Positions 1 through 64,000 of a stretch of 64,000 bases of DNA are shown here, in pieces. The notes beneath the pieces are model-generated. The model was not told where the DNA came from. It did no database searches and saw nothing but the letters and a program-made list of their open reading frames with translations. This stretch comes from Cryptosporangium arvum DSM 44712 (GTDB taxonomy: Bacteria > Actinomycetota > Actinomycetes > Mycobacteriales > Cryptosporangiaceae), in assembly GCF_000585375.1 (NCBI RefSeq), contig NZ_KK073874.1, positions 1,674,001 to 1,738,000 on the forward strand. Direction: 5' to 3'. A program made the position numbers and the translations under genes. Positions within the stretch are counted from its first letter, which is position 1; each line of letters opens with the position of its first letter.

Positions 1-2
1 GC

Positions 3-179
3 CGCACCAGTGAGCAGTTTGCCCAGCGCAATCGGACCACGCTGATCAACGGCGCCGAGCTTAAGCACCTCACCAAGGAGCATCTTCGTATCGACGTCAT
101 CCCCGGTGCGAATCCACCTCGACGGCTTCGCGCGTCGGAGAATCGACGGACCGGCAAGCCTGGACCGGCGGCAATCTAG
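3..179 (+). CDS. C-terminal end of an Mrr-like restriction endonuclease domain protein (partial)
   Basis: An open frame enters from the left edge and stops with TAG at 177-179, giving 58 residues. The stretch RTSEQFAQRNRTTLINGAEL followed by KHLTKEHL resembles, from memory, the end of the Mrr-type nuclease fold in actinobacterial membrane-anchored 'restriction endonuclease' proteins, where a Thr/Ser segment and a LINGxEL strand-helix close the domain. The catalytic D-ExK part would lie outside the window. The tail after about residue 37 is Arg/Pro rich. The function is a family guess from a short fragment. Confidence 0.5.
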   Translation, partial: RTSEQFAQRNRTTLINGAELKHLTKEHLRIDVIPGANPPRRLRASENRRTGKPGPAAI

Positions 180-203
180 CGGCTTCAGCTGTGGCGACTG
201 ACC

Positions 204-753
204 TTATTGGTGTGAACTGGCAGCGCGTGATGGTCGGCGACAGTGGGGAAAACATTCCAGACTGAGCTCCGCATTCCACCAGGGGTCGGTTGCGCAGCCC
301 TCCTCGAAATGCCACCAGCCGCCGGACACGCCGTCGGTGAGCACCTGCTTGATCTCGCGGAAGCGGGCATCGGCGGGAACGTCGAACGCGACGAGCGGCA
401 GCTGCGCGCTGAACACCTCGCCGCCCGAGCCGAAGTGGGCGAACTTCGCATGCGCCGCCGACGGGTCTGGCCCCAGCGGGCCGGAAGGAACCGGCAGTCC
501 CCGGATCACGCAGTGCCCGGAAGCCTGCACCTTTCCCGGGACGACCGCACACCGTCCGCGTTCGTCTCGAACCGAACCACATCGCCTTGCGCCACGCCGT
601 CCGGCACGAAGGGCACGTTGTCCACCCGGGCCGTGTCGGCGCTCAGCTGAGTCGCCCACAACCCTCCCCGTCGGTTCGACGCGTGTCAGCACGGACGTCG
701 ACCACGACGCGGCAGCGGGTGGCTGGGCCGTCGTGCGAGTTCACGACCGGCAT
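204..753 (-). pseudogene. DUF4265-like protein gene, broken by two frameshifts
   Basis: Read on the minus strand, three overlapping frames together spell one DUF4265-like protein. It starts at ATG 753 (MPVVNSHDG, then CRVVVDVRAD), shifts near 655 to LWATQLSADTARVDNVPF and GVAQGDVVRFE, and shifts again near 545 to KVQASGHCVIRGLPV. It ends with LPLVAFDVPADARF and GGWWHFEEG before TAA at 204-206. DUF4265 proteins are small (about 140-180 residues) and of unknown role, and the reconstructed length fits. Two single-base-scale shifts in one short gene point to decay, although assembly errors cannot be excluded. Confidence 0.6.
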
Positions 754-932
754 GACAGATGCGCTCGTTTCCGGAACAACGATCATGGCCTATCGAGCGT
801 CAGGCGCGAGGTGAAGGCGCCGGGGGTCGAGCGCACGGTCGCGGTCGGCTGACGAATGGTGGCGACCGTTCACCCCGGCTACGTCGTGGCGTCGGTCGTG
901 ACCGGCACATGGACGCCAGCCGCGGCGCGTAT

Positions 933-947
933 TGACGATAGTTTTCA
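933..947. promoter_or_regulatory. Zur-like operator before the metal ABC transporter
   Basis: TGACGATAGTTTTCA matches 11 of 15 positions of the perfect Zur-type dyad core seen at 6057-6071. It continues into a second AT-rich half-site (TTTTCGTTTA) ending near 957. It lies about 70 bases before the start at 1016, in the only AT-rich stretch between 754 and 1015. The rest of that gap shows nothing else. Zur control is inferred from similarity to the other boxes in this window. Confidence 0.5.
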
Positions 948-1015
948 TTTTCGTTTAGGGTCCGCTCGCGGGATCCGACCGGTACGTGACCGTCGGGATG
1001 AGCGACGGAGACACG

Positions 1016-2104
1016 ATGACCACGACCCTCATACGCACGGAGACCGGCGCCGCCGCGCGGCGACCGGGCGGGCCGCCGTTCGCGTCGCCGCGCCGGTTCG
1101 CCGGGCTTCTCGGCGCGCTGACGCTGGCGCTGCTGGTCGTCGTCGTGCTCGGCGTCGCGATCGGCGCGGTCCGGATCGCCCCCGGCACTGTCCTCGACGT
1201 GATCGCCCACCATCTGGGCCTGCCGGTCACCGGTCTGGACCCGATCGCCGACCAGATCATCTGGACGACGAGGCTGCCCCGTGCCGTCCTCGCGGTCGTC
1301 GTCGGCGCCGGCCTGGCGGTCTCCGGAGCGGTGATCCAGGCCGTCGTCCGCAACCCACTCGGCGATCCGTACCTGATCGGGGTCGTACCCGGTGCCGGCC
1401 TGGGGGCGGTGACCGTGATCGTTCTCGGTGCGTCCGCGACGGCGGGGCTCTCGCTGTCCGCGGCGGCGTTCGTCGGGGCGCTGGTCGCCTTCGCCCTGAC
1501 GTTCCTGCTCGGTCGCCGGCACGGGCACTGGCCACCGGCCCGGCTCGTGCTCGCAGGCGTCGCGGTCGGCTATCTGGTGTCGGCGGTGACCTACTTCCTG
1601 CAGACGATCGCGACGCCGAACCAGGTGACGCGAGTGCTGTTCTGGAGTCTGGGCAGCGTCTCCAGCGCCCGCTGGGAGCAGTTACCGCTGCCCACGGTGG
1701 TGGTAGCCGCGGCGACGATCGGCCTGGTCCTGCAGGGGCGCCGGCTCAACGCGCTGGCCAACGGCGTGGAGATGGCCGGTGCGCTGGGCATCGCGGTCGG
1801 CCGGTTCCAGTTCGGCCTGATGCTCGTGGTCGCGCTGATGACCGGGACCCTGGTCGCGGTGTCCGGCGGAATCCTGTTCGTCGGGCTGGTGGTGCCGCAC
1901 GTCGCCCGGCTCCTGGTCGGTGCCGAGCATCGCCGGATGCTGCTGTGTTCGGTACTGCTCGGCGCGGTGTTCCTTCCGCTGGCCGACATCGCCGCCCGGA
2001 CGGTCCGCGCGCCGGTGGAGCTGCCTATCGGCATCGTCACCGCCGCCCTCGGCGCCCCGTTCTTCCTGTGGCTGCTCCGTTCCTCCCACCACGGGAGCCG
2101 ATGA
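1016..2104 (+). CDS. FecCD-family ABC transporter permease (metal, siderophore or metallophore uptake)
   Basis: This 362-residue protein has about ten hydrophobic segments typical of the FecCD/BtuC permease family, which forms the homodimeric channel for Fe-siderophore, haem, cobalamin and related metal-complex importers. Family hallmarks include the RLPRAV segment near the first third, GAVIQAVVRNPLGDP, and the carboxy-terminal GLVVPHVARLLVG loop that docks the ATPase. ATG 1016 was chosen because GGAG lies 5 bases upstream; an upstream GTG (986) lacks such a site. The ATPase start codon overlaps the stop (ATGA), so the three genes to 3881 form one operon. The Zur-like dyad upstream suggests the cargo is a zinc complex rather than iron, but the sequence does not show the ligand. 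Confidence 0.88.
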   Translation: MTTTLIRTETGAAARRPGGPPFASPRRFAGLLGALTLALLVVVVLGVAIGAVRIAPGTVLDVIAHHLGLPVTGLDPIADQIIWTTRLPRAVLAVVVGAGLAVSGAVIQAVVRNPLGDPYLIGVVPGAGLGAVTVIVLGASATAGLSLSAAAFVGALVAFALTFLLGRRHGHWPPARLVLAGVAVGYLVSAVTYFLQTIATPNQVTRVLFWSLGSVSSARWEQLPLPTVVVAAATIGLVLQGRRLNALANGVEMAGALGIAVGRFQFGLMLVVALMTGTLVAVSGGILFVGLVVPHVARLLVGAEHRRMLLCSVLLGAVFLPLADIAARTVRAPVELPIGIVTAALGAPFFLWLLRSSHHGSR

Positions 2105-2901
2105 TGCGCGTCTCCGCCACCGGGATCGACGTCGCGATCGCCGGCCGCACGATCGTGGCCGACGCCGTGCTGGACGCGCCGTCGGGCGCGTTCGTCGGAC
2201 TGCTCGGACCCAACGGCTCCGGGAAAACCACGCTGCTGCGCACTGTCTACCGGGCCTTACGCCCCGCACGCGGGGCCGTGCTCCTCGGTCATACCGACGT
2301 GTGGAGCCTGACCGCCCGGCAAGCGGCCCGCCGCACCGCCGTCGTGATGCAGGACGATCCGACCGAGTTCGAGTTCACTGTCCGCGAGGTCGTTGGCCTC
2401 GGTCGCGTCCCGCACCAGAACCTGCTCGGTCGTGCGACCGGCGAGGACCAGCGCGCCGTCGACGCCGCGCTGGCCCGCACCGGCGTGGAGCATCTCGCCG
2501 AGCGACCGGTCAGCAGCCTCTCCGGGGGTGAGCGCCAGCGGGTGTTCCTGGCCCGGGCGCTGGCTCAGGACACGCCGATCCTGGTGCTCGACGAGCCGAC
2601 CAACCATCTTGACGTCACGGCCCAGCTCGAACTGCTCGAGCTGGTGCGGGGTCTGGGCGTCACCGTGGTCGCCGCGCTCCACGACCTCAACCTCGCGGCC
2701 GCCTACTGCGACCAGATCTGTGTCCTGCGCGCCGGGCGGCTGGTGGCGTCCGGGCCGGTCGCCGACGTGCTGACCGCGGATCTGATCGCCGAGGTCTACG
2801 GCGTGCGCGCCGCGCTCGTCACCAACCCACTGACCGGGCAGCGCGGTTTTGCCTTCGCGCCGTCCCCGGAATCCGTCACCCAGATGAAGGAGCACGTATG
2901 A
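2101..2901 (+). CDS. FecE/BtuD-family ABC transporter ATP-binding protein
   Basis: A cytoplasmic ATPase of 266 residues that energises the permease encoded just upstream. Walker A is GPNGSGKT (36-43), the signature is LSGGERQR (140-147), Walker B is LVLDEP (161-166) followed by the D-loop NHLD, and the switch His sits in ALHDLN. The order and length match siderophore/B12-class ATPases. ATG 2101 overlaps the permease stop; a second ATG at 2104 would give a protein one residue shorter. The stop at 2899-2901 overlaps the next start, indicating tight translational coupling. Confidence 0.9.
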   Translation: MMRVSATGIDVAIAGRTIVADAVLDAPSGAFVGLLGPNGSGKTTLLRTVYRALRPARGAVLLGHTDVWSLTARQAARRTAVVMQDDPTEFEFTVREVVGLGRVPHQNLLGRATGEDQRAVDAALARTGVEHLAERPVSSLSGGERQRVFLARALAQDTPILVLDEPTNHLDVTAQLELLELVRGLGVTVVAALHDLNLAAAYCDQICVLRAGRLVASGPVADVLTADLIAEVYGVRAALVTNPLTGQRGFAFAPSPESVTQMKEHV

Positions 2902-3881
2902 GCAGCCGGCTCAGATCCGCAGCCCTGTCGATCGGTGCCGCTGCGGCGCTCACCCTGGCGGTCGCCGGGTGCGGGGGCGAGGGCACCGTCGCGCAGGCGT
3001 CCGCGTCCCGTTCGGCCGGCGCCGACTATCCCGTCACGGTCGAGAGCTGCAAACGCTCCGAGACGTTCACCGCCGCGCCGCAGCGGGTCGTCCTCGGCTG
3101 GGCGACCTCCATCCGGACGCTCGCCGCGCTCGGCGTCGCTGACCGGGTGACCGGCTACGTGAGCGGCAGCAACGTCAAGGTGCCGGATGGATTCACGGCG
3201 ACCGAGGTCTCCCCGGACTTCCAGCCGGCCAAGGAAGCGGTGCTCGCCGCGCGCCCCGACTTGTTCCTGGCGAACGACGAGAACCAGATCTCCGGCCAGC
3301 AGGGCACCGCCACACCCGACGACCTGGCCGCCCAGAACGGGCACGCCTACGTGCTGGGCGGCTACTGCCTCGCCGCGCCGGCGCCCGGCACGGTGGACGC
3401 CGTCTACGCCGACGTCGAGAAACTCGGGAAGATCTTCGGCGTCGGACCGAAAGCCGTCGACGTCGTCGCTGATCTGAAGAAGCGGGTCGCGCAGGCGCAG
3501 AAGCCGCGCGGTAACGCCGCTCCCGCGAAGGTCGCGATGATCCAGGTCTACGACGGCAAGGTCTACGCGCTGTCCGGGTCGTACTACAACGCGATCCTCG
3601 AAGGTGCCGGGCTGACGAACGTCTTCGGCGACTTGAAGGAGAACTTCGCCGAGATCAGCGCCGAGAAGGTGCTCACCGTCAAGCCGGATGCGCTGTTCAT
3701 CGCCCACGACGATCCTGCGGGCGGTGACGAGGCGCTGGCCGCCGCGCGGAAGGAGTTCGCCGCGAGCCCTGCGGTGACCGCCGGGAAGATCTTCGGGATC
3801 TCCAACCTCGAGATCAGCGGCGGCGGCGTCAACATCGTCACGCTGATCGAGCAGACCGCGAAGCAGGCGTACGGCGCCTGA
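2898..3881 (+). CDS. Periplasmic-binding-protein lipoprotein of the metal-complex ABC importer
   Basis: This 327-residue substrate-binding lipoprotein has a signal peptide ending in the lipobox LAVAGC, with Cys25 as the expected lipidation site. The mature part has the two-lobe FecB/BtuF-like fold. YPVTVESC and RVVLGWATSIRTLAALG form the start of lobe 1, and the long central helix (about residues 170-190) connects the lobes. Two mature cysteines (ESC near residue 51 and GGYC near 156) could form a disulfide. The family binds Fe3+-siderophores, haem, B12 or other chelates; the ligand cannot be read here. It is the last gene of the operon, and a strong hairpin follows at 4031-4063. Confidence 0.85.
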   Translation: MSSRLRSAALSIGAAAALTLAVAGCGGEGTVAQASASRSAGADYPVTVESCKRSETFTAAPQRVVLGWATSIRTLAALGVADRVTGYVSGSNVKVPDGFTATEVSPDFQPAKEAVLAARPDLFLANDENQISGQQGTATPDDLAAQNGHAYVLGGYCLAAPAPGTVDAVYADVEKLGKIFGVGPKAVDVVADLKKRVAQAQKPRGNAAPAKVAMIQVYDGKVYALSGSYYNAILEGAGLTNVFGDLKENFAEISAEKVLTVKPDALFIAHDDPAGGDEALAAARKEFAASPAVTAGKIFGISNLEISGGGVNIVTLIEQTAKQAYGA

Positions 3882-3889
3882 GCGCGACC

Positions 3890-4030
3890 TCCCGCCCGAC
3901 GGACTCGTGGCCCGGACGGCGGGCAGTACCTCGGCGGCGACGCGTTGGATCGACTCCAGGACCCGCTCGGGACCGCCGGCAGCCTCCACGGCGAGCAGCA
4001 ACCGACCGGCGCCGTAGTCGTCCGGCCCGC
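3890..4030 (-). pseudogene. Remnant of the C-terminus of an LLM-class flavin-dependent oxidoreductase
   Basis: The minus-strand frame reads DYGAGRLLLAVEAAGG, then PERVLESIQRVAAEVLPAVR. This strongly resembles the final helix of luciferase-like (F420/FMN) oxidoreductases, where a 'GADRLLL...LA.EVLPAVR' ending is common. No upstream part of such a gene is present: the segment begins directly next to the hairpin at 4031 and is followed by the fecB-like gene end. It is therefore interpreted as a short leftover of a deleted gene. The match is by memory only. Confidence 0.45.
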
Positions 4031-4063
4031 CCTCCCCGCCGGGAAGGGACCCCGGCGGGGAGG
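4031..4063. terminator. Perfect hairpin between convergent genes
   Basis: CCTCCCCGCCGGG (4031-4043) and its exact complement CCCGGCGGGGAGG (4051-4063) enclose a 7-base loop. The hairpin lies between the end of the ABC transporter operon and the convergent gene at 4101-4493, so it can serve both strands. There is no clear U-tract, as is usual for actinobacterial terminators. Confidence 0.75.
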
Positions 4064-4100
4064 AACAGGTCGATCACCGGTGATTCAGGGGTCGCGCGGC

Positions 4101-4493
4101 TCAGCAGTCACGCAGTTCGGGGGACTGGTTGAGCAGCTGACCGCGCACCGACACGAACTCCTGGTACTCGGCACCACCGACGGCTTCCGGGCGGAACGCG
4201 CCGACCCGGTGGCAGTTCTGGAACGCCAGCGTGACGCCGAAGTGGCGCTCCAGGCCACCGCGGATCGCGTCGCTGGCCAGGGCACGCAGCAACTGGCCGC
4301 GCTCGGCCTCGGTCGGGGGCGGGGTGGAGTCGTCGGCGAACGGCGCGGTGCCGGACTCCAGGTCGGCGATCACACCGGTGACGACCGACCAGGCATACGG
4401 CAACGAGGTGCGGATGCAGTCGACGAACTCGGCGTCGGTGGCTTCGCCGCGTTCGGCGCGTTCGAGCAGAGCGGTGGGGACGTCCAGGGACAT
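4101..4493 (-). CDS. SCO5389-type conserved actinobacterial protein of unknown function
   Basis: This 130-residue protein begins MSLDVPTALLERAERGEATD and ends QLLNQSPELRDC. From memory this matches a small family conserved across Streptomyces and relatives (SCO5389-like), with the internal signatures FVDCIRTSLPYAW and LRALASDAIRGGLERHFG. No enzymatic role is known to me. The conserved Cys and His (DC, NCHRVGAF, RDC) would allow metal binding, but this is untested. ATG 4493 is preceded by AAAGGAG at a good distance. A Zur-like dyad at 4652-4666 lies about 160 bases upstream, so the gene may belong to the zinc regulon that surrounds it. Confidence 0.8.
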   Translation of the reverse strand: MSLDVPTALLERAERGEATDAEFVDCIRTSLPYAWSVVTGVIADLESGTAPFADDSTPPPTEAERGQLLRALASDAIRGGLERHFGVTLAFQNCHRVGAFRPEAVGGAEYQEFVSVRGQLLNQSPELRDC

Positions 4494-4651
4494 GGGTGCT
4501 CCTTTCGAGGGGATCGGCCCGCGGCGCCGGGACACGACGCCGGAGGCGGTGGTCGTGGCGGTCACGTCGGGCCTGAGCGCGGTGGACCGGGCGGATGACG
4601 GCACTGCTCCACTCGCGACGCTGCGAGCGAGCCTCTTCCCGGTCAGCGCTC

Positions 4652-4666
4652 TGAAAATGCATATCA
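4652..4666. promoter_or_regulatory. Zur-like dyad in the divergent region
   Basis: TGAAAATGCATATCA matches 12 of 15 positions of TGAAAATGATTTTCA. It lies in an AT-rich stretch between the divergent small gene (start 4493) and the MFS gene (start 4778). A second box sits at 4742-4756, so this one plausibly serves the leftward gene. Confidence 0.45.
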
Positions 4667-4741
4667 CGTTCATATAGCTGAACGCGATCGAAAGATCACT
4701 TTAGGTGTTGAGAATCGAGATTCGCGCCCGCTGAGCATAAT

Positions 4742-4756
4742 TGCAAACCGTTGTCA
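4742..4756. promoter_or_regulatory. Zur-like operator before the MFS exporter
   Basis: TGCAAACCGTTGTCA differs at three positions from the perfect core TGAAAACGGTTTTCA found at 6057-6071. It ends 11 bases before the ribosome site GGAGG of the MFS gene, so a bound repressor would sit across the promoter or transcription start. Confidence 0.55.
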
Positions 4757-4777
4757 TTTCCGTATTGGAGGGTGCTT

Positions 4778-6001
4778 GTGGACTGGCCCGGGTTCGGCGG
4801 CTTCTTCGTGGCGCGAACGGTGTCCTGGGCCGGCTCGGCACTCACGCTGGTCGCGCTTCCCGTGCTCCTGTACGAGCGCACCGGCAACGCCGCGCTGACC
4901 GGACTGGCCACTGCGCTGGAGGCGCTGCCCTACCTGCTGCTCGGCCTGCCGGCCGGTGCGCTCGCCGACCGCTGGGACCGGCGCCGCACGCTCGTCGTCA
5001 CCGCACTCCTGAGCGGGTTGCTGCTGGCCAGCGTGCCGGTTGCCGACGCTTGGGGTGCCCTCACGCCCGCCCACGTGCTCGTCGTCGCCGGCGGTGTGGC
5101 GACGCTGTTCGTCTTCTCGGACGCGGCCACGTTCGGAGTGCTGCCCACGCTGGTCGGCCGGGACCGGATCGCCGGCGCGACCGGTCGGCTCAACACCGCC
5201 AATACGATCGTGACGGTGGCCGGCCCGGCCGTCGGCGGACTGAGCATGGCGGTGTTGGGCCCGGCCTGGACGCTCGGCCTGGATGCCGCCTCGTTCGCCG
5301 TCGCGGCTGTCCTGCTGCACCGTCTCGTCCTCCCGCCGGTGACGGTCCCCGAAGGTCCTCGACGGATGCGGGCGGAGATCGCCGAAGGGCTGCGGTTCCT
5401 GTGGAACCACCAGGCGATCCGATGGCTGACGCTGCTCGGCGTCGGCAACAGCCTGACCGGCGGCGCGGTGCTGGGCCTCGTGGTCGTCGCCGCGGTGCGC
5501 AACCTGGACCTCGGTGAGAGCGACGGCCGGATCGGCTTGCTCTACGCCGCCGCCGGCGCGGGAAGCCTGCTAGCCGGGATGCTGCTCCCACCGATCCGGG
5601 GCCGGCTGACGGTCGGCCGGATCACGCTCGCCGGGCTGCTGGCCGGCTGGGTCGCGGTCTCGGCCTGGGCGCTCAGTACCGGGTTGGTCGGAGGGCTCGT
5701 CGCGCTGGCCGCCTGGCAGGCCGCTCACGTCCTGGTCAACCTCAACGGCATCGTGTTGCGGCAGGAGTCCACCCCGGATGCGTTGCAGGGCCGCGTCAAC
5801 ACCACCGCCCGGATGATCGCCTGGGGCGGCCAGCCGCTCGGAGCCGCGCTCGGCGGCGTTCTTGCCGAGGTGTTCGACGTGCGGGCCGCGCTGCTGATCG
5901 CGGGCGCCGGGGTCGCAACGTCCGCGCTGGTCGGAGCCGGTGGCCGGCTGTGGCGCCTCGACGTGCGGACGCCGCGGCCCGAACCGGTCGTTCGCCCCTG
6001 A
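4778..6001 (+). CDS. MFS transporter, probable exporter of the RiPP
   Basis: A 407-residue, twelve-helix major facilitator protein. It carries the motif-A-like loop GALADRWDRRRTLVV between helices 2 and 3 and a repeat of that region in the second half. It resembles enterobactin-exporter/macrolide-efflux (MFS_3) proteins, which commonly export small natural products and siderophores. GTG 4778 was chosen because GGAGG lies 6 bases upstream; a TTG at 4751 would fall within the operator. The gene has its own Zur-like box and is followed, after 89 bases with another Zur palindrome, by the RiPP precursor. Export of the modified peptide, or immunity, is therefore the likely job. Confidence 0.82.
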   Translation: MDWPGFGGFFVARTVSWAGSALTLVALPVLLYERTGNAALTGLATALEALPYLLLGLPAGALADRWDRRRTLVVTALLSGLLLASVPVADAWGALTPAHVLVVAGGVATLFVFSDAATFGVLPTLVGRDRIAGATGRLNTANTIVTVAGPAVGGLSMAVLGPAWTLGLDAASFAVAAVLLHRLVLPPVTVPEGPRRMRAEIAEGLRFLWNHQAIRWLTLLGVGNSLTGGAVLGLVVVAAVRNLDLGESDGRIGLLYAAAGAGSLLAGMLLPPIRGRLTVGRITLAGLLAGWVAVSAWALSTGLVGGLVALAAWQAAHVLVNLNGIVLRQESTPDALQGRVNTTARMIAWGGQPLGAALGGVLAEVFDVRAALLIAGAGVATSALVGAGGRLWRLDVRTPRPEPVVRP

Positions 6002-6052
6002 CTTCGGAGAACCCCTTGCCCGCAACCGGGAGGGCCGTTTACCGTCACTCTC

Positions 6053-6075
6053 GTAATGAAAACGGTTTTCATTAC
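6053..6075. promoter_or_regulatory. Perfect Zur palindrome before the RiPP precursor
   Basis: Arms GTAATGAAAAC (6053-6063) and GTTTTCATTAC (6065-6075) are exact inverted complements around a single G. This is the strongest operator in the window and matches the known actinobacterial Zur box architecture. It ends 15 bases before the precursor ATG, with the ribosome site GAGAGGAG in between. Confidence 0.85.
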
Positions 6076-6090
6076 AGAGAGGAGCCTCCC

Positions 6091-6279
6091 ATGGAGTCGT
6101 TCTCGTTCGAGCCCATCGAAGAGCCCGTGGTCATGTCGGCCCTGCAGGGGCCGGGAACCAATGCGCTGGTGACCAACCCGTTCGCGTTCGAGGACGTGCA
6201 GGAGCCGGTGGTGATGTCGGCGCTGCAGGGCGTCGGCACCAACGCGCTGGTCGCGAACCCGTTCGCCTGGGCGCACTGA
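6091..6279 (+). CDS. RiPP precursor peptide with tandem-repeat core
   Basis: This 62-residue peptide lies between a perfect Zur box and RiPP enzymes. It consists almost entirely of a 27-residue unit (residues 4-30 and 31-57, with a third start FAW at 58-60). Each unit contains EPVVMSALQG, then GTNALV and NPFA. Unit differences are few: P/V at 21/48, T/A at 28/55, E/Q at 10/37. There is no cysteine or internal histidine (His62 is last), so YcaO chemistry would act on Ser16/Ser43, Thr23/Thr50, Thr28 or backbone amides. There is no obvious Gly-Gly leader boundary; the acidic FEP/FED-I/V-E/Q-E segments could act as recognition sequences between two core copies. GAGAGGAG is a strong ribosome site. 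The identity as precursor is inferred from context and repeats. Confidence 0.8.
   Translation: MESFSFEPIEEPVVMSALQGPGTNALVTNPFAFEDVQEPVVMSALQGVGTNALVANPFAWAH
6100..6261 (+). repeat. 81-bp in-frame tandem repeat in the precursor gene
   Basis: Codons 4-30 (6100-6180) and 31-57 (6181-6261) are two copies of one 81-bp unit. The protein sequences of the copies differ at only a handful of positions, while synonymous third-position changes are visible (for example in the GGAACCAATGCG versus GGCACCAACGCG segment). The peptide sequence is therefore kept while the DNA drifts. Confidence 0.85.
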
Positions 6280-6291
6280 CCCGGCCCTACC

Positions 6292-6323
6292 GCAGTGCCC
6301 CGCGCTCCGGCGCGGGGCACTGC
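6292..6323 (+). terminator. Strong hairpin (attenuator) between precursor and enzyme genes
   Basis: GCAGTGCCCCGCGC (6292-6305) pairs perfectly with GCGCGGGGCACTGC (6310-6323) around a 4-base TCCG loop. It starts 12 bases after the precursor stop and ends 34 bases before the next start codon. Such partial terminators are typical after RiPP precursor genes, giving much more precursor than enzyme mRNA. Confidence 0.75.
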
Positions 6324-6357
6324 CCCGTCCGAGTCCTTCTGGCAGACCGGAGCGTCC

Positions 6358-7188
6358 ATGACCGACCACGTCACCCTCGCCCCTGGCCATCACCTCTTCC
6401 GCGGCGCCGACGACGTCTGGCGCCTCTACGCACCGGGCGACCAGATCACCCGCATCGGCGGCCCCGACGAGGCGCTCGCCCACGCGCAGAACCGCCTCCA
6501 CAACACGGCCGAAGCCGGCGGAGGCGAGCTCGTCGACGAGCTGGAGCGCGGCCTCGCTCGCCGCGGTGCGCTCGCGCAACCGGTCCGGGCGGACTCGCAG
6601 GCGGCACAGCCGTGGACGGTGGTCGTCGCAGGCGACAACCCGATCGGACGCGCGGTGCGGACTCTGCTGGAGCCGTACGCCGATCTGCGTCCGCCCTGCG
6701 CCGGCGCTCTGACCGAGGACGACGTCCGCGCAGCGGACACGATCGTGACCTGCGGAGGATGGCTCACGGACCAGGCCTGGAGTGCGCTCGACGACTGGTG
6801 CCGCCGGCATGGGACCGCATGGCACCTGAGCTACGTCGAGGGCACGCGCCACTATCTCGGGCCGATGTACGTGCCGGGCCGCACGGCGTCCTATCGCGAC
6901 ACCCGAGGACGGCGGCTGGCTGCCTCCGGGGTTCCCGATGAACTGCGCGGGTTCTGGGCCTACTTGGAGAGTGACGCTGCGCTGCCTCCGGTGCCCTGGC
7001 CCGATCCGGCGGGTGCGGCTGTCGTCGCCGGCCTTCTCGTCGGTGACCTGCTGCGGTACCGGCGGACGGGCACTCCCGCCGCAGCGGGACACCAGCTCGG
7101 GTTCGATCCGGCTCACGCGACGGTGACCCGGCACCCGGTGCTCCCGCTCCCGGAAACCGCCTCGGTTCCGGCGGGAACAGCTCGGTGA
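6358..7188 (+). CDS. RRE/ThiF-like partner protein of a YcaO cyclodehydratase system
   Basis: A 276-residue protein. Residues about 10-72 look like a RiPP recognition element: the winged-helix pattern LYAPGDQITRIGG, helix EALAHAQNRL, then ELVDELERGLARRGALA. Residues 86-200 form a Rossmann-like ThiF/E1 remnant starting VVVAGDNPIGRAV, which lacks the nucleotide-binding and Cys residues of true E1 enzymes. This layout matches 'ocin-ThiF-like' C-proteins that bind the precursor and deliver it to the YcaO D-protein. ATG 6358 follows GGAG by 5 bases; the upstream in-frame start would lie in the hairpin. The stop overlaps the next start (GTGA). Confidence 0.7.
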   Translation: MTDHVTLAPGHHLFRGADDVWRLYAPGDQITRIGGPDEALAHAQNRLHNTAEAGGGELVDELERGLARRGALAQPVRADSQAAQPWTVVVAGDNPIGRAVRTLLEPYADLRPPCAGALTEDDVRAADTIVTCGGWLTDQAWSALDDWCRRHGTAWHLSYVEGTRHYLGPMYVPGRTASYRDTRGRRLAASGVPDELRGFWAYLESDAALPPVPWPDPAGAAVVAGLLVGDLLRYRRTGTPAAAGHQLGFDPAHATVTRHPVLPLPETASVPAGTAR

Positions 7189-8720
7189 CGCCCCGGCTCA
7201 ACCTCCGCGTCCCCGGGGAAGACGGCACACCGCTGGCCACCGATGTCTACCCGGCGGCCGCTCCGGCGCCGGTCGTCGTGACCCGCACCGCCTACGGGCG
7301 CAGCGCACACCGGGCGGAAGGCCAGGCGTGGGCGGCTCGCGGATTCGCCTTCGTCGCCCAGGACGTCCGTGGCCGCCACGACTCCGACGGTGCCTGGAGC
7401 CCTTACCGCAACGAGCGCGCCGATGGTGCCGCGCTGATCGACTGGGTGCTTCGCCGGCCCTGGTGCGACGGGCGGCTGGTCACCACCGGCGGCTCTTACG
7501 CCGGGTACACGGCCTGGGCCGCCGCCGTGACCCGCCCCGACGCGGTCCGCGCGGTGCTCAGCACCGGCCCGGCGATGGGCCTCGACCGTGTCAAGTTCGA
7601 CCCGGCGGGCATCCTGCGGCTCGCCGAGCACGCCACCTGGTGGCTCACCCGCGCCGAGTCCCGCACCAGCCGCGAAGGCCTGGTCACCGAGGTCGCGAGG
7701 CGCGATCCGCAGTGGCTGCACCACCTGCCGGTCGTCGGCATCGCGGAGCGCATGTGGGCCCGCCTGGAGCACTGGAGCGACACCATCACCGGCGGACCCG
7801 GCGCGGAAGGACCGGAAGCGATCACTGACGCCGAGTTGGCCGCCTTTCCCGGCGCGGCGTTCCACGTCGGCGGCTGGTACGACCTGCTGCTCGCCGAGAC
7901 CCTACGCCAGTGGGACGTCGTCGGATCCGCGGTCAGCCCCCGGCCGGGGCGGCAGCTGCTGCTCGGTCCGTGGGACCACGGATTCGTCTGGGCACCGACC
8001 ACCCGCATCGGTGGCCGCGACCACGGCCCGGACTCCCGGATACCGCTCGGGCCGCGCCAGGTGAGGTGGCTGCGCGAGATCCTCGGCGGCGCCCGACGAA
8101 GCCGGGCCGACGTATTCGTCGTCGGGGCCGGCTGGAGCAGCTCGCCCGCATGGCCACCGCCCACCGCCCCCACGGTTCTCTGGGCCACCGGCGACGACAC
8201 CCTCGCCGACACGCCACCGGACACCGGAAGCGCCCGGACCTACGTCTACGACCCGAAGGATCCCCTGCCGTCCAGCGAGCCCGGCGCCGACCGGGCGGAA
8301 CTCGAGGGGCGCACCGATGTCGTCCGCTGGTGCGGGCCGGCGCTGGACCAGCCGATGACCCTCGCCGGAACACCCTGCGTGGTCCTGTCCGCTTCCACCG
8401 ATGCGCCGGCCACCGACTTCGTCGTCCGGATCTCCGAGCGGACGACCGACGGACGGGTGCTGCCGCTGGCCTCCGGAGCCGTCGACACGTCGCGGAGCGC
8501 GGGCCCGGCCCACCGCATCCCGCTGACCCCGATCGCGGTCCGGATCCCGGCGGGCTCGCGCCTGGTGCTGGAAGTCACGAGCAGCGACTTCCCGTACCTC
8601 GCGCGGTCACTCAACACCGGCGCCGACCGCTACACCACCACCGACACCGTGGCGGCCACTCAAACCATCCACGCCGGGCCCGGCGGCACCCGGGTCGAGC
8701 TTCCGGAGCAGGTGACATGA
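7185..8720 (+). CDS. CocE/NonD-family (X-Pro dipeptidyl-peptidase-like) serine hydrolase
   Basis: This 511-residue alpha/beta hydrolase belongs to the S15/CocE class. The nucleophile elbow GGSYAG places the catalytic Ser at 104; Asp233 (GGWYDLL) and His265 (PWDHGF) complete the expected triad. The carboxy-terminal 180 residues form the jelly-roll domain typical of the family. Members cleave X-Pro peptides, esters or acyl amides. It sits inside the RiPP operon with overlaps on both sides (GTGA at 7185, ATGA at 8717), so it most likely trims or acyl-modifies the peptide; the Pro-rich precursor (EP, GPG, NPF) offers candidate sites. The start is GTG, and the substrate is unknown. Confidence 0.82.
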   Translation: MTPRLNLRVPGEDGTPLATDVYPAAAPAPVVVTRTAYGRSAHRAEGQAWAARGFAFVAQDVRGRHDSDGAWSPYRNERADGAALIDWVLRRPWCDGRLVTTGGSYAGYTAWAAAVTRPDAVRAVLSTGPAMGLDRVKFDPAGILRLAEHATWWLTRAESRTSREGLVTEVARRDPQWLHHLPVVGIAERMWARLEHWSDTITGGPGAEGPEAITDAELAAFPGAAFHVGGWYDLLLAETLRQWDVVGSAVSPRPGRQLLLGPWDHGFVWAPTTRIGGRDHGPDSRIPLGPRQVRWLREILGGARRSRADVFVVGAGWSSSPAWPPPTAPTVLWATGDDTLADTPPDTGSARTYVYDPKDPLPSSEPGADRAELEGRTDVVRWCGPALDQPMTLAGTPCVVLSASTDAPATDFVVRISERTTDGRVLPLASGAVDTSRSAGPAHRIPLTPIAVRIPAGSRLVLEVTSSDFPYLARSLNTGADRYTTTDTVAATQTIHAGPGGTRVELPEQVT

Positions 8721-10072
8721 CACTGGATGCCCCCACCCCCGCCGAAGCCTTGCTCGTCGACCCCCGGTTCGGGCTGCTGACCGCCGTCCGTCCCGACCCG
8801 TACCCGGAGATGCCGGCCGCGTGGGTCGGCTACGGTGCCGCCGTCGCCGACACCAGACAGTTCACGGACTGGCACGCCGACCCGTTCGGCTTCGGAGCCG
8901 CGGTCGGCGATCCCGACCGGGCCCGCCGCGCCGCGATCGGCGAGGCCGTCGAGCGCTACTGCGGCCGCGTCGTGCCACCGGACCTTTTCCGGGGCAGCTG
9001 GCGGCAGTGGGGTGAGAACGCGCTGGACCCGGAGACGTTCGCCCTGTACTCCGACCGGCAGTACGCGACGCCGGGATTTCCTTTCGTGCCGTTCGGCCGG
9101 GACACCGAGGCCGAGTGGGTCGAGGGCAGAGACCTCCGCGACCACTCCCCGGTACTGGTGCCCGCCACCTCGGTCTACCTCGACTACCGGCCACCGGGCC
9201 GTCGCCCGCTGCACGCGCTCTCCTACGCGGGCATCGCCGCCGGTACCGACCGCGAGCACGCCGAACGGTTCGCGCTCGAGGAACTCTTCGAGCGGGACGC
9301 GACCACGATCTGGTGGGCCAGCGGCGCCCCGGCCGAACTCGTCGCCGACGGCTACCGCGTCGTCGACCTGCTCGACGACCGGCACGCGGACCGTCGACGA
9401 GTGCGGCTGCTGCGGGTGCCGTCACCGTTCGGCGTCCCGGTGCTCTGCGCGTTCATCGAGGACGCCGACCGGGGACTGGTGGCCTTCGGCAGCGCATGCC
9501 GGGCGGACCCGGTCGAAGCTGGACTCAAGGCGCTCGTCGAAGCGCTCGGCCTGCTGCAGATGACCGCACAGCTGGCCGACCCGGACAGCGAGCTCTGGAG
9601 TGCCCGGCAGCGCGGAACGATCCTGCCGCACACGTTCGTGGCGTTCCGCGCCGACCGCCGGTACTCCGAGAGCTTCCGCGCCGACTACCGGGATCTCGTG
9701 GATCTACCCGCGCTCGCCCAGCTCTACCTCGACCCCCGGATGCAGGGCTCACCGCTGGAGCGGCTGCGCCCGGAGTCGCCCCGGATCGCGCTCGCCGACA
9801 TCCCGCGGATCGCGGATCCCTACGAGAGCTACCTGGCCAAGCTGACCGACGCCGGTCACCGAATCGTCTCGGTCGACGTCACGACACCGGACGTGCGGGC
9901 CGCCGGGCTCTGCGTCGTCCGGGTCGTCGTCCCGGGCCTCTACGGCAACGCCCCGGCTGCGTTCCCGTACCTGGGCGGGCGTCGGCTCTACGAGGTACCG
10001 GTGGACGCCGGCTGGATCGACCGACCGCTCACCGAGGACACGCTCGTCCGCGACCCCCTTCCCCTGGCATGA
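8717..10072 (+). CDS. YcaO-domain protein (first copy)
   Basis: A 451-residue YcaO-family protein. YcaO enzymes use ATP to phosphorylate a peptide amide and drive azoline, thioamide or amidine formation. Visible ATP-site features are GEAVERYC (75-82), FALEELFERDATT, and the later ALKALVEAL-type helix. The conserved ending DVTTPDVRAAGL plus VVPGLYGNAPAAFPYLG is typical of the family. The last residues DPLPLA resemble a shortened PxPxP tail seen in azoline-forming members. No TfuA gene or flavin dehydrogenase (SagB-like) is next to it, so thioamides are less likely and any azolines would stay unoxidised. ATG 8717 overlaps the hydrolase stop. Confidence 0.85.
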   Translation: MTLDAPTPAEALLVDPRFGLLTAVRPDPYPEMPAAWVGYGAAVADTRQFTDWHADPFGFGAAVGDPDRARRAAIGEAVERYCGRVVPPDLFRGSWRQWGENALDPETFALYSDRQYATPGFPFVPFGRDTEAEWVEGRDLRDHSPVLVPATSVYLDYRPPGRRPLHALSYAGIAAGTDREHAERFALEELFERDATTIWWASGAPAELVADGYRVVDLLDDRHADRRRVRLLRVPSPFGVPVLCAFIEDADRGLVAFGSACRADPVEAGLKALVEALGLLQMTAQLADPDSELWSARQRGTILPHTFVAFRADRRYSESFRADYRDLVDLPALAQLYLDPRMQGSPLERLRPESPRIALADIPRIADPYESYLAKLTDAGHRIVSVDVTTPDVRAAGLCVVRVVVPGLYGNAPAAFPYLGGRRLYEVPVDAGWIDRPLTEDTLVRDPLPLA

Positions 10073-11385
10073 ACAGCCGGATCGACCCACGGGTCGTCGC
10101 CGCGCTGGTCGACGAGCGGACCGGCATCCTCCGCCGGGTCGAGCGCCGACCCGTCCCGGCCCACGTGCCGCGGTCGTTCACGCTCGTCCGGTCCGTCATT
10201 GCCGACAGCTCCGCGTTCAGCGACTGGGTCAGCGACACCGCCGGCGCCGGGTACACGTTCGGTGATCCGGACGCCGCTCTCGCCGCGGCCGTCGGCGAAG
10301 GCATCGAGCGGTACTGCGCCCACCTGATCCCGCCCGGCTTACGCGTGGCGCGCCATCGCGACGTGGACGGCGACGCGATCGACCCGGCCACGATCGCCCT
10401 CTACTCCCGCGACCAGTACGCCCAGCCCGGCTTTCCCTTCGCGCCCCTGGACGCTGACACCGTCACCGAGTGGGCCGACGGCGCGGACCTCCTCGACCGC
10501 CGCCCGATGGCGGTTCCCGCCGCGCTCGTCTGGCCCGGCCATCACCGGCTGGCCGACCGTCCACTCGCACCCGTGCTGCAGGCGGGACTGGCGGCCGGCC
10601 CGACCCGGCAGATCGCCGAGCAGCACGCGCTGGCCGAGGTGATCGAGCGGGACGCGATGACGCTGGGCTGGACCGGGCGGGCGGGCCTGCGGCCGGTGGA
10701 GCCGCCGCCGTGGCTGTCCCGGCTCGCGCGCGGTCCGCATCGTCGGCTGGAAGCGTCGTTCCTGGCGTTCCCGAACGAGTTCGACGTGCCGGTGATCGGG
10801 GCGCTGCTCTCCGACCCGGAGACCGGCCGGCTCGGCCTGGGCACCGGCTGCCGTTCCGGGCCGGTCGCCGCCGCGCTCAAGGCGCTGGGCGAGGCCCTCC
10901 AACTCCTGTTGCTGCTGGGTGAGTACGACGACCCGGCCGGGCCATTCGCCGCAGCAGCCAGGCACCCGACCAGCCCGCTCAGCCCGTGGCGCGCCGACCG
11001 CTCCTACCTCGCGCAGCGCCGCGACGACCTTCGCGACGTCGTCGACTACGGCGCCCACCTGCAACTCGCGCTCGACCCGGCCTATCAGAAGCGGTTCGCC
11101 GACGAGCTGGCCGAAGCCGTGCGGGACCGGACGCCGTGGGCACTGCCCGACGAAGACACCGGGGATACGCCGGACCTGGTACGTCGCTCGGCCGAGCGCG
11201 GGCACCGGCCGGTGTCGGTCGATCTGACGACCCCGGACGTTCGGTCGGCCGGGCTGACCGTCGTTCGGGTCGTCGTTCCCGGGTTGTACGGCAACGCCGC
11301 CGCGGGCCTGCCCTTCCTCGGCGGTGAGCGGATGCGCCGCGCGCTGAACGGGCGTCCGTACCGGGCGCTGCCGCTGCCGCACTGA
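10069..11385 (+). CDS. YcaO-domain protein (second copy)
   Basis: This 438-residue YcaO paralogue is translationally coupled to the first (ATGA at 10069). The same core signatures are present: GEGIERYC (76-83), ALAEVIERDAMTLGW, ALKALGEALQL, DLTTPDVRSAGL and VVPGLYGNAAAGLPFLG. It ends ALPLPH, again a partial Pro-rich tail. The two copies are clearly related but diverged throughout, so they probably act on different residues or as an active/inactive pair, as in two-YcaO systems such as bottromycin. It is the last gene of the cluster, and a decayed gene follows on the other strand at 11394. Confidence 0.85.
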   Translation: MNSRIDPRVVAALVDERTGILRRVERRPVPAHVPRSFTLVRSVIADSSAFSDWVSDTAGAGYTFGDPDAALAAAVGEGIERYCAHLIPPGLRVARHRDVDGDAIDPATIALYSRDQYAQPGFPFAPLDADTVTEWADGADLLDRRPMAVPAALVWPGHHRLADRPLAPVLQAGLAAGPTRQIAEQHALAEVIERDAMTLGWTGRAGLRPVEPPPWLSRLARGPHRRLEASFLAFPNEFDVPVIGALLSDPETGRLGLGTGCRSGPVAAALKALGEALQLLLLLGEYDDPAGPFAAAARHPTSPLSPWRADRSYLAQRRDDLRDVVDYGAHLQLALDPAYQKRFADELAEAVRDRTPWALPDEDTGDTPDLVRRSAERGHRPVSVDLTTPDVRSAGLTVVRVVVPGLYGNAAAGLPFLGGERMRRALNGRPYRALPLPH

Positions 11386-11393
11386 CCGGAGGC

Positions 11394-11944
11394 TCAGCCG
11401 TCGTAGGGATCGCGCGGCGCGGAGACACGCTCGAAGGTCCCGACGGTCAGTTTCGTCGCTGACCGGGTCGGTGGCCGGCTTGCCGTCGTAGCGGCCGGTC
11501 ACCGTGACCCAGGTGTCCGGGGTCAGGCCGCCCGGCACCGATCCGGCCAGCCGGATGCGCAAGGCCTGCCCGTCGGCGGCGCAGCAGCTGATCGAGATCC
11601 GGGTCAGATGGACCGCAGCGCCACCCCGGCCAGGCCCGCCACCGGCACGGCCAGCGCGGGCGGCCGGGGCAGCGCGCGGGCGTAGAACCCCGCGGCACGA
11701 ACACCGCCATCGCCGCGCCGATCAGCATGCCCAGGGCCAGGAACGGCAGCGCCTGCACGGCGATCGCCACGAACACCGTCGCCCAGGTTCGCATCGCGGG
11801 AGTGTCGAAGACCTCGGTCAGCGGGCCCCGCGCAAGGAGCAGCACGACCAGGAGCGCGCCCAGCGCCTCCATCGACCCCGGCCGCCAGCGGCCGCGCCCG
11901 TGCAGCGGCAGGTCAGCCAGCTCACTGGACACGTTACGGCCCAA
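11394..11944 (-). pseudogene. Fused remnants of a YraQ-type permease and a TIGR03943-type protein
   Basis: The minus strand first encodes a permease start with a hydrophobic AMRTWATVFVAIAVQALPFL and ALGMLIGAAMAVFVP. After a one-base shift near 11692 it continues FYARALPRPPALAVPVAG and then jumps to the tail of another protein: ISISCCAADGQALRIRLAG, then DTWVTVTGRYDGKPA. A second shift precedes the ending VGTFERVSAPRDPYDG with TGA at 11394-11396. These are the start of a DUF318/YraQ permease and the end of a TIGR03943 protein, which are normally adjacent genes often found in Zur regulons. Several hundred codons in between are missing. No working product is expected. Confidence 0.7.
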
Positions 11945-12032
11945 GTGCTCATCGGTGATCGACGCGGCGGCACGCGGTGCGGCACGGACCGTGCCGGAGC
12001 GGCCCGGGGCAACCGGCCAGTGTTATCTTCAG

Positions 12033-12056
12033 ATGGAAACGATATCGATTGTCATA
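12033..12056. promoter_or_regulatory. Zur-like operator before znuA
   Basis: An AT-rich imperfect dyad with outer TGGAAA and TTGTCA and the inner palindrome CGATATCG. It ends just before the ribosome site (GGAG, 12061-12064) of znuA. It is a weaker match than the box at 6053 but is the expected operator position for a zinc uptake operon. It could also have served the decayed divergent permease gene. Confidence 0.55.
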
Positions 12057-12071
12057 TTCAGGAGTGCGTAT

Positions 12072-13007
12072 ATGGTGGCCTCACGAAGTCGATGGACGTT
12101 AGGCGCGGTCGGCCTGGCTACCGTCGCGACGCTGGTGGCGGGCTGCGGTTCGTCGGACGACGGGGCCACGACCGCCGCGTCCGACGGTGCGAAGAGCACT
12201 CAGGTCGTCGCCTCGACGAACGTCTACGGCGACATCGTCAAGCAGATCGCCGGAGACTCGTCCAAGGTCGAGATCACCTCGATCATCAGCGACCCCTCAC
12301 AGGACCCGCACTCGTACGAGGCGAACACCCAGACCCAGTTGAAGCTGTCGAAGGCCGACCTCGTCATCGAGAACGGTGGTGGTTACGACGACTTCATGGA
12401 CACGATGCTCAAGAGCGCGAACAACGGCGACGCCACCGTGCTCAACGCGGTCGAGGTCTCCGGAAAGACCGCGCCCGCGGACGGTGAGCTGAACGAGCAC
12501 GTCTGGTACGACCTGCCGTCGATCGAGAAGCTCGTCCCCAAGATCACCGAGGCGCTGAGCGCCGCGGACACGTCCGAGAAGGCCACGTTCGAGGCCAACG
12601 CGAAGACTTTCCTCGGCAAGGTCCAGCAGCTGGAGAGCGCCGCGGCCGCGATCAAGGCGAAGCACAACGGTGAGGGCGCGGCGATCACCGAGCCGGTCCC
12701 GGTCTACCTCCTGCAGGCCAGCGGCCTGGTCGACAAGACCCCGGAGGAGTTCAGCGAGGCCGTTGAAGAAGGCACCGATGTCCCGGCGGCCGTGCTCCAG
12801 GAAACCCTCGGTCTCTTCACCGCCAAGCAGGTCAAGGTACTCGCCTACAACGAGCAGACTGCCGGGCCGGAGTCGGACAAGGTCGTGGCCGCCGCGAAGT
12901 CCGCCGGTGTCCCGGTCGTCGCGGTCACCGAGACCCTGCCGCCGGGCAAGGACTACGTGAGCTGGATGAGCGGCATGCTGTCCTCGCTCCAGACCGCCCT
13001 CGGCTGA
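12072..13007 (+). CDS. znuA: Zinc ABC transporter substrate-binding lipoprotein ZnuA/AdcA-like
   Basis: A cluster A-I/TroA-family metal-binding lipoprotein of 311 residues. The signal peptide ends VAGC with lipidated Cys25. Two expected zinc ligands are visible, His80 in DPHSYE and His143 in NEHVWYD. The usual third His is replaced in the segment ITEPVPVYLLQASGL, as in many actinobacterial homologues, so Glu or another residue may complete the site. There is no His-rich acidic loop. Residues KTPEEFSEAVEEGTD and AYNEQTAGPES match the C-lobe. ATG 12072 follows GGAG by 7 bases. It heads the znuACB operon under a Zur-like box. Confidence 0.88.
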   Translation: MVASRSRWTLGAVGLATVATLVAGCGSSDDGATTAASDGAKSTQVVASTNVYGDIVKQIAGDSSKVEITSIISDPSQDPHSYEANTQTQLKLSKADLVIENGGGYDDFMDTMLKSANNGDATVLNAVEVSGKTAPADGELNEHVWYDLPSIEKLVPKITEALSAADTSEKATFEANAKTFLGKVQQLESAAAAIKAKHNGEGAAITEPVPVYLLQASGLVDKTPEEFSEAVEEGTDVPAAVLQETLGLFTAKQVKVLAYNEQTAGPESDKVVAAAKSAGVPVVAVTETLPPGKDYVSWMSGMLSSLQTALG

Positions 13008-13010
13008 GCC

Positions 13011-13880
13011 ATGGCAGCCCCGAGAAACGACCTGCTGGAGGTCAGGCGAGCGACGCTCGCCTACGGTTCGCGGGTGATCTGGCAGGAGCTCGACCTGGCC
13101 GTGCGGCGGGGTGAGTTCCTGGCCGTGCTCGGCGCGAACGGGTCGGGAAAGACCAGCCTGCTCCGGGTCGTTCTCGGCCTCCAGCCGCTGAGCTCCGGCA
13201 CCGTCCTGGTCGACGGGGCCCGACCGCGCCGCGGAAGTAACGCGGTCGGATACGTCGCGCAGCAGCGCGCCAGCGACTCGCCCATGCCGCAGCGGGCCAA
13301 GGACCTCGTCGGCCAGGGCCTCGACGGCCACCGGTGGGGTATCGGGCTCCCCGGCCGGGACCGGGAGCGACGGATCCGGGCCGCGCTGGACGAAGTCGGA
13401 GCGCTCAGCTACGCCGACTGGCCGATCGGCGCGCTCTCCGGCGGTGAACAGCAGCGCGTCCGGATCGCGCAGGCGCTCGTCGCCGACCCGCGATTACTGC
13501 TCTGCGACGAGCCGCTCTCCTGGTTGGACGTGACCAGCCAGCAGACGATCAGCAGCCTGGTCGATCGGTGGCGGCGGGAACACGACAGCGCGGTGCTGTT
13601 CGTGACCCACGACATCAACCCGGTGCTGCCCTACGTCGACCGCGTGCTCTACATGGCCGGCGACGGGCAGCACCGTCTCGGCACCGTCGACGAGGTACTG
13701 ACCGGCGACACACTCAGCGCCCTGCACGGCGCGCCCGTCGATGTCGTCCGGTTGCGCGACCGCATCGTCATCGTCGGGCTGCCCGAAGCCGCCCATCCGC
13801 ACGGGGCGCACCCGGACCCGGCGCACCCGGACCCGGCGCACCCCGAGCCGGCGCGCCCGGAGAAGGTGCACTCCGCATGA
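13011..13880 (+). CDS. znuC: Zinc ABC transporter ATP-binding protein ZnuC
   Basis: This 289-residue ATPase of the metal ABC family has Walker A GANGSGKT (41-48), a signature starting LSGGEQQR, Walker B LLLCDEP and the H-loop VTHDIN. The start is 3 bases after the znuA stop. The last 30 residues form a His/Pro/Glu-rich tail with a repeated AHPDP unit (HPHGAHPDPAHPDP, then AHPEP). This is unusual for the family and could bind zinc on the cytoplasmic face. The stop overlaps the znuB start (ATGA). Confidence 0.9.
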   Translation: MAAPRNDLLEVRRATLAYGSRVIWQELDLAVRRGEFLAVLGANGSGKTSLLRVVLGLQPLSSGTVLVDGARPRRGSNAVGYVAQQRASDSPMPQRAKDLVGQGLDGHRWGIGLPGRDRERRIRAALDEVGALSYADWPIGALSGGEQQRVRIAQALVADPRLLLCDEPLSWLDVTSQQTISSLVDRWRREHDSAVLFVTHDINPVLPYVDRVLYMAGDGQHRLGTVDEVLTGDTLSALHGAPVDVVRLRDRIVIVGLPEAAHPHGAHPDPAHPDPAHPEPARPEKVHSA

Positions 13881-14797
13881 CCGTCTCCGTCCTCGCCGAC
13901 GCGCCTCCGAGCTTCTGGCACCAGATCTTCAACTTCGACGACTACGGCCAGCTGCTCGCGCTGGTGCACAACTCGCTCATCGCCGGCGCCGTCCTGGGTG
14001 TCGTCGGTGGGCTGGCCGGGGTGTTCGTCGTGATGCGCGACCTGCCGTTCGCCGTCCACGGCATCAGCGAGCTGTCGTTCGCCGGGGCGTCCGGAGCGCT
14101 GCTGCTCGGTGCGAACGTCGTCGTCGGGTCGCTGGCGGGGTCGGTGATCGCGGCCCTGCTGATCGGTGTGCTGGGCAGCCGGGCACGCGACCGGAACTCG
14201 ATCATCGGCGTGCTCATGCCGTTCGGGCTCGGGCTCGGCGTCCTGTTCCTCGCGCTCTACAAAGGCCGTGCCGCGAACAAGTTCGGCTTGCTCACCGGGC
14301 AGATCGTGGCAGTCGACACCCCCCAGCTGTCCTGGCTGGTCGGTGTCTCGGTGGTCGTACTCCTGGGGCTGCTGGCGATCTGGCGACCGCTGCGCTTCGC
14401 CAGCCTCGACGCCGAGCTGGCCGCGGCCCGTGGGGTGCCGGTGCGGTTGCTCTCGCTGGCGTTCATGCTCCTGCTGGGACTGGCCGTGGCGGTGGCCGTC
14501 CAGGTCGTCGGCGCCCTGCTGGTACTGAGCATCATCGTGACGCCGGCCGCCGCAGCGGCGCGGGTGACCGTCGCGCCAGCCCGGATGGTGGCCTTCAGCG
14601 TCGCGTTCGCCGTGGTCTCGCTGCTCGGCGGGATCCTGCTCGCACTGGGCAGCAGCGTCCCGATCAGCCCGTACGTGACCACGATCGCGTTCGCGATCTA
14701 CCTCGTCTGCTGGCTCATCGGTGCCCGGCGGCAGCGGCGAGGCTGGTCCTCGGCACGAGCCCTGCCGTCGCGGACTCCCGTCGTCACCGCCGCCTGA
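13877..14797 (+). CDS. znuB: Zinc ABC transporter permease ZnuB
   Basis: A 306-residue ABC-3 family permease with eight or nine hydrophobic helices. It includes the family segments FAVHGISELSFAGASGALL and VQVVGALLVLSIIVTPAAAA, which surround the substrate path and the ATPase-coupling loop. It is the last gene of znuACB. Its final 100 bases overlap, tail to tail, the extended 3' end of the zur gene on the other strand. Confidence 0.9.
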   Translation: MTVSVLADAPPSFWHQIFNFDDYGQLLALVHNSLIAGAVLGVVGGLAGVFVVMRDLPFAVHGISELSFAGASGALLLGANVVVGSLAGSVIAALLIGVLGSRARDRNSIIGVLMPFGLGLGVLFLALYKGRAANKFGLLTGQIVAVDTPQLSWLVGVSVVVLLGLLAIWRPLRFASLDAELAAARGVPVRLLSLAFMLLLGLAVAVAVQVVGALLVLSIIVTPAAAAARVTVAPARMVAFSVAFAVVSLLGGILLALGSSVPISPYVTTIAFAIYLVCWLIGARRQRRGWSSARALPSRTPVVTAA

Positions 14798-15315
14798 GCG
14801 CCGCCGGGCGTCCCCGGGCCGGATCGTCGGCCCGTGGCGGCTGGTCGCCGGGCGCCCGGCGGTGCCGTCTGCGACTGGGCGCCCGGCTCGATCCGGGGGC
14901 GGGGCTTCGTGCCGACGGCGGCGCAATCGGCGCAGGTTCCGAACATCTCGACCCGGTGACTGACGTCGGTGAAGCCGCTGTCGCGCACCACCGCGTCGAC
15001 CCAGGCCTCACTGGCCGGCGCGGTGACCTCGATGGTTGCCAGGCAGGACCGGCAGATCAGGTGATGGTGATGCACCGGCGTGCAATGGCGGTACATCTGC
15101 TCCCCGTGTACGCCGTGGACCGCGTCGACCTCACCGGCTTCGGCCAGCGTCTGCAAAGTGCGGTACACGGTCGCCAGGCCCAGCTCCACACCACGAGCCC
15201 GCAGCGCCGTGTAGATCTGCTGGGCGCTGCGGAACTCCGGCGTCTCCTTGAGGAACGCGTGCACCGCCGTGCGCTGCCTGGTCGTGCGCATTCCCGCAAG
15301 CGTTCCCTCGGCCAT
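14698..15315 (-). CDS. zur: Zinc uptake regulator Zur (Fur family) with an extended C-terminus
   Basis: A 205-residue Fur-family repressor. The winged helix spans about 8-75 (FRSAQQIYTALRARG, then LATVYRTLQTL). The metal sites include HHHH (82-85), Cys88/Cys91 and Cys128/Cys131, the two CxxC motifs of the structural zinc site. Zur proteins usually stop soon after the second CxxC (about 135-140 residues); here 70 Pro/Arg/Gly-rich residues follow and run 100 bases into znuB on the other strand, suggesting a lost stop codon. ATG 15315 follows GAGGAG by 7 bases. It is the likely regulator of all the TGAAAA...TTTTCA boxes in this island. Confidence 0.88.
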   Translation of the reverse strand: MAEGTLAGMRTTRQRTAVHAFLKETPEFRSAQQIYTALRARGVELGLATVYRTLQTLAEAGEVDAVHGVHGEQMYRHCTPVHHHHLICRSCLATIEVTAPASEAWVDAVVRDSGFTDVSHRVEMFGTCADCAAVGTKPRPRIEPGAQSQTAPPGARRPAATGRRSGPGTPGGAQAAVTTGVRDGRARAEDQPRRCRRAPMSQQTR

Positions 15316-15360
15316 CGCTTCGCTCCTCGTGCGCCTGTAGCCTCGACCCACCTTATCGCC

Positions 15361-15373
15361 AATGATAATCATT
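15361..15373. promoter_or_regulatory. Fur/Zur-type operator before zur
   Basis: AATGATAATCATT is a symmetric Fur-family box (6-base arms around one base). It lies 46 bases upstream of the zur start, in the only AT-rich stretch of the gap 15316-15448. It is consistent with autoregulation. Confidence 0.6.
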
Positions 15374-15448
15374 ACCGAAAAAGATGAGCGGGAGCGTACT
15401 TCACGGGCGACGACGAGCACCGGGAGTCCGGCGAGCTGCTGGCCGGGC

Positions 15449-17338
15449 TCAGCGCTGAACGCCTGCGATGAGTTCGCCGGCGCCGGCCCCGGTGACCGCA
15501 GGACCGGGGACAGCCGACGGGGAATCCGCACTCAGCAGCGTCTCCAGCGCGCCCAGCGACAGCAGGCGGAGCAGGCTGTTCAAGCCGGTGAGGTCGGGGT
15601 CGGCCACTACGGTCGCCAGCCCGGTACGCAGCGCCGAGGGCGCCAGCACGCGACTGCCCGTCGGCCCGGCCGTGGCCATCTCGATCAGCGCGTCACCGTG
15701 CCGAGTGAGCAGGCCGACGATGGCGGCTTGGCCGATCCGTTGACCCGCCTGGAGGTGGAACGCGCCCTTCGGGCGGTCGGCCAGTGCCGGGTCGGGCAAC
15801 AGTGGCGTGATTGCCTGCCGGAGGATTCGTTTGTCCCACAGCAGGTCCGGGCGTAGCTCCGGCGGGACTGACAGCGCGTGGGCGACGAGGTCGACGTCGA
15901 GGAAGACCGGACGGCTCTCGGCGGAGAACGCCGCGGCCATGCGGTCCTCGTGCCAGCAGTTGTACTGCTGCAGGCCGGCGCGCATCGCGGTGATCCAGTA
16001 CTCGTACGGATCCGACGGCAAGTCGGGGATCTGGGTCCGTAGCCAGTCGTCGTTGAGCCACTGCTCGGGCAGGTGCTCGCCGAGTGCGCGCGTGGCGCCC
16101 GGTAGCCGGTCGAGTGCGTGCCGCTGCCGTCCGAGGCGGAGCGCGTCGAGAAAGCCGTCCCAGCCGCCGGGCGGGTCGTGGGCGAAGCCCGCGGAGTAGC
16201 CACCGTTGAACTCGTCGCTGCCCTGCCCGGTGAGGACCACGGTGTACGGATCCCCGGCGGTACGTGCGGCGTGCAGCGTCGCCAGTTTGTAGTACTGCTC
16301 CGGCCCGGCGAGCGGTGTCTCGGTGGTGCGCAGCACCCAGCACCAGTCCGCGAGGTCCAGCGCCTGTTCGGTCGTACGGGTGTCGGCGGTTCCCAGCGGC
16401 AGTCCGAGGCCCGCGGCGGCGCGGACCGCAGCGGGGTAGTCGGTGTCCTGCGTGGACGCGGACAACACCGTCCAGGCGGTCAGCTGCCGGTGCTCGGCCG
16501 CCAGAGCGGCGACGGCGACCGAGTCGATACCGCCGGAGAGGAGCAGCGTGACCGGTGCGTCGGACAGGCACGCGCGGTCGACCGCTCGGCGCAGTAGCCG
16601 CCGGTACTCGTCCACGTACTCCTCGGGCTCGGTGACCGGGCCCGTCCCGATCGCCCACGAGTGGTAACGCCGGGAGCCAATCGCTCCCGTCGCCAGGTCG
16701 ACGGTGACGATCGCGCCAGGCGGAACCGTGTGCACGTCCCGGAAGTGGGTGACGTCGTCGCGCAGCACTCCGCGGCGCGCGGACAGGAAGGCCGAGCCCG
16801 TCAGGACATCCGCCCAGTCCGGCTCGGCTGCGACGCGACCGGAAGCGAACAGGCCTTTCAACTCCGACGCGACGTAGAGCCGGTCGCCGCGGACGGCCCA
16901 GAACAGCGGCTTGGTGCCGAACGGATCCCGCACCAGCCGCAGCGTCCGCTCCCGACTGTCCAGAATCACGGCGGCGAACATGCCGCGCAGCTGGGCGAAC
17001 GTCGCGTCGCCGAGAAGCGGGACCAGGTCGGCGAGGACGCGGCAGTCGGCGTCGCTCGCCGGGAGCCGGTGTCGCCGGCGCAGCTCGGCGTGGTTGTAGA
17101 TCTCGCCGTTGACGGCGATGAGCCAGCGGCCGGTCGGGTCGGTGAAGGGCTGCTCCCCGTCGGGGCCACCGTTGACGGTCAACCGCCCGAACCGCATCGC
17201 GGAGTGCGTGGCATCGTTCACGGACGCGGAATCCGGTCCCCGGTGTCGTTGAGCATCGGCCATCGCCGCCGCCGTGCCGCGGTCAGCGAGAACGAGTGGG
17301 CGGTCGCCCAGCGAGAACACCGCAGCGATTCCGCACAC
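15449..17338 (-). CDS. Asparagine-synthetase-like glutamine amidotransferase
   Basis: This 629-residue class II amidotransferase/ATP-dependent synthetase starts at GTG 17338, so the nucleophile Cys follows the initiator (MCGIAAV). Glutaminase landmarks are RHRGPDS (31-37), the oxyanion segment NGEIYNH, and GTKPLF. The synthetase half carries the PP-loop SGGIDS (268-273) and TGQGSDEFNGGYSAGF. These features match AsnB (Asp + Gln + ATP to Asn + Glu), but AsnB-like enzymes also amidate peptides or metabolites. It lies 37 bases behind a zinc-sensor gene and a His-rich protein gene on the same strand, so it seems to be zinc-regulated, which is odd for plain asparagine synthesis. Confidence 0.82.
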   Translation of the reverse strand: MCGIAAVFSLGDRPLVLADRGTAAAMADAQRHRGPDSASVNDATHSAMRFGRLTVNGGPDGEQPFTDPTGRWLIAVNGEIYNHAELRRRHRLPASDADCRVLADLVPLLGDATFAQLRGMFAAVILDSRERTLRLVRDPFGTKPLFWAVRGDRLYVASELKGLFASGRVAAEPDWADVLTGSAFLSARRGVLRDDVTHFRDVHTVPPGAIVTVDLATGAIGSRRYHSWAIGTGPVTEPEEYVDEYRRLLRRAVDRACLSDAPVTLLLSGGIDSVAVAALAAEHRQLTAWTVLSASTQDTDYPAAVRAAAGLGLPLGTADTRTTEQALDLADWCWVLRTTETPLAGPEQYYKLATLHAARTAGDPYTVVLTGQGSDEFNGGYSAGFAHDPPGGWDGFLDALRLGRQRHALDRLPGATRALGEHLPEQWLNDDWLRTQIPDLPSDPYEYWITAMRAGLQQYNCWHEDRMAAAFSAESRPVFLDVDLVAHALSVPPELRPDLLWDKRILRQAITPLLPDPALADRPKGAFHLQAGQRIGQAAIVGLLTRHGDALIEMATAGPTGSRVLAPSALRTGLATVVADPDLTGLNSLLRLLSLGALETLLSADSPSAVPGPAVTGAGAGELIAGVQR

Positions 17339-17375
17339 GCGCCCGACTGTATCCGCGCCGGTGAGGCGGGCTGAG

Positions 17376-17690
17376 TCAGGCGACCTCGTCCGCGTGCCGG
17401 ATGGCGTCCAGGACGATGTGTGCGACGTGGTCGTCGACCAACGAATACTCGATCTCCCGGGCACGCCGGTGCGCCTCGACGACACCGGCGCCGCGCAGGA
17501 TCCGCAAGTGCTGGGACACCAGCGGCTGACTCGCCTCGAGCGCTGCGACCAGCGCGTGGACCGGCTTGGGTCCTTCGGCCAGCTCACGCACGATGCCCAG
17601 CCTGATCGGCGCGGCGAGTGCGCGGAGCAGGTCGCTCGCCGGTTGCAGTCGCTGGGTCACCCCGTCCGGGGGTGGCGGGCCGACCGTCAT
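17376..17690 (-). CDS. ArsR/SmtB-family zinc sensor repressor
   Basis: A 104-residue winged-helix repressor. The recognition helix region is QPLVSQHLRILRGAGVV (55-71). The last helix carries the exact SmtB/CzrA alpha-5 zinc motif D-x-H-x10-H-x2-E: Asp86, His88, His99 and Glu102. That site binds Zn(II) (or Co) across the dimer and releases DNA, so this protein should derepress its targets in zinc excess. No alpha-3 cysteine site is present. The gene lies between the His-rich protein gene (56 bases upstream) and the AsnB-like gene. It is likely autoregulated through the AT-rich motifs at 17699 and 18083. Confidence 0.85.
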   Translation of the reverse strand: MTVGPPPPDGVTQRLQPASDLLRALAAPIRLGIVRELAEGPKPVHALVAALEASQPLVSQHLRILRGAGVVEAHRRAREIEYSLVDDHVAHIVLDAIRHADEVA

Positions 17691-17698
17691 ATGCAGAA

Positions 17699-17706
17699 AT
17701 TAGCAT
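17699..17706. promoter_or_regulatory. ATTAGCAT motif before the zinc sensor
   Basis: The octamer ATTAGCAT (within GAAATTAGCATTCTTC) lies 9 bases before the sensor start codon and recurs at 18083-18090 before the His-rich protein gene. Two copies in the only AT-rich spots of this operon suggest the sensor's half-site. This is inference from recurrence. Confidence 0.35.
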
Positions 17707-17746
17707 TCTTCACTACCGGTGACGACGGCCGTGCCCACCGCTGCCG

Positions 17747-18049
17747 TCAGTGGTCGTCCCAGTGGCCGTCGTGCGGAGCGTGACGGTGGCCGTCGTGGAC
17801 GTAATCGGTGTGGTCCCCGTGGCTGACCGCCGGGTGGCCGCAGTCCGTGCCGTGCTCGTGCGCATGCTCGGCGTGGACCCGGTGGGCCACGGGCTCGCAC
17901 TCGTCGACGTGGTCTTCGTGGACACGATGGACGTGGCCGTCGTGCGCGTAGTCGGTGTGGTCCTCGTGCGCGAACGCGGTGTGGCCGCAGGTGTCGCCGT
18001 GCTGGTGGTCGTGCTCGGTGTGGGGCTTGTGGGCAACGGGCGTGGTCAT
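17747..18049 (-). CDS. Histidine-rich metal-binding protein with internal duplication
   Basis: A 100-residue soluble protein with 27 histidines, many Asp/Glu and three Cys. Two 21-residue units starting CGH and ending HDGHxH (residues 21-41 and 70-90) share the core DHTDY, so half the protein is a duplication. There is no signal peptide or membrane segment. Such proteins act as zinc or nickel buffers or stores. The revised-strand ribosome site AGAGGA precedes ATG 18049. It is first in the operon with the SmtB-like sensor, which supports a role in zinc excess, although storage for later starvation is also possible. Confidence 0.8.
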   Translation of the reverse strand: MTTPVAHKPHTEHDHQHGDTCGHTAFAHEDHTDYAHDGHVHRVHEDHVDECEPVAHRVHAEHAHEHGTDCGHPAVSHGDHTDYVHDGHRHAPHDGHWDDH

Positions 18050-18079
18050 GCCAGGTCCTCTCTTCGACTAAGACATAGT

Positions 18080-18112
18080 GACATTAGCATATATTGATTT
18101 CCTTATATGTCG
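18080..18112. promoter_or_regulatory. AT-rich promoter/operator of the zinc-excess operon
   Basis: This 33-base stretch is far more AT-rich than its surroundings. It holds the ATTAGCAT motif (18083-18090) and is bounded by GACAT and ATGTC as an imperfect inverted repeat. It lies about 30-60 bases before the His-rich protein start and is the best candidate promoter and SmtB-type operator. The following gap to 18296 (about 180 bases, very GC-rich) shows no supportable gene. Confidence 0.4.
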
Positions 18113-18296
18113 GCGGCGAAGCGGCGGGCGGTGAGGCGACGCCCCGGTCCGCGATCGGCTCGTGGTCGTCGCTCGCGTGGACCGCGCGCAGGAGGGCCGG
18201 GCCGCCCTCGCGGGTCCGGTCGGCGAGCGCGTGCGGGTCGGCGGGGCGCTGGGGGCGCGTCGAGGGTCGCCGGCGCATGTCCTACCGTAGAGCACA

Positions 18297-18311
18297 TGAC
18301 AATCATTTTCG
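18297..18311. promoter_or_regulatory. Zur-like operator before the ribosomal protein operon
   Basis: TGACAATCATTTTCG matches 12 of 15 positions of TGAAAATGATTTTCA. It lies 13 bases before the ATG of the rpmB remnant (18325), the expected place for Zur control of the cysteine-free ribosomal protein genes. Confidence 0.65.
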
Positions 18312-18324
18312 ATAACTCGATGCG

Positions 18325-18399
18325 ATGAGTACGCGCTGCCAGGTGACCGGGGTCGAGTCGGTGGTCGCTGAAATCCGGGCGCGGGGGGAGAAGGTCTGA
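18325..18399 (+). pseudogene. rpmB: rpmB (ribosomal protein L28) reduced to 24 codons by an in-frame internal deletion
   Basis: The 24-codon ORF reads MSTRCQVTG followed directly by [15 protein letters not shown]. The first nine residues are the normal L28 start (MS..CQVTG). The last fifteen are its normal end, where '(G)[15 protein letters not shown]' closes bacterial L28. About 50 central residues, including the RNA-binding core, are missing. The frame, start codon and stop codon are intact, and the stop overlaps the rpmG start (TGATG). The product cannot be a ribosomal protein, but its translation may still couple ribosomes into rpmG. Confidence 0.82.
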
Positions 18400-18563
18400 T
18401 GGCGCGCAACGAGATCCGGCCGATCATCAAGCTCCGCTCCACAGCCGGGACCGGCTACACGTACGTGACCCGCAAGAACCGCCGCAACGACCCGAACCGG
18501 CTGACGCTGCGCAAGTACGACCCGGTCGTCAAACGGCACGTCGAGTTCCGGGAGGAGCGCTGA
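18399..18563 (+). CDS. rpmG: Ribosomal protein L33, cysteine-free (zinc-independent) paralogue
   Basis: A 54-residue bL33 starting [20 protein letters not shown] and containing [19 protein letters not shown]. The CxxC pairs that hold zinc in the C+ form are absent (no Cys at all). In actinobacteria, Zur represses such C- paralogues, which replace zinc-containing L33 under starvation and so free zinc. ATG 18399 overlaps the rpmB-remnant stop, and its stop overlaps rpsN (TGATG). Confidence 0.93.
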
Positions 18564-18868
18564 TGGCCAAGAAGAGCAAGATCGCTCGCGACGCGCGGCG
18601 GCGGGTGATCGTCGCCCGCTACGCCGAGCGCCGCGCGGAACTCAAGCGGACGATCGCCGATCCGCGCGCGACGGACGACGACCGGGCCGCGGCCGTCGCT
18701 GAGCTGGCGCGCCAGCCCCGGGACGCCAGCCGTACCCGCGTCCGCAACCGCGACGCCGTCGACGGCCGTCCGCGCGGGCACCTGCGGAAGTTCGGGCTGT
18801 CCCGGGTGCGGTTCCGGCAGATGGCCCACGCCGGCGAGCTACCCGGCATCAGCAAGTCGAGCTGGTAG
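18563..18868 (+). CDS. rpsN: Ribosomal protein S14, long cysteine-free form
   Basis: This 101-residue uS14 is of the long, zinc-independent type. [20 protein letters not shown] leads in, and the conserved end [20 protein letters not shown] with LPGISKSSW closes it. The short zinc-type S14 (61 residues with CxxC...CxxC) is not present here. It is translationally coupled to rpmG and is expected to be induced by zinc starvation. Confidence 0.95.
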
Positions 18869-18876
18869 GAGATCTG

Positions 18877-20260
<1,384 letters not shown>

Positions 20261-20263
20261 CGC

Positions 20264-21154
20264 TCAGGCCTCCGGGATCGCGCGGCCGAAGGTGGCGAGC
20301 GTGACGTCGGTCGGCTCCGGGCCACCGCGCTTGCCGGTCTCCAGGCCGTCGATCGCGGCCAGCTCGGCGTCGGTGAGCCGGAAGCCGAAGACGTCGAAGT
20401 TCTCGGCGATGCGGGCCGGCTTCACCGACTTCGGGATCACCTGGCGGCCCTGCTGGAGGTGCCAGCGCAGCATCACCTGGGCCGGGGACTTGTCGTGCTC
20501 CTTCGCGATCCGGCCGATCGTCGGGTCGTCGAGGGTGCTGGTGTGGCCGGACTCGCGGTAGAAGGTGATCCCACCGATCGGCGCCCACGCCTGCGTGAGG
20601 ATGCCGTGCGCACGCCCGAACTCCTGCACCTCGCGCTGCTGGAAGTACGGGTGCACCTCGATCTGGTTGACCGCAGGGACGACGCCCGCGGTGTCCAGCA
20701 GCGCGGTCAGGTGGTCGACCATGAAGTTGCTGACGCCGATCGCGCGCACTGCGTCGTCGGCCAAGAGCTTTTCCAGGGCGCGGTAGGCGCCGAGTGTGCG
20801 GTCGAAGTCCGACGGGAGGGCCTGGTGCAGGATCAGTAGGTCGATCCGGTCGAGGCCGAGCTTGCGGGTGGCCTTCTCGAAGCCGTGCAACGTCTCGTCG
20901 TAGCCGTAGTCGCTGATCCAGATCTTCGTCTCGACGAAGACCTCGTCGCGGGCGGGACCGGAGTCGGCGATGGCCTCGCCGACCTGGCGTTCGTTGCCGT
21001 ACGCGGCGGCCGTGTCGATGTGCCGGTAACCGGTCTCCAGCGCCGCGGAGACAGCGGTGCGGGTCGCCTCCGGCGGGGTCTGGAACACGCCGAGCCCCAA
21101 CGCGGGGATCTCGACGCCGTTGTTGAGCGTCAGAGCGGGAGTGTTTTCCGGCAT
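20264..21154 (-). CDS. Aldo/keto reductase, 2,5-diketo-D-gluconate-reductase-like
   Basis: A 296-residue AKR5-type reductase. Landmarks are LNNGVEIPALGLGVFQ, catalytic DTAAAYGNE (Asp/Tyr), ETKIW (Lys) and LILHQALP (His). IPKSVKPARIAEN for NADPH binding and FDVFGFRLTDAEL near the end are typical. Family members reduce diketogluconate, methylglyoxal or aromatic aldehydes. It is the first gene of a two-gene operon, with a regulator gene 31 bases upstream on the same strand. Confidence 0.88.
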   Translation of the reverse strand: MPENTPALTLNNGVEIPALGLGVFQTPPEATRTAVSAALETGYRHIDTAAAYGNERQVGEAIADSGPARDEVFVETKIWISDYGYDETLHGFEKATRKLGLDRIDLLILHQALPSDFDRTLGAYRALEKLLADDAVRAIGVSNFMVDHLTALLDTAGVVPAVNQIEVHPYFQQREVQEFGRAHGILTQAWAPIGGITFYRESGHTSTLDDPTIGRIAKEHDKSPAQVMLRWHLQQGRQVIPKSVKPARIAENFDVFGFRLTDAELAAIDGLETGKRGGPEPTDVTLATFGRAIPEA

Positions 21155-21185
21155 GGTTGAGCCCTCGGAAGTAGGGAAGTGCGGG

Positions 21186-22049
21186 TCACTTCGCGGTGAG
21201 ATCGTGGGTCGCGGCCCAGCTGGCGAGCATCTTCAGCCCGTCGGCGGCGGGCGTTCCCGCGGCCGCGGTGTAGACGTTGAGCCGCAGCCCGGGTTCGGAC
21301 GGGAATTCCATGGCCTGGTAGTCGAGGTCGAGCCGGCCGACGACCGGGTGGTGCAGCCGCTTCTGGCCGCTGCGGTGATATTTGACGTCGTGCGAGGCCC
21401 AGCGCTGACGGAAGACCTCGCTGCGGGTGGAGAGTTCCCCGACCAGTTCGATCAATGCACGGTCGTGGGGATCACGTCCGGCCTCCAGCCGCAGCATCGC
21501 GGCGGCGTCGTCGGCGATCCGGTCCCAGTCGACGAAGAACTCCCGCGCCGCCGGATCCAGGTAGACGAAGCGGCTGGTGTTCGCCGGCCGCCGCGGATCC
21601 GCCAGGACCGGCGCGTACAGGGCCCGAGCCAACCGATTCATCGCGACGATGTCGAAGCGCGCGTTGCGGACCCACGCCGGAGCGTCCGTCATCGCGTCCA
21701 GAACCTGCTGGACCACCGGCCGGACGCTCGTCGGCTGAGCCCGCCGGGGCCGGGTCTCCGGCCCCGCGGCTCTGGCCAACGCGAACAGGTGCTCACGCTC
21801 GGCCTCGTCCAGCCGGAGCGCCAGGGCGAGCGAGTCGAGCACGCTCTCCGAGGCGCCGGCGAGGTTCCCGCGCTCCATCCGGACGTAGTAGTCGATCGAA
21901 ACCCCGGCCAGCAGCGCGACCTCTTCCCGGCGCAGCCCTTTCACCCGCCGGTGACCGCCGTAGACCGGAAGCCCGGCCTGTTCCGGCGTGATGCGCGCGC
22001 GCCGCGAGGACAGGAACTCGCGGATCTCCGCGCGGTCGATCGGGGCCAT
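21186..22049 (-). CDS. XRE-family regulator with MmyB-like ligand domain
   Basis: This 287-residue protein has a helix-turn-helix at about residues 20-80 (VKGLRREEVALLAGVSIDYY, VRMERG) followed by an MmyB-like PAS-type domain (NARFDIVAMNRLARALY, ending in VYTAAAGTPAADGL). Such proteins bind fatty-acid-like ligands and usually control neighbouring oxidoreductases. ATG 22049 was chosen by alignment of the domain start; an upstream GTG at 22094 is possible. It lies on the same strand as both aldo/keto reductase genes and probably controls them. Confidence 0.85.
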   Translation of the reverse strand: MAPIDRAEIREFLSSRRARITPEQAGLPVYGGHRRVKGLRREEVALLAGVSIDYYVRMERGNLAGASESVLDSLALALRLDEAEREHLFALARAAGPETRPRRAQPTSVRPVVQQVLDAMTDAPAWVRNARFDIVAMNRLARALYAPVLADPRRPANTSRFVYLDPAAREFFVDWDRIADDAAAMLRLEAGRDPHDRALIELVGELSTRSEVFRQRWASHDVKYHRSGQKRLHHPVVGRLDLDYQAMEFPSEPGLRLNVYTAAAGTPAADGLKMLASWAATHDLTAK

Positions 22050-22134
22050 GTCTCCACGGTAGGCCGCGTGTCGCGATGAGGGAGGGTCTGTCATTACCCC
22101 TGAGCGGCGGTCCTCCGGCCGGGCCGCCTGACGT

Positions 22135-23154
22135 TCAGCCGGGGCCGCTCCGGCGGGCCTGGCTCGGGGTCTCGTTCGTCCAGCGCTTGTACGCGCGGCG
22201 GAATTCGCGCGGATCGCTGTAGCCGAGCTCGGCCGCGATCGCCGTGATCGAGCGGCGGGTGTTCGAGAGCAACGTGTCCGCGTGCCGGCGTCGCACCCGG
22301 TCCTGGATCTCGCCGAAGCCCTGCCCGGCCTCGGCCAGGCGGCGGTGCAGGGTGCGGGGGCTGACGCCGAGTTCGCCCGCGACCTGCGTCGCCGTCTTCC
22401 GGGCGCGGAGGTCGGTGCGGAGCGCGCCCTCGACCGCGGCGACCAGGGCGTCCACCGGATCCGGGTCGAGCAGCGCCCGGGTGGCGCTCAGCGCCGCCTC
22501 GAAGTGGGTCGCGTTCGCGGTGGGGATGCGGCGCGTCTCCAGGGTGCGGGGGAGGGTCAGCGTCGTGCGGTCGCTGTCGAAGGTGACCGGGAAGCGCCAG
22601 AGCCGCGCGTACGCCGACGCCCAGGGCGGCGGTGGGTACGTCAGGGCCGCGGCCGTCGGCCCCGAGGACGTGCCGAACGTGAGCCGGATCAGCGTCACGA
22701 TCCCGGCGAACGCCTCCTCGGTGAGGAAGACCAGCAGGTCCGGCTCCCGAGTGCGGGGGACGAGTTCGACGACGGTCTCCTCGTCGGTGTGGGTGCTGAA
22801 GAAGTCCACGAGCGTGCCCGACCCCTGGTGGTAGTCGAGCGCGACGCGGATGGCCTCGGCGACGGTGGCGGCCGAGCGCATCGCGGTCCCGAGCGGCCCC
22901 CAGGTGAGCAGGGGGTCCCGGTTGCCGATCAGCAGCCCGAGCGGCCCGGCCGGCAGCGCGGTCAGCGCCCGGCGGATCACGGTGACCGCCTGCCGGTAGG
23001 ACACCAGCGTGCCGGGTTCCTCCAGCCGGGCCCGGTCCAGCCCGGTCCCGGCGAACCAGCCGCCGGTGGCGACCTCGTGCTGGTCGGCGACGTCGAGCAG
23101 GCCGGTGAGCACCCCCGGCGGGATGGTGGCCCGCGAGAGCGTCCGGTCCTCCAT
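22135..23154 (-). CDS. AraC-family transcriptional regulator (OruR/ArgR-like arrangement)
   Basis: A 339-residue regulator. It has an N-terminal arabinose-PCD-like domain (about 10-190; PLLTWGPLGTAMRSAATVAEA, VDFFSTH) and a C-terminal AraC DNA-binding domain with two helix-turn-helix units (KTATQVAGELGVSPRTLHRR; SITAIAAELGYSDPREFRRA). This two-part layout matches regulators such as OruR of amino-acid or amine catabolism. ATG 23154 is preceded by GAGGA. It is divergent from the operon at 23290, which includes an amine oxidase and an aldehyde dehydrogenase, and likely activates it. Confidence 0.88.
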   Translation of the reverse strand: MEDRTLSRATIPPGVLTGLLDVADQHEVATGGWFAGTGLDRARLEEPGTLVSYRQAVTVIRRALTALPAGPLGLLIGNRDPLLTWGPLGTAMRSAATVAEAIRVALDYHQGSGTLVDFFSTHTDEETVVELVPRTREPDLLVFLTEEAFAGIVTLIRLTFGTSSGPTAAALTYPPPPWASAYARLWRFPVTFDSDRTTLTLPRTLETRRIPTANATHFEAALSATRALLDPDPVDALVAAVEGALRTDLRARKTATQVAGELGVSPRTLHRRLAEAGQGFGEIQDRVRRRHADTLLSNTRRSITAIAAELGYSDPREFRRAYKRWTNETPSQARRSGPG

Positions 23155-23289
23155 GCGCCCGTCCTCGGAGGTAGGTCTTCGCGCCACGACGGGGGGCAAT
23201 GTTGCCACAAGCGTCACGCGACGCGCATCAACCTGCGGTTTCGTCCTTACGGTCTCCCCACATTCGCGCATCGACGCTGAGGAGAACCG

Positions 23290-24225
23290 ATGAGGATCGG
23301 CTGCGTGGGCGTCCACGTCCTCGACCATCTGGTGATCGGCATCGAGTCGATCCCCGAACACGGCGGTGGGCAACTCGTCGAGACGATCCGGCTCAGCGCC
23401 GCCGGCACCGCCGGGGGGACGGCGCTGGTCGCGGCTCGCCTCGGGGCCGAGGTCCGCAGCATCGGAGTGATCGGCACCGACGCGCTCGGCGACACCCTGC
23501 TCGCGCTGCTGGCCCGCGACGGCGTCGACACCGGCGGACTGGTGCGCACCGACGGCCACCAGACGTCGGCCTCGGTGCTGCCGATCCGGCCCGGCGGCGA
23601 CCGCCCGGCCTGGCACTGCATCGGTGCCAACGGGGCGTTCACCATCGACGACGTCCGCGACGAGCAGCTCCACGACCTGACCCACCTGCACCTCGGCGGC
23701 CCGGAGTTCCTCGGCGGCGACGCGGCGGCCCGGCTGTTGCGGCGCGCGCACGAGCGGGGCACGACGACGTCGGTCGACGTCCTGGCACCCGGCGATCCCG
23801 GGCTGCTGGCGTGGATCGCGGCCGCGCTGCCCTACACCGACTACCTGCTCCCCAACGACGAACAGGTCCGCGGTTTCACCGGCGCGACCGACCTGGTCGA
23901 CGGCGCGCGGGCCCTGGTGGAGCGGGGTGCCGCCTGCGTCGCGGTCACGCGGGGAGCGCGTGGTGCGCTGGTGGTCACCGACGACCAGGTCGTCGACGTG
24001 CCCGCCTACGCCACGCGGGTCGTCGACACCAGCGGATGCGGCGACGCCTTCAGCGCGGGCTTCCTGCGCGGCCGGTCGCTCGGGTTCGACCTGCGTGGGT
24101 CCGCCGAGCTCGGCTGCGCGACCGCGGCCCAGGTCGCCGGTGGCCTCGGCACCGACGCGGGCACCTACACGCTCGACGACGTGCTGGCCTTCGCGGCGAC
24201 CGCGGACCGGCTGCCGGTCCGATGA
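23290..24225 (+). CDS. PfkB-family carbohydrate/nucleoside kinase
   Basis: This 311-residue ribokinase-fold kinase has the substrate di-Gly region AAGTAGGTALVAARLGAEV and the second PfkB signature DTSGCGDAFSAGFL with the catalytic Asp (in GCGDAF). It phosphorylates a sugar or nucleoside; the exact substrate cannot be read. It is first in a five-gene operon with overlapping stops and starts (ATGA at 24222), divergent from the AraC regulator. A kinase is an unexpected partner for amine oxidation genes. Confidence 0.88.
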   Translation: MRIGCVGVHVLDHLVIGIESIPEHGGGQLVETIRLSAAGTAGGTALVAARLGAEVRSIGVIGTDALGDTLLALLARDGVDTGGLVRTDGHQTSASVLPIRPGGDRPAWHCIGANGAFTIDDVRDEQLHDLTHLHLGGPEFLGGDAAARLLRRAHERGTTTSVDVLAPGDPGLLAWIAAALPYTDYLLPNDEQVRGFTGATDLVDGARALVERGAACVAVTRGARGALVVTDDQVVDVPAYATRVVDTSGCGDAFSAGFLRGRSLGFDLRGSAELGCATAAQVAGGLGTDAGTYTLDDVLAFAATADRLPVR

Positions 24226-25370
24226 GGCCGCCCACGCTGATGGTGTCGGCCGCGTACGCCGCCCAGGGCGTGGGGTACGCCGTGGTCGTCACCGCCCTGC
24301 CGGCCGCGAAGGACCGGATGGGCTTCAGCGACGCGGTGGTCTCCGCGGTCCTGCTCGGGGTCTGCGTCGCCGCCGCGCTCGGCTCCGGGCTGGCCGACGC
24401 GGTCGCCGTGCGCCGCGGGAGCCGGGTCGCGCTCTGCGTCGGGTTCGGTGTGCAGTTCGTCGCGCTGCTGGGAATCAGCCTCGCTCATCAGCTGCCCGTC
24501 TACCTGGTCGCGGTCGCTCTCTACGGATTGGGCCTCGGCACCGTCGACGCCGGCAGCAACATGCAGGGCACCGCGCTGCAGGCCCGCGCCGGGGTACCGC
24601 TGCTCGGCCGTCTCTACTCGGTCTTCACCGTCGGGAGTGTCCTCGGTGCGCTCCTGTCCGCGGGCGTGGCCGCACTGGGCGTCTCCGCGTTGACGCTCGT
24701 CGGCGTCGTCGCGTTCGTCCAACTCGGGCTGGCGTCGGCGGGCCGCACCCGGTTCCTGCCGACGCTGCCCGCGTGCACCGCCGACCGGGCGCCGGCGACA
24801 CCGCTGCCCCGGGCCGGGATCTGGGCGGTCGGATCGCTGGTGCTCGTCGCGTACGTCCTCGACGCCGCGGTGTCGACGTGGAGCACGATCTACCTCGCCG
24901 ACGGGCTCCGGGCCTCGGCGGTGCTCGCGCCGGTCGCCTACGCCGCCTACCAGGCGATGGTCCTGCTGACCCGGCTGGTGACCGACCCCGCGGTCGTGCG
25001 GTGGGGCCGCTCGGCGGTCGCGGTGTCGGCGCTGCTCTTCGGGGCGGCCGGGTGCGCGCTGATCGTCCTCGGGCCCGCCGCCCCGGTGGCCGTGGCCGGA
25101 TTCGCCGTCGCCGGGCTGGCCGTCGGGGCGGTGGTGCCGATCGCGTTCGCCGCGGCCGGCCGGCTGCTCCCGGCCCGGAGCGACGAGGTGATCGCCCGGG
25201 TCAACGTCTTCAACTACGCCGGCGCCGTCACCGGGGCGGTGATCCCCGGCCTGCTGGGCACCGGCGCGGCCCTCCGCTTCGGGTTCGTGGCCCCGGCGCT
25301 CGCGCTCCTGCTGGTGCTGCCCGTCGCGCGCCGGCTCACCAGTTCCGTCCCCCAAGGAGAACCAGCATGA
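24222..25370 (+). CDS. MFS transporter
   Basis: A 382-residue major facilitator with about twelve membrane segments, including YGLGLGTVDAGSNMQGTALQ (helix 4-5 region) and VNVFNYAGAVTGAVIPGLLG. That layout is typical of sugar/fucose-like or drug/H+ antiporter MFS groups. It starts within the kinase stop and ends within the amine oxidase start. It probably imports the substrate metabolised by the operon; the direction is not certain. Confidence 0.85.
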   Translation: MRPPTLMVSAAYAAQGVGYAVVVTALPAAKDRMGFSDAVVSAVLLGVCVAAALGSGLADAVAVRRGSRVALCVGFGVQFVALLGISLAHQLPVYLVAVALYGLGLGTVDAGSNMQGTALQARAGVPLLGRLYSVFTVGSVLGALLSAGVAALGVSALTLVGVVAFVQLGLASAGRTRFLPTLPACTADRAPATPLPRAGIWAVGSLVLVAYVLDAAVSTWSTIYLADGLRASAVLAPVAYAAYQAMVLLTRLVTDPAVVRWGRSAVAVSALLFGAAGCALIVLGPAAPVAVAGFAVAGLAVGAVVPIAFAAAGRLLPARSDEVIARVNVFNYAGAVTGAVIPGLLGTGAALRFGFVAPALALLLVLPVARRLTSSVPQGEPA

Positions 25371-26731
25371 CCGACGTCGACGTCGTCGTGGTGGGTGCCG
25401 GGCTTTCCGGCCTCACCGCGGCGCGCAACCTGCAGCAGCGCGGACTGAGCGTCCGGGTGTTCGAGGCGCTGGACCGGGTGGGCGGCCGGGTCCGCTCCGC
25501 CACCGTCGCCGGTGCCGTGGTGGACCTCGGCGGCACGTTCGTCGGGCCGGGCCAGGACCGCATCCTCGCGCTGGCCGACGAGGTCGGCGTCGGCCGCCAC
25601 CCGACGCACGACTCCGGCGACAACCTGCTCCTCTGGCGCAAGGACCGCAGGCGCTACCGCGGCCTCGTCCCCCCGCTGGGCGCGGCCGGCCTCGTCGACC
25701 TGGTCCGGGTGCGGTCCGCCCTGGAGCGGTTGAGCCGGACGATCCCGGTCGGACGCCCCGGGGACGCGCCCGGCGCGGCCACCCTCGACGCCCAGACGCT
25801 CGGGTCGTGGCTCGCGGCCAAGCACGCCTGCCGGGGGACGCACGACCTGATGGCCGTGGTCAGCCGGACCTCGTGGGGATGTGAGCCGTCCGAGCTCTCG
25901 CTCCTCCACGCGCTGCACTACGTCGCCCAGGCCGGTGGGCTGGACGCGCTGCTCGGCACCCGCGGCGGCGCGGTCGAGCGGCACTTCGTGGAGGGCGCCC
26001 ACGCGGTGGCGGCCCGGGTGGCCGACGGGCTGGGGCCCGGCACCGTCCGGCTCGGCACGCCGGTGCTCCGGATCGACCGGGCCGGGGACGGCGTCACCGT
26101 CCACACCGACGACGGCCCGACGACCGCCCGCCGGGTGATCGTCGCCGTGCCACCGGCGTTGCGGCGGCGGATCCGGTTCGCCCCGGAGCTGCCCTCGGCG
26201 CACCGCCGGCTCGCTCAGCGCTGGTCGCCGGGGATCCTGTCGAAGATCTACGCGGTCTACGACACGCCCTTCTGGCGCGGGGGCGGCCTCAGCGGCATGT
26301 CGATCTCCGACGAGGGCCCGGTCTTCATCACGTTCGACACCAGCCCTCGCGACGCGTCCCGGGGCGTCCTCCTGGGGTTCGTCGGGGGTGACTACGCCCG
26401 GGACTGGGACGCGGTCGGCGCCGCCGAGCGTCGGATCCGTGCGCTCTCGGCCCTGGCCGACCTCTTCGGGGACCGCGCGCTCCGGCCGCTCGGCTACACC
26501 GACCACCGCTGGGGCGAGGAGGACTGGCTCGGCGGCGGTCCCACCGCGGCGCCGGGCCCCGGGGCCTCGGCCGGGCTGCACACCCGGCTGACCGAGCCGG
26601 TCGGCCCGATCCACTGGGCCGGCACCGAGACCGCGACCCGCTGGGCCGGACACCTGGACGGGGCGGTCTCCGCGGGGGAGCGCGCCGCCCGGGAAGTCAC
26701 CGTCGCACTCACGCTGGAGGCCGTCCGATGA
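25367..26731 (+). CDS. FAD-dependent amine oxidase (monoamine oxidase-like)
   Basis: A 454-residue flavoprotein with an N-terminal FAD Rossmann motif (VVVVGAGLSGLTAARNL, VFEALDRVGGRVRS) and the C-terminal FAD segment GPIHWAGTETATRWAGHLDG, where monoamine oxidases place the flavin and aromatic cage. It oxidises a primary or secondary amine to an imine/aldehyde, giving H2O2 and NH3. The aldehyde dehydrogenase at the end of the operon would process the product. Overlaps on both sides show coupling. Confidence 0.9.
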   Translation: MTDVDVVVVGAGLSGLTAARNLQQRGLSVRVFEALDRVGGRVRSATVAGAVVDLGGTFVGPGQDRILALADEVGVGRHPTHDSGDNLLLWRKDRRRYRGLVPPLGAAGLVDLVRVRSALERLSRTIPVGRPGDAPGAATLDAQTLGSWLAAKHACRGTHDLMAVVSRTSWGCEPSELSLLHALHYVAQAGGLDALLGTRGGAVERHFVEGAHAVAARVADGLGPGTVRLGTPVLRIDRAGDGVTVHTDDGPTTARRVIVAVPPALRRRIRFAPELPSAHRRLAQRWSPGILSKIYAVYDTPFWRGGGLSGMSISDEGPVFITFDTSPRDASRGVLLGFVGGDYARDWDAVGAAERRIRALSALADLFGDRALRPLGYTDHRWGEEDWLGGGPTAAPGPGASAGLHTRLTEPVGPIHWAGTETATRWAGHLDGAVSAGERAAREVTVALTLEAVR

Positions 26732-27156
26732 CCTGGAGCCACCGTCACAGCGAGCTGACCACGGCCACCCCGGCCCAGCTCTGGACCCGCTGGACCACCG
26801 CCGGGTCCTGGCGGATCGACGACCCAGGCGTCGAGTGGGCCCGGTTCGACGGCGCCGTCGTCGAGGGAGCCACCGGAGTGGTCAAGACCCACGGCGCCCC
26901 GGCCCGGACGATCGAGTTCACCCGCGTCGAGCCCGGCCGGGCGATGGACTTCACGATCCGCCTGCCGCTGGCCACCCTCGCGATCACCCACGACATGGAA
27001 CCGGCCGCGGGCGGGACACGCACCACCCACGGCGTGGTTCTCGACGGCCCGCTGCACCGGGTCTACGCGCTCCTGCTCGGCGGGACGCTCGCGCGCGGGC
27101 TGCCCACCGTCGTCCGCAACGTGACCGCCGGTGCGCTCCGGGACGGCGACGCATGA
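26728..27156 (+). CDS. SRPBCC (START/Bet v1-like) small protein
   Basis: This 142-residue protein starts WSHRHSELTTATPAQLWTRW, a typical SRPBCC/polyketide-cyclase-like opening, with alternating strands and a long C-terminal helix. The family binds hydrophobic ligands and includes cyclases and hydrolases. No catalytic residues can be assigned. It lies between the amine oxidase and aldehyde dehydrogenase genes with ATGA overlaps. Confidence 0.75.
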   Translation: MTWSHRHSELTTATPAQLWTRWTTAGSWRIDDPGVEWARFDGAVVEGATGVVKTHGAPARTIEFTRVEPGRAMDFTIRLPLATLAITHDMEPAAGGTRTTHGVVLDGPLHRVYALLLGGTLARGLPTVVRNVTAGALRDGDA

Positions 27157-28685
27157 CCGCCCGGCTCTCCGCGCTCGCCGCCGTGCCCGGCGATCGCGGC
27201 CGCATCACCGTGGAGTGTCCGGTCGACGGGGAGCCGATCGGCGACATCCCCCGGGCCCGTCCCGACGACGTCGCGTCCGCCGCCGCCCGCGCCCGGGCCG
27301 CGCAGGCGGCGTGGAGCCAGGTGCCGGTGGCCGAGCGCGCGGCCGTCGTCCGTCGTTTCGGGCGGTCGGTGCTGACGCGGCAGGCCGAGATCCTCGACGT
27401 CATCCAGCGCGAGAGCGGGAAGTCGCGCGCGGACGCCTTCGAGGAGGTGCTCGACGTCGCCCAGGTCAGCCGGTACTACGCCGCCGTCGGCCCCGGCCTC
27501 CTGCGGACCCGCCGACGACGGGGTGCGATCCCGGCGCTGACCGTCACCCACGAGGTCCGCCACCCCAAAGGGCTGGTCGGGGTCCTCTCACCCTGGAACT
27601 ATCCGTTCTCCCTCGGGATCTCCGACGCGCTGCCCGCGCTCGTCGCCGGCAACGCGGTGCTGGCCAAGCCGGATCACCTGACGCCGTTCTCGTGCCTGCT
27701 GGCCAAGGAGCTGCTGGCCGGGGCCGGGCTGCCCGAGGACGTGTTCACGGTCGTCACGGGTATCGGCGCCGAACTCGGCGAGGCCGTGGTCGGTTGCGTC
27801 GACTACGTGATGTTCACCGGCAGCACCCGGGTCGGACGCCTCCTCGCGGCCCGCGCGGCCGAACGCCTGACCGACTTCTCGATGGAGCTCGGCGGCAAGA
27901 ACGCACTGCTGGTCCGGGCCGACGCCGATCTGGGCCTGGCCGTCCCCGGGGCGGTCCGCTCCTGCTTCGCGAACTCGGGTCAGCTGTGCGTCTCCACCGA
28001 GCGCCTCTACGTCGACACGGCCGTCTGGGACGACTTCGTGCCCCGGTTCGTCGACGCGGTGCGTGACCTGCGTCTAGGGCACGGGCTCGACTGGTCCTAC
28101 GACCTGGGGCCGTTGATGTCGACGCGTCAGCTCGGGACCGTCCAGCGGCACGTCGACGACGCGGTCACCCGTGGCGCCACCGTGCTGACCGGCGGAAAGG
28201 CCCGCCCGGACCTGGGGCCGACCTTCTTCGAGCCGACCGTGCTCACCGGCGTCACCGCGGCCATGGAGGCCTTCGCCGAGGAGACGTTCGGTCCGGTCGC
28301 CTCCCTCTACCGGGTCGACGGCGACGACGACGCGGTCGCCCGGGCCAATCGGAGCGAGTACGGGCTCAGCGCCTCCGTCTGGACCCGTGACCACGCCCGC
28401 GGCGAACGGCTGGCGGCCCGCCTGCGCACCGGAAACGTGAACGTCAACGAGGGCTACGCGGCGACCTGGGGATCGGTCGACGCGCCGATGGGCGGATGGG
28501 GTGCCTCCGGCACCGGGACGCGGCACGGAGCCCAGGGGCTGCTGAAGTACACGAACGCGCAGACCGTCGCGCGCCAACGCCTGCGTAACCTGAGCAAGCC
28601 GCCCGGCGTCCGCGGCGAGGTCTACGCCGGCCTGATGACCTGGGCCCTCCGGGCACTCAGCCGCGGAGACGTCAGGCGAGCGTGA
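27153..28685 (+). CDS. Aldehyde dehydrogenase, succinate-semialdehyde-dehydrogenase-like
   Basis: A 510-residue NAD(P)-dependent aldehyde dehydrogenase. It shows PWNYPFSLGISDALPALVAGN (cofactor helix), FTGSTRVG, general base Glu in MELGGKN and nucleophile Cys in FANSGQLCVS, plus EETFGPV near the end. The sequence style resembles actinobacterial GabD2-type succinic-semialdehyde dehydrogenases. It oxidises the aldehyde made by the amine oxidase. Its last 14 bases overlap the DM13 gene on the other strand. Confidence 0.9.
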   Translation: MTARLSALAAVPGDRGRITVECPVDGEPIGDIPRARPDDVASAAARARAAQAAWSQVPVAERAAVVRRFGRSVLTRQAEILDVIQRESGKSRADAFEEVLDVAQVSRYYAAVGPGLLRTRRRRGAIPALTVTHEVRHPKGLVGVLSPWNYPFSLGISDALPALVAGNAVLAKPDHLTPFSCLLAKELLAGAGLPEDVFTVVTGIGAELGEAVVGCVDYVMFTGSTRVGRLLAARAAERLTDFSMELGGKNALLVRADADLGLAVPGAVRSCFANSGQLCVSTERLYVDTAVWDDFVPRFVDAVRDLRLGHGLDWSYDLGPLMSTRQLGTVQRHVDDAVTRGATVLTGGKARPDLGPTFFEPTVLTGVTAAMEAFAEETFGPVASLYRVDGDDDAVARANRSEYGLSASVWTRDHARGERLAARLRTGNVNVNEGYAATWGSVDAPMGGWGASGTGTRHGAQGLLKYTNAQTVARQRLRNLSKPPGVRGEVYAGLMTWALRALSRGDVRRA

Positions 28686-29199
28686 GCTCTGCGGCGCCGA
28701 ACGACACCGAGAAACGCTTGCACCAGACGGTGACGCTGCGCAGACCGTCCAGTTCGGCCGCCACGGGCAGGTCGTACACCTGGTCGCCGCGGTTGCCGCG
28801 GAGCGCGGCCACCTCCAGGTAACGGCCGTCGTCGAAGACGTGCCAGCCGGGTCGCCCGGGGCGGACGGCCTGGTCGGTCAGCCAGACCCGCAGGTCCGGC
28901 CCGTCGGAGGTCCGTAGTCCGATCAGGACGAGCTGGTGCCGGCCGTCGGGGCGTTCGATCAGCTGGACACGGCCGCTGGTCTCGTGCTCGTGGGTGACGA
29001 AGCTGCCGGTCGCCACCAACCGGTTGCCGACGGGCGAGGCGCCGGCCGACGGGCTCGTCGTCGGGGTGGCCACCACCGGCACCTCGTCGGCGACCGTGGT
29101 GTCGGTGGCCAGGCGCCACGGCTGGAACCAGTACAGGCCGAAGCCCGCGCCGGCCACCAGTACCGGGACGAGCACCCACGTCAGCAGTCTCGGGAACAT
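28672..29199 (-). CDS. DM13-domain membrane-anchored protein
   Basis: A 175-residue protein with an N-terminal membrane anchor (residues 5-27, VLVPVLVAGAGFGLYWF) and a DM13 domain outside the membrane. The domain shows TGSFVTHEHETSGRVQLIE, LRTSDGPDLRVWLTD and the ending VTVWCKRFSVSFGAAEL with its conserved Cys. DM13 domains are thought to take part in redox reactions at the cell surface, but their role is unproven. There is no operon partner. Confidence 0.82.
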   Translation of the reverse strand: MFPRLLTWVLVPVLVAGAGFGLYWFQPWRLATDTTVADEVPVVATPTTSPSAGASPVGNRLVATGSFVTHEHETSGRVQLIERPDGRHQLVLIGLRTSDGPDLRVWLTDQAVRPGRPGWHVFDDGRYLEVAALRGNRGDQVYDLPVAAELDGLRSVTVWCKRFSVSFGAAELTLA

Positions 29200-29246
29200 G
29201 ACCCGACGCTAAAGGCGATGAGTGCGTCGCGACCCTTACGAACCCC

Positions 29247-29996
29247 TTACGTCCAGTTGATCGCGACCCGGTGGCGCCACGTTTCGAGCGCGTCGAGGTC
29301 GCCCCGGACCACCAGCCGCTCGGAGCCGGAGCGGTTCCACAGCAGACGGTAGAGGTCGGACGCCCGCCCGGTGAGCGTGAGCGTGGGCGGGTGCGCGCCG
29401 GCGTCGACCAGGAGGCCGCTGGGGGTGAGCTGCACGGTCCAGGCGGCGTCGACGTCGTCGGCGGCGAGCGCCAGCGACACGGCCGGATCGGCGGTGATCC
29501 GGGCGGCACGGCGGGCGAGGAAGCCGTGGAGGAGCTCGTCGATGCCGTCGGCGGCGAACCCGGGCTCCCAGTCCGGAGCCGACGCGGTGGCGGCCTCGGC
29601 GTCGGCGCGGTGGATCGCGGTCTCGTGGGCTTGGCGCCGGGCCCAGAACGCCAGCGGTGAGGGCGCCGCGAAGAACGTCCAGCAGTGCAGCGCCGGGTCG
29701 GCGTCGGTGAGGGTCCGGACGAGGTCGCGGTGCCCGTCGGAGAACCAGCCGAGCAGCGCGTCGTCCGCCGGGGCGTCGAAGAACCGCTTCTCGTCGGCCG
29801 CGCCGAAGGGGTCCGGCCGTCGGGTGGTGACGAGGGCGGCGGCCCACCGGTGGACCCCGCCGAGGTGGGCGAGCAGGTCACGCACCTGCCAGCCGGGGCA
29901 GGTCGGCACCGCCGCGTCCGGCCCGGCCCGCTCGGCGGCCCGGCTCAGCGCTTCACCGTCGCGACGCAGCACGTCCACGTAGTCGTCGATACGCAC
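29247..29996 (-). CDS. Maleylpyruvate-isomerase-family (DinB-fold, mycothiol-dependent) protein
   Basis: A 249-residue protein with the N-terminal metal-binding four-helix fold (CPGWQVRDLLAHLGGVHRWA; further His in FWARRQAHETAIHRAD), giving the usual three-His site, and an SCP2/MDMPI C-terminal domain (LTLTGRASDLYRLLWNR). Such enzymes use mycothiol, an actinobacterial thiol. The substrate is unknown. GTG 29996 was chosen because the conserved fold begins there (IDDYVDVL). The upstream codons fall in an 18-bp tandem repeat and are unlikely to be translated. Confidence 0.82.
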   Translation of the reverse strand: MRIDDYVDVLRRDGEALSRAAERAGPDAAVPTCPGWQVRDLLAHLGGVHRWAAALVTTRRPDPFGAADEKRFFDAPADDALLGWFSDGHRDLVRTLTDADPALHCWTFFAAPSPLAFWARRQAHETAIHRADAEAATASAPDWEPGFAADGIDELLHGFLARRAARITADPAVSLALAADDVDAAWTVQLTPSGLLVDAGAHPPTLTLTGRASDLYRLLWNRSGSERLVVRGDLDALETWRHRVAINWT

Positions 29997-30004
29997 CGCG
30001 TCAT

Positions 30005-30040
30005 CGTGCCGCACCACGCGGTCGTGCCGCACCACGCGGC
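30005..30040. repeat. 18-bp tandem duplication
   Basis: CGTGCCGCACCACGCGGT at 30005-30022 is followed directly by a copy differing only in the last base (30023-30040). It lies in the gap between two minus-strand genes and looks like a recent slippage duplication. Confidence 0.8.
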
Positions 30041-30042
30041 CG

Positions 30043-30960
30043 TCAGGAGGCGGACGGCGCCCGGGTGGCGCGGTGGTAACCCACGGCCGTGACGGCGAGC
30101 GCCGCACCCCATCCGACAAAAACGACGAGCGTGAGGACGACCGCCCAGCCGTCCACGACGTCCGACCAGTTCCGTGATCCGTCCAGCAGCGAGCGGACGA
30201 GCACTCCCGTGCTCAGCCCGCCGTACGCGATCAGCGCGATCGCGACCGCCCCGGCCGGCACCAGCGCCAAGAGCCGGGGAACGCTCCGATCGCCCACCAC
30301 CGGCACCCACCGCGGGAACTGCTGCCCCCACCGCTGCGCCAGCCCGAGCGCCAGCAACCCCGCGACCGGCGGAACCGCGGTGATCGCCAGCGCGGATCCG
30401 AGCGACAGGTTCCGCTGGATGTCGTCGAGCTCCGCGCCGGAGATGCCGAACGGAACGTCGAGTGCCCAGAGCGCGTGGGGGAGCGCCCACCCCACCAGCG
30501 GTATCGCGACCGCGACGTAGGCCGAGCGGCGGACCCACGGGGCGACCGGCCGGTACGCGGACGGCCCGCGGGCCGGTCGGGGTGCGAGCCGCGCGAACAG
30601 CACCGCCCCGGCCAGCAGCGCGAGCCGCGCGGTCACGTCGCGCCAGTCGGTGGGACGCCCGGCCAGCCCGGCCGGGATCTCGAACAGCAGGTGCAGCGGG
30701 AACGCGGCCGTGGCCAGACCGGCCGCGACCGTCCACAGGACCACCGCGGGTGGCTTCCACAGCACCACGCCGGCCAGCAGGACGCACAGCCCGAGCGCGC
30801 CCCACCCGGACCAGAACGGCAGTTCGGCCACCTGGGCCGCCCCGCAGCCGTCCGACGGGTGGACCACGTGGGTCCGGTCGCACGCGGTGTAGCCCCAGCG
30901 CCCGCCGAGGAGCCAGTACACCCGGATCAACGCTTCGCCGGCCAGAAAGATCAGCACCAT
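30043..30960 (-). CDS. Multi-pass membrane protein of unknown function
   Basis: A 305-residue protein with about seven or eight hydrophobic helices. The loop after helix 1 contains GYTACDRTHVV and GCGAAQVAEL, with a Cys pair that could form an extracytoplasmic disulfide. I do not recognise a family. It lies 46 bases upstream of the DinB-fold gene on the same strand. The region upstream of it contains a decayed LuxR-type regulator fragment, which may once have controlled it. Confidence 0.75.
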   Translation of the reverse strand: MVLIFLAGEALIRVYWLLGGRWGYTACDRTHVVHPSDGCGAAQVAELPFWSGWGALGLCVLLAGVVLWKPPAVVLWTVAAGLATAAFPLHLLFEIPAGLAGRPTDWRDVTARLALLAGAVLFARLAPRPARGPSAYRPVAPWVRRSAYVAVAIPLVGWALPHALWALDVPFGISGAELDDIQRNLSLGSALAITAVPPVAGLLALGLAQRWGQQFPRWVPVVGDRSVPRLLALVPAGAVAIALIAYGGLSTGVLVRSLLDGSRNWSDVVDGWAVVLTLVVFVGWGAALAVTAVGYHRATRAPSAS

Positions 30961-31034
30961 GGAACCCAGGCTCGCCGGGCCGAGCGCCCGGGAACTCCCC
31001 TAGCGGGGCCAGGAGCCTCCCTCCTCCGGGGGAG

Positions 31035-31190
31035 CGACCACCCGGCCCCGTACGCGAGGATCGCCTTCTGCGTCCGGTCGTGGGTCTTCACGGTCTCGAC
31101 GCCAGCCCCCGGAGCTCCGCAGCGGACGGCCCGGCCGCGAGCAGCCGGAGAACGTCGAGCGCGCGGCTGGTCAACGGGAGCTCCTGCGGC
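31035..31190 (-). pseudogene. Remnant of a LuxR-type DNA-binding domain
   Basis: Two minus-strand frames give pieces of a LuxR helix-turn-helix: ELPLTSRALDVLRLLAAGPS then, after a shift, VETVKTH joined directly to DRTQKAILAYGAG. In intact proteins VETVKTH is followed by about ten residues (helix 'VxxILxKLGVR') before DRTQAVxxAY; these are missing here. The rest of the regulator is absent. It is a decayed gene with an internal deletion. Confidence 0.6.
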
Positions 31191-31377
31191 GCGTTCCCGG
31201 AGGCCGATCAAGCCCGTCCGTGCCCCGGGGCCGCGGACCCACCGGGTCGCGCGGCTCGATCATGGCCGCGTGGGGCGTCACCGCCACCGTGACGACGCCC
31301 GCGGTGAGCCCGCGCGCCGGTCGAATCGTGCGGCGCACGGGCGATGCGGTTGCGCTCGGCCCGCGTGCGCGCGGTCG

Positions 31378-31508
31378 CCTCAGCCGCCGCCACCGGCTCT
31401 GCGACGGTCTCCTCGGGCGCCGCACCGGCTCTGCGGCGGTCTCCTCGGGCGCCGCCACCTGCGCTGTGGCGGTTACCTCGGCCGCCGCCACCGGCGCTGT
31501 GGCGGACG
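31378..31508. repeat. Four-copy 33-bp tandem repeat in a degenerate low-complexity region
   Basis: Units start at 31378, 31411, 31443 and 31476, each beginning CCTC and containing a GCCGC-CACCG-type core and a GC(T/G)GTGGCGG or GCGACGG end. Three units are 33 bp (11 codons) and the second is 32 bp, so a reading frame through them is broken. On the minus strand they would encode an Ala/Glu/Pro/Thr-rich 11-residue repeat. The 31200-31740 region has no intact gene; scattered hydrophobic stretches on the minus strand (ALRFALPFAPGFAPHLV) suggest a decayed membrane protein. Confidence 0.6.
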
Positions 31509-31742
31509 GCCCGAGCGCGCCGACCAGCCCCGCTGACCAGGTGCGGCGCGAACCCCGGCGCGAACGGCAGCGCGAACCGCAGCGCGGCTTCCCACGCCAG
31601 CGGCCCGGGCGCCGGAGCCGGGAGATCCAGGTGAGCAGGACCCCGGCGGTGGCGATGACGCGCCGGACCAGCACCGCACCGCGCGTCCTCCGAAGAGAAT
31701 CTTCTCCTTGACAAAAAAATTTGTCCGTACGACGCTGAGCGC

Positions 31743-32330
31743 ATGCAGGACATCGCCGTGATCGAGGACGCCGCCGCCGCGGAGGCCTCACTCGATCCGA
31801 TCCGGGCCCGGATCCTCGCCGAACTCGCGGAGCCCCACACCGCGACCACGCTCGCGAACCGCCTCGGGCTCGCGCGCCAGAAGGTCAACTACCACGTCAA
31901 GACGCTCGAGCAGCACGGGCTCGTCGAACTCGTCGAGGAGCGGCGCAAAGGCAACATGACCGAGCGGGTGGTCCGCGCGTCGGCCGCCGCGTACGTCATC
32001 TCGCCGGCCGCGCTCGCCGCGGTCGCACCCGATCCGTCACGGTCGCCCGACCGGTTGTCGGCGCACTGGCTGCTCGCGCTGGCCGCGCGGCTGGTGCGGG
32101 AGACCGGCGCGCTCATCAACGGTGCGGCCCGGGCCGAGAAGCCACTGGCCACCTTCGGCCTCGATGCCGAAGTGCGCTTCGCCAGGCCCGCCGACCGGGC
32201 CGCGTTCCTCGGCGAGCTGACCGCGTCGCTCGCCGAACTGATCAGCAAGTACCACTCGGAAGCCGGGAGAGAGCACCGCGTCGTCATCGCGGTGCACCCG
32301 AGCATCACGGAAGACGGAGACAAATCATGA
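31743..32330 (+). CDS. ArsR-type helix-turn-helix regulator
   Basis: This 195-residue regulator has a winged helix at about residues 15-80 (DPIRARILAELAEPHTATTL, LARQKVNYHVKTLEQHGLV) and a C-terminal sensor region without recognisable metal ligands. The start is preceded by an AT-rich stretch with TTGACA at 31708-31713, a likely -35 element. Its stop overlaps the start of the SRPBCC gene (ATGA at 32327), a common pairing in which the regulator controls the AHSA1-like protein. Confidence 0.87.
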   Translation: MQDIAVIEDAAAAEASLDPIRARILAELAEPHTATTLANRLGLARQKVNYHVKTLEQHGLVELVEERRKGNMTERVVRASAAAYVISPAALAAVAPDPSRSPDRLSAHWLLALAARLVRETGALINGAARAEKPLATFGLDAEVRFARPADRAAFLGELTASLAELISKYHSEAGREHRVVIAVHPSITEDGDKS

Positions 32331-33058
32331 GCCACCCCTTCGAGATCCACGGCGAGATCACCGTGGACGCCACCCCCGAGCAGGTCTGGGACGCGATCAC
32401 GACTGGGCCGGGCGTCGACTCCTGGCTGATGGGGCGCACTGTGGTCGACGGCGACGGCAAGACCAGCACGTTCGAGATGTTCGGCAGCACGTCGACCGCG
32501 AACATCACCACGTGGGAGCCGGGGCACCGGTACGCCACCGCGGAGGACAAGAACCCCGACGGCACGTTCACCGCGTTCGAGTGGCTGATCGAGGCCCGCG
32601 ACGGGGGCGGCGCGGTCGTGCGTTTCGTGCACAGCGGCGCGCTCGGTGACGACTGGGAAGCCGAGTACGACGGGCTCTCGGTCGGCGACCAGGCGTACCT
32701 GACCAAGCTCGCGGTGTACCTCGAGCACTTCGCGCCCCGCACGGCGACGCACTCGACGTTCCTGCCCGGGCCGGTCACCGAGGGCTCGTGGGCGGCGATG
32801 ACCGCGGCGGTCGGCGCCGGCACCGACGCGGCGGACGGGCAGCCCGCCCGGCTCACCGTGCCCGGCATCGAGCCGGTCGAGGGCGTCGTGGAGTTCGTCC
32901 ACGCGACGAGCTTCGTCGGCATGCGCACCGGCGATGCGATCTATGTGCTGATCCACGGCTACAACGGGATGATGTTCGCGACCGCGCACTACTTCGACGA
33001 CCGCGACCGGTCGGCCGAGATCGAGGCGTGGCAGGCCTGGCTCGGCTCGCTCGGGTAG
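32327..33058 (+). CDS. SRPBCC/AHSA1-like protein
   Basis: This 243-residue protein begins FEIHGEITVDATPEQVWDAI, the standard AHSA1/START opening, with FEWLIEARDGGGAVVRFVHS as the central strands. A second, shorter, similar half follows (residues 150-240). Proteins of this type paired with ArsR regulators bind hydrophobic ligands, and the biological role is usually unknown. It is coupled to the regulator upstream. Confidence 0.82.
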   Translation: MSHPFEIHGEITVDATPEQVWDAITTGPGVDSWLMGRTVVDGDGKTSTFEMFGSTSTANITTWEPGHRYATAEDKNPDGTFTAFEWLIEARDGGGAVVRFVHSGALGDDWEAEYDGLSVGDQAYLTKLAVYLEHFAPRTATHSTFLPGPVTEGSWAAMTAAVGAGTDAADGQPARLTVPGIEPVEGVVEFVHATSFVGMRTGDAIYVLIHGYNGMMFATAHYFDDRDRSAEIEAWQAWLGSLG

Positions 33059-33127
33059 TGCAGGCGCTACCTCGGCTGACCAGTTGGCGGCAATGATCCG
33101 GGCGCCCGTCCTCGCCACGATTGACGC

Positions 33128-34351
33128 ATGACGAACAAGGCGAACATCTTCGGGAAGACGGCGCTCGTGCTGGCGGCGGCGGCCGCACTGACCGGCGTCG
33201 CGGCGAGCCCCGCCGCGGCCACCGGCGGGCCCAGGGTCGACGACGCCCTGCAGCGCGAGGTGGCCCAGCACGTTCTCGAGGCCGGTCCGCCCGGGTACCT
33301 GGCCCGGATCGACAACGGCCGTCAGGTCTACACCCTGGCGCGGGGCGTTGCGGACAAGAAGACCGGCCGCCCCATCAAGGCCACCGACCAGTTCGAGGCC
33401 GGCAGCAACACCAAGACGTTCACGTCCGTGCTCGCGCTGCAGCAGGTCGACCGCGGCCGGCTCAGCCTGGACGCTCCGGTCGAGAAGTACCTGCCGGGAG
33501 TGGTGCCGAACGGGAAGAACATCACCGTCCGGCGGCTGCTCAACCACACCAGCGGACTGTTCAGCTACACCGGCGACGAGAACTTCTTCGCGAACATGGC
33601 CAAGGACCCCCAGCACGTCTACACCGACGCCGAACTGCTGAAGATCGCGTTCAAGCACCAGCCCTACTTCGCGCCGGGCAAGGGCTGGCAGTACTCCAAC
33701 ACCAACTACACGCTGCTCGGGATGATCCTGCAGAAGCAGACCGGCAAGTCGATGGCCACGCTGGTGCAGGAGCGCATCGCCGGTCCGCTGGGGCTCGAGG
33801 ACACCTACTACGCCGACCCGCGGGCCACCGACACCGGTGAGGGCTTCGCCCACGGGTACGCGATCGAGTTCGCCACCGGCAAGCCGGGCTACACCGACAC
33901 GTCCAGCTGGCCGATCGGCAGCTGGGGCGGGGCGGCCGGCGCGATCGTCACCACGGCCGACGACCTCTCGACGTTCCTCTCCGGCGTGCTGCAGGGCAAG
34001 CTGTTCTCGGCGGCCCAGCTCACGCAGATGAAGACGACGGTTCCGCTGCCGGAGGCCTTCCCGATCAAGGGCGGCTACGGCCTCGGCCTGTTCAAGACCG
34101 ACTCGCCCTGCGGGACGGTGTGGGGCCACGGCGGCGACACGATGGGGCACCACAGCACGGCGGTGGCCACCGAGGACGGTCGGCGCACCGCGGTCACCGA
34201 CTCGACCGGTGAGCCGCTCGAGGCCACCGAGAACGCCGGCGTGAAGCGGTACTACGAGGCTCTCGTCTTCGGCGCCGACGCGGTGACCACGTGCCAGATG
34301 CTCGGCCGCCCGGTCCCGGCCGAGGTGCTGGCGAGCCTGCGCGGCAAGTGA
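33128..34351 (+). CDS. Secreted serine hydrolase (class C beta-lactamase/D-Ala carboxypeptidase-like)
   Basis: A 407-residue protein with a signal peptide (about 1-32, ending AAA) and the penicillin-binding-protein-like serine hydrolase fold. The SxxK motif is SNTK (preceded by FEAG), the YxN motif is YSNTNY, and the third motif is the HGG of GHGGDT. Such proteins (EstB/R61-type) act on D-Ala peptides, beta-lactams or esters outside the cell. It stands alone, followed by a strong hairpin. Confidence 0.87.
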   Translation: MTNKANIFGKTALVLAAAAALTGVAASPAAATGGPRVDDALQREVAQHVLEAGPPGYLARIDNGRQVYTLARGVADKKTGRPIKATDQFEAGSNTKTFTSVLALQQVDRGRLSLDAPVEKYLPGVVPNGKNITVRRLLNHTSGLFSYTGDENFFANMAKDPQHVYTDAELLKIAFKHQPYFAPGKGWQYSNTNYTLLGMILQKQTGKSMATLVQERIAGPLGLEDTYYADPRATDTGEGFAHGYAIEFATGKPGYTDTSSWPIGSWGGAAGAIVTTADDLSTFLSGVLQGKLFSAAQLTQMKTTVPLPEAFPIKGGYGLGLFKTDSPCGTVWGHGGDTMGHHSTAVATEDGRRTAVTDSTGEPLEATENAGVKRYYEALVFGADAVTTCQMLGRPVPAEVLASLRGK

Positions 34352-34366
34352 GCAGCTAGCTCCGCT

Positions 34367-34406
34367 CCCGGATCCGATGTAGAGCCAGCTCTACGTCGGA
34401 TCCGGG
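34367..34406 (+). terminator. 19-bp hairpin after the serine hydrolase gene
   Basis: CCCGGATCCGATGTAGAGC (34367-34385) pairs with 34388-34406 around a 2-base loop, with one G-U pair. It is followed by ATCTTG. It lies 15 bases after the stop at 34351. Confidence 0.8.
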
Positions 34407-34452
34407 ATCTTGCCGTCCTGACCGGGGCGGTCCGCGTTGATGTGCTTGCCCG

Positions 34453-35265
34453 ATGACACAAACCGTGGAGGCTCCACCCCGCGCGACGACGATCTGGCCC
34501 TTCCTGGCGCTCGCCTTCGGTATCGCCTGGGGCTGGATGGCGCTCAGCTGTCTCGTGTTCGACCTCTCGTTCGCGAACCCGCTCGTACAGATCCCCTGCG
34601 GGTTCGCGCCGGCCATCGCGGCGGTGGTGGTGCGGCGGTGGATCAGCCGGGAGGGCTTCGCCGACGCCGGTTCGCGGCCGCGGTTGCGGGCCGCCTGGCC
34701 GTACTACGTGCTGGCCTGGCTGGTGCCCTTCGGGATCGCCGCGGTCGTGCTGGTGATCGCGGCCGCCTCGGGGAAGTGGGACCCGGCGCTCGACGAGGTG
34801 GTACCCGGTCTGCCGGTCTGGGTGCTGCCGCTCGCGCTCGGCCTGCTGGCGCTGGTCACCACCCCGCTGTTCTGGGGCGAGGAGTTCGGCTGGACCGGCT
34901 ACCTGCTCGTGCGCATCGCCCCCGGCCGCCCGCGCGTCGCCGCGCTGGCGGCCGGTCTGGTCGCGGCGATCTGGCACTACCCGCTGGTGCTCACCGACTA
35001 CGACCAGTACGGCAACGTGCTGCTCGGTCTGGTCGGCTGGACCGCGTGGATCATGTGCCAGGAGGTGTTGCTGGCCTGGCTACGCGAGCGCAGCGGCAGC
35101 GTCTGGCCGGCCTGCCTGGCGCACGCGGGCAACAACATGATTCTGGCGCCGCTGATCGGGGTGCTGATCACCACCGGCGCGTTCAGCAACGAGGTCGTGA
35201 ACTTCCTCGTCGTCGCGGTGCTGATCGTCCTCGCGCTCCGGCCGCTGCTCACCGCCCACCGATGA
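34453..35265 (+). CDS. CPBP-family intramembrane metalloprotease
   Basis: A 270-residue protein with about eight membrane helices. It carries the Abi/CPBP motifs: WGEEFGWTGYL (Glu-Glu pair), AIWHYPLVL (His), and LAHAGNNMILAP (His/Asn). The family includes CAAX-type prenyl proteases and bacteriocin-immunity proteins. No partner gene suggests the substrate. Its last 17 bases overlap a convergent gene. Confidence 0.87.
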   Translation: MTQTVEAPPRATTIWPFLALAFGIAWGWMALSCLVFDLSFANPLVQIPCGFAPAIAAVVVRRWISREGFADAGSRPRLRAAWPYYVLAWLVPFGIAAVVLVIAAASGKWDPALDEVVPGLPVWVLPLALGLLALVTTPLFWGEEFGWTGYLLVRIAPGRPRVAALAAGLVAAIWHYPLVLTDYDQYGNVLLGLVGWTAWIMCQEVLLAWLRERSGSVWPACLAHAGNNMILAPLIGVLITTGAFSNEVVNFLVVAVLIVLALRPLLTAHR

Positions 35266-36106
35266 GCCGGTCGGCGAGGGCGGCCAGCGTCCGGAAGTCC
35301 TCGGCCGCCGGAAGACGGTCGCGCGGGTGGTCGGGGTTGGAGTCGAGGACGACGTACTCCGCCCCCAGCTCGATCAGCGTGCGGAAGTCGGCCGCGACCT
35401 GGTCGAGGCTGCCGGTGCCGGGTGCCCGATCGGGTGCGGAGTCGTGAGCCGTCACCCGGGCACGCATCCGGGGGCAGAACGCGACCCCCTGCGTCTTCGG
35501 GAGCCCGACGTCGCGCAACCAGTCCAGCGGAGCGTTGTTCGGGTGCCAGGCGTCGCCGTGGGCCACCGCCCGGCGCAGCACCGCGGGCGCGGTGCCGCCG
35601 ATCCAGATCGGAGTGTGCCGGGCCGGGCCGGTCGCGACGTCCCGGTAGTCGACGAACTCGCCGCTCGCCGACGTGACCTCGTCGCGGAGCGCGGAGCGGA
35701 TCGCGGCCACGTACTCCTCCGACGCCCGTCCGCGACCGGCGAAGTCGAGCCCCAGCGCCTCGAACTCGTCGGACGCCCAGCCGGCCGCGACGCCGAGCAC
35801 GAAGTGCCCGTCGGTGAAGTCGTGCAGCGCGGCCGCCATCGAGGCGGTGAGCAGCGGGTGGCGGTACGGCAGGATCGTGACCGTCGTGCCGAGTTCGAGC
35901 CCGTCGGCGTAGCCGGCCACCCAGCCGAGGGTGGTGAACGGGTCGTAGAACGGCGGCGGGTAGAGGTCGGCCACCTGTGGGGTCACGGCCACGTGGTCGG
36001 ACATCATCGCCAGCGTGAACCCGTGGTCCTGGGTGAACTTCACCCAGTCGCGCATCTCGCGGGGCGAGGTGGTGAAGTTCGGGATGTTGATGCCCAGCTT
36101 GACCAC
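35249..36106 (-). CDS. LLM-class flavin (F420)-dependent oxidoreductase
   Basis: A 285-residue luciferase-like TIM-barrel protein. It begins KLGINIPNFTTSPREMRDWV, with LAMMSDHV and the family core FVLGVAAGWASDEFEALGLD. It ends LGAEYVVLDSNPDHPRD. Many actinobacterial members use F420. The substrate is unknown. GTG 36106 was chosen at the conserved start. It follows the deaminase gene by 5 bases in a two-gene operon. It is also an intact relative of the family remnant at 3890-4030. Confidence 0.85.
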   Translation of the reverse strand: MVKLGINIPNFTTSPREMRDWVKFTQDHGFTLAMMSDHVAVTPQVADLYPPPFYDPFTTLGWVAGYADGLELGTTVTILPYRHPLLTASMAAALHDFTDGHFVLGVAAGWASDEFEALGLDFAGRGRASEEYVAAIRSALRDEVTSASGEFVDYRDVATGPARHTPIWIGGTAPAVLRRAVAHGDAWHPNNAPLDWLRDVGLPKTQGVAFCPRMRARVTAHDSAPDRAPGTGSLDQVAADFRTLIELGAEYVVLDSNPDHPRDRLPAAEDFRTLAALADRLIGGR

Positions 36107-36111
36107 CGCGG

Positions 36112-36528
36112 TCAGCCGTTCAGGTAGCGCGCGAACGGCGCGGTGGCCTCGGCGTGGGTGGCGTGGCGCGCCTCGAACACGTCCGGCGCGGGCACCGGGT
36201 AGCCCAGGTCGGGGATGTCGGTGGCCTGCGCGGCGTACCAGATGACCGCGATTCCGGTGGCTTGCGCCGCCCGGCAGCACATCGGGCAGGGCTCGCAGCT
36301 GGAGTAGATCTCCGCGCCGCGCAGGTCGAGCGTGCCGAGGTTCCGGCAGGCCGCCCGCACGGCTTCCACCTCGGCGTGCGCGGCGGGGTCCAGGTCGCGG
36401 AGCACGGTGTTGACGCCGGTGGCCAGCACTTCGCCGTCACGGACCAGCAGGGCGCCGAACGGAAGTTGTCCGGAGGCGGCGTTCTGGGTGGCGAGGTCGA
36501 CCGCTCGACCCAGCAGTTTCGGATCCAT
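36112..36528 (-). CDS. Nucleoside/cytosine-guanine deaminase family protein
   Basis: A 138-residue zinc deaminase. The catalytic site is HAE (51-53, His ligand and Glu proton shuttle) and PCPMC (80-84, two Cys ligands). Length and signatures (NTVLRDLDPAAHAEVEA; IYSSCEPCPMC) match guanine deaminase/tRNA-specific-like cytoplasmic deaminases, which hydrolyse an amino group of a purine or pyrimidine. It is divergent from the PadR gene. Confidence 0.88.
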   Translation of the reverse strand: MDPKLLGRAVDLATQNAASGQLPFGALLVRDGEVLATGVNTVLRDLDPAAHAEVEAVRAACRNLGTLDLRGAEIYSSCEPCPMCCRAAQATGIAVIWYAAQATDIPDLGYPVPAPDVFEARHATHAEATAPFARYLNG

Positions 36529-36565
36529 GCGGACCTTGTTACCAGTCGCTGGAAGTCGGACGTTT

Positions 36566-36588
36566 ACATATGTAGTTCGTCGGCATAT
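36566..36588. promoter_or_regulatory. Possible PadR operator
   Basis: ACATATGT (36566-36573) is a perfect palindrome, and a CATAT half recurs at 36584-36588, just before the PadR start at 36598. AT-rich ATAT dyads are typical of PadR autoregulatory sites. Confidence 0.45.
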
Positions 36589-36597
36589 TGTGACGGC

Positions 36598-36933
36598 ATG
36601 CCTGACCGTATGCGTGAACCCACGTACTTCATCCTCGCCGCGCTCCAGGACGAGCCCCGCTACGGCTACGCGATCATCAAGCAGGTCGAGGTGCTGTCCC
36701 AGGGGCGGGTCACGTTGGCCACCGGCACGCTCTACTCCGCGCTGGACCGCCTCACCGCGGAGGGGTTCGTCGGCGTGGTGCGTGAGGAGATCGTCAACGG
36801 CCGGGCCCGGCGCTACTACGAGGTCACGCCGGACGGCCTGGCGGCACTCCGGGCCGAGGCCGCCCACCTGGCCAACGCGGCCAAGGTCGTGACCGACCGG
36901 ATGACGCTGCGCCCGGCGACCGGTCTCGCATGA
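36598..36933 (+). CDS. PadR-family transcriptional regulator
   Basis: A 111-residue short PadR (subfamily 1-like without the long C-terminal helix pair). Landmarks are YFILAALQDEPRYGYAIIKQ, the wing region ATGTLYSALDRLTAEGFV and RRYYEVTPDGL. Such repressors typically control a linked membrane protein or transporter in response to a ligand. Its stop overlaps the next start (ATGA at 36930), so it and the membrane protein form one unit. Confidence 0.88.
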   Translation: MPDRMREPTYFILAALQDEPRYGYAIIKQVEVLSQGRVTLATGTLYSALDRLTAEGFVGVVREEIVNGRARRYYEVTPDGLAALRAEAAHLANAAKVVTDRMTLRPATGLA

Positions 36934-37817
36934 GCGGCGACCTCGAGCGGCGCTACGCGCGCGTCCTCCGGCTCTACCCGAAGGCCTACCGGCGCGAGCG
37001 CGGCCCCGAACTCCTGGCGACGCTCCTGGAGGCGTCCGCCCGCCCGAAGCGCCGGGAGCTCCCGGCGCTCCTGCTGGGCGCGCTGCGTGCCCACGCCGGG
37101 TCGGACCGCCGGACCGCCGGGGGCACCTGGGTGGCCGCGTCGCGCGTCGCCGCGCTGATGGTGCTGGTCTACGCGATCACCACCGCGCCCGTCCGGGCCG
37201 GCATCACCCTCGCGTACGGCCTTCCGCACGGCTGGTGGCTGATCGAGCAGAGCCTGCCCGAGCTGGTCGCGGCGCCGGTGGGGCTGCTCGCGCTGGCCGC
37301 CGCGGTGCTGGGGCGCCACCGGATCGCGCTCGGCGTCACCTCCGTCGCGTTCCTGGTGGGGTTGGGGACCTGGCTGACCGACACCGCTCTCGAGGCCGGC
37401 TTCTTCCGCTACCTGTTCGCGGCGCTGCTGCTGCTACCGGCGGTCCGGACGGCCCCGCCTCCGGTCTCCGGGCTGCTCAGGTACGCCCTCTCCGCGCCCG
37501 CGCTGCTCGTCGCCGCCGACCGGATCGGGGAGGACGTCGTCCCCGCCGTGGCCGGGATCGTGGGCTTCGGCGCGTTCGTCGCCGTCTGGTTCGTCGCGCT
37601 GTTCTGGGCCGTCGTCGACGAGCGCGTCACGCTGGCCGTGGGGCTGTTCTTCCTCGCCGAAGCCCTGCTCTGGCCGATCGTGCTCGCGGTTTTCACCGCC
37701 GGGGGTGCCAGCGGGAACCTGACCGGGCTCGCGGTCACGATGGCGCTCACCGCGCTCGTTCCCACCGTGTTGCTCTCGGTCTCCGCGATCGCCGTCCGGC
37801 GCCAGGCTCGCCTCTAG
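36930..37817 (+). CDS. PadR-linked membrane protein of unknown function
   Basis: This 295-residue protein has a cytoplasmic N-terminus (LERRYARVLRLYPKAYRRER, a motif common in membrane proteins encoded next to PadR genes in actinobacteria) and about seven membrane helices from residue 70. No enzymatic motif is visible. A role in envelope stress, with PadR as its controller, is plausible but not shown. Confidence 0.78.
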   Translation: MSGDLERRYARVLRLYPKAYRRERGPELLATLLEASARPKRRELPALLLGALRAHAGSDRRTAGGTWVAASRVAALMVLVYAITTAPVRAGITLAYGLPHGWWLIEQSLPELVAAPVGLLALAAAVLGRHRIALGVTSVAFLVGLGTWLTDTALEAGFFRYLFAALLLLPAVRTAPPPVSGLLRYALSAPALLVAADRIGEDVVPAVAGIVGFGAFVAVWFVALFWAVVDERVTLAVGLFFLAEALLWPIVLAVFTAGGASGNLTGLAVTMALTALVPTVLLSVSAIAVRRQARL

Positions 37818-37897
37818 GATCCGTCCCGGTAACTCTTCGATCAGCCCGCGCCCGGCCGATGGGGCTATGACGAGGATCCTCCGAGCCGGGGAGGGGC

Positions 37898-39679
37898 GTG
37901 CTCGACGGACTGCGCGGCCGACTGAACGCCAGTCGCTTTCGGCGTCCGGTGATCGCCACCGGACCCGCGATGGCGGCCATCGCGGGAGCGGCGTACCTGG
38001 CCGGTGGCGTCATCGGGCTGTTCTCGGCCGTGCTGCAGCAGGACAGCGACGGCGACGTTTACGTGCTCGCGTTGTCACTGGTCGCGATCGCGCTGGGGTG
38101 CGGCCTGGGGATCGTCGCGGTCCGCGGGCACCGGCTGCCGGAAACCTGCTACCACCTGCTGGCGCTCGCCCCGATCGGCGTGATCACGCTGGGAATCCGG
38201 GCCGAGCGGGAGAGCCTGCTCGCGATGGCGCTGGCGTCCCTGCTGATTCTCGTGACGATCTTCGCGTTCGCGTTCTTCACCTGGGTGGCCGCCTGGAGCC
38301 TGCAGGTCCTCTCGGTGGTGGCGTTGATCGGGGCGAAGCTGGCCTGGGACGCGATGCCGTGGATGGCGGCGGTCGCGATGTCCGTGCAGAACGTCATCCT
38401 CGCGGTGATCCTCGGCTGGCTGGTCCGTGCCGCGGCCCGCGCGGAGACCGACGATCTCACCGGTCTGCCGGATCGCCGCGGGTTCGAGCGGGCGCTGGCG
38501 TCCGCGCTCGACCGGGCGGCACGCATCGATCGCCCGTTGAGCCTCGCGTTCCTGGACCTGGACGACTTCGCCGCGGTCAACGAGCAGCGGGGGAGAGCGG
38601 CCGGGGACCAGCTGATGCACCTGGTCGCGCAGGAGTGGGCGGCGCTCGTCGGGTCCGACGGGGTGCTGGCCCGCTACGGCGGCGATCGCTTCGCGCTGCT
38701 GCTGCCGCTCTCCGTCTCGCAGGCGTCCGAACTGCTGGAACGGTTCCCGAGGGAGTTCTCGGCCGGTATCGCCGGCCGGTGCCTCGACGACACGCCGGTC
38801 ACGCTGTCGGGACGGGCGGAGGCCGCGCTCGAGGAGGCCCGCCGGGCCGGGGGCAGCCGCGTCTTCTGCAGCGCGGACGGTGCCGCCGACAACTGGGCCG
38901 AGATGGCCGCCGCGCTGTCCGCGGGTGAGTTCACCGTCGTCTACCAGCCGATCGTCGACCTGGGCTCCGGGCGGACCACCGGGGCCGAGGCGCTGCTCCG
39001 GTGGGTCAGGGCCGACGGTGCTCCGGTGTCGCCGGTCGACTTCATCCCCCGGGCCGAACGCAGCGGCTTCATCGTCGAACTCGGCCGGTTCGTGCTGGAG
39101 ACCGCCGGCCGGGAGGCCGCGGCGTGGGCCGTCCCCGGCAAGATCACGGTGAACGTTTCCGGCCGCGAGCTGCACCAGCCCGGCTACTACGACCAGGTCA
39201 CGACGACGCTGATGACGACCGGTCTCCCACCGGGACGCCTGGTCCTGGAAGTCACCGAGAGCATGCTCGAAGCCGACTCGCCGGTCGCGCTCGAGACGCT
39301 GCGGCGGCTCCGCGCGCTCGGGATCCGGATCGCGGTGGACGACTTCGGTACCGGGTGGTCGTCGCTGAGCCGGCTCGACCGGCTACCGGCGGACATCCTG
39401 AAGATCGACAGGTCGTTCGTCGCCGCGATCGCGCCGGAGGCCACGTCGGCGCCGCTGGTCGCCGCGATCACGGCGCTGGCGGCGGCGCTCGGGCTACGCA
39501 CGGTCGCCGAAGGCGTCGAGGAGGAGCACCAGGCGACTGTGCTCGCGCGCCACGGGGTCGACGAGGTGCAGGGCTGGCTCCACGGACGCCCCGGCGACAG
39601 CGCGGCGATCCGCGCGGCTCTCGGCCGCCCCGCCGTCGACCGCCCGGATCTTCCCGTCACCGACCGGGTGAGCCACTGA
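37898..39679 (+). CDS. Membrane GGDEF-EAL protein with degenerate GGDEF (c-di-GMP phosphodiesterase)
   Basis: A 593-residue protein with four to six membrane helices (about 20-180), a GGDEF domain (190-330) and an EAL domain (about 340-580). The GGDEF active site reads YGGDRF, with Arg replacing the catalytic Glu. The domain is also cut short, so it cannot make c-di-GMP and may only bind GTP. The EAL domain keeps EALLRW, NVSGREL, EVTESML and DDFGTGWSS, the metal and catalytic residues, so c-di-GMP hydrolysis is likely. GTG 37898 follows GGGGAGGGG. Confidence 0.87.
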   Translation: MLDGLRGRLNASRFRRPVIATGPAMAAIAGAAYLAGGVIGLFSAVLQQDSDGDVYVLALSLVAIALGCGLGIVAVRGHRLPETCYHLLALAPIGVITLGIRAERESLLAMALASLLILVTIFAFAFFTWVAAWSLQVLSVVALIGAKLAWDAMPWMAAVAMSVQNVILAVILGWLVRAAARAETDDLTGLPDRRGFERALASALDRAARIDRPLSLAFLDLDDFAAVNEQRGRAAGDQLMHLVAQEWAALVGSDGVLARYGGDRFALLLPLSVSQASELLERFPREFSAGIAGRCLDDTPVTLSGRAEAALEEARRAGGSRVFCSADGAADNWAEMAAALSAGEFTVVYQPIVDLGSGRTTGAEALLRWVRADGAPVSPVDFIPRAERSGFIVELGRFVLETAGREAAAWAVPGKITVNVSGRELHQPGYYDQVTTTLMTTGLPPGRLVLEVTESMLEADSPVALETLRRLRALGIRIAVDDFGTGWSSLSRLDRLPADILKIDRSFVAAIAPEATSAPLVAAITALAAALGLRTVAEGVEEEHQATVLARHGVDEVQGWLHGRPGDSAAIRAALGRPAVDRPDLPVTDRVSH

Positions 39680-39725
39680 CGTCGTTTTGTCTTCGCCGGG
39701 CTCGATCGGCGCCGATGAGCAGCGT

Positions 39726-41174
39726 GTGAGACGTGTCCCCGGGTGGCTCGTGCCCCTGTTCGCCGCCGCGTGCGGCGTGCCTTCGGCGATCGCGCCGGGC
39801 AACGCCTGGGCACACGGCTGCTACCTGCTCGGCTTCGCCTCGTTCGTCGCCCTCGGCTGGGTGCGTCTGCGCACGATCTCCGGCCCCGCCCGCACCGGCT
39901 ACGGCCTCATCCTCGGCGCGCTCAGCGTCTGGCTGGCCGGTGACCTGCTCTACGACGCGCTGAGCCGATTCGTCGGGCCACCCGGCGAGGTGAGCGCGTC
40001 CGACGTCTTCTGGGTCAGCGGGTATCCGCTGCTGGCGATCGGGCTGGTGCACCTGGTGCGGCTGCGCACGTCCGGGCGGCTGCGCGAGGGCCTGCTCGAC
40101 GCGATGACGCTGGCCACCGTCATGGCCTGGCTGTGCTGGCAGTTCGTGATCCTCCCGGCCGCCGAGAACCAGCGGCTCGCGCTGCCGGTGGTCGTCGGCG
40201 CGCTCTACCCGCTGGGCGACGTCGTGCTGTTCGCCGTCGTCGCGATCCTCGTCCTGGCGCCCGGCTCGAGGGGCGGACCGACCCGCTTCGTCGTCGGCGC
40301 GCTCACCCTGACGCTGCTCGGGGACGTTCTCATTTCGATGCTGCCCGCGGTGTTCGAGGACCTGACCCGGGCCGTCCAGGCCGATCGGCTCGACGGTGTG
40401 CTGCTGGTGGCCAACAGCCTGTTCGTGTCGGCGGTCGTGCACCCGAACGCGGCGAAGATCGCCGAACCCGCTCCGGCCGAGCACCAGAAACTGCACCCGG
40501 CCCGAGTGGTCTTCCTCGGGATCCCGCTGGTCACGATGCCGTTGTTCGCCGGTCTCAACAGCTTCACCGGCGTGGTCAGCCGCGCCTCCCTGGTCGTGTC
40601 GATCGTCCTGCTGACCTCGCTCGTGCTGGTGCGGTTCGTGCTCGTCGTGCGCGGGCAGGAGGCGATCCGGGCCGAACTCGCCCACCAGGCCCACCACGAT
40701 CAGCTGACCGGCCTGGCCAACCGGCCGGCTCTGCGCACCGTGCTCGACCTGTCGCTGTCGGCCCCGCGCGACGCCTACGGGCCGGTGCTCTTCTACCTGG
40801 ACCTCAACGGCTTCAAGCAGATCAACGACCGGTACGGCCACGCCGCCGGTGACGTCGTGCTGGTCGAGTTCGCGCGCCGGCTCACCGGGGTGCTCCGGCA
40901 CGGCGACGTGGCGGCCCGCCTCGGCGGGGACGAGTTCGTGGTGCTCTCCGACTGCGTCGAGACGCCGGCGGAGGCGGGCGCGATGGCCGGGCGGCTCCAG
41001 GCGCTCACCGTCGCGCCGGTCGTGATGGACGGCGAGCGGCTCACGGTGGGCGTCAGCATCGGCGTGGCCGCGGCCGACGACCTGGAGCACCCCGACGTCG
41101 ACGGGCTGCTCGCCGCGGCCGACGCCGACATGTACCGCCAGAAGACCGCCCGCCGGTCACTCCAGGACGCCTAG
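39726..41174 (+). CDS. Membrane-bound diguanylate cyclase (GGDEF)
   Basis: A 482-residue protein with about nine or ten membrane helices (to about residue 320) and a C-terminal GGDEF domain. The active site LGGDEFVVL is intact, and an RxxD inhibitory site (RHGD, five residues before GGDEF) is present, so feedback inhibition by c-di-GMP is expected. FYLDLNGFKQINDRYGHAAGD is the usual metal/GTP segment. GTG 39726 was chosen; an upstream in-frame TTG at 39687 is possible. It lies 46 bases after the phosphodiesterase gene, giving a make/break pair. Confidence 0.88.
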   Translation: MRRVPGWLVPLFAAACGVPSAIAPGNAWAHGCYLLGFASFVALGWVRLRTISGPARTGYGLILGALSVWLAGDLLYDALSRFVGPPGEVSASDVFWVSGYPLLAIGLVHLVRLRTSGRLREGLLDAMTLATVMAWLCWQFVILPAAENQRLALPVVVGALYPLGDVVLFAVVAILVLAPGSRGGPTRFVVGALTLTLLGDVLISMLPAVFEDLTRAVQADRLDGVLLVANSLFVSAVVHPNAAKIAEPAPAEHQKLHPARVVFLGIPLVTMPLFAGLNSFTGVVSRASLVVSIVLLTSLVLVRFVLVVRGQEAIRAELAHQAHHDQLTGLANRPALRTVLDLSLSAPRDAYGPVLFYLDLNGFKQINDRYGHAAGDVVLVEFARRLTGVLRHGDVAARLGGDEFVVLSDCVETPAEAGAMAGRLQALTVAPVVMDGERLTVGVSIGVAAADDLEHPDVDGLLAAADADMYRQKTARRSLQDA

Positions 41175-42031
41175 GCCAGGGACTGGGTGCCCAGCACGAT
41201 CGCCAGGTCGAGGCGCTCGGCGTCGGAGGTGCCCGGTTCGGCGGTGTAGACCATGATGCGCAGTTCGTCGGTGGCGACGACGAGCGTGTCGCAGTCGAGC
41301 GTGATCTCCCCGACCGCCGGATGGTCGATCACCTTCTGCCGCGTCGGTTCGCGCCCGGCGTTCGACGAACCGGATTCCCACAGCTCGACGAACCGGGGGC
41401 TCAGCGCGCCCAGATCCTCGACCAGGCGGGCCAGCGCACGGTCCGCCGGGTAGCGGGCGAACGTCAGCCGCAGGTCGGCGATCAGGCCGGCCTGCACGTC
41501 GGCCTCCTCCTCGGCCGTGTGCACGGTCCGGTTCCCCGACCCGGCCAGGTGCCGCCACACCGCGTTGCGTTCGATCCCGCGCCAGCTCGACGTGTCGCCC
41601 ATCAACGCCTCGTACGGGGCGTTCGCGACGACGAGCGTCCAGGTCGCGTCGTACACCACGACCGGGGTGGTCGAGAGCCGGTCGAGCAGCCGCTGCACGC
41701 TCGGGGCCAGCCGCGAGGGCACCAGGTCACGCCCCGGCGACGCGTGCCCGGCCAGTTCGTACAGCAACGCGCGCTCGGCGTCGGAGACGCGCAGCGCCCG
41801 GGCGAGGGCCTCGACGACCTGAGCCGACGGCGACGTCGCCCGCCCCTGTTCCAGGCGGGTCAGGTAGTCGGCGGAGATGCCGGCGAGGCCGGCGAGCTCC
41901 TCGCGGCGCAGGCCACTGGCCCGGCGGCGTCCGGTGGCCCGCAGGCCGACGTCCCCGGGTGCGACGCGGTCACGCCGGCGGCGCACCGTCCGGCCGAATT
42001 CCCACGAGTCCACGCGACCAGTCTGCGCCAC
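41171..42031 (-). CDS. XRE-family regulator with MmyB-like domain
   Basis: A 286-residue protein of the same class as the one at 21186-22049. It has a helix-turn-helix (SGLRREELAGLAGISADYLT, RLEQGRAT) and an MmyB-like C-terminal domain (YDATWTLVVANAPYEALMG; VYTAEPGTSDAERL). No adjacent oxidoreductase is present on its strand, so its target is unclear. It overlaps the convergent diguanylate cyclase gene by 4 bases. Confidence 0.85.
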   Translation of the reverse strand: MAQTGRVDSWEFGRTVRRRRDRVAPGDVGLRATGRRRASGLRREELAGLAGISADYLTRLEQGRATSPSAQVVEALARALRVSDAERALLYELAGHASPGRDLVPSRLAPSVQRLLDRLSTTPVVVYDATWTLVVANAPYEALMGDTSSWRGIERNAVWRHLAGSGNRTVHTAEEEADVQAGLIADLRLTFARYPADRALARLVEDLGALSPRFVELWESGSSNAGREPTRQKVIDHPAVGEITLDCDTLVVATDELRIMVYTAEPGTSDAERLDLAIVLGTQSLA

Positions 42032-42061
42032 CGCGCGCGGGTCAGCCTGGCCCCGTCAGAC

Positions 42062-42487
42062 CTACGACGACGGCCGGGCCTTCGGCACCACCGAGCCGTC
42101 CACGAGCGAACCGCCGAGCTTCTTCTGACGGCTCGCGGCCTCGGGTTTCGTGCTGGCGGAGACCGTCCACCCCGGGCCGACGACGTACCACCCGCCGAAG
42201 CCGGCGGCCTCGTAGAGCCACACGTCCCGGAACTTGTCCGCCGGGAACGTCGTCACGGCGAACAGGGCGCCTTCGGTGCCGCACATGCCCTGGCGCAGTT
42301 CCTTGGCCTGGATGCGGATCTCGGGGGTGCAGTCCAGGTGTGAAGCGATCTGCTCGACGGTGCCGGTGACCGGTGGTGACACGCTCGGTGACGGCGACGA
42401 GGCCGGTTTCGGATCCTCGCCGGAACACCCGGCCAGCACGCCGCAGACCAGAGCCACCGCCAGCGCGTCGCGATGTATCCGTCCCAT
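42062..42487 (-). CDS. Small lipoprotein of unknown function
   Basis: This 141-residue protein has a lipoprotein signal (VALVCGVLAGC, Cys about residue 21) followed by a Ser/Pro-rich linker and a compact mature domain with two cysteines (LDCTPEIRI and GMCGTEG) that may pair. No family is recognised. The start codon is ATG 42487. Confidence 0.7.
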   Translation of the reverse strand: MGRIHRDALAVALVCGVLAGCSGEDPKPASSPSPSVSPPVTGTVEQIASHLDCTPEIRIQAKELRQGMCGTEGALFAVTTFPADKFRDVWLYEAAGFGGWYVVGPGWTVSASTKPEAASRQKKLGGSLVDGSVVPKARPSS

Positions 42488-42527
42488 GACCCGATTGACG
42501 TGAGCCGCAGCTGCTCGGTTCACTGGC

Positions 42528-42944
42528 GTGACCGGTTTAGCCTGGGTAACTGTGGCAGTGAAGCGCATTGTGGTCGCCGTGGTCGGAGCGGTTCTGCTCC
42601 TCGTCGGCGTGGCTCTGTTGGTGCTGCCCGGCCCGGGCCTGCTGCTCGTGCTCGCCGGGCTGATCGTTCTCGCGTCGGAGTTCCCCGGGCTGGAGCGGCA
42701 CGTCGAGCCGGTGCGCAGGCAGGCGATGCGAGCGGCGGACGAGAGCGTGTCCTCGCCCTGGCGGATCGCGGGGACGGTGGTGTTCGGCCTGTTCATGATC
42801 GGCGCCGGGGTGGTGTGGGGGGTCGTGGACTCGCTGCCGCTCAGTGGGTGGAGCACCGGGACGAGCCTGATCCTGTCCGGGCTGGTCGTCCTCGGCCTGC
42901 TGGTGTGGAGCTACCGCCGGGTGCGCTCGCAGGCCAAGGCGTAG
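42528..42944 (+). CDS. PGPGW-type (TIGR02611-like) transmembrane protein
   Basis: A 138-residue protein with four membrane helices. The first hairpin holds LLVLPGPGLLLVLAGLIVLA, the motif of the putative PGPGW transmembrane family of unknown role. GTG 42528 or GTG 42552 could be the start; the family alignment suggests the later one. It is followed 7 bases downstream by another membrane protein gene. Confidence 0.75.
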   Translation: MTGLAWVTVAVKRIVVAVVGAVLLLVGVALLVLPGPGLLLVLAGLIVLASEFPGLERHVEPVRRQAMRAADESVSSPWRIAGTVVFGLFMIGAGVVWGVVDSLPLSGWSTGTSLILSGLVVLGLLVWSYRRVRSQAKA

Positions 42945-42951
42945 GCACTGC

Positions 42952-43419
42952 GTGTGGCGTGACGTTCCCCGGCGCATCCGGGTGCCGGTGTTCGTGCTCG
43001 TCGCGGTGATGCTGTACGGCGGGGTCGTGCACGTGGTGCAGCTGGCCACCGGCGGGTGGCCGCCTTACGGCTGGGCGCCGGGATGGCTCGCCGCGTACTT
43101 CACGGCGCTGACCGTGCTGGATCCGCTGGCGGCGGGCCTGGTGTTGGCCCGCCGCGCGTCCGGGCTGTACCTCGCGGCGTTCGTGCTGGTCACTGATGCT
43201 GCGGCGAACGCCCACGCCACGTACGTCGTCACCGACGGCGGGATCGTGCCGCGGATCGCCCAGGGGGTGATCAGCGTGCTCGCCGTGGGATCGGTGATCG
43301 TGGCGTGGCGTGCGCCTACCTGGGTGGCCGGGAAGGCCAGTCGGAGGGCGGGGACAGCGTCACCCGGGCGCGGGCCTCGGGAGTGCGATCGAACCACTCG
43401 TAGTCGGTCTGGATCGTGA
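42952..43419 (+). CDS. Small membrane protein of unknown function
   Basis: A 155-residue protein with four predicted helices (MLYGGVVHVVQLATGG; LAAYFTALTVLDPLAAGLVL; LAAFVLVTDAAANAHATY; VISVLAVGSVIVAW). The last 35 residues are charged and lie in a 104-base convergent overlap with the gene at 43316-44110, so this tail may be non-native. The start is GTG. No family is recognised. Confidence 0.6.
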   Translation: MWRDVPRRIRVPVFVLVAVMLYGGVVHVVQLATGGWPPYGWAPGWLAAYFTALTVLDPLAAGLVLARRASGLYLAAFVLVTDAAANAHATYVVTDGGIVPRIAQGVISVLAVGSVIVAWRAPTWVAGKASRRAGTASPGRGPRECDRTTRSRSGS

Positions 43420-44110
43420 CGACGCCCGAGCCGGGTTCGTACTCTCCCGACGAGCGCTGCCGGACCAGGACGTCGGTGTCCGCCGTCACCCAGACGTCGA
43501 ACGCTCGACCTGCGGTGCGGGGCTTCGCGAGGTGGACGGTGTCCACCCCGTTGATCGTCTCCCGGCCGACCGCGCGCAACGTCGTCTCGGTCTTCAGCCA
43601 GGCCCGCATGTTCTCCGGGGTGGCCAGCGGGATCGAATTCTGCTCCGGGCGGCAGGACCACCAGGTGCGCTCGTTGCGGTCGACGCAGATCGCGGTCATC
43701 GACGTGCGCATGTTGTAGCCGATGTCGATGCCCGGCCCTCCGCCGTCGATCTCGACCTGGTCGTCGGTGACCGGGTCGCGCCAGATCTCGGTCTTCTGTT
43801 CGCCCTGCTCGCCGTCGGAGTACGTGGTGATGTGCAGGATGTAGGGCCCCTTGGTGCGCAGCGTGCGGTCGAGCGGCGGGGCGGCGCTGGTCAGCCGGTC
43901 CGTCGACGAGCCGCCCGGCTCGGCCAGCGCGTAACCGGCTCCGCCGATGGCCAGCACGGCCACCGCGGCCGCCGACACGACGGCCCGGCGGTGTCGCGTC
44001 CGTCGGCGCTGGGCCGTGCGCGCTCCGGCGATCAGGTCCCGGTCGACGTGGTAGCCGGCGGCGACCTCACGCATCCCGGCCGCGAGGTGGTCTTCGAGCG
44101 GACTGGTCAT
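43316..44110 (-). CDS. Single-pass membrane protein downstream of the ECF sigma gene
   Basis: A 264-residue protein with a cytoplasmic N-terminus (about 45 residues, Arg-rich), one membrane helix (AVVSAAAVAVLAIGGAGYAL) and an extracytoplasmic domain with two Cys (AICVDRN, WSCRPEQ). It starts within the sigma-factor stop (ATGA at 44107-44110 on the minus strand). Genes in this place beside SigE-type sigma factors often encode a cognate membrane-bound controller or sensor; here the short cytoplasmic part lacks a clear zinc anti-sigma motif. Confidence 0.75.
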   Translation of the reverse strand: MTSPLEDHLAAGMREVAAGYHVDRDLIAGARTAQRRRTRHRRAVVSAAAVAVLAIGGAGYALAEPGGSSTDRLTSAAPPLDRTLRTKGPYILHITTYSDGEQGEQKTEIWRDPVTDDQVEIDGGGPGIDIGYNMRTSMTAICVDRNERTWWSCRPEQNSIPLATPENMRAWLKTETTLRAVGRETINGVDTVHLAKPRTAGRAFDVWVTADTDVLVRQRSSGEYEPGSGVVTIQTDYEWFDRTPEARARVTLSPPSDWPSRPPR

Positions 44111-44640
44111 CGGTGTGCTCCTTTCGGTTCCGGCGCGTCCTCGAGAGGCCAGGAGGCGGTGTGCGCACGCAGGTTCTTCAGACCGCGCGCGGCGGTGGAT
44201 TTGACGGTTCCGGTGGAACAGCCGAGCGCCCCGGCGATCTCGACCTCGCTGAGCCCTTCGAAGTAGCGCAGCACCAGCACGGCGCGCTGCCGGGGCGTCA
44301 GCTCGCCCAGCGCCTGCACCAGCGCGAGGCGCAGGGTCAGCGCCCCGGCGCCGTCGGGCTGCGCCACCGCCGGAGCGAGGTCGGTGAGCACCTCGGGCCG
44401 GCGCCGCCGCCGTCTCCAGCTGTCCACCGCCAGGTGGTAGAGGATCCGGCGGAGGTAGGCCTCCCGGTCGCCCTCGATCCGGTGCCACTGGCGCATCATC
44501 TTCTCGATCGCCGCCTGCAGCAGGTCCTGGCCCGCTTCCCGGCCACCGGCGAGGAGCCCCGCGGTGGCCAGCAGCGCGTCACTGCGGGTGGCGATCAGTG
44601 CGTCGAGGCCTTCGTAGTGATTTTCTCGGTGACGTAGCAC
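44107..44640 (-). CDS. ECF sigma factor, SigE family
   Basis: This 177-residue protein has sigma region 2 (DALIATRSDALLATAGLLAG; AYLRRILYHLAVDSWRRRRR) and region 4 (LGELTPRQRAVLVLRYFEGL; VEIAGALGCSTGTVKSTAARG). It matches the actinobacterial SigE/SigM-like ECF group. GTG 44640 is preceded by GGAAGGG. It lies 14 bases after a serine hydrolase gene and overlaps the membrane-protein gene, making a three-gene operon. Confidence 0.87.
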   Translation of the reverse strand: MLRHRENHYEGLDALIATRSDALLATAGLLAGGREAGQDLLQAAIEKMMRQWHRIEGDREAYLRRILYHLAVDSWRRRRRRPEVLTDLAPAVAQPDGAGALTLRLALVQALGELTPRQRAVLVLRYFEGLSEVEIAGALGCSTGTVKSTAARGLKNLRAHTASWPLEDAPEPKGAHR

Positions 44641-44654
44641 GTGTTCCCTTCCCG

Positions 44655-46067
44655 TCACCCTCCAAGGACGTCGGCGGTGGGACGCGCGTTGTCGGGCCGG
44701 GCGGGAATTCCGAAGCGGACGACGCGGGCCACCGCCAGGGCCCCGGCGAGCACGATCACCGCGACGAGCGCGAGCCCGATGTCGGGCGTCCACAGCCGGG
44801 TCTGGCTCAGGTCGACGCCCATCGCGGCGGGGAAGCCCCAGGCCGCGATCGCGACGAGCGCCCCGCACGGGAGCAACCACGCGATCAGCCGCACCACCGA
44901 GCGGCGCCGCGGCCGGTGCGGGCGGAGCGACCAGGCCAGGAGCACCACCAGGACGAACGCGACGACGAGCGGAGCGATCGTCGCGGCGGCGAAGAGCGGA
45001 TCGGGGTCCGAGCCGGTCGGCGTCGCCCCGGCGGCGATCCGGGCCAGGTCGAACGCGGCCGCGGCCAGCTCGCCGTCGACCGTGGGGGAGTAGGCGTTGG
45101 CCAGCACCACCACGCCGAGATCCGAGCCGGGCACCAGGACGACGTGGCTGAAGTACCCGGGCGTCGCGCCGGCGTGCCAGGCGATCCGGTCGCCGTCGAG
45201 TTCGCTCTCCCGCCACCCGAGCCCGTAGCGCCCCGCGCCGAAGTCGGCGACGCCCTTCTGCGTCAGCGCGATCCCGGCCGGTGAGAGCAGCTGCGTGCTC
45301 CCGTAGCGTCCGCCGCGCAGTTGGGCGGTGACGAAGTGGGTGACGTCGCCGAGGTCCGCACCGAGGTAGCCGTAGGCGACTCCGGAGGGGTCGTAGGCCG
45401 GGTCGAAGCGGCGGGGATGGCCGAAGTAGAGGCGGTGGCCGGCGGGGAGCGACACGGCGTCGGCGGTGGTGGCGACGGCGTGATCCATGGCGAGCGGGTC
45501 GAGGACGGCGGTGTGGAGGTGGTCGCCGAAGGACCGGCCGGTCACCGCCTCGACGACGGCCGCCGCGGCCAGGTAGTTCGCGTCGCTGTACTCGTGCTCG
45601 CCGGGCGCGTGGCCGGGTTCGAGCTCGCGGACGGCGCGGCCCAGCTCGTCGGCGTCGGACCCGAAGCGGTCGGTGCGCAGCGCCCACTGCGCCAGCCCGC
45701 TGGTGTGGGTGAGCAGCTGCCGGACCGAGATGCCGGCCGGGAACTCCGGCAGGTAGGTGCGTACCGGCGCGTCGAGGTCCACCCGGCCGCTCTCCACCAG
45801 CTGCATCACCGCCAGCGCGGTGAACGGCTTGGACACCGAGCCCAGTAGGAACGGGGTGTCGGCGGTGACCGCGTCGCCGTCGCCGTCGGTGCCCCAGGTG
45901 CGGCTGTGCACCACCTCGTCGCCGCGGACGACCGCGAAGGCCAGGCCCGGTAGCCGGTGCTCGGATTGATACCGGCGCATGTAGTCGTCGGTCGGATCGG
46001 ACGCGGCCGCGGCGGCCGGACCGGCCCCGACCACCAACAGGACCAGCACTAACAGAAGAAGACGCAT
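44655..46067 (-). CDS. Serine hydrolase (beta-lactamase fold) with C-terminal membrane helices
   Basis: A 470-residue protein. It has a signal peptide (1-23), a class C beta-lactamase-like domain with SxxK as SVSK (LLGSVSKPFT), YxN as YSDANY and a third motif HAGATPG, then three or four membrane helices (about 350-450) anchoring it. Such proteins modify envelope D-Ala peptides or esters. ATG 46067 follows GGAGCAAGGGG. Divergent TetR binding at 46094-46119 may repress it. Confidence 0.85.
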   Translation of the reverse strand: MRLLLLVLVLLVVGAGPAAAAASDPTDDYMRRYQSEHRLPGLAFAVVRGDEVVHSRTWGTDGDGDAVTADTPFLLGSVSKPFTALAVMQLVESGRVDLDAPVRTYLPEFPAGISVRQLLTHTSGLAQWALRTDRFGSDADELGRAVRELEPGHAPGEHEYSDANYLAAAAVVEAVTGRSFGDHLHTAVLDPLAMDHAVATTADAVSLPAGHRLYFGHPRRFDPAYDPSGVAYGYLGADLGDVTHFVTAQLRGGRYGSTQLLSPAGIALTQKGVADFGAGRYGLGWRESELDGDRIAWHAGATPGYFSHVVLVPGSDLGVVVLANAYSPTVDGELAAAAFDLARIAAGATPTGSDPDPLFAAATIAPLVVAFVLVVLLAWSLRPHRPRRRSVVRLIAWLLPCGALVAIAAWGFPAAMGVDLSQTRLWTPDIGLALVAVIVLAGALAVARVVRFGIPARPDNARPTADVLGG

Positions 46068-46093
46068 CCCCTTGCTCCGTGATCGTATCGCCA

Positions 46094-46119
46094 TACGGTT
46101 ATTCGCGATGCATACCGTA
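46094..46119. promoter_or_regulatory. Likely TetR operator in a divergent promoter
   Basis: TACGGT (46094-46099) and its inverse ACCGTA (46114-46119) flank 14 bases in the short gap between the serine hydrolase gene and the TetR gene. The flanking ATCGCCATA and GCGATATGG extend the symmetry imperfectly. Confidence 0.45.
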
Positions 46120-46137
46120 CCGCGATATGGTTATCCC

Positions 46138-46758
46138 GTGCCAAGGGTTGCCGATCACGAAGCGCGCCGGCGTCAGGTCGCCGAGGCGGTGGAGCAACTG
46201 ATCGCCGACGACGGCTACGACGGCGTCACGGTCGCGCGCACGGCCGCCACGGCCGGCATCTCCGTCGGCCTCGTGCAGCACTACTTCGCCACCAAGGACG
46301 ACATGCTGCTGCACACGTTCACGGTGCTGCGCGAACGCGTCGAGCGGCGGACCATGCACGACGCCGAGCAGGCCGGTCAGGCCGGAGCGCGGATCGAGCA
46401 CATCCTGGTTCCGGCGCTGCGCGAGATGCTGCCGCTCGACGAGCGCCGCCGCCGGGAGCGCCGGGTGCTGCAGGCGTTCGCCGGGCGGGCGGTCGAGAAC
46501 CCGCGGCTGGCCGAGGCGCTGCGGGCCAGCAACGCCCACCTCGAAGGGGTGCTGGCGCAGGCGATCAGCAACGGCAAACTCTGCGGTGAGGTCGTCGCGG
46601 CGGTGAACGAGGCCGACGAGGCCGCGCTGCTCCTCGCCCACGTCGACGGGCTCGCCCAGCTCCTGTACTTCGACCCCGAACGGTCGGCGGCGCAGACGGC
46701 ACTGGCCGACCACATCCACCGCCTGTTCCCCGGCCCGTGCCATCATCCCCGCGCATGA
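46138..46758 (+). CDS. TetR-family transcriptional regulator
   Basis: This 206-residue regulator carries the TetR helix-turn-helix (DGVTVARTAATAGISVGLVQ, HYFATKDDML) and a helical ligand domain. VGLVQHYF-type recognition helices are typical of BetI-like TetR proteins. GTG 46138 was chosen; the upstream ATG at 46072 would fall in the operator. It is divergent from the serine hydrolase gene and overlaps the next gene (ATGA at 46755). Confidence 0.87.
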   Translation: MPRVADHEARRRQVAEAVEQLIADDGYDGVTVARTAATAGISVGLVQHYFATKDDMLLHTFTVLRERVERRTMHDAEQAGQAGARIEHILVPALREMLPLDERRRRERRVLQAFAGRAVENPRLAEALRASNAHLEGVLAQAISNGKLCGEVVAAVNEADEAALLLAHVDGLAQLLYFDPERSAAQTALADHIHRLFPGPCHHPRA

Positions 46759-47420
46759 GACACCACGTGCTGACGACGATCGCCGGTTACCTCGCGACGC
46801 GACACCGGAGCCACCCGCTGCGTGTGGGCGTCGACGGGATCTGCGGCGTGGGCAAGTCGACGTTCGCCCGCGAGTTACGGGCGGCCCTGGCCGAAACGGG
46901 CCGGCCGGTCGTCCTGGTGGACTCCGACGGGTTCCACCACGTGCGTGAACGCCGCTACCGGCAGGGACGCGACTCCGCCCGCGGCTACTACGAGGACGCG
47001 TACGACTTCGACGCGCTGGTCACGGACGTGCTCGTCCCACTCGGCCCCGGCGGCTCGCGGGTGTACGCGCGCCGGGTGCACGACATGGCGACGGACGAGG
47101 TCGTCGTGGGCGACACCGCGCCCTGCCCGCCCGACGCGGTCGTACTGTTCGACGCGACATTCCTGCAGCGCGACGCCCTGCGTGCGCACTGGGACGAGGT
47201 CGTCTACCTGCACGCCGACGTGGAGACCGCGACCGGGCGCGGCGTGGCCAGGGACGCGGCGCGGCTCGGTGGGCCGGAGAAGGCGAGGGCCGCTTTCGCG
47301 GGGCGCTACACGGCGGCCTGCCGCATCTACCTGGACGAGCAGCGGCCGCGCGAGCGAGCCTCGATCGTTGTCGACCACAACGACCCGGATAGGCCCTTCG
47401 TGGAGCGAATGCCGGGTTGA
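46755..47420 (+). CDS. Uridine-kinase-like P-loop protein
   Basis: A 221-residue P-loop kinase with Walker A GICGVGKST (about 28-36), VLVDSDGFHH (catalytic Asp, substrate loop), a YYEDAYDFDALV lid segment and R-rich DPDRPFVERMPG at the end. It resembles uridine kinase/phosphoribulokinase-like actinobacterial proteins. The substrate is probably a nucleoside, but unproven. It is coupled to the TetR gene. Confidence 0.82.
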   Translation: MRHHVLTTIAGYLATRHRSHPLRVGVDGICGVGKSTFARELRAALAETGRPVVLVDSDGFHHVRERRYRQGRDSARGYYEDAYDFDALVTDVLVPLGPGGSRVYARRVHDMATDEVVVGDTAPCPPDAVVLFDATFLQRDALRAHWDEVVYLHADVETATGRGVARDAARLGGPEKARAAFAGRYTAACRIYLDEQRPRERASIVVDHNDPDRPFVERMPG

Positions 47421-47483
47421 GCCCCGTCACTCCGGGAAACTTCTGGGGAAGCCCAGGCGTCAGACGGGTGACGGGGAGGTGCG

Positions 47484-48329
47484 ATGGGCTGGAGTGCGGT
47501 AGTCAGCGTGGCGCTGGCGGTGGTGGCGGTCGTGATCGCGTTCGGGGTCGTGATGGCGAGCCGGCCGGCGACCCGGCGGCTCGTCGGCGTGCTCCCCGCG
47601 CCCGGCCGCACGGCCCAGAGCGTGATCGTGCTGGTGGCCGGCGCGGCCGTGGCGGTGGCGTTGATAAACGTCTTCCTGGCGCTCCTCGACGGCGTCCGGG
47701 AGAACGACGACCTCACCCGGTTCGACCGGCCGATCGTCGAGTGGGTGGCCTCCCACCGCACCGGCTGGGCGAACTCGCTCGTCATCGCGCTCACCGACAT
47801 CGGCGGCAAGGCCGGTCTCACGCTGCTGCTCATCGCGGTCGCGATCGTGATCGCGGTCCGGCTGCGCTCGTGGCGCCCGGTCGCGCTCGCGGCGGTCTCC
47901 GGCGGGGGCGGTGCGCTGCTCGTCACCGGCATCAAGGCCCTGGTCGCGCGGGACCGCCCGGATCCGCTGCTGCGGGCGGTCACCGAGGACGGGTTCTCGT
48001 TCCCGTCCGGTCACTCGGCCAGTTCGCTCGTGGTGCTGTGCACGGTCGCGTGGCTCGTCTCCAAGGCCGTCACCAGCAACACGATCCGGGCGACGATCTG
48101 GGTCGCGGCCGTGCCGCTGGCCCTGGCGATCGGGCTCTCCCGGATCTACCTCGGCGTGCACTACCCCACCGACGTGCTGGCCGGCTGGGTGCTCGGCGCG
48201 ACCTGGCTGATCACGGTAGCTCTCGCGGTGCGGCTTCCGAGCTCACCGATCGTTCCGCTGATCCGGCGCCGCCGACCCGCACCGGAGCCGGCCGAGCCGG
48301 TGGAAGCTGACGCTCCAGCGCGTCGATGA
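47484..48329 (+). CDS. PAP2-family membrane phosphatase
   Basis: This 281-residue protein has six membrane helices and the three-part PAP2 active site: KALVARDRPD, PSGHS and SRIYLGVHYPTD (catalytic His residues and Arg). Such enzymes dephosphorylate undecaprenyl-PP or phosphatidic acid. The final 39 codons, rich in Pro/Arg, overlap by 119 bases the 3' end of the ion channel gene on the other strand. Confidence 0.9.
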   Translation: MGWSAVVSVALAVVAVVIAFGVVMASRPATRRLVGVLPAPGRTAQSVIVLVAGAAVAVALINVFLALLDGVRENDDLTRFDRPIVEWVASHRTGWANSLVIALTDIGGKAGLTLLLIAVAIVIAVRLRSWRPVALAAVSGGGGALLVTGIKALVARDRPDPLLRAVTEDGFSFPSGHSASSLVVLCTVAWLVSKAVTSNTIRATIWVAAVPLALAIGLSRIYLGVHYPTDVLAGWVLGATWLITVALAVRLPSSPIVPLIRRRRPAPEPAEPVEADAPARR

Positions 48330-49116
48330 GCGCGCGCATCTGGGCGAGCTGCTCACGCACCGAATGCTCCGGTGACCCCACGACGAGTTTCGCGTCGCGC
48401 TCGTCCTCGTGCGCTTCCTGCAACGCGGTGAGCACCAGCCCCACCAGCAGGTTCGTCAGCAGATAACACGCGGCGACCATGTACGAGACGTAGTACAGCA
48501 CCGCCCACGACGTCACCTCGCGCCCGGCTTCGAGGGTGTCGGTGATGCCGTCCAGCGAGAGCAGCAGGAACAGCGTCAACATGGCCTGGCCGACGGTGCC
48601 GAACCGCTCCGGGTAGGCCTCACCGAACATCATCCACCCGAGCATCGCGTACCCGTAGAGCACCAGCACCGTGACGAGCAGGAAGCTGGCCAGCCCCGGC
48701 AGGCTCCGCCGGATCCCCACCAGGATGACGCGCAGGCTCGGGAACAGGCGGAACGTCCGCACGATCCGGGCCAGCCGCAGCAGGCGCAGCAGCGTCACGT
48801 TCTCGCGCACGCCGGGCAGCAGCGGCGCCGCGACGATCACCAGGTCGAACAGGTTCCAGCGGTCCCGGAAGAACCGGCTCGGCGCCTCCAGGTGCGCGCC
48901 GAACCGGACCGCCAGCTCGGCCGCGAACCCGAGGACGCACGCGTACTCCACGGCGTGCAGGAGCGGGCCCGCGGCCGACACGACCGGGTCGTACGTCTCC
49001 AACCCGAGCGCGACCGCGTTCACCATGATCACGACGAACCCGGCCAGGTTGAACCACGGCGCCGCGACCACCTCCCGGCACGACCCGGCGAGCCGACGCA
49101 GCACTATCCGGATCAT
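48211..49116 (-). CDS. Single-domain voltage-gated ion channel protein (BacNav-like)
   Basis: A 301-residue protein with the six-helix channel plan. The S4 sensor carries regularly spaced Arg (LLRLLRLARIVRTFRLFPSL). S5 is FLLVTVLVLYGYAMLGWMMF, the pore helix TLFLLLSLDGITD, and S6 YYVSYMVAACYLLTNLLVGL. A coiled-coil-like tail follows (EQLAQMRALIDALERQL), as in sodium channels. The selectivity filter, TLESW in NaChBac, reads SLDGIT here, so ion preference may differ. ATG 49116 was chosen at the natural start. Its 3' 119 bases overlap the PAP2 gene. Confidence 0.85.
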   Translation of the reverse strand: MIRIVLRRLAGSCREVVAAPWFNLAGFVVIMVNAVALGLETYDPVVSAAGPLLHAVEYACVLGFAAELAVRFGAHLEAPSRFFRDRWNLFDLVIVAAPLLPGVRENVTLLRLLRLARIVRTFRLFPSLRVILVGIRRSLPGLASFLLVTVLVLYGYAMLGWMMFGEAYPERFGTVGQAMLTLFLLLSLDGITDTLEAGREVTSWAVLYYVSYMVAACYLLTNLLVGLVLTALQEAHEDERDAKLVVGSPEHSVREQLAQMRALIDALERQLPPARPAPVRVGGAGSAERSVSSEAAPRELP

Positions 49117-49165
49117 GCTGGTCGCGGTCTCCTCACCCGATCGTGTGTCGAGATCGGACCCTATG

Positions 49166-50650
49166 TCAGCGCTCGGTGAGGTTCGGGGCTGGGGTCCGCA
49201 GGGCCCAGCGGAACGCGCCGACCAGGAGGTCGAACACCAGGAACGCACCGAGGGTGACGCCCAGCAGCGGCATCGCCCAGGCGACGAACAGCGTCACCGG
49301 GATTCCGACGACCAGGAACCATCGGGGGAGCGTCCGCCAGCCACCGCGCGGCGGCGCGGAGCCCAGCGGCGCTTTCCGGTCGGCGCGGGTGGGACGTCGC
49401 TGCCACCACATCCGGTAACCCCAGACGATCACGCACAGCAGGCCGAGCGCGAGCGCCGCGAGCAGCACCTGGTTGACGACACCGAACAGCTCGCCCATGT
49501 GCGCGCGGATGCCGATCTTCGTCAGCTTGGCCAGGAACGGCCACTCCGCGTACGCGACCCGCTCGGTGACCTCGCCGGACACCGGGTCCACCGCGACCTG
49601 GTCGAAGCTCACCGGCCAGTTCGGCTTGTCCTGCGCGACGCTGTACGCCGTGCCCGCGTCGGCCGGGATCGTGATGTCACGCCGGCCGTCCATCGGGCCG
49701 GCGGCGGCGAGGACCTCCTCGAGCGTCCGGCCCGCCGGGAGGTCGGTCTCGCGCTCGCCGGTCGGGGCGCCGCCACCGTGGTGGCCACCGGCCGGGGCCG
49801 CGTCGCTCTCGCCGAGCGCGGTGTTCAGCGCGGGCGCGTGGCCCTGGACGGCGTCGAGCGCGGCGCCGAACCGGGCGCCGGCGTACTGCGACCAGGTCAG
49901 CCCGGTCGCGGACAGGAACAGCAGCCCGACGACGATCCAGACGCCGATCGACGCGTGCCAGCCGCGGGTCCGGCGCACACCCTTCGCGGTGAGATCCGGC
50001 ATCAGGGCCCGGCGCCGCGCCGCCCGCTCACCCCGGTACGCCCGCTTGCGACCGATCCAGAGCACGAGACCGCCGAGCGAGATCACCCACAGCCAGGAGG
50101 CGGCGAGCTCGGAGTACATCCGCCCGGTGTCGCCCAGGTTGAGCGTGCGGTGGAAGCCGTCCAGCCAGGTCTGCAGCGGCGTCGCGTTGTACCAGGTGGT
50201 GAGCTGGCCGCGGACCTCGCCGGTGTACGGGTCGACGTAGACGGTGTGCACCTTCTCGTCCGCGCTGAGCTCCGGCACCGAGAACGCGATCTGCGTCGTG
50301 GCCTCGGGGTCGTCGAGGACCGAGACCGTGCTCAGCGTGCCGTCGGGATGCGCTTTCCGGGCGGCGGCCACCTGATCGGCGAGCGGCACCGTCGTGTCGC
50401 CGACCCGGTCGACGTAGAGCTCGTGGCCGTAGACGACGTCGTTGAGCTGCGGGGCCAGCGTGTAGGCCAGCCCGGTCAGCGCGGCGATGAACAGGAACGG
50501 CGCGACGAAGACACCGGCGTAGAAGTGCAGCCGGCGCAGCAGCGCCCACCGGGCCGGGCGCTTCACCGCGGGCGCCGGCACCTCCACCGGTGGGTCGGCG
50601 AGCGCGGTGGATTTCACGTCGTCACGTGGGGGATCGGCGTTGATGGTCAT
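49166..50650 (-). CDS. PepSY-associated membrane protein
   Basis: A 494-residue PepSY_TM family protein with four main membrane helices (RRLHFYAGVFVAPFLFIAAL; LWVISLGGLVLWIG; GVWIVVGLLFLSATGLTWSQ; near the end) and two PepSY-like extracellular domains (VDPYTGEVRGQL, AVDPVSGEVTERVAY). An internal stretch APAGGHHGGG may bind metal. In actinobacteria such proteins accompany iron/haem or copper functions; no such partner is clear here. ATG 50650. Confidence 0.85.
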   Translation of the reverse strand: MTINADPPRDDVKSTALADPPVEVPAPAVKRPARWALLRRLHFYAGVFVAPFLFIAALTGLAYTLAPQLNDVVYGHELYVDRVGDTTVPLADQVAAARKAHPDGTLSTVSVLDDPEATTQIAFSVPELSADEKVHTVYVDPYTGEVRGQLTTWYNATPLQTWLDGFHRTLNLGDTGRMYSELAASWLWVISLGGLVLWIGRKRAYRGERAARRRALMPDLTAKGVRRTRGWHASIGVWIVVGLLFLSATGLTWSQYAGARFGAALDAVQGHAPALNTALGESDAAPAGGHHGGGAPTGERETDLPAGRTLEEVLAAAGPMDGRRDITIPADAGTAYSVAQDKPNWPVSFDQVAVDPVSGEVTERVAYAEWPFLAKLTKIGIRAHMGELFGVVNQVLLAALALGLLCVIVWGYRMWWQRRPTRADRKAPLGSAPPRGGWRTLPRWFLVVGIPVTLFVAWAMPLLGVTLGAFLVFDLLVGAFRWALRTPAPNLTER

Positions 50651-50753
50651 GAGAACTCCACGAGTAAGCGCGGTGGGACGCGACGTGGCGTCCACCGGAG
50701 AAGGCGAAGGAACCGCCGACCTGGGGTCAGCGGGAAGTCGAGTGAGCGGCCCC

Positions 50754-50789
50754 GGAACGGGGCTGCGGCACGGAACGGGGCCGTGGCAC
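50754..50789. repeat. 18-bp tandem duplication
   Basis: GGAACGGGGCTGCGGCAC (50754-50771) is followed by a copy with two changes (50772-50789). It lies in the 168-base gap between two minus-strand genes, where no gene is supported. Confidence 0.7.
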
Positions 50790-50818
50790 GGCGCGACGCG
50801 CCGCGGCGCGCGCTGTGG

Positions 50819-51403
50819 TCAGCGCGGGGCGAGGAGAAGCGCGGGTGGGCCGCGGCGGGTGGCGCTGCGCAGCCAGGTCGGCTCGGGCGGCGGGGCCGCG
50901 AGCTCGGCCGTGCGCGGGCGGAACCGGCGCGGCGCGGGCGCGGGAATCCGCAGCGCCGCGAGCGCGAACAACACCCCGAGCGCGGGCAGGCGCTGGGCCA
51001 GACGACGCACCAGGCGCCAGACCGCGACCTCACCGGCGTGCAGCCAGAGCGCCGCCAGGCCACCGGCCACGACGTGCCCGGCGATCATCGTGCCGGGGCC
51101 GTGGGCCGGAACCATGACGTGCTGGGTCGGCATCATCGAGAACACCAGGTGCAGCCCCAGCTGGGTGACGGCCAGGGCGGCGGCGATCGTCGGGAGCCCA
51201 CGCTGACGTCCGGTCAGCGGCAGCGCCACCGACAGCACGAGGCCACCACCGGCCAGCACGGCGAGCAGCGGCGGAACCTCACCGTGCGCCCAGCTGTGCA
51301 ACGCGACCGAGAGACTCAGGCAGACGAGCACGAACACCAGCGCACGCGCTTCACGCAGCAGCCCCGGCCCTGTCATGCCCGAGATCATGTCACGCCGGCC
51401 CAC
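50819..51403 (-). CDS. Small membrane protein of unknown function
   Basis: This 194-residue protein has five hydrophobic helices. His and Met occur near membrane borders (LHSWAHGEVPP, SMMPTQHVMVPAHGPGTMIAGH), which could bind copper or another metal. The last 50 residues are Arg/Pro-rich. Possible starts are GTG 51403, ATG 51388 or ATG 51376; none has a clear ribosome site, although GGAGG precedes 51403. It lies upstream of the PepSY protein gene on the same strand. Confidence 0.65.
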   Translation of the reverse strand: MGRRDMISGMTGPGLLREARALVFVLVCLSLSVALHSWAHGEVPPLLAVLAGGGLVLSVALPLTGRQRGLPTIAAALAVTQLGLHLVFSMMPTQHVMVPAHGPGTMIAGHVVAGGLAALWLHAGEVAVWRLVRRLAQRLPALGVLFALAALRIPAPAPRRFRPRTAELAAPPPEPTWLRSATRRGPPALLLAPR

Positions 51404-51434
51404 ACCCCTCCGACGAGCCGCGCCCGCGACCGGT

Positions 51435-52202
51435 TCAACCAGGAGGGCGGGCGAAGTGGATGGTGGGCCGGCCGTCGGCGCCGGTGGACACCAGGGCCGA
51501 CACCCCGTACACCTCCCGGATCGTCTCCCGCGTCAACACCTGCGCCGGGGTACCGGCGGCCACCGCGCGCCCCCGGTGCAGCAGCACCACCGAATCGCAG
51601 AACATCGCGGCGAGGTTCAAGTCGTGCAGCGCCACCACCGACGTCACCGGCAACGCGCACACCAGCGCCAACAGCTCCAGCTGGTGTCCGATGTCCAGGT
51701 GGTTCGTCGGTTCGTCGAGCAGCAACTCCCGCGGCTCCTGCGCCAGCGCCCGGGCGATCTGCGCCCGTTGGCGCTCCCCGCCGGAGAGCGTGCGCCACTC
51801 CTGGTCGAGGTGCGTGGTCAACCCGGTCCGCGCGGCCGCCGTCAGTACCGCCGCCGAGTCCGCGGCCGACGGGGCGGAGAGACCACGCCGGTGCGGTACC
51901 CGCCCGAGCGCGATCACGTCACGCACGGTCAGGTCGACGTCGGTCACCGCGTGCTGCTCCACCACGGCCAGCCGCCGCGCGAGACCCCGCCGCCCCAGCG
52001 ACGACAGCGGCGCGTCGTCGAGCGTCACCACCCCGGCGGACGGCCGCCGGAGCCCGGCGAGCACCCGCAGCAGCGTCGATTTCCCCGATCCGTTCGGGCC
52101 GAGCAGGCCCACCGTGCTGCCCGGCGCGGCGTCCAGGTCGACCGCGTCGACGATCAGCCGCCCCCCGGCGGCCCAGCTCACGCTCTCGGCACGCAGGCTC
52201 AC
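51435..52202 (-). CDS. btuD: Vitamin B12 ABC importer ATP-binding protein
   Basis: This 255-residue ATPase has Walker A GPNGSGKS, signature LSGGERQR, Walker B LLLDEP and switch ALHDLN. GTG 52202 overlaps the permease stop (GTGA). The family includes siderophore importers, but the operon is headed by a clear cobalamin riboswitch, which supports B12 or cobinamide as cargo. Genes run binding protein, permease, ATPase on the minus strand. Confidence 0.88.
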   Translation of the reverse strand: MSLRAESVSWAAGGRLIVDAVDLDAAPGSTVGLLGPNGSGKSTLLRVLAGLRRPSAGVVTLDDAPLSSLGRRGLARRLAVVEQHAVTDVDLTVRDVIALGRVPHRRGLSAPSAADSAAVLTAAARTGLTTHLDQEWRTLSGGERQRAQIARALAQEPRELLLDEPTNHLDIGHQLELLALVCALPVTSVVALHDLNLAAMFCDSVVLLHRGRAVAAGTPAQVLTRETIREVYGVSALVSTGADGRPTIHFARPPG

Positions 52203-53203
52203 CGCACCCTCCGCCCCAGCACCACCGCGAACGCGGGCACCCCGATCAGCGCGGTCACCACGCCGACGGGTATCTCCTGCGGCTCCAGCAGCGTGCGCCC
52301 CAACGTGTCGACCCAGACCAGGAAGATCGCGCCGACCAGCGCCGTGGCCGGCAGCAACCGCCGGTGCGCCGGGCCGACGAGGGCCCTGGCGGCGTGCGGC
52401 AGCACCAGCCCGACGAACCCGATCGCGCCGGCGGCGCTCACCAGCACCGCGGTCAGCAGCGCGGTCACGCCCAGCAGAACCGCTCTGACCACCACGACGG
52501 GGACGCCGAGCGCGGCCGCGGCGTCGGCGCCGAACGCGAACGCGTCGAGCGACAGGGCCAGGCCGGCGCAGACCGCGAACCCCACCGCGAGCACGGCCGC
52601 GCACAGCACCACGTCACCCCAGCCGGCGCCACTGAGCGAACCGAGCAGCCAGAACAGCACGCCCCGGGTCTGCCGGGCGTCGGCCGAGGAGATCACGACG
52701 AACGACGTGACCGCCGCGAACAGCTGGGTGCCGGCGACACCGGCGAGGATCAGCCGGTCGGTCGTGCCGCCGGCGATCCGGGCCAGCGCGAGCACCAGCG
52801 CGAACGCGACCACCGCGCCGAGGAACGCCCCGAGGCCGAGGCCCACGCTCCCGGCGCCGACGCCCAGCACGAGGACGAGCACCGCGCCGGTCGACGCCCC
52901 GGACGAGATGCCGAGCACGTACGGATCGGCGAGCGGGTTGCGCAGCAGCGCCTGGAGCACCGCGCCGCAGAGCGCGAGCCCGGCGCCGCACACCGCGGCG
53001 AGCAGCGTCCGGGGCAGGCGCAGATCCCAGACGATCGCGTCCCGGATCGTCGAGAGCCTGGACGGCGGCCCGCCCAGATGCTCGGTGACCACGGCGAACA
53101 CGTCACGGACCGAGAGGTCCGCCGGTCCGATCGTGATCGCCACCGCGACCGACACCACGAGGACGCTCACCCCGATAAGCGCGCCGAGCCCGAGCCGCGC
53201 CAT
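52199..53203 (-). CDS. btuC: Vitamin B12 ABC importer permease
   Basis: A 334-residue FecCD/BtuC permease with about ten helices. Family signatures are LRLPRTLLAAVCGAGLALCG, LLRNPLADPYVLG and FVGLVLPHAARALVGPAHRR (ATPase-coupling loop). It starts right after the binding protein stop. It is the paralogue of the Zur-linked permease at 1016-2104 but under B12 rather than zinc control. Confidence 0.9.
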   Translation of the reverse strand: MARLGLGALIGVSVLVVSVAVAITIGPADLSVRDVFAVVTEHLGGPPSRLSTIRDAIVWDLRLPRTLLAAVCGAGLALCGAVLQALLRNPLADPYVLGISSGASTGAVLVLVLGVGAGSVGLGLGAFLGAVVAFALVLALARIAGGTTDRLILAGVAGTQLFAAVTSFVVISSADARQTRGVLFWLLGSLSGAGWGDVVLCAAVLAVGFAVCAGLALSLDAFAFGADAAAALGVPVVVVRAVLLGVTALLTAVLVSAAGAIGFVGLVLPHAARALVGPAHRRLLPATALVGAIFLVWVDTLGRTLLEPQEIPVGVVTALIGVPAFAVVLGRRVR

Positions 53204-54184
53204 CTACTCGGTCCCGTACCCCAGCTTCGTCAGGCCCGCCGACACCTTCTCCACGGCCTGCACGGTGCGCACGCCCGGGTCCATGTCCGAGCCGGACAGG
53301 ACGACGTACCGCTTGTTCTTCACCGCGGTGAGCCGGCGCGCGACCGGGTCGGACTCCAGGAACGCGATCTTCGCGGCGGCGCTGTCGCCGTCGTCGCCGC
53401 GGGTCAGGTCGGCCAGCACGAGCACGTCCGGATCGCGGTCGAGGATGCTCTCCCAGCCGGTCTCGGGCCAGAGCTGCTTCCCGTCGGCGAACGCGTTCTT
53501 CGCTCCGACGGCCGCGGTGACCAGGCCCGGAGTGCCGCAGCACCCGGCGATGTACGGCGCCTTCGTGCTCGAGTACCACCACGCCAGGCTGACGTCACGC
53601 GCGTCCACCGCGGTCGCCATCCGCTTCTTCAGCGAGTCCACCAGCGCGGTGCCGCGGTCCGGCACGTCGAACAGCGTCGCCAGGTCGGTGATCTCCCGGT
53701 AGAGGTCGTCGATCGTCAGCGCGCGGGTCTGGGTGGCGTCCTGCCCGGTGCACTCGCTCGACGAGAGGTACGTCGGGATCTTCACCTGGTCGAACCTCGC
53801 GCGATCGGCGACGCCCTCGGCCGTGTACGTGTAGGCGAACGTGGTGTAGACGAAGTCCGGCTCGTCTTCGAGCAGCCGCTCGAACGACGGGAAGTCCTTG
53901 GCGATCCGCGGCACCTTCGCGTTGGCCGTGGCCAGGGCGGGCAGCACCGGGTCGCTCCACGAGGCGGTCCCGGCCATCCGGTCCTCGAGCCCGAGCGAGA
54001 GCAGCAGCTCGCTGGCCGGCTGGCTGATCGACACGGCTCTCTCGATGCGTTTGCCGACGCTCACCGAGCGGTCGCAGTTCGTCACGCTGATCGGGTAACC
54101 GGAGTCCGGGGCGGTGGACCCGGCGGCCCCGCCGCAGCCGGTGAGGAGGAGCAGGCTCGCGACGAGCCCATGACGTAACCGCAT
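53204..54184 (-). CDS. btuF: Vitamin B12 ABC importer binding lipoprotein
   Basis: A 326-residue periplasmic-binding-type lipoprotein with lipobox LLLTGC (Cys near residue 17). It starts the mature part YPISVTNCDRSVSVGKRIER and has SISQPASELLLSLGLEDRMAG for lobe 1. Four Cys (NC, SECTGQ, GCCG) may pair. It is encoded directly behind the cobalamin riboswitch and so is the cobalamin- or corrinoid-binding subunit. Confidence 0.87.
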   Translation of the reverse strand: MRLRHGLVASLLLLTGCGGAAGSTAPDSGYPISVTNCDRSVSVGKRIERAVSISQPASELLLSLGLEDRMAGTASWSDPVLPALATANAKVPRIAKDFPSFERLLEDEPDFVYTTFAYTYTAEGVADRARFDQVKIPTYLSSSECTGQDATQTRALTIDDLYREITDLATLFDVPDRGTALVDSLKKRMATAVDARDVSLAWWYSSTKAPYIAGCCGTPGLVTAAVGAKNAFADGKQLWPETGWESILDRDPDVLVLADLTRGDDGDSAAAKIAFLESDPVARRLTAVKNKRYVVLSGSDMDPGVRTVQAVEKVSAGLTKLGYGTE

Positions 54185-54249
54185 GCGGTACCTCGAGAGA
54201 TCGCGGACCCGATCGCGAGGCCCGTAGCCGATCCGCCGCCCTGGTGGAC

Positions 54250-54420
54250 GCCGGTCGCCAGCAGGTCTTCGGACTCGGGTTCGACCGGCCGCGGCGCCTT
54301 CCCAGGCAGGGAGCCCAGTGGCCTGTACCGCGGCCGTCCCCCTCACCGCTGCGCGTCAGTCCCGGATTCGCACCGGGTTCCCTGACCCACCTCGTGGGTT
54401 GACTGGCGTCCCGACCGTAA
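54250..54420 (-). ncRNA. Cobalamin riboswitch
   Basis: On the minus strand the region contains, in order, GGGAACCCGGTGCGAATCC, GGGACTGACGCGCAGCGGTG, a central CCACTG and GGGAAGGCG. It ends with the B12 box AAGACCTGCTGGC (54257-54269). These are the conserved parts of the B12 riboswitch in the right order. It ends about 70 bases before the binding-protein start, so AdoCbl would shut down the importer by blocking translation or transcription. Confidence 0.95.
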
Positions 54421-54432
54421 CACGCAGGCCTT

Positions 54433-55665
54433 TCAGCGCCCGGTGCTCGCCCTGGTGACGTTCTCGTAGCGCCACTCCGCGACGCCGAACAGCGTCGCGA
54501 AGCCGGTGATCAGCACGATTCCCCACACCATCCGGTTGGACCGGTCGCCCCAGTCGCCGGCCCGGTCGGCCTGGTCGTTCTGCGCGTCGATGAGCGTCGT
54601 CCAGTCCGCCTCGTCGCTGGTGAGCGCGGTCGCCATCCGCTGGTCCAGCTGATCGTCCGCGCGTGGCGTACGCGCCATCGACGCGGCGATGCGGTCGAGC
54701 GCCGCGGACGCCCGCTCCTCGGCCGCCGCGACCGCGCGTCGGTCGGCGGCCTCCGACGGCGTGGCGGACTCCGCGCTCAGTTCCCGGGCGCGGGCCCGCA
54801 CCCCCACCTCCTGGGCGACCTGCCGCCCCTGGGTCAGGAACTCGGTGCGCGCGGTGCTCGCCGCGATGTCCGTGGTCAGCACCGCGGCCAGCCGGGCGGC
54901 GGTGGCCTGGGAACGCTGCTCCTCGGCTCCGAACACGAGTTGAGCCAGGGGGAGGACGGCGCCCACCGCCCACAGCGTCAGGATCACCACGGTGACCTGC
55001 CGGTGCCGCCCCGCGGCCGACTGACGCGGCTGTTCGACGAGTTCGGCGACCTCCTGCTGGCGGCGCCGGTGGCGGGCCCGGTAGTGGACCGCGGCCAGCA
55101 GCGCGGCCAGGAGGCTCGCCCCCACGGCGCCCAGCGCGTACCGGAGACCGTCGGCGCCCGCGGCGTCACCGTCCCGGAGCGCGGACGCCGGATCGGGAAT
55201 CGGCTCTCCCGCGGCCCGCTGCTCGTCGAGCTCGGACCGGCGCAGGACGCGCAGCCGGGCGACGACGTCCGCGCCGCCGTCGTCGGTGGTGTACTGCCGA
55301 TCGGCCGGGAGCGTCGCCGGGAAGTACTTGCGGTTCGCCGCGCGCAGGCTGTCCGCGGTGGCCCGGGCGGTGTCGCGCTGGGTGGCGGCGAGCGGGTTGT
55401 CGGCGCTGAGCCGGTCGAGCTCGGTGGCGAGGCGTTCGTCCACGACGATGCGCAACGCCTTGGGCGCCTCGTCGCCGTAGACCGCGCGGACCTGCTCCTG
55501 GATGGCCGACGATCGGGCGACCTCCTGCCGGACCGACCCCTGCCACCCGTCGTTCGCCGCGCTGTAGGTCACGGTGGCCTGGCCGGCCAGCGCGGCCGCC
55601 ACGACGAGCCCGGCGAGCTGCGCGATTCCCCGGAGGCCGCCGAGCCACCGGTACGGGGTCCTCAC
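54433..55665 (-). CDS. Membrane protein with long extracytoplasmic helices, unknown function
   Basis: A 410-residue protein with membrane helices near residues 12-30, 175-192, 225-245 and 385-400. Two helical, charged segments lie between them (SAIQEQVRAVYGDEAPKALR; AADRRAVAAAEERASAALDR). The layout resembles sensor-like proteins without an output domain. I do not recognise a family. GTG 55665 overlaps the stop of the lipoprotein gene, so the two are co-translated. Confidence 0.75.
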   Translation of the reverse strand: MRTPYRWLGGLRGIAQLAGLVVAAALAGQATVTYSAANDGWQGSVRQEVARSSAIQEQVRAVYGDEAPKALRIVVDERLATELDRLSADNPLAATQRDTARATADSLRAANRKYFPATLPADRQYTTDDGGADVVARLRVLRRSELDEQRAAGEPIPDPASALRDGDAAGADGLRYALGAVGASLLAALLAAVHYRARHRRRQQEVAELVEQPRQSAAGRHRQVTVVILTLWAVGAVLPLAQLVFGAEEQRSQATAARLAAVLTTDIAASTARTEFLTQGRQVAQEVGVRARARELSAESATPSEAADRRAVAAAEERASAALDRIAASMARTPRADDQLDQRMATALTSDEADWTTLIDAQNDQADRAGDWGDRSNRMVWGIVLITGFATLFGVAEWRYENVTRASTGR

Positions 55666-56201
55666 CGCTGTCTCGTGAAGACCGCGTCGACGCCACCCGC
55701 GTCCGTGAGGTGCAGCTCGTCGCCGTCGACCTGCCAGGTGTACGAGCCGGTCCGGGTGGGGGTCGACCGGTCGTAGTCACCGCCGGAGTCGTCGGTGGCC
55801 CGCCGGGAGACGGTCGCCGTCCGGCCCACCAGCCGGAGCGCGGCGCTGTTCACCTGCGCGACGCCGTCCTCGACACGCTGGAGCGTGTAGACACCGCCGG
55901 ACTCGACCGGTGAGTAGACCTCGACGCTGCGGTAGGTGCCGTCCGGGAGGAAGCGGATGGCCACCTCCATCGTGTCGGTCGAGCGGCTCCAGACGCCGAG
56001 GAGCACGTCCAGCGCCGTGACCGGTGCCGTCTCGGTCTCGTCGACGGGGGTCGGTGGCGCCGGAGCCGCGGTGGTCGCGTAGGCCGGGTCCGGCACGTAC
56101 GGCGACGAGTCGCCGCCGCAGCCGGTGGCCAGCGCTCCCGCCGCGACGAGCGCGAACCCTGCGGCGGCGCGGCCGGTCCGAGATCTGACGGTGCTCGACA
56201 T
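55662..56201 (-). CDS. Lipoprotein of unknown function
   Basis: A 179-residue protein with lipobox LATGC (Cys about 28), a Pro/Thr-rich linker, and a domain with repeated beta-strands (LLGVWSRSTDTMEVAIRFLP; TYRSVEVYSP; SYTWQVDGDELHL). The pattern 'GxWxxSxxT..FxxDGTY' is like lipocalin/DUF-type 'lipoprotein with tests of fold' domains found in secreted proteins. It is co-transcribed with the membrane protein downstream. Confidence 0.7.
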   Translation of the reverse strand: MSSTVRSRTGRAAAGFALVAAGALATGCGGDSSPYVPDPAYATTAAPAPPTPVDETETAPVTALDVLLGVWSRSTDTMEVAIRFLPDGTYRSVEVYSPVESGGVYTLQRVEDGVAQVNSAALRLVGRTATVSRRATDDSGGDYDRSTPTRTGSYTWQVDGDELHLTDAGGVDAVFTRQR

Positions 56202-56326
56202 GGGACTTCCTCCGGGCCGGGATCGGTTACCGGATATACGGAGAGTGATTCCCTTCGGATCGACAGTAGTTGGCCCCTCTTCGGGGGCGCGTGGGCCGGC
56301 CGCGCGGCCGTGGACTTACTGGATCG

Positions 56327-56344
56327 TGTGAGTCAAACCTCACA
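56327..56344. promoter_or_regulatory. TetR-type operator before the MMPL gene
   Basis: TGTGAG (56327-56332) and CTCACA (56339-56344) form an inverted repeat with 6 bases between. A related dyad (GTGA...TCAC, 58751-58764) lies before the TetR gene downstream, suggesting one repressor for both. A second palindrome, CTAGCCG/CGGCTAG, follows at 56349-56364. Confidence 0.5.
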
Positions 56345-56428
56345 CAACTAGCCGCTCGGCTAGCGGATGCTCCGATCGGGAGGCACCATCTGACTTGGTG
56401 TCGTCTCCGTTCCGACCGAGGATCCACA

Positions 56429-58681
56429 TTGGCAACCCTGCTGTACCGACTCGGCCGCGGTTCGTTCCGCCGTCGCAATCTGGTGGTCGCTCTCTGGCTC
56501 GTGGTGCTCGTCGCACTGGGGGGCGCCGCCGTCGCGTTCAAGGGCGCGACCACGAACGACTTCGCGTTACCGGGCACCGAATCGCAGCGCGCGCTCGATG
56601 CGCTGGCCCGTGAGTTCCCGGCCGCGAGCGGCGCCACCGGAACGATCGTGGTGGCCGCGCCGGAAGGCAAGAAGCTCACCGACCCGTCGTTCGCGGCCGC
56701 GGTCACCGGCCTGGTGAAGGAAGCCGCGTCGCTGCCCGGCGTCGTCGCCGCGGTCGACCCCTACAGCGCCAGGGCGCTGACGCCCGACGCCCGGTACGCG
56801 CTGATCCAGGTGCAGTTCGAGAACCGCGCCGACGAGATCACCGAGGACGAGCGCACCGCGTACGAGAAGTCCGGCCGGGCCGCGCTGGACTCGGGGCTGC
56901 AGGTCGAGCACGGCGGCGAGGTGATGAGCTCCCCGCCGGAGGTCGGCGGCACGGAGGCCATCGGCGTCGTCGTCGCGCTGCTCGTCCTGCTGGTGACGTT
57001 CGGCTCGCTCGTCGCCGCCGGCATGACGATGCTCAACGCGTTGATCGGCGTCGGCGCCGGAATGGCCGGCCTGTTCGCGCTGACCAGCGTGATCGAGCTG
57101 AACAGCACGGCGCCGATCCTCGCGCTGATGCTGGGCCTGGCCGTCGGCATCGACTACTCGCTGTTCATCACCTCACGGCACCGCCAGCACCTGGCCGACG
57201 GGCTCGACCCCGAGGAGGCCGCGGGCCGGTCGGTCGGCACGGCCGGGTCGGCGGTCGTGTTCGCCGGTATCACGGTCGTCATCGCGCTGGCCGGCCTCTC
57301 GGTCGTCAACATCCCGTTCCTCACCGCGATGGGCCTGGCCGCCGCCGGCACGGTCGCGGTCGCGGTGCTGGTCGCGGTGACCCTGCTGCCCGCGCTGCTC
57401 GGTTTCGCCAAGCTGCGCGTGCTGTCCCGCAAGGCCCGCGCCGAGCTCGCGGCCGAGACCGGAGCGGAGCCCCGGCACGCCTCGGACGAGGTCGCCGAGA
57501 AGGACAGCGAGGGGCCCGGCAAGCACGAGGGCACCACCAGGGAAGCGTTCGGGTTCCGCTGGGCACGGCTCGTCATCAAGCTGCGTGTCCCGGTCATCAT
57601 CGTCGGCATCCTCGGGCTGGGCCTGCTGGCCATCCCGGCCAAGGACATGCGCCTCGGCCTGCCCGACCCGAGCCAGGCCGCCGAGGGCACGCCGGCCCGC
57701 GCGGCCGCGGACCTGATCAGCGAGGGCTTCGGGCCCGGCTTCAACGGACGCCTCGCGCTCGTCGTCGCGGCCGACACCCCGGAGCAGACCGGCGCCGCCG
57801 TGCAGAAGGTGAACCAGGCGCTGGCCGGCACGCCGAACCTGGTCGCGGTCGCGCCGCCGAACTTCAGCCCGGACAAGCGGACCGCGCTGCTCGGCATCAT
57901 CCCGAAGGACGGCCCCACCGCGGCCGGCACCGAGACGCTCGTGCACGACGTCCGCGACCGCACGGCCGGTATCGAGGGTGCCGACGTCTCGCTGACCGGC
58001 CAGACCGCGATCGGCATCGACGTCTCCGAGAAGCTCTCCGACGCGCTGCCGATCTACCTCGCGCTCGTCGTCGGACTCTCGGTTCTGCTGTTGATGCTGG
58101 TGTTCCGGTCGATCCTGGTGCCGCTCAAGGCCGCGGCGGGCTTCCTGCTCACGGTCGGGACGACGTTCGGCATCACGGTGTGGATCTTCCAGGAGGGGCA
58201 CCTGGCGGGCCTGGTCGGCGTCTCGACGCCGGGGCCGCTGGTGAGCTTCCTGCCGATCCTGCTGATCGGCATCCTGTTCGGCCTGGCCATGGACTACGAG
58301 GTGTTCCTCGTCTCGCGGATGCGTGAGGACTTCGTCCACGGCGAGGGCGCGCAGGAGGCTGTGGTCAGCGGCATGGGCCACGGCGCCCGGGTGGTCACGG
58401 CGGCCGCGCTGATCATGACCAGCGTGTTCGCCGGGTTCGTGCTGATCGACGACCCGACGATCAAGTCGGTCGGCTTCGCGCTGGCGCTCGGCGTCGCGGT
58501 CGACGCGTTCATCGTCCGGATGACGATCGTGCCCGCGGTGATCTCGCTGTTCGGGCGGGCGGCCTGGTGGCTTCCGCGCTGGCTCGACCGGGCGCTGCCG
58601 AACGTCGACATCGAAGGCGAGAAGCTCCGTGAGCACCTCGCCGAGACCCCGGAGCGGGAACTCGAATCCGTGTCCCGGTAA
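56429..58681 (+). CDS. MMPL-family (RND-like) membrane transporter
   Basis: A 750-residue protein with two six-helix halves, each led by a large extracytoplasmic loop. It contains the MMPL signature LGLAVGIDYSLFITSRHRQH and its second-half twin GILFGLAMDYEVFLVSRMRED. Such proteins export lipids or drugs using the proton gradient. TTG 56429 follows GAGGA by 6 bases; no better start lies near the first helix. The TetR regulator 88 bases downstream probably controls it. Confidence 0.88.
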   Translation: MATLLYRLGRGSFRRRNLVVALWLVVLVALGGAAVAFKGATTNDFALPGTESQRALDALAREFPAASGATGTIVVAAPEGKKLTDPSFAAAVTGLVKEAASLPGVVAAVDPYSARALTPDARYALIQVQFENRADEITEDERTAYEKSGRAALDSGLQVEHGGEVMSSPPEVGGTEAIGVVVALLVLLVTFGSLVAAGMTMLNALIGVGAGMAGLFALTSVIELNSTAPILALMLGLAVGIDYSLFITSRHRQHLADGLDPEEAAGRSVGTAGSAVVFAGITVVIALAGLSVVNIPFLTAMGLAAAGTVAVAVLVAVTLLPALLGFAKLRVLSRKARAELAAETGAEPRHASDEVAEKDSEGPGKHEGTTREAFGFRWARLVIKLRVPVIIVGILGLGLLAIPAKDMRLGLPDPSQAAEGTPARAAADLISEGFGPGFNGRLALVVAADTPEQTGAAVQKVNQALAGTPNLVAVAPPNFSPDKRTALLGIIPKDGPTAAGTETLVHDVRDRTAGIEGADVSLTGQTAIGIDVSEKLSDALPIYLALVVGLSVLLLMLVFRSILVPLKAAAGFLLTVGTTFGITVWIFQEGHLAGLVGVSTPGPLVSFLPILLIGILFGLAMDYEVFLVSRMREDFVHGEGAQEAVVSGMGHGARVVTAAALIMTSVFAGFVLIDDPTIKSVGFALALGVAVDAFIVRMTIVPAVISLFGRAAWWLPRWLDRALPNVDIEGEKLREHLAETPERELESVSR

Positions 58682-58750
58682 CAAATCCGACGAGCGCGAT
58701 GTTCGCGCTGCTCGAGAGAACGAATGAATCGATTGCCGGGGTAGCTACTG

Positions 58751-58764
58751 GTGAGTAAATTCAC
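58751..58764. promoter_or_regulatory. TetR-type operator before the TetR gene
   Basis: GTGAGTAAATTCAC has inverted GTGA/TCAC ends and resembles the site at 56328-56343 (GTGAGTCAAACCTCAC). It lies 5 bases before the TetR start codon, as expected for autorepression. Confidence 0.5.
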
Positions 58765-58769
58765 GCTTC

Positions 58770-59252
58770 GTGAGTGCCACGTCGCTACCCCGGCGATTGG
58801 ACGCGCGGCGTAACCGCGATCTGATCCTGCGCGTGGCCGCCGAGGCGTTCACCCGCGACGGCGAACTCGTCTCGCTCGACGACGTCGCGCGCCGCGCCGG
58901 TCTGGGCCGCGCCACCGTCTACCGCCACTTCCCGGACCGCACCGCGCTCGGGTTCGCGGTCGCGACCGAACGGCTGGTCGACCTGGCGCGCCGGCTGGAG
59001 ACGGCGTCGTTCCGCGAGCTGCTCCACGCGGTGCTCGTCGAACAGCAGCGGTTCCGCGACCTGCCGCGGCGCCGTTACACCGACGCGCTGCTCACCGTGT
59101 TGCGGCCCGCGTTCCGCCGCGCCCACGAGGAGGGCCGGCTGCGTAAGGATCTCGAGCTCGCCGACCTGCCGATCGTCTTCGAGATGGTGGATGGTGTGGC
59201 CGAGCGGCTCGTTCAGGCCCTTCTAGACGGACTCTTCGAGAAAGCCGCGTAG
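58770..59252 (+). CDS. TetR-family regulator of the MMPL transporter
   Basis: This 160-residue repressor is shorter than most TetR proteins. The helix-turn-helix is LVSLDDVARRAGLGRATVYR, followed by HFPDRTALG. The ligand domain is helical and compact. The start is GTG 58770. It is the last gene on the plus strand in this pair; the dyads before it and before the MMPL gene suggest it represses both. Confidence 0.86.
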   Translation: MSATSLPRRLDARRNRDLILRVAAEAFTRDGELVSLDDVARRAGLGRATVYRHFPDRTALGFAVATERLVDLARRLETASFRELLHAVLVEQQRFRDLPRRRYTDALLTVLRPAFRRAHEEGRLRKDLELADLPIVFEMVDGVAERLVQALLDGLFEKAA

Positions 59253-59274
59253 TCGGGGGCCTACTCTAGGGCGC

Positions 59275-60435
59275 GTGACTGCGAACCCGGTTTTCCGTCT
59301 GGTCGTGTCCGGTGGGGGCACCGGTGGGCACACGTATCCGGCGCTCACGGCCGTGCGTGCTCTCCAGGCGCGGCTCGGCGGCGCGCTCGAGGTGCTCTGG
59401 ATCGGCTCGGCGAACAGCCTGGAGTCGCGGGTGGCCGAGGCCGAGGGCATCCCGTTCGCGTCGGTGGCCACCGGGAAGGTCCGGCGGGACCGCAACCCGC
59501 TGAAGATGCTCTCCGGGGCGAACCTGAAAGACATGGCGAAGGTGCCGGTCGGCGCGAACGAGGCCCGCTCGCTGGTGGCGAAGTTCAAGCCCGACGTCGT
59601 GCTCGCCACCGGCGGGTACGTGGCCGTGCCGGTGGGCCTGGCCGCGAAGGTGACCCGCCGCCCGCTGGTCGTGCACGAGCAGACCGTGCGGCTCGGCCTC
59701 GCGAACCGGGTCCTGGCCCGCTTCGCGGCGAAGGTCGCGCTGTCCTCGGAGTCGAGTGTGGAGCTGCTGCCGGAGAACGCGCGGCCGATCGCGGTGGTCA
59801 CCGGCAACCCGGTCCGGCCGGCGGTGCTGAACGGCGAGCCGCAGAAGGCGATCGAGGCGCTCGGCCTGCAGGGGTTCGACCCGGCGCTGCCGACCGTCTA
59901 CATCACCGGCGGCGCCCAGGGGGCGCAGCAGATCAACCGGCTCGTGGCCGAGCTCCTGCCCTGGCTGCTCACCCAGGCCAACGTGCTGCACCAGTGCGGG
60001 CCGCGCAACGTCGAGGAGCTGCGGGCGCGGGCCGCGGCGCTGCCGGTGGAGCTGGCCGCGCAGTACCACGTCACCGGCTACCTGGGCTCCGAGCTGCCCG
60101 ACGTGCTCGCGCTCGCCGACGTCGTCGTGTCGCGGAGCGGGGCGGGCACGGTGGCCGAGCTCACCGCGCTGGGCAAGGCGTCGGTGCTGATCCCGTACGC
60201 GGCCGCGGCCGGGAACGAGCAGGCGCACAACGCGCAGCACCTCGCCGACCACGACGCCGCGGTCGCGCTGATCGGGGACCTGACCTCCGACCAGTTGCGT
60301 GACGCGGTGGCGCCGCTACTGGCCGACCCGGCCCGCCGCCGTCAGGTCGCCGACAACGCCCGCGCCCAGGGGCGTCCGGACGCCGCGGACCGCCTGGTCG
60401 ACGTGCTGCTCTCGGTCGCTACGGCAGCTTCGTGA
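59275..60435 (+). CDS. MurG-like UDP-GlcNAc glycosyltransferase
   Basis: A 386-residue GT28-type protein with the MurG motifs VVSGGGTGGHTYPALT (N-terminal G-loop), GGYVAVPVGLAA and HEQTVRLGLANR, then the donor-binding SRSGAGTVAELTALGKASVL. MurG adds GlcNAc to lipid I in peptidoglycan synthesis. No mur/fts neighbours are seen, so this is likely a second copy with a related role. GTG 59275. Its last 17 bases overlap the convergent acyltransferase gene. Confidence 0.85.
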   Translation: MTANPVFRLVVSGGGTGGHTYPALTAVRALQARLGGALEVLWIGSANSLESRVAEAEGIPFASVATGKVRRDRNPLKMLSGANLKDMAKVPVGANEARSLVAKFKPDVVLATGGYVAVPVGLAAKVTRRPLVVHEQTVRLGLANRVLARFAAKVALSSESSVELLPENARPIAVVTGNPVRPAVLNGEPQKAIEALGLQGFDPALPTVYITGGAQGAQQINRLVAELLPWLLTQANVLHQCGPRNVEELRARAAALPVELAAQYHVTGYLGSELPDVLALADVVVSRSGAGTVAELTALGKASVLIPYAAAAGNEQAHNAQHLADHDAAVALIGDLTSDQLRDAVAPLLADPARRRQVADNARAQGRPDAADRLVDVLLSVATAAS

Positions 60436-62347
60436 CCGACGCCACCCGGCGCAGCAGTTCGGGCACGATCCACTCGGCCGACTCGACGGTGAAGTGCAGT
60501 CCGTCGGGGCGCGGGGTCTTCCCGCCGACCGTGTCGGGGCAGCGCTCGCCCTCACAGAGCAGGTCGTTGAGCGAGAGCGCGCTGACCCGCCCGCCGAACT
60601 CCTCGGCCACGTTCTCGCGGAGCGCGGTGTAGGAGTCGACGACCGCGTCGGTCGCGGTGCGCGCGCAGGCCGAGTCGCTGTGGCCGAGCCGGCGGCACAG
60701 CGACTCGGACATCGGGGTGGTGTCGATCCACACCACCCGGGCGCCGCCCGAGGTCAGCCGGGACATCGTGGCCCGGAGCCGCTCGGCCACGAACGCCTTG
60801 TGCGCGTCGGTGTCCGCGTCCAGCGGGTCGCCGTCGGCGCCGCGCACACGGTAGGTCTCCCAGCGCGAGTGCACCAGGATCACGTCGGGCCGCACTTCGT
60901 CGAGCAGCCGCTGCTGGACGGTGGGCACCACCTCGGGGCAGATCGCCCCGGTGCTCCACGGCGACCCGTCGGCCTCCACCATCAGCAGGCCCTCGACCGA
61001 GCAGGAGCTGACGCTGGCGTCGGTGTACGACCAGTTGCGTTCCTTCGCGGCCTCGGCCAGGCCCGGGGCCAGGCTCTTGACCACCGAGTCACCGACCGTG
61101 GCCAGGCGGAGCTGGGTCGTGGTGCCGGCGGCGACGAACGTGCGCGGCGTCGAGAGCGTCCGGACGTCCTTCGGCTCGATCGGTACCGGCGCGGTGGCCG
61201 CCGCCGTGCCGGCGAGCGTGACGCCGACGACCGCCGCGATCGCGGTGGGGGCGGCGAACGCGATCCGCGGTCCGGTGAAGACCCGTCCGCGCCGGATCGG
61301 CTGTTCCACCAGGTAGTACGACGCGGTGGCGAGCGCGAGGGTGCCGCCGATCTTGACGCCGACCTCGACGGCGCCGGTGGTCGTCCCGGCGTCGTCCACC
61401 CAGCAGTAGACCGGCCAGTGCCAGAGGTAGATGCCGTAGGAGAGCCGTCCGGCCCACACCACCGGGGCCCGGGTGAGCAATCGCGCCGGGTGGTCGATCG
61501 TGCCCAGCACCAGCACGGCGGCGACGAGCGCGAACACGACGGCGCCGCCTCGGTAGAACCCCACCCACTCGTCGGGCATCAGCACGAACGCGCCCAGCAC
61601 CGCGATGCCCGCCGCCACGGTGTGAGCCCGCCGGAGCGGGCCGATCCGGAGGCGCACGAGGGCGGCGCCGGCACCGATGAGGAGTTCGTGGACGCGGGTG
61701 TCGGTGCCGTAGTAGGCCCGCGAGGGGTCGTCGGCCTGGTAGCGCACGGCCATGAGCACGGCCGACACGGTCGCGAGCACGGCGATGACCAGGCCGAGTC
61801 CCTTGACGCCCAGGGCGCGCAGCACGACCAGCACCAGCAGCGGCCAGACCAGGTAGAACTGCTCCTCGATCGCCAGCGACCAGGCGTGACGCAGCGGCGA
61901 CGGGGCCGCGAAGGCGTCGAAATAGGATTGGCCGGAGCCGATCAGGTGCCAGTTCGCGCCGTAGAAGATCGTCCACAGGCCATCCGCGCGCAGCGTGGCG
62001 AGCTGCGACGGATCCACCGTCCGCCACCCGACCGCCATCACCGCGGTCACCACCAGCAGCGCCGCCGGGAGCAGGCGGCGCACCCGGCGGAGCCAGAACC
62101 GCCCGAGGTCCACCCGGCCCCGGGCCCGCCACTCCTCGACCAGCAGCGTCGTGATCAGGAAACCCGACAGGACGAAGAACAGGTCGACGCCGAGGAAGCC
62201 ACCGGGCAACCACGGCGCACCGAGGTGGTACACGAGCACGGCACCGACCGCGATCGCCCGCAGACCGTCGAGAGCCGGGCGGTAACCGAGCGTCCCGTCG
62301 CTGCCAGTGGTACGGACCGGGGGAACGAGCGCGGCTGAAGAGGTCAT
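60419..62347 (-). CDS. Membrane acyltransferase (OafA type) with SGNH-like C-terminal domain
   Basis: A 642-residue protein. The N-terminal acyltransferase-3 domain has ten or eleven helices (RPALDGLRAIAVGAVLVYHL; FFVLSGFLIT; HAWSLAIEEQFYLVWPLL with the catalytic His). The C-terminal extracellular part starts RLATVGDSVVKSL (GDS block) and ends with DGLHFTVESAEWIV (His block), as in SGNH esterases. Such proteins O-acetylate cell-wall or surface polysaccharides. Confidence 0.9.
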   Translation of the reverse strand: MTSSAALVPPVRTTGSDGTLGYRPALDGLRAIAVGAVLVYHLGAPWLPGGFLGVDLFFVLSGFLITTLLVEEWRARGRVDLGRFWLRRVRRLLPAALLVVTAVMAVGWRTVDPSQLATLRADGLWTIFYGANWHLIGSGQSYFDAFAAPSPLRHAWSLAIEEQFYLVWPLLVLVVLRALGVKGLGLVIAVLATVSAVLMAVRYQADDPSRAYYGTDTRVHELLIGAGAALVRLRIGPLRRAHTVAAGIAVLGAFVLMPDEWVGFYRGGAVVFALVAAVLVLGTIDHPARLLTRAPVVWAGRLSYGIYLWHWPVYCWVDDAGTTTGAVEVGVKIGGTLALATASYYLVEQPIRRGRVFTGPRIAFAAPTAIAAVVGVTLAGTAAATAPVPIEPKDVRTLSTPRTFVAAGTTTQLRLATVGDSVVKSLAPGLAEAAKERNWSYTDASVSSCSVEGLLMVEADGSPWSTGAICPEVVPTVQQRLLDEVRPDVILVHSRWETYRVRGADGDPLDADTDAHKAFVAERLRATMSRLTSGGARVVWIDTTPMSESLCRRLGHSDSACARTATDAVVDSYTALRENVAEEFGGRVSALSLNDLLCEGERCPDTVGGKTPRPDGLHFTVESAEWIVPELLRRVASVTKLP

Positions 62348-62385
62348 CCTGGCCGACGTTAGCCAGCGAAACTGTGGACCAAACG

Positions 62386-63303
62386 TTACGTCAGAGCGGC
62401 ATATGTCTCAGGTCGGCGGGTCGCGAAGAACGGGAACAGCGTGAGCCAGTCCCGCCGCTGGTCCAGGTCGAGCGTGGCGACGAGCGCCGCGTCGCCGGTG
62501 CGGCCCGCCTCGACCAGCACCCGTCCGTAGGGGTCGGAGATGAACGAGGACCCGTAGAACGTGACGTTCCCCTCGTCGCCCCAGCGGTTCGGCACGACCA
62601 TGAACAGCCCGTTGGTGATGCCGTTGCCGACGATGACGTGCCGCCAGAGCGGTGCGGTGTCGAAGTCGGGATGGTCCGGTTCGGTGCCGATCGCGGTGGG
62701 GTAGGCGAGCAGGTCCGCGTCGCCGAGCGCGTACAGCCGTGCGACCTCCGGGAACCACTGGTCCCAACAGGTCGGCAGCCCGATCCGCGCGTTCTCGTAC
62801 CCGACCGGCGCGTAGGCGTCCGGATCGTTCGGGCCCGGCCGGAAGTACCGGTCCTCGTAGTAGCCCGCGGTCTGCGGGATGTGGGTCTTGCGCCGCCGGC
62901 CGAGCAGGGTTCCGTCCGGGGCGACCAGGAACGCGGTGTTGTAGCCCAGCCCGTCGTCGCCCGGATGCCTTTCGAAGATCGAGGCGTGGACGGCCGCGCC
63001 GGCGGCCCTGGCCGCAGCGGCGACGAACCGGCGGGTCGGGCCGGTGTCCAGGTCCTCGGCCGACGCCGTGGCGTCGCCGACCGGAACCGTGTCGGCCGGA
63101 TAGCGGCTGAGCGTGAGCTCGGGCAGGAACACGATCTGCGCGCCGGCCTCGACGGCGGTGAGCACGCCGTCGAGCAGCACGGTCCGGTGTTCGTCGGGGT
63201 CGGGATGCCAGCGGGTCTGCACCAGCCCGACCGTGAGCGGTGTGCGCTCCGGTGGGCCGGTGCGCGCGGGGGAGTCGGTGGAGGGGGCGACTCGCAGGTA
63301 CAT
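62386..63303 (-). CDS. aguB: N-carbamoylputrescine amidase
   Basis: A 305-residue nitrilase-superfamily enzyme. The catalytic triad is Glu in FLPELTLS, Lys in RRRKTHIPQ and Cys in GLPTCWDQWFPE. It hydrolyses N-carbamoylputrescine to putrescine, CO2 and NH3. The assignment is strongly supported by the agmatine deiminase gene directly upstream with only 3 bases between. Confidence 0.88.
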   Translation of the reverse strand: MYLRVAPSTDSPARTGPPERTPLTVGLVQTRWHPDPDEHRTVLLDGVLTAVEAGAQIVFLPELTLSRYPADTVPVGDATASAEDLDTGPTRRFVAAAARAAGAAVHASIFERHPGDDGLGYNTAFLVAPDGTLLGRRRKTHIPQTAGYYEDRYFRPGPNDPDAYAPVGYENARIGLPTCWDQWFPEVARLYALGDADLLAYPTAIGTEPDHPDFDTAPLWRHVIVGNGITNGLFMVVPNRWGDEGNVTFYGSSFISDPYGRVLVEAGRTGDAALVATLDLDQRRDWLTLFPFFATRRPETYAALT

Positions 63304-63306
63304 GAG

Positions 63307-64000
63307 CTAGGCCTTCGGCTGTTGTTGCGTGATGCAGTGGACGCCACCGCCGAACCGGAAGATGTCGCGGGCGTCGACCTGGACGACGTCCCGGCCGGGG
63401 TAGGCCTCGGCCAGGATCGCGGCCGCCTTCTCGTCCTGCGGATCGTCGAACGCGCACCCGACCACGAACCCGTTGCCGAGGTAGTGGTTGACGTACGAGT
63501 GGTCGACCGGGCGTCCCTCGAACTCGGCGACCGTCGGCGAGGGGAGCTCCACGACCTCCAGACGCCGTCCGGCGGCGTCGGTGGACGTGCGCAGGATCTC
63601 GGCGATCTCCTTCATCGGCGCGTGATCCGGGTGACCGGGATCGGGCTGGGTGTGCACGAGCACGGAGCCAGGCCGCGTGAACGTCGCGACGACGTCGACG
63701 TGGCCGCGGGTACCGAACTCGTCGTAGTCGGCGGTGAGGCCGCGGGGCAGCCAGATCGCGGTGGTGGTGCCGAGCCGCTGGTGCAGCTCGTGCTCGACCT
63801 CGGCGCGGGTCCAGCCCGGGTTGCGGTCGGGGTCGAGCTGCACGGTCTCGGTGAGCAGCACCGTGCCGGCGCCGTCGACGTGCAGGCCACCGCCCTCCTG
63901 GGTGAGTGGCGACCGGTCGACCTCCACCCCGGCGGCGCGGCCGACGAGCGTGCCGAGATGCCGGTCGCGGCCCCAGGCGGCCCAGGACTGGGCGCCCCAG
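63307..64000 (-). CDS. aguA: Agmatine deiminase (5' part outside the window)
   Basis: The gene runs in from the right edge and stops at 63307, giving 231 residues of the C-terminal part. Visible family features are SPLTQEGGG (substrate loop), RGHVDVVATF (His/Asp of the active site) and FRFGGGVHCITQQ with the catalytic Cys. It hydrolyses agmatine to N-carbamoylputrescine and ammonia, and AguB completes the path to putrescine. Confidence 0.9.
   Translation of the reverse strand, partial: WGAQSWAAWGRDRHLGTLVGRAAGVEVDRSPLTQEGGGLHVDGAGTVLLTETVQLDPDRNPGWTRAEVEHELHQRLGTTTAIWLPRGLTADYDEFGTRGHVDVVATFTRPGSVLVHTQPDPGHPDHAPMKEIAEILRTSTDAAGRRLEVVELPSPTVAEFEGRPVDHSYVNHYLGNGFVVGCAFDDPQDEKAAAILAEAYPGRDVVQVDARDIFRFGGGVHCITQQQPKA

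Follow-up and report, generated by a model that had tools for sequence, protein, structure and literature searches.

A predicted Zur-controlled, streptamidine-family peptide cluster beside zinc genes in Cryptosporangium arvum

A streptamidine-family cluster and its neighborhood

We analyzed a 64-kb stretch of the Cryptosporangium arvum DSM 44712 genome (hereafter, the window), in which genes for a precursor, a partner protein, a hydrolase, and two YcaO proteins adjoin exporter-type and importer-type transporters (Table 1). The original prediction, made from this DNA, had named an MFS exporter, a 62-residue repeat precursor, the partner, a CocE-type hydrolase, and two YcaO proteins, with an importer-class ABC system next to them. 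Pfam and NCBIfam matches and a predicted fold agreed with this gene placement, and the importer was recovered as PF01032, PF00005, and PF01497 genes at 1016–3881.

Table 1 Genes and Zur-type boxes of the cluster and its surroundings (window positions)
Feature	Position	Strand	Evidence
Zur-type box before FecCD importer operon	930–950		15/21 to main box; 12/14 to symmetric Zur consensus
FecCD-type permease	1016–2104	+	PF01032 E 3.6e-90
ABC importer ATPase (FecE-like), start codon assumed	2101–2901	+	PF00005 E 7e-31
Substrate-binding protein, Peripla_BP_2 (siderophore/heme/B12 class)	2898–3881	+	PF01497 E 1.6e-17
Weaker Zur-type box before MFS exporter	4739–4759		16/21 to main box; 11/14 to symmetric consensus
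MFS exporter	4778–6001	+	PF07690 E 2.8e-26, PF05977; best NCBIfam models 2A0121 and EntS, both below cut-off
Perfect 11+1+11 palindrome (23 bp), Zur-type (main box)	6053–6075		15 nt before precursor start
Precursor, 62 aa	6091–6279	+	NF040715 streptamidine-related RiPP repeat protein, 110 bits (cut-off 45), E 3e-32
AmiB-like RRE/E1-like partner of YcaO enzymes	6358–7188	+	TIGR03882 E 1e-6, below cut-off
CocE/NonD (X-Pro dipeptidyl-peptidase type) hydrolase, AmiC-like	7185–8720	+	TIGR00976 240 bits (cut-off 66); PF02129, PF08530
YcaO protein 1	8717–10072	+	PF02624 E 4e-59; TIGR03604 295 bits (cut-off 219)
YcaO protein 2	10069–11385	+	PF02624 E 1.6e-53; TIGR03604 250 bits (cut-off 219)
ZnuA-type zinc-binding protein	12072–13007	+	PF01297 E 1.2e-48, in longer ORF 11727–13007
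ZnuC-type ATPase	13011–13880	+	PF00005; AztA/ZnuC models below cut-off
ZnuB-type permease	13877–14797	+	PF00950 E 2.5e-42
Fur-family regulator, Zur-like	14698–15315	−	PF01475 E 4e-29
ArsR/SmtB metalloregulator	17376–17690	−	NF033788 82 bits (cut-off 55)
His-rich 100-aa protein	17747–18049	−	Sequence; matches no family
Zur-type box before rpmG2-rpsN2-rpmF2	18294–18314		11/14; 10/11 of S. coelicolor 15-mer
rpmG2-rpsN2-rpmF2 operon	18399–19044	+	L33 18399–18563, S14 18563–18868, L32 18877–19044

The precursor contains two copies of the repeat ...SALQG(P/V)GTNALV(T/A)NPF... and, by its NF040715 score, has the motif A or B expected of streptamidine-family precursors; a comparison with PHROG gave no match. 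Among 396 genomes of the phylum, the only NF040715 match was the window precursor itself, so this strict repeat model is rare. By alignment, the peptide core is approximately ALQGPG/ALQGVG, a sequence with none of the residues His, Cys, Asp, and Glu that could hold zinc. An ordinary azole peptide (LAP/TOMM) was considered and rejected, since the core repeats hold two Ser/Thr and no Cys rather than a core rich in Ser, Thr, and Cys.

The modifying enzymes fit the same family. The predicted fold of the partner (AlphaFold2 pLDDT 91) matched the LynD/TruD heterocyclases and MccB in Foldseek, and a search with this protein gave 60 sequences, including the window's own, of which 47 were aligned. These relatives and the fold, together with the TIGR00976 match of the hydrolase, indicate an AmiB-like partner and an AmiC-like hydrolase, as in streptamidine clusters. 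YcaO identity to loci that have same-type precursors (Frankia, Streptosporangium, Clavibacter, and Rhodococcoides) is 53–61%, and, with PF02624/TIGR03604 matches above cut-off, the YcaO proteins appear to be standalone members of the family clade. The genes of 1016–11385 include no dehydrogenase (AmiE).

The importer resembles the FecBCDE-like system of the streptamidine family. The nearest solved chain to its substrate-binding protein is 5cr9 (E 2.4e-18), and in an alignment of 38 sequences, 90% or more keep the lipobox-type Cys25. FecCD and FecE genes co-occur in 26 of the 34 precursor loci of at least 19 kb, versus 0 of 40 control windows, whose coordinates were chosen by hand in ten genomes rather than drawn at random. 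Judged by these sequence features, the window peptide and its enzymes are members of the published streptamidine family and not new.

On the other side of the cluster lie znuABC-type genes and a Zur-like regulator, so that the genome contains a candidate zur gene. The best PDB matches of this regulator were 3mwm (E 8.5e-42), titled "putative metal uptake regulation protein", which we take to be the Zur of S. coelicolor, and the FurB zinc uptake regulator 2o03 (E 4e-41), followed by Fur at 4e-15. Farther along, L33, S14, and L32 (PF00471, PF00253, and PF01783) are all free of cysteine, and a cysteine-free L33-S14-L32 operon is a textbook Zur target.

Zur-type boxes in the window, the genome, and related loci

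The palindrome predicted before the precursor is indeed perfect, and the dyad predicted before the exporter is also present, in weaker form. The main box agrees with the published 21-bp actinobacterial Zur box, a znuA-derived consensus that we used as quoted in PMC5472717, at each of its 15 specified positions and, being kept in relatives, represents a probable Zur site at the promoter. When up to three mismatches are allowed, the 9.2-Mb genome has a single match to the pattern TAATGAAAACNNTTTTCATTA. Two further boxes, at 930–950 and 18294–18314, did not appear in the original prediction, and the 64 kb of the window hold no site of at least 14/21 to the main box beyond these four. For comparison, the hand-picked control windows contained nine sites at 10/14 and one at 11/14 in 799,200 positions. 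Among 18 other box matches in the genome, we inspected ten: four precede or abut genes for a cysteine-free S14, L31, ZnuA, and a ZnuB/ZnuC pair, and six, judged from ORF sequence only, have no zinc gene.

We then examined the box among related loci. The partner alignment matched in 33 of 394 genomes of the class at E≤1e-5, including several weak matches outside such clusters, and relatives were also reached by a YcaO scan (the best 80 of 358 relatives). Of 109 loci, 66 had no NALVxNPF-type precursor and 6 of the remaining 43 were near-duplicates, leaving 37. A Zur-type box of at least 10/14 precedes the precursor in 30 of these, at least 11 positions match in 25, and at least 12 in 20. None of 300 permuted palindromes attained these counts in the 37 loci (means 2.28, 0.37, and 0.06; maxima 22, 13, and 6), and a rerun with 200 permutations gave similar values (means 2.45, 0.43, and 0.09; maxima 16, 9, and 3). 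Three of the 30 boxes sit farther out than the others, among them one in a Paenibacillus locus (score 10) with five equally good sites elsewhere in the locus. Seven loci have no box of at least 10/14: two carry a related CATGGAAA-C/T-GGTTTCCATG palindrome, one ends at a contig edge, one is from Paenibacillus, and the remaining three, two of them non-actinobacterial, show nothing. In some of the removed loci, boxes precede small ORFs of other kinds, namely the variants NALVHTPF and NALVDSPF and an SSNHA type that is unrelated.

A genus search gave a similar picture. We take the genus to be Streptomyces, because the named relatives of the partner protein from one member are almost exclusively Streptomyces proteins; S. 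albidoflavus is the named source of one of these relatives. We found 25 streptamidine loci in 199 genomes, all 25 with a box of at least 10/14 before the precursor, and 15 of them match 11/11 positions of the S. coelicolor ChIP 15-mer. After removal of five near-duplicates, 20 of 20 loci scored at least 10 and 15 at least 12, counts that none of 300 permutations matched (means 2.12 and 0.04; maxima 19 and 6).

The positions that the consensus leaves free also behave as parts of a palindrome. From 68 precursor loci, we removed 28 that were short or near-duplicates, and 8 of the resulting 40 had no box of at least 10 at 95–180 nt. In the 32 box loci, the three consensus-free column pairs are complementary in 24, 24, and 21 loci, versus 4–12 of 32 outside the box. 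Conservation is 1.49 bits in the box versus 0.15–0.17 outside, a difference that is partly built in because these loci were selected for having the box. Across all 40 loci, unselected, 77 of 120 free pairs are complementary (permuted mean 38, with 2 of 200 permutations as high). The conservation, the complementarity of free positions, and the control windows together rule out a chance palindrome.

Boxes are also found at the importer genes. With near-duplicates kept, a box of at least 10 precedes 14 of 23 FecCD genes with their own promoter and 3 of 35 inside operons, all three from one Rhodococcus locus type; two NSIVHNPF loci have a box of at least 11 before FecCD only. Two Paenibacillus loci carry five Bacillus-type Zur boxes each at ≥15/20, as many as in 0 of 500 permutations. 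These boxes lie before the hydrolase and importer genes rather than before the precursor, and one of the two loci contains two CobW/COG0523-type genes. Iron control was considered and rejected: iron-type (DtxR/IdeR) boxes of at least 14/18 to the consensus precede the precursor in 0 of 37 relatives.

The original prediction could have failed if the cluster usually lay far from zinc genes, and here the outcome was mixed. In 8 of 38 named precursor loci, a zinc-homeostasis gene lies no more than about 10 kb from the YcaO gene, versus 0 of 40 hand-picked control windows (Fisher p 0.002); the other 30 loci have none in this range. The Zur-type box, by contrast, accompanies the cluster. Overall, the family-wide box, the classical Zur targets in the genome, and the adjoining Zur-like gene with znuABC strengthen the predicted Zur control of the cluster, which we regard as well supported at the sequence level.

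Possible roles of the peptide

As the promoters of the cluster have Zur-type boxes, which most actinobacterial relatives share before the precursor, repression by zinc-loaded Zur is predicted. When zinc is present, Zur on the palindromes, of which the main one is 15 nt from the precursor start, would block transcription, as the identity and position of the boxes suggest. When zinc is low, the precursor, enzymes, exporter, and importer would be made alongside zinc-free ribosomal proteins and zinc importers. By homology, the partner and YcaO proteins would modify each core repeat via an amidine ring, as in streptamidine, and the hydrolase would take off the flanks of the core repeats. The peptide would exit by the MFS protein and return by the lipoprotein and the FecCD system; the MFS and FecCD/FecE/FecB genes, whose roles are putative, are co-conserved, as dedicated export and import genes of a zincophore would be. 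The imported form might then give up its zinc and be cut down.

We consider it somewhat probable that the cluster encodes a Zur-repressed, two-repeat streptamidine-family peptide that is exported and taken back with zinc in zinc starvation. The family peptide likely serves zinc acquisition, and we infer that it would do so by carrying zinc. Streptamidine itself may be a spent fragment. This would fit the reports that the importer genes and the dehydrogenase are required for streptamidine to appear, that streptamidine bears no oxidation, and that it bound neither zinc nor six other metals in the published assays (PMC8442711). A bolder claim, which we advance tentatively and with more doubt than confidence, is that the streptamidine family comprises the first ribosomal zincophores, Zur-repressed from Streptomyces to Paenibacillus, and that streptamidine is the metal-free stump of a longer peptide, re-imported through AmiF1-F4 and stripped of zinc.

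Zur control would also suit a peptide that carries no zinc, such as a signal or an antimicrobial released in zinc shortage, with the importer serving sensing or self-uptake. The negative metal-binding tests of streptamidine (PMC8442711) and the missing metal-ligand side chains of the window core agree with such a role, and the co-conserved importer and exporter would suit a signal equally. We nevertheless think it unlikely, as streptamidine had no antibacterial or antifungal activity in the published work (PMC8442711) and Pfam and PDB matches place the importer in the siderophore/heme/B12 class. Cargo other than zinc, namely another metal or cofactor (cobalt, copper, or nickel) wanted in zinc shortage, would be compatible with FecCD/B12-class transport: the NCBIfam models that fit the permease best describe F420-0, B12, and iron-complex permeases, although each match is below cut-off. 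However, the boxes are of the Zur type common to znuA and zinc-free ribosomal proteins, and none of the seven metals tested was bound by streptamidine (PMC8442711), making this quite improbable. That the palindrome serves another Fur-family regulator is hardly credible, even though the genome has six PF01475 genes and Fur-family boxes look alike: elsewhere, the genome has the same 15-mer at four zinc-starvation gene sets, the main box agrees fully with the znuA-derived consensus, the adjoining regulator is closest to actinobacterial Zur structures, and Paenibacillus clusters carry Bacillus-type Zur boxes.

Against the favored reading, that of a zinc-carrying peptide under Zur, stand the negative metal-binding assays and the core without zinc ligands, as does the published physiology of streptamidine. 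A mutant without streptamidine behaved like the wild type under metal starvation, and the yield of streptamidine was substantial in the fermentation media used (PMC8442711), so repression would not be tight there. The discoverers counted more than 230 streptamidine-family clusters and suspected metal import, but identified neither the metal nor a function (PMC8442711). The conserved Zur box before the precursor, present in 29 of 32 actinobacterial loci, points to the likely metal and growth condition and thereby makes the function of this widespread orphan peptide family directly testable.

Comparison with known systems

The streptamidine family was published as "Network 1" RiPP clusters, with a metal-import hypothesis (Russell et al. 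2021, PMC8442711). The window shares with it the precursor family, AmiB-like partner, CocE-type hydrolase, YcaO proteins, and FecBCDE-like importer. In contrast, its repeats have T/A at the position that is H in the majority of motif-B relatives (ALVHNPF), an MFS exporter takes the place of the AmiT1-T2 ABC pair, and AmiE is missing, as in many family members (PMC8442711). Within the family, the window cluster comes closest to a two-YcaO, mostly motif-B subset known in Frankia, Rhodococcus, and Clavibacter (PMC8442711). The claim that such a system had not been described therefore fails for the peptide family (PMC8442711) and stands only for the link to Zur: the main text of PMC8442711 has zero mentions of "Zur", and we found no report of Zur control of the streptamidine family in the literature searched. 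Within that literature, this link, predicted from sequence, is what is new here.

The boxes, znuABC, rpmG2, rpsN2, rpmF2, and rpmE2 resemble the classical actinobacterial Zur regulon (PMC6103462, PMC5472717), whose entry for S. coelicolor in PMC6103462 lists coelibactin genes and no ribosomal peptide cluster. Coelibactin of S. coelicolor, EDDS of Amycolatopsis japonicum, and pseudopaline of P. aeruginosa are made by Zur-controlled metallophore clusters (PMC6103462), and coelibactin is nonribosomal (PMC3430247). The likeness predicted for the window system lies in a Zur-controlled, secreted small molecule; these metallophores are taken up as complexes, whereas zinc binding by the window peptide is a conjecture. 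If the carrier step is true, the known zinc scavengers, so far nonribosomal and opine-type molecules, would come to include ribosomal peptides. To our knowledge, EDDS and pseudopaline are not ribosomal peptides. Methanobactins and other copper-binding RiPPs are ribosomal peptides tied to one metal, copper, and they differ from the window system in that metal, in their enzymes, and in their regulators.

Gene content and Zur-type boxes

The window, part of one 9.2-Mb contig, carries the genes that the original prediction had described: an exporter, a 62-residue precursor with two repeats, its partner, a hydrolase and two YcaO genes were all found between 4778 and 11385, adjoined by an importer-class ABC system. 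The precursor matched NCBIfam NF040715, "streptamidine-related RiPP repeat protein", at 110 bits (cut-off 45). The predicted structure of the partner (mean pLDDT 91) resembles the cyanobactin heterocyclases LynD/TruD and MccB, to which AmiB of the streptamidine cluster is likened, by a different method, in a passage of PMC8442711.

Features of the peptide cluster and the adjacent zinc genes (positions in the window)
Feature	Position	Strand	Remark
FecCD permease, ATPase, Peripla_BP_2 lipoprotein	1016-3881		Importer
SCO5389-family small gene	4101-4493	minus	PF20704 "NucS shadow ORF", NF040488; importer/exporter interval
Zur-type dyad	4652-4666		Weak; upstream of SCO5389-family gene
MFS exporter	4778-6001
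Precursor box	6053-6075		15 nt 5' of precursor ATG
Precursor	6091-6279		NF040715
AmiB-like partner, CocE-type hydrolase, two YcaO proteins	6358-11385
Compact zinc island	12072-19044		3' of peptide cluster; znuABC, Zur-like gene, ArsR/SmtB, His-rich protein, rpmG2-rpsN2-rpmF2
Dyad AATGATAATCATTA	15361-15374		Upstream of Zur-like gene; perhaps its autoregulatory site
Asparagine synthase (glutamine-hydrolysing) type gene	15449-17353	minus	Within zinc island
24-codon ORF starting MSTRCQVTG	18325-18399		Early stop; between box and rpmG2

The Zur-type dyads predicted before exporter and precursor are both present. The precursor box is a perfect 11+1+11 palindrome, as proposed, and agrees at 15 of 15 specified positions with a 21-bp Zur consensus for actinobacteria that was derived from znuA genes and is cited in PMC5472717; weaker boxes precede the exporter and the FecCD operon. 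A further box lies 5' of the L33-S14-L32 paralogues, all three of which lack cysteine. Genome-wide, TGAAAANNNTTTTCA occurs at 23 sites with at most two mismatches, compared with 9 for a reversed control pattern. Five of the 23 fall in the window, between 933 and 18311; among 10 inspected of the 18 others, four precede or abut genes for cysteine-free S14, L31, ZnuA and a divergent ZnuB/ZnuC pair. Known Zur targets in S. coelicolor include znuABC, rpsN2, rpmG2, rpmF2 and rpmE2, according to the review PMC6103462. The 15-mer TGTAAACCTCTTTCA recurs identically on the host contig (G000:C1) at 60466, 1845086 and 2619123; these three copies are more likely to reflect repeated DNA than Zur binding sites. 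The start of the small ORF before rpmG2 presumably resembles ribosomal protein L28, and this ORF is possibly a remnant of rpmB2.

Conservation of the box

Related loci were collected by a YcaO alignment scan (one genome per species, 84,980 species; best 80 of 358 loci kept) and a partner alignment scan of 394 genomes of the class. Apart from the window's own, there were 109 loci, 43 with a recognisable precursor and 37 after removal of near-duplicates. Within 460 nt 5' of the precursor motif, a box matching the symmetric Zur consensus at 10 or more of 14 positions was present in 30 of the 37 (at least 11 in 25, at least 12 in 20); 300 permuted palindromes scored on the same loci gave means of 2.28, 0.37 and 0.06, and never reached the observed counts. 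Five loci (L074, L079, L083, L109 and L114) are not, or not known as, actinobacterial, and a box scoring 10 or higher occurs in 29 of the remaining 32. The distance from box to ALV motif was 100-175 nt in 27 of the 30 box loci, alike in motif-B and streptamidine-type motif-A clusters.

The box consensus was TAATGAAAATCATTTTCATTA (32 aligned loci, selected for having a box). Positions left free in the published consensus paired palindromically in 24, 24 and 21 of these box-selected loci, against 4-12 of 32 just outside, and in 40 loci taken without box selection, 77 of 120 free pairs were complementary (permuted mean 38; 2 of 200 permutations as high or higher). Within a single genus, 25 of 199 genomes encoded a streptamidine precursor, each with a box (25/25), and 15 matched the S. 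coelicolor ChIP motif at all 11 positions. This genus appears to be Streptomyces: the closest relatives of the partner protein from one of these genomes were from Streptomyces and, among the 120 matches listed, all named ones were too, bar one Kitasatospora.

In five loci from Actinomadura, Micromonospora and Nocardioides (L082, L088, L097, L100 and L105), a small HSSNHA ORF of about 31-35 residues at its ATG replaces the precursor upstream of the YcaO genes, likewise preceded by a Zur-type box; the L088 ORF, at approximate query coordinates, had no NCBIfam match.

Beyond actinobacteria, two Paenibacillus loci, scored with what we take to be the Bacillus-type Zur consensus, held five boxes each (0 of 500 permutations gave as many). 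These precede, among others, the hydrolase, substrate-binding protein, ATPase and COG0523 genes; none lies before the precursor in either locus. No box was seen in L074 and L083 (Holophagales, Thermoanaerobaculia).

Zinc and importer genes nearby

On whether such clusters usually lie far from zinc genes, which would have refuted the original prediction, the outcome was divided: znuABC, zur, His-rich, L32 or COG0523 genes lay within ~10 kb in 8 of 38 named precursor loci (L055, L058, L060, L062, L068, L074, L108 and L114) against 0 of 40 control windows (Fisher p 0.002), and in none of the other 30. FecCD with FecE was present in 26 of the 34 long loci with a precursor and in none of the 40 control windows; among the eight misses, five (L109, L115, L120, L121 and L123) show a weaker match to FecCD. 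Where FecCD has its own promoter, a box scoring 10 or higher preceded it in 14 of 23 cases, versus 3 of 35 inside operons. A second Fur-family gene, Zur-like by eye, lies some 50 kb ahead of the window (L203), together with a znuA and its own box.

Proposed mechanism and relation to streptamidine

Beyond the genes, boxes, box conservation and Zur-like gene, which are direct observations, we consider it very likely that the cluster is under Zur control. Zinc-loaded Zur would repress it and zinc starvation derepress it; judging by homology, the YcaO proteins and partner would modify the precursor core and the hydrolase trim it. Co-conservation suggests that the peptide would be exported and then re-imported, and, speculatively, it would carry zinc. 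The whole chain, from Zur control through zinc acquisition, we favour with some reserve.

Streptamidine-type clusters number more than 230 (Russell et al. 2021, PMC8442711); as described there, a two-YcaO subset carries motif B as a rule, fecBCDE-like genes are frequent and metal import is a suggested role. In the same account, streptamidine was isolated and has an amidine ring; it bound none of seven metals assayed, including zinc, and showed no antimicrobial activity, while metal starvation revealed no phenotype in its mutant. Zinc carriage must face these negative assays and a precursor core in the window that lacks the usual zinc ligands. The importer and dehydrogenase genes were required for streptamidine to appear, yet it carries no oxidation, for which loss of an oxidised part is one option offered by the authors (PMC8442711); a streptamidine that is the stump of a longer peptide would reconcile zinc carriage with the assays. 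The box in such clusters sits between importer and precursor (for example, in the related locus L033, FecE is followed by the box at 2635 and the precursor at 2493), so that removal of the importer in the published work may have damaged the promoter as well. It is a tentative proposal, which we think rather less probable than not, that the streptamidine family comprises the first ribosomal zincophores, Zur-repressed from Streptomyces to Paenibacillus, with streptamidine the metal-free stump of a longer re-imported peptide.

The original prediction took the system, to its author's knowledge, to be undescribed. A term search of the main text of PMC8442711 did not return "Zur", the open-licence PMC literature gave no link between this family and Zur among the matches listed, and the part of PMC12161575 on Zur and coelibactin includes no RiPP. 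The claim fails for the peptide family, already known from streptamidine, and stands for the link to Zur: as far as our searches show, what is new in this family is its predicted control by Zur.
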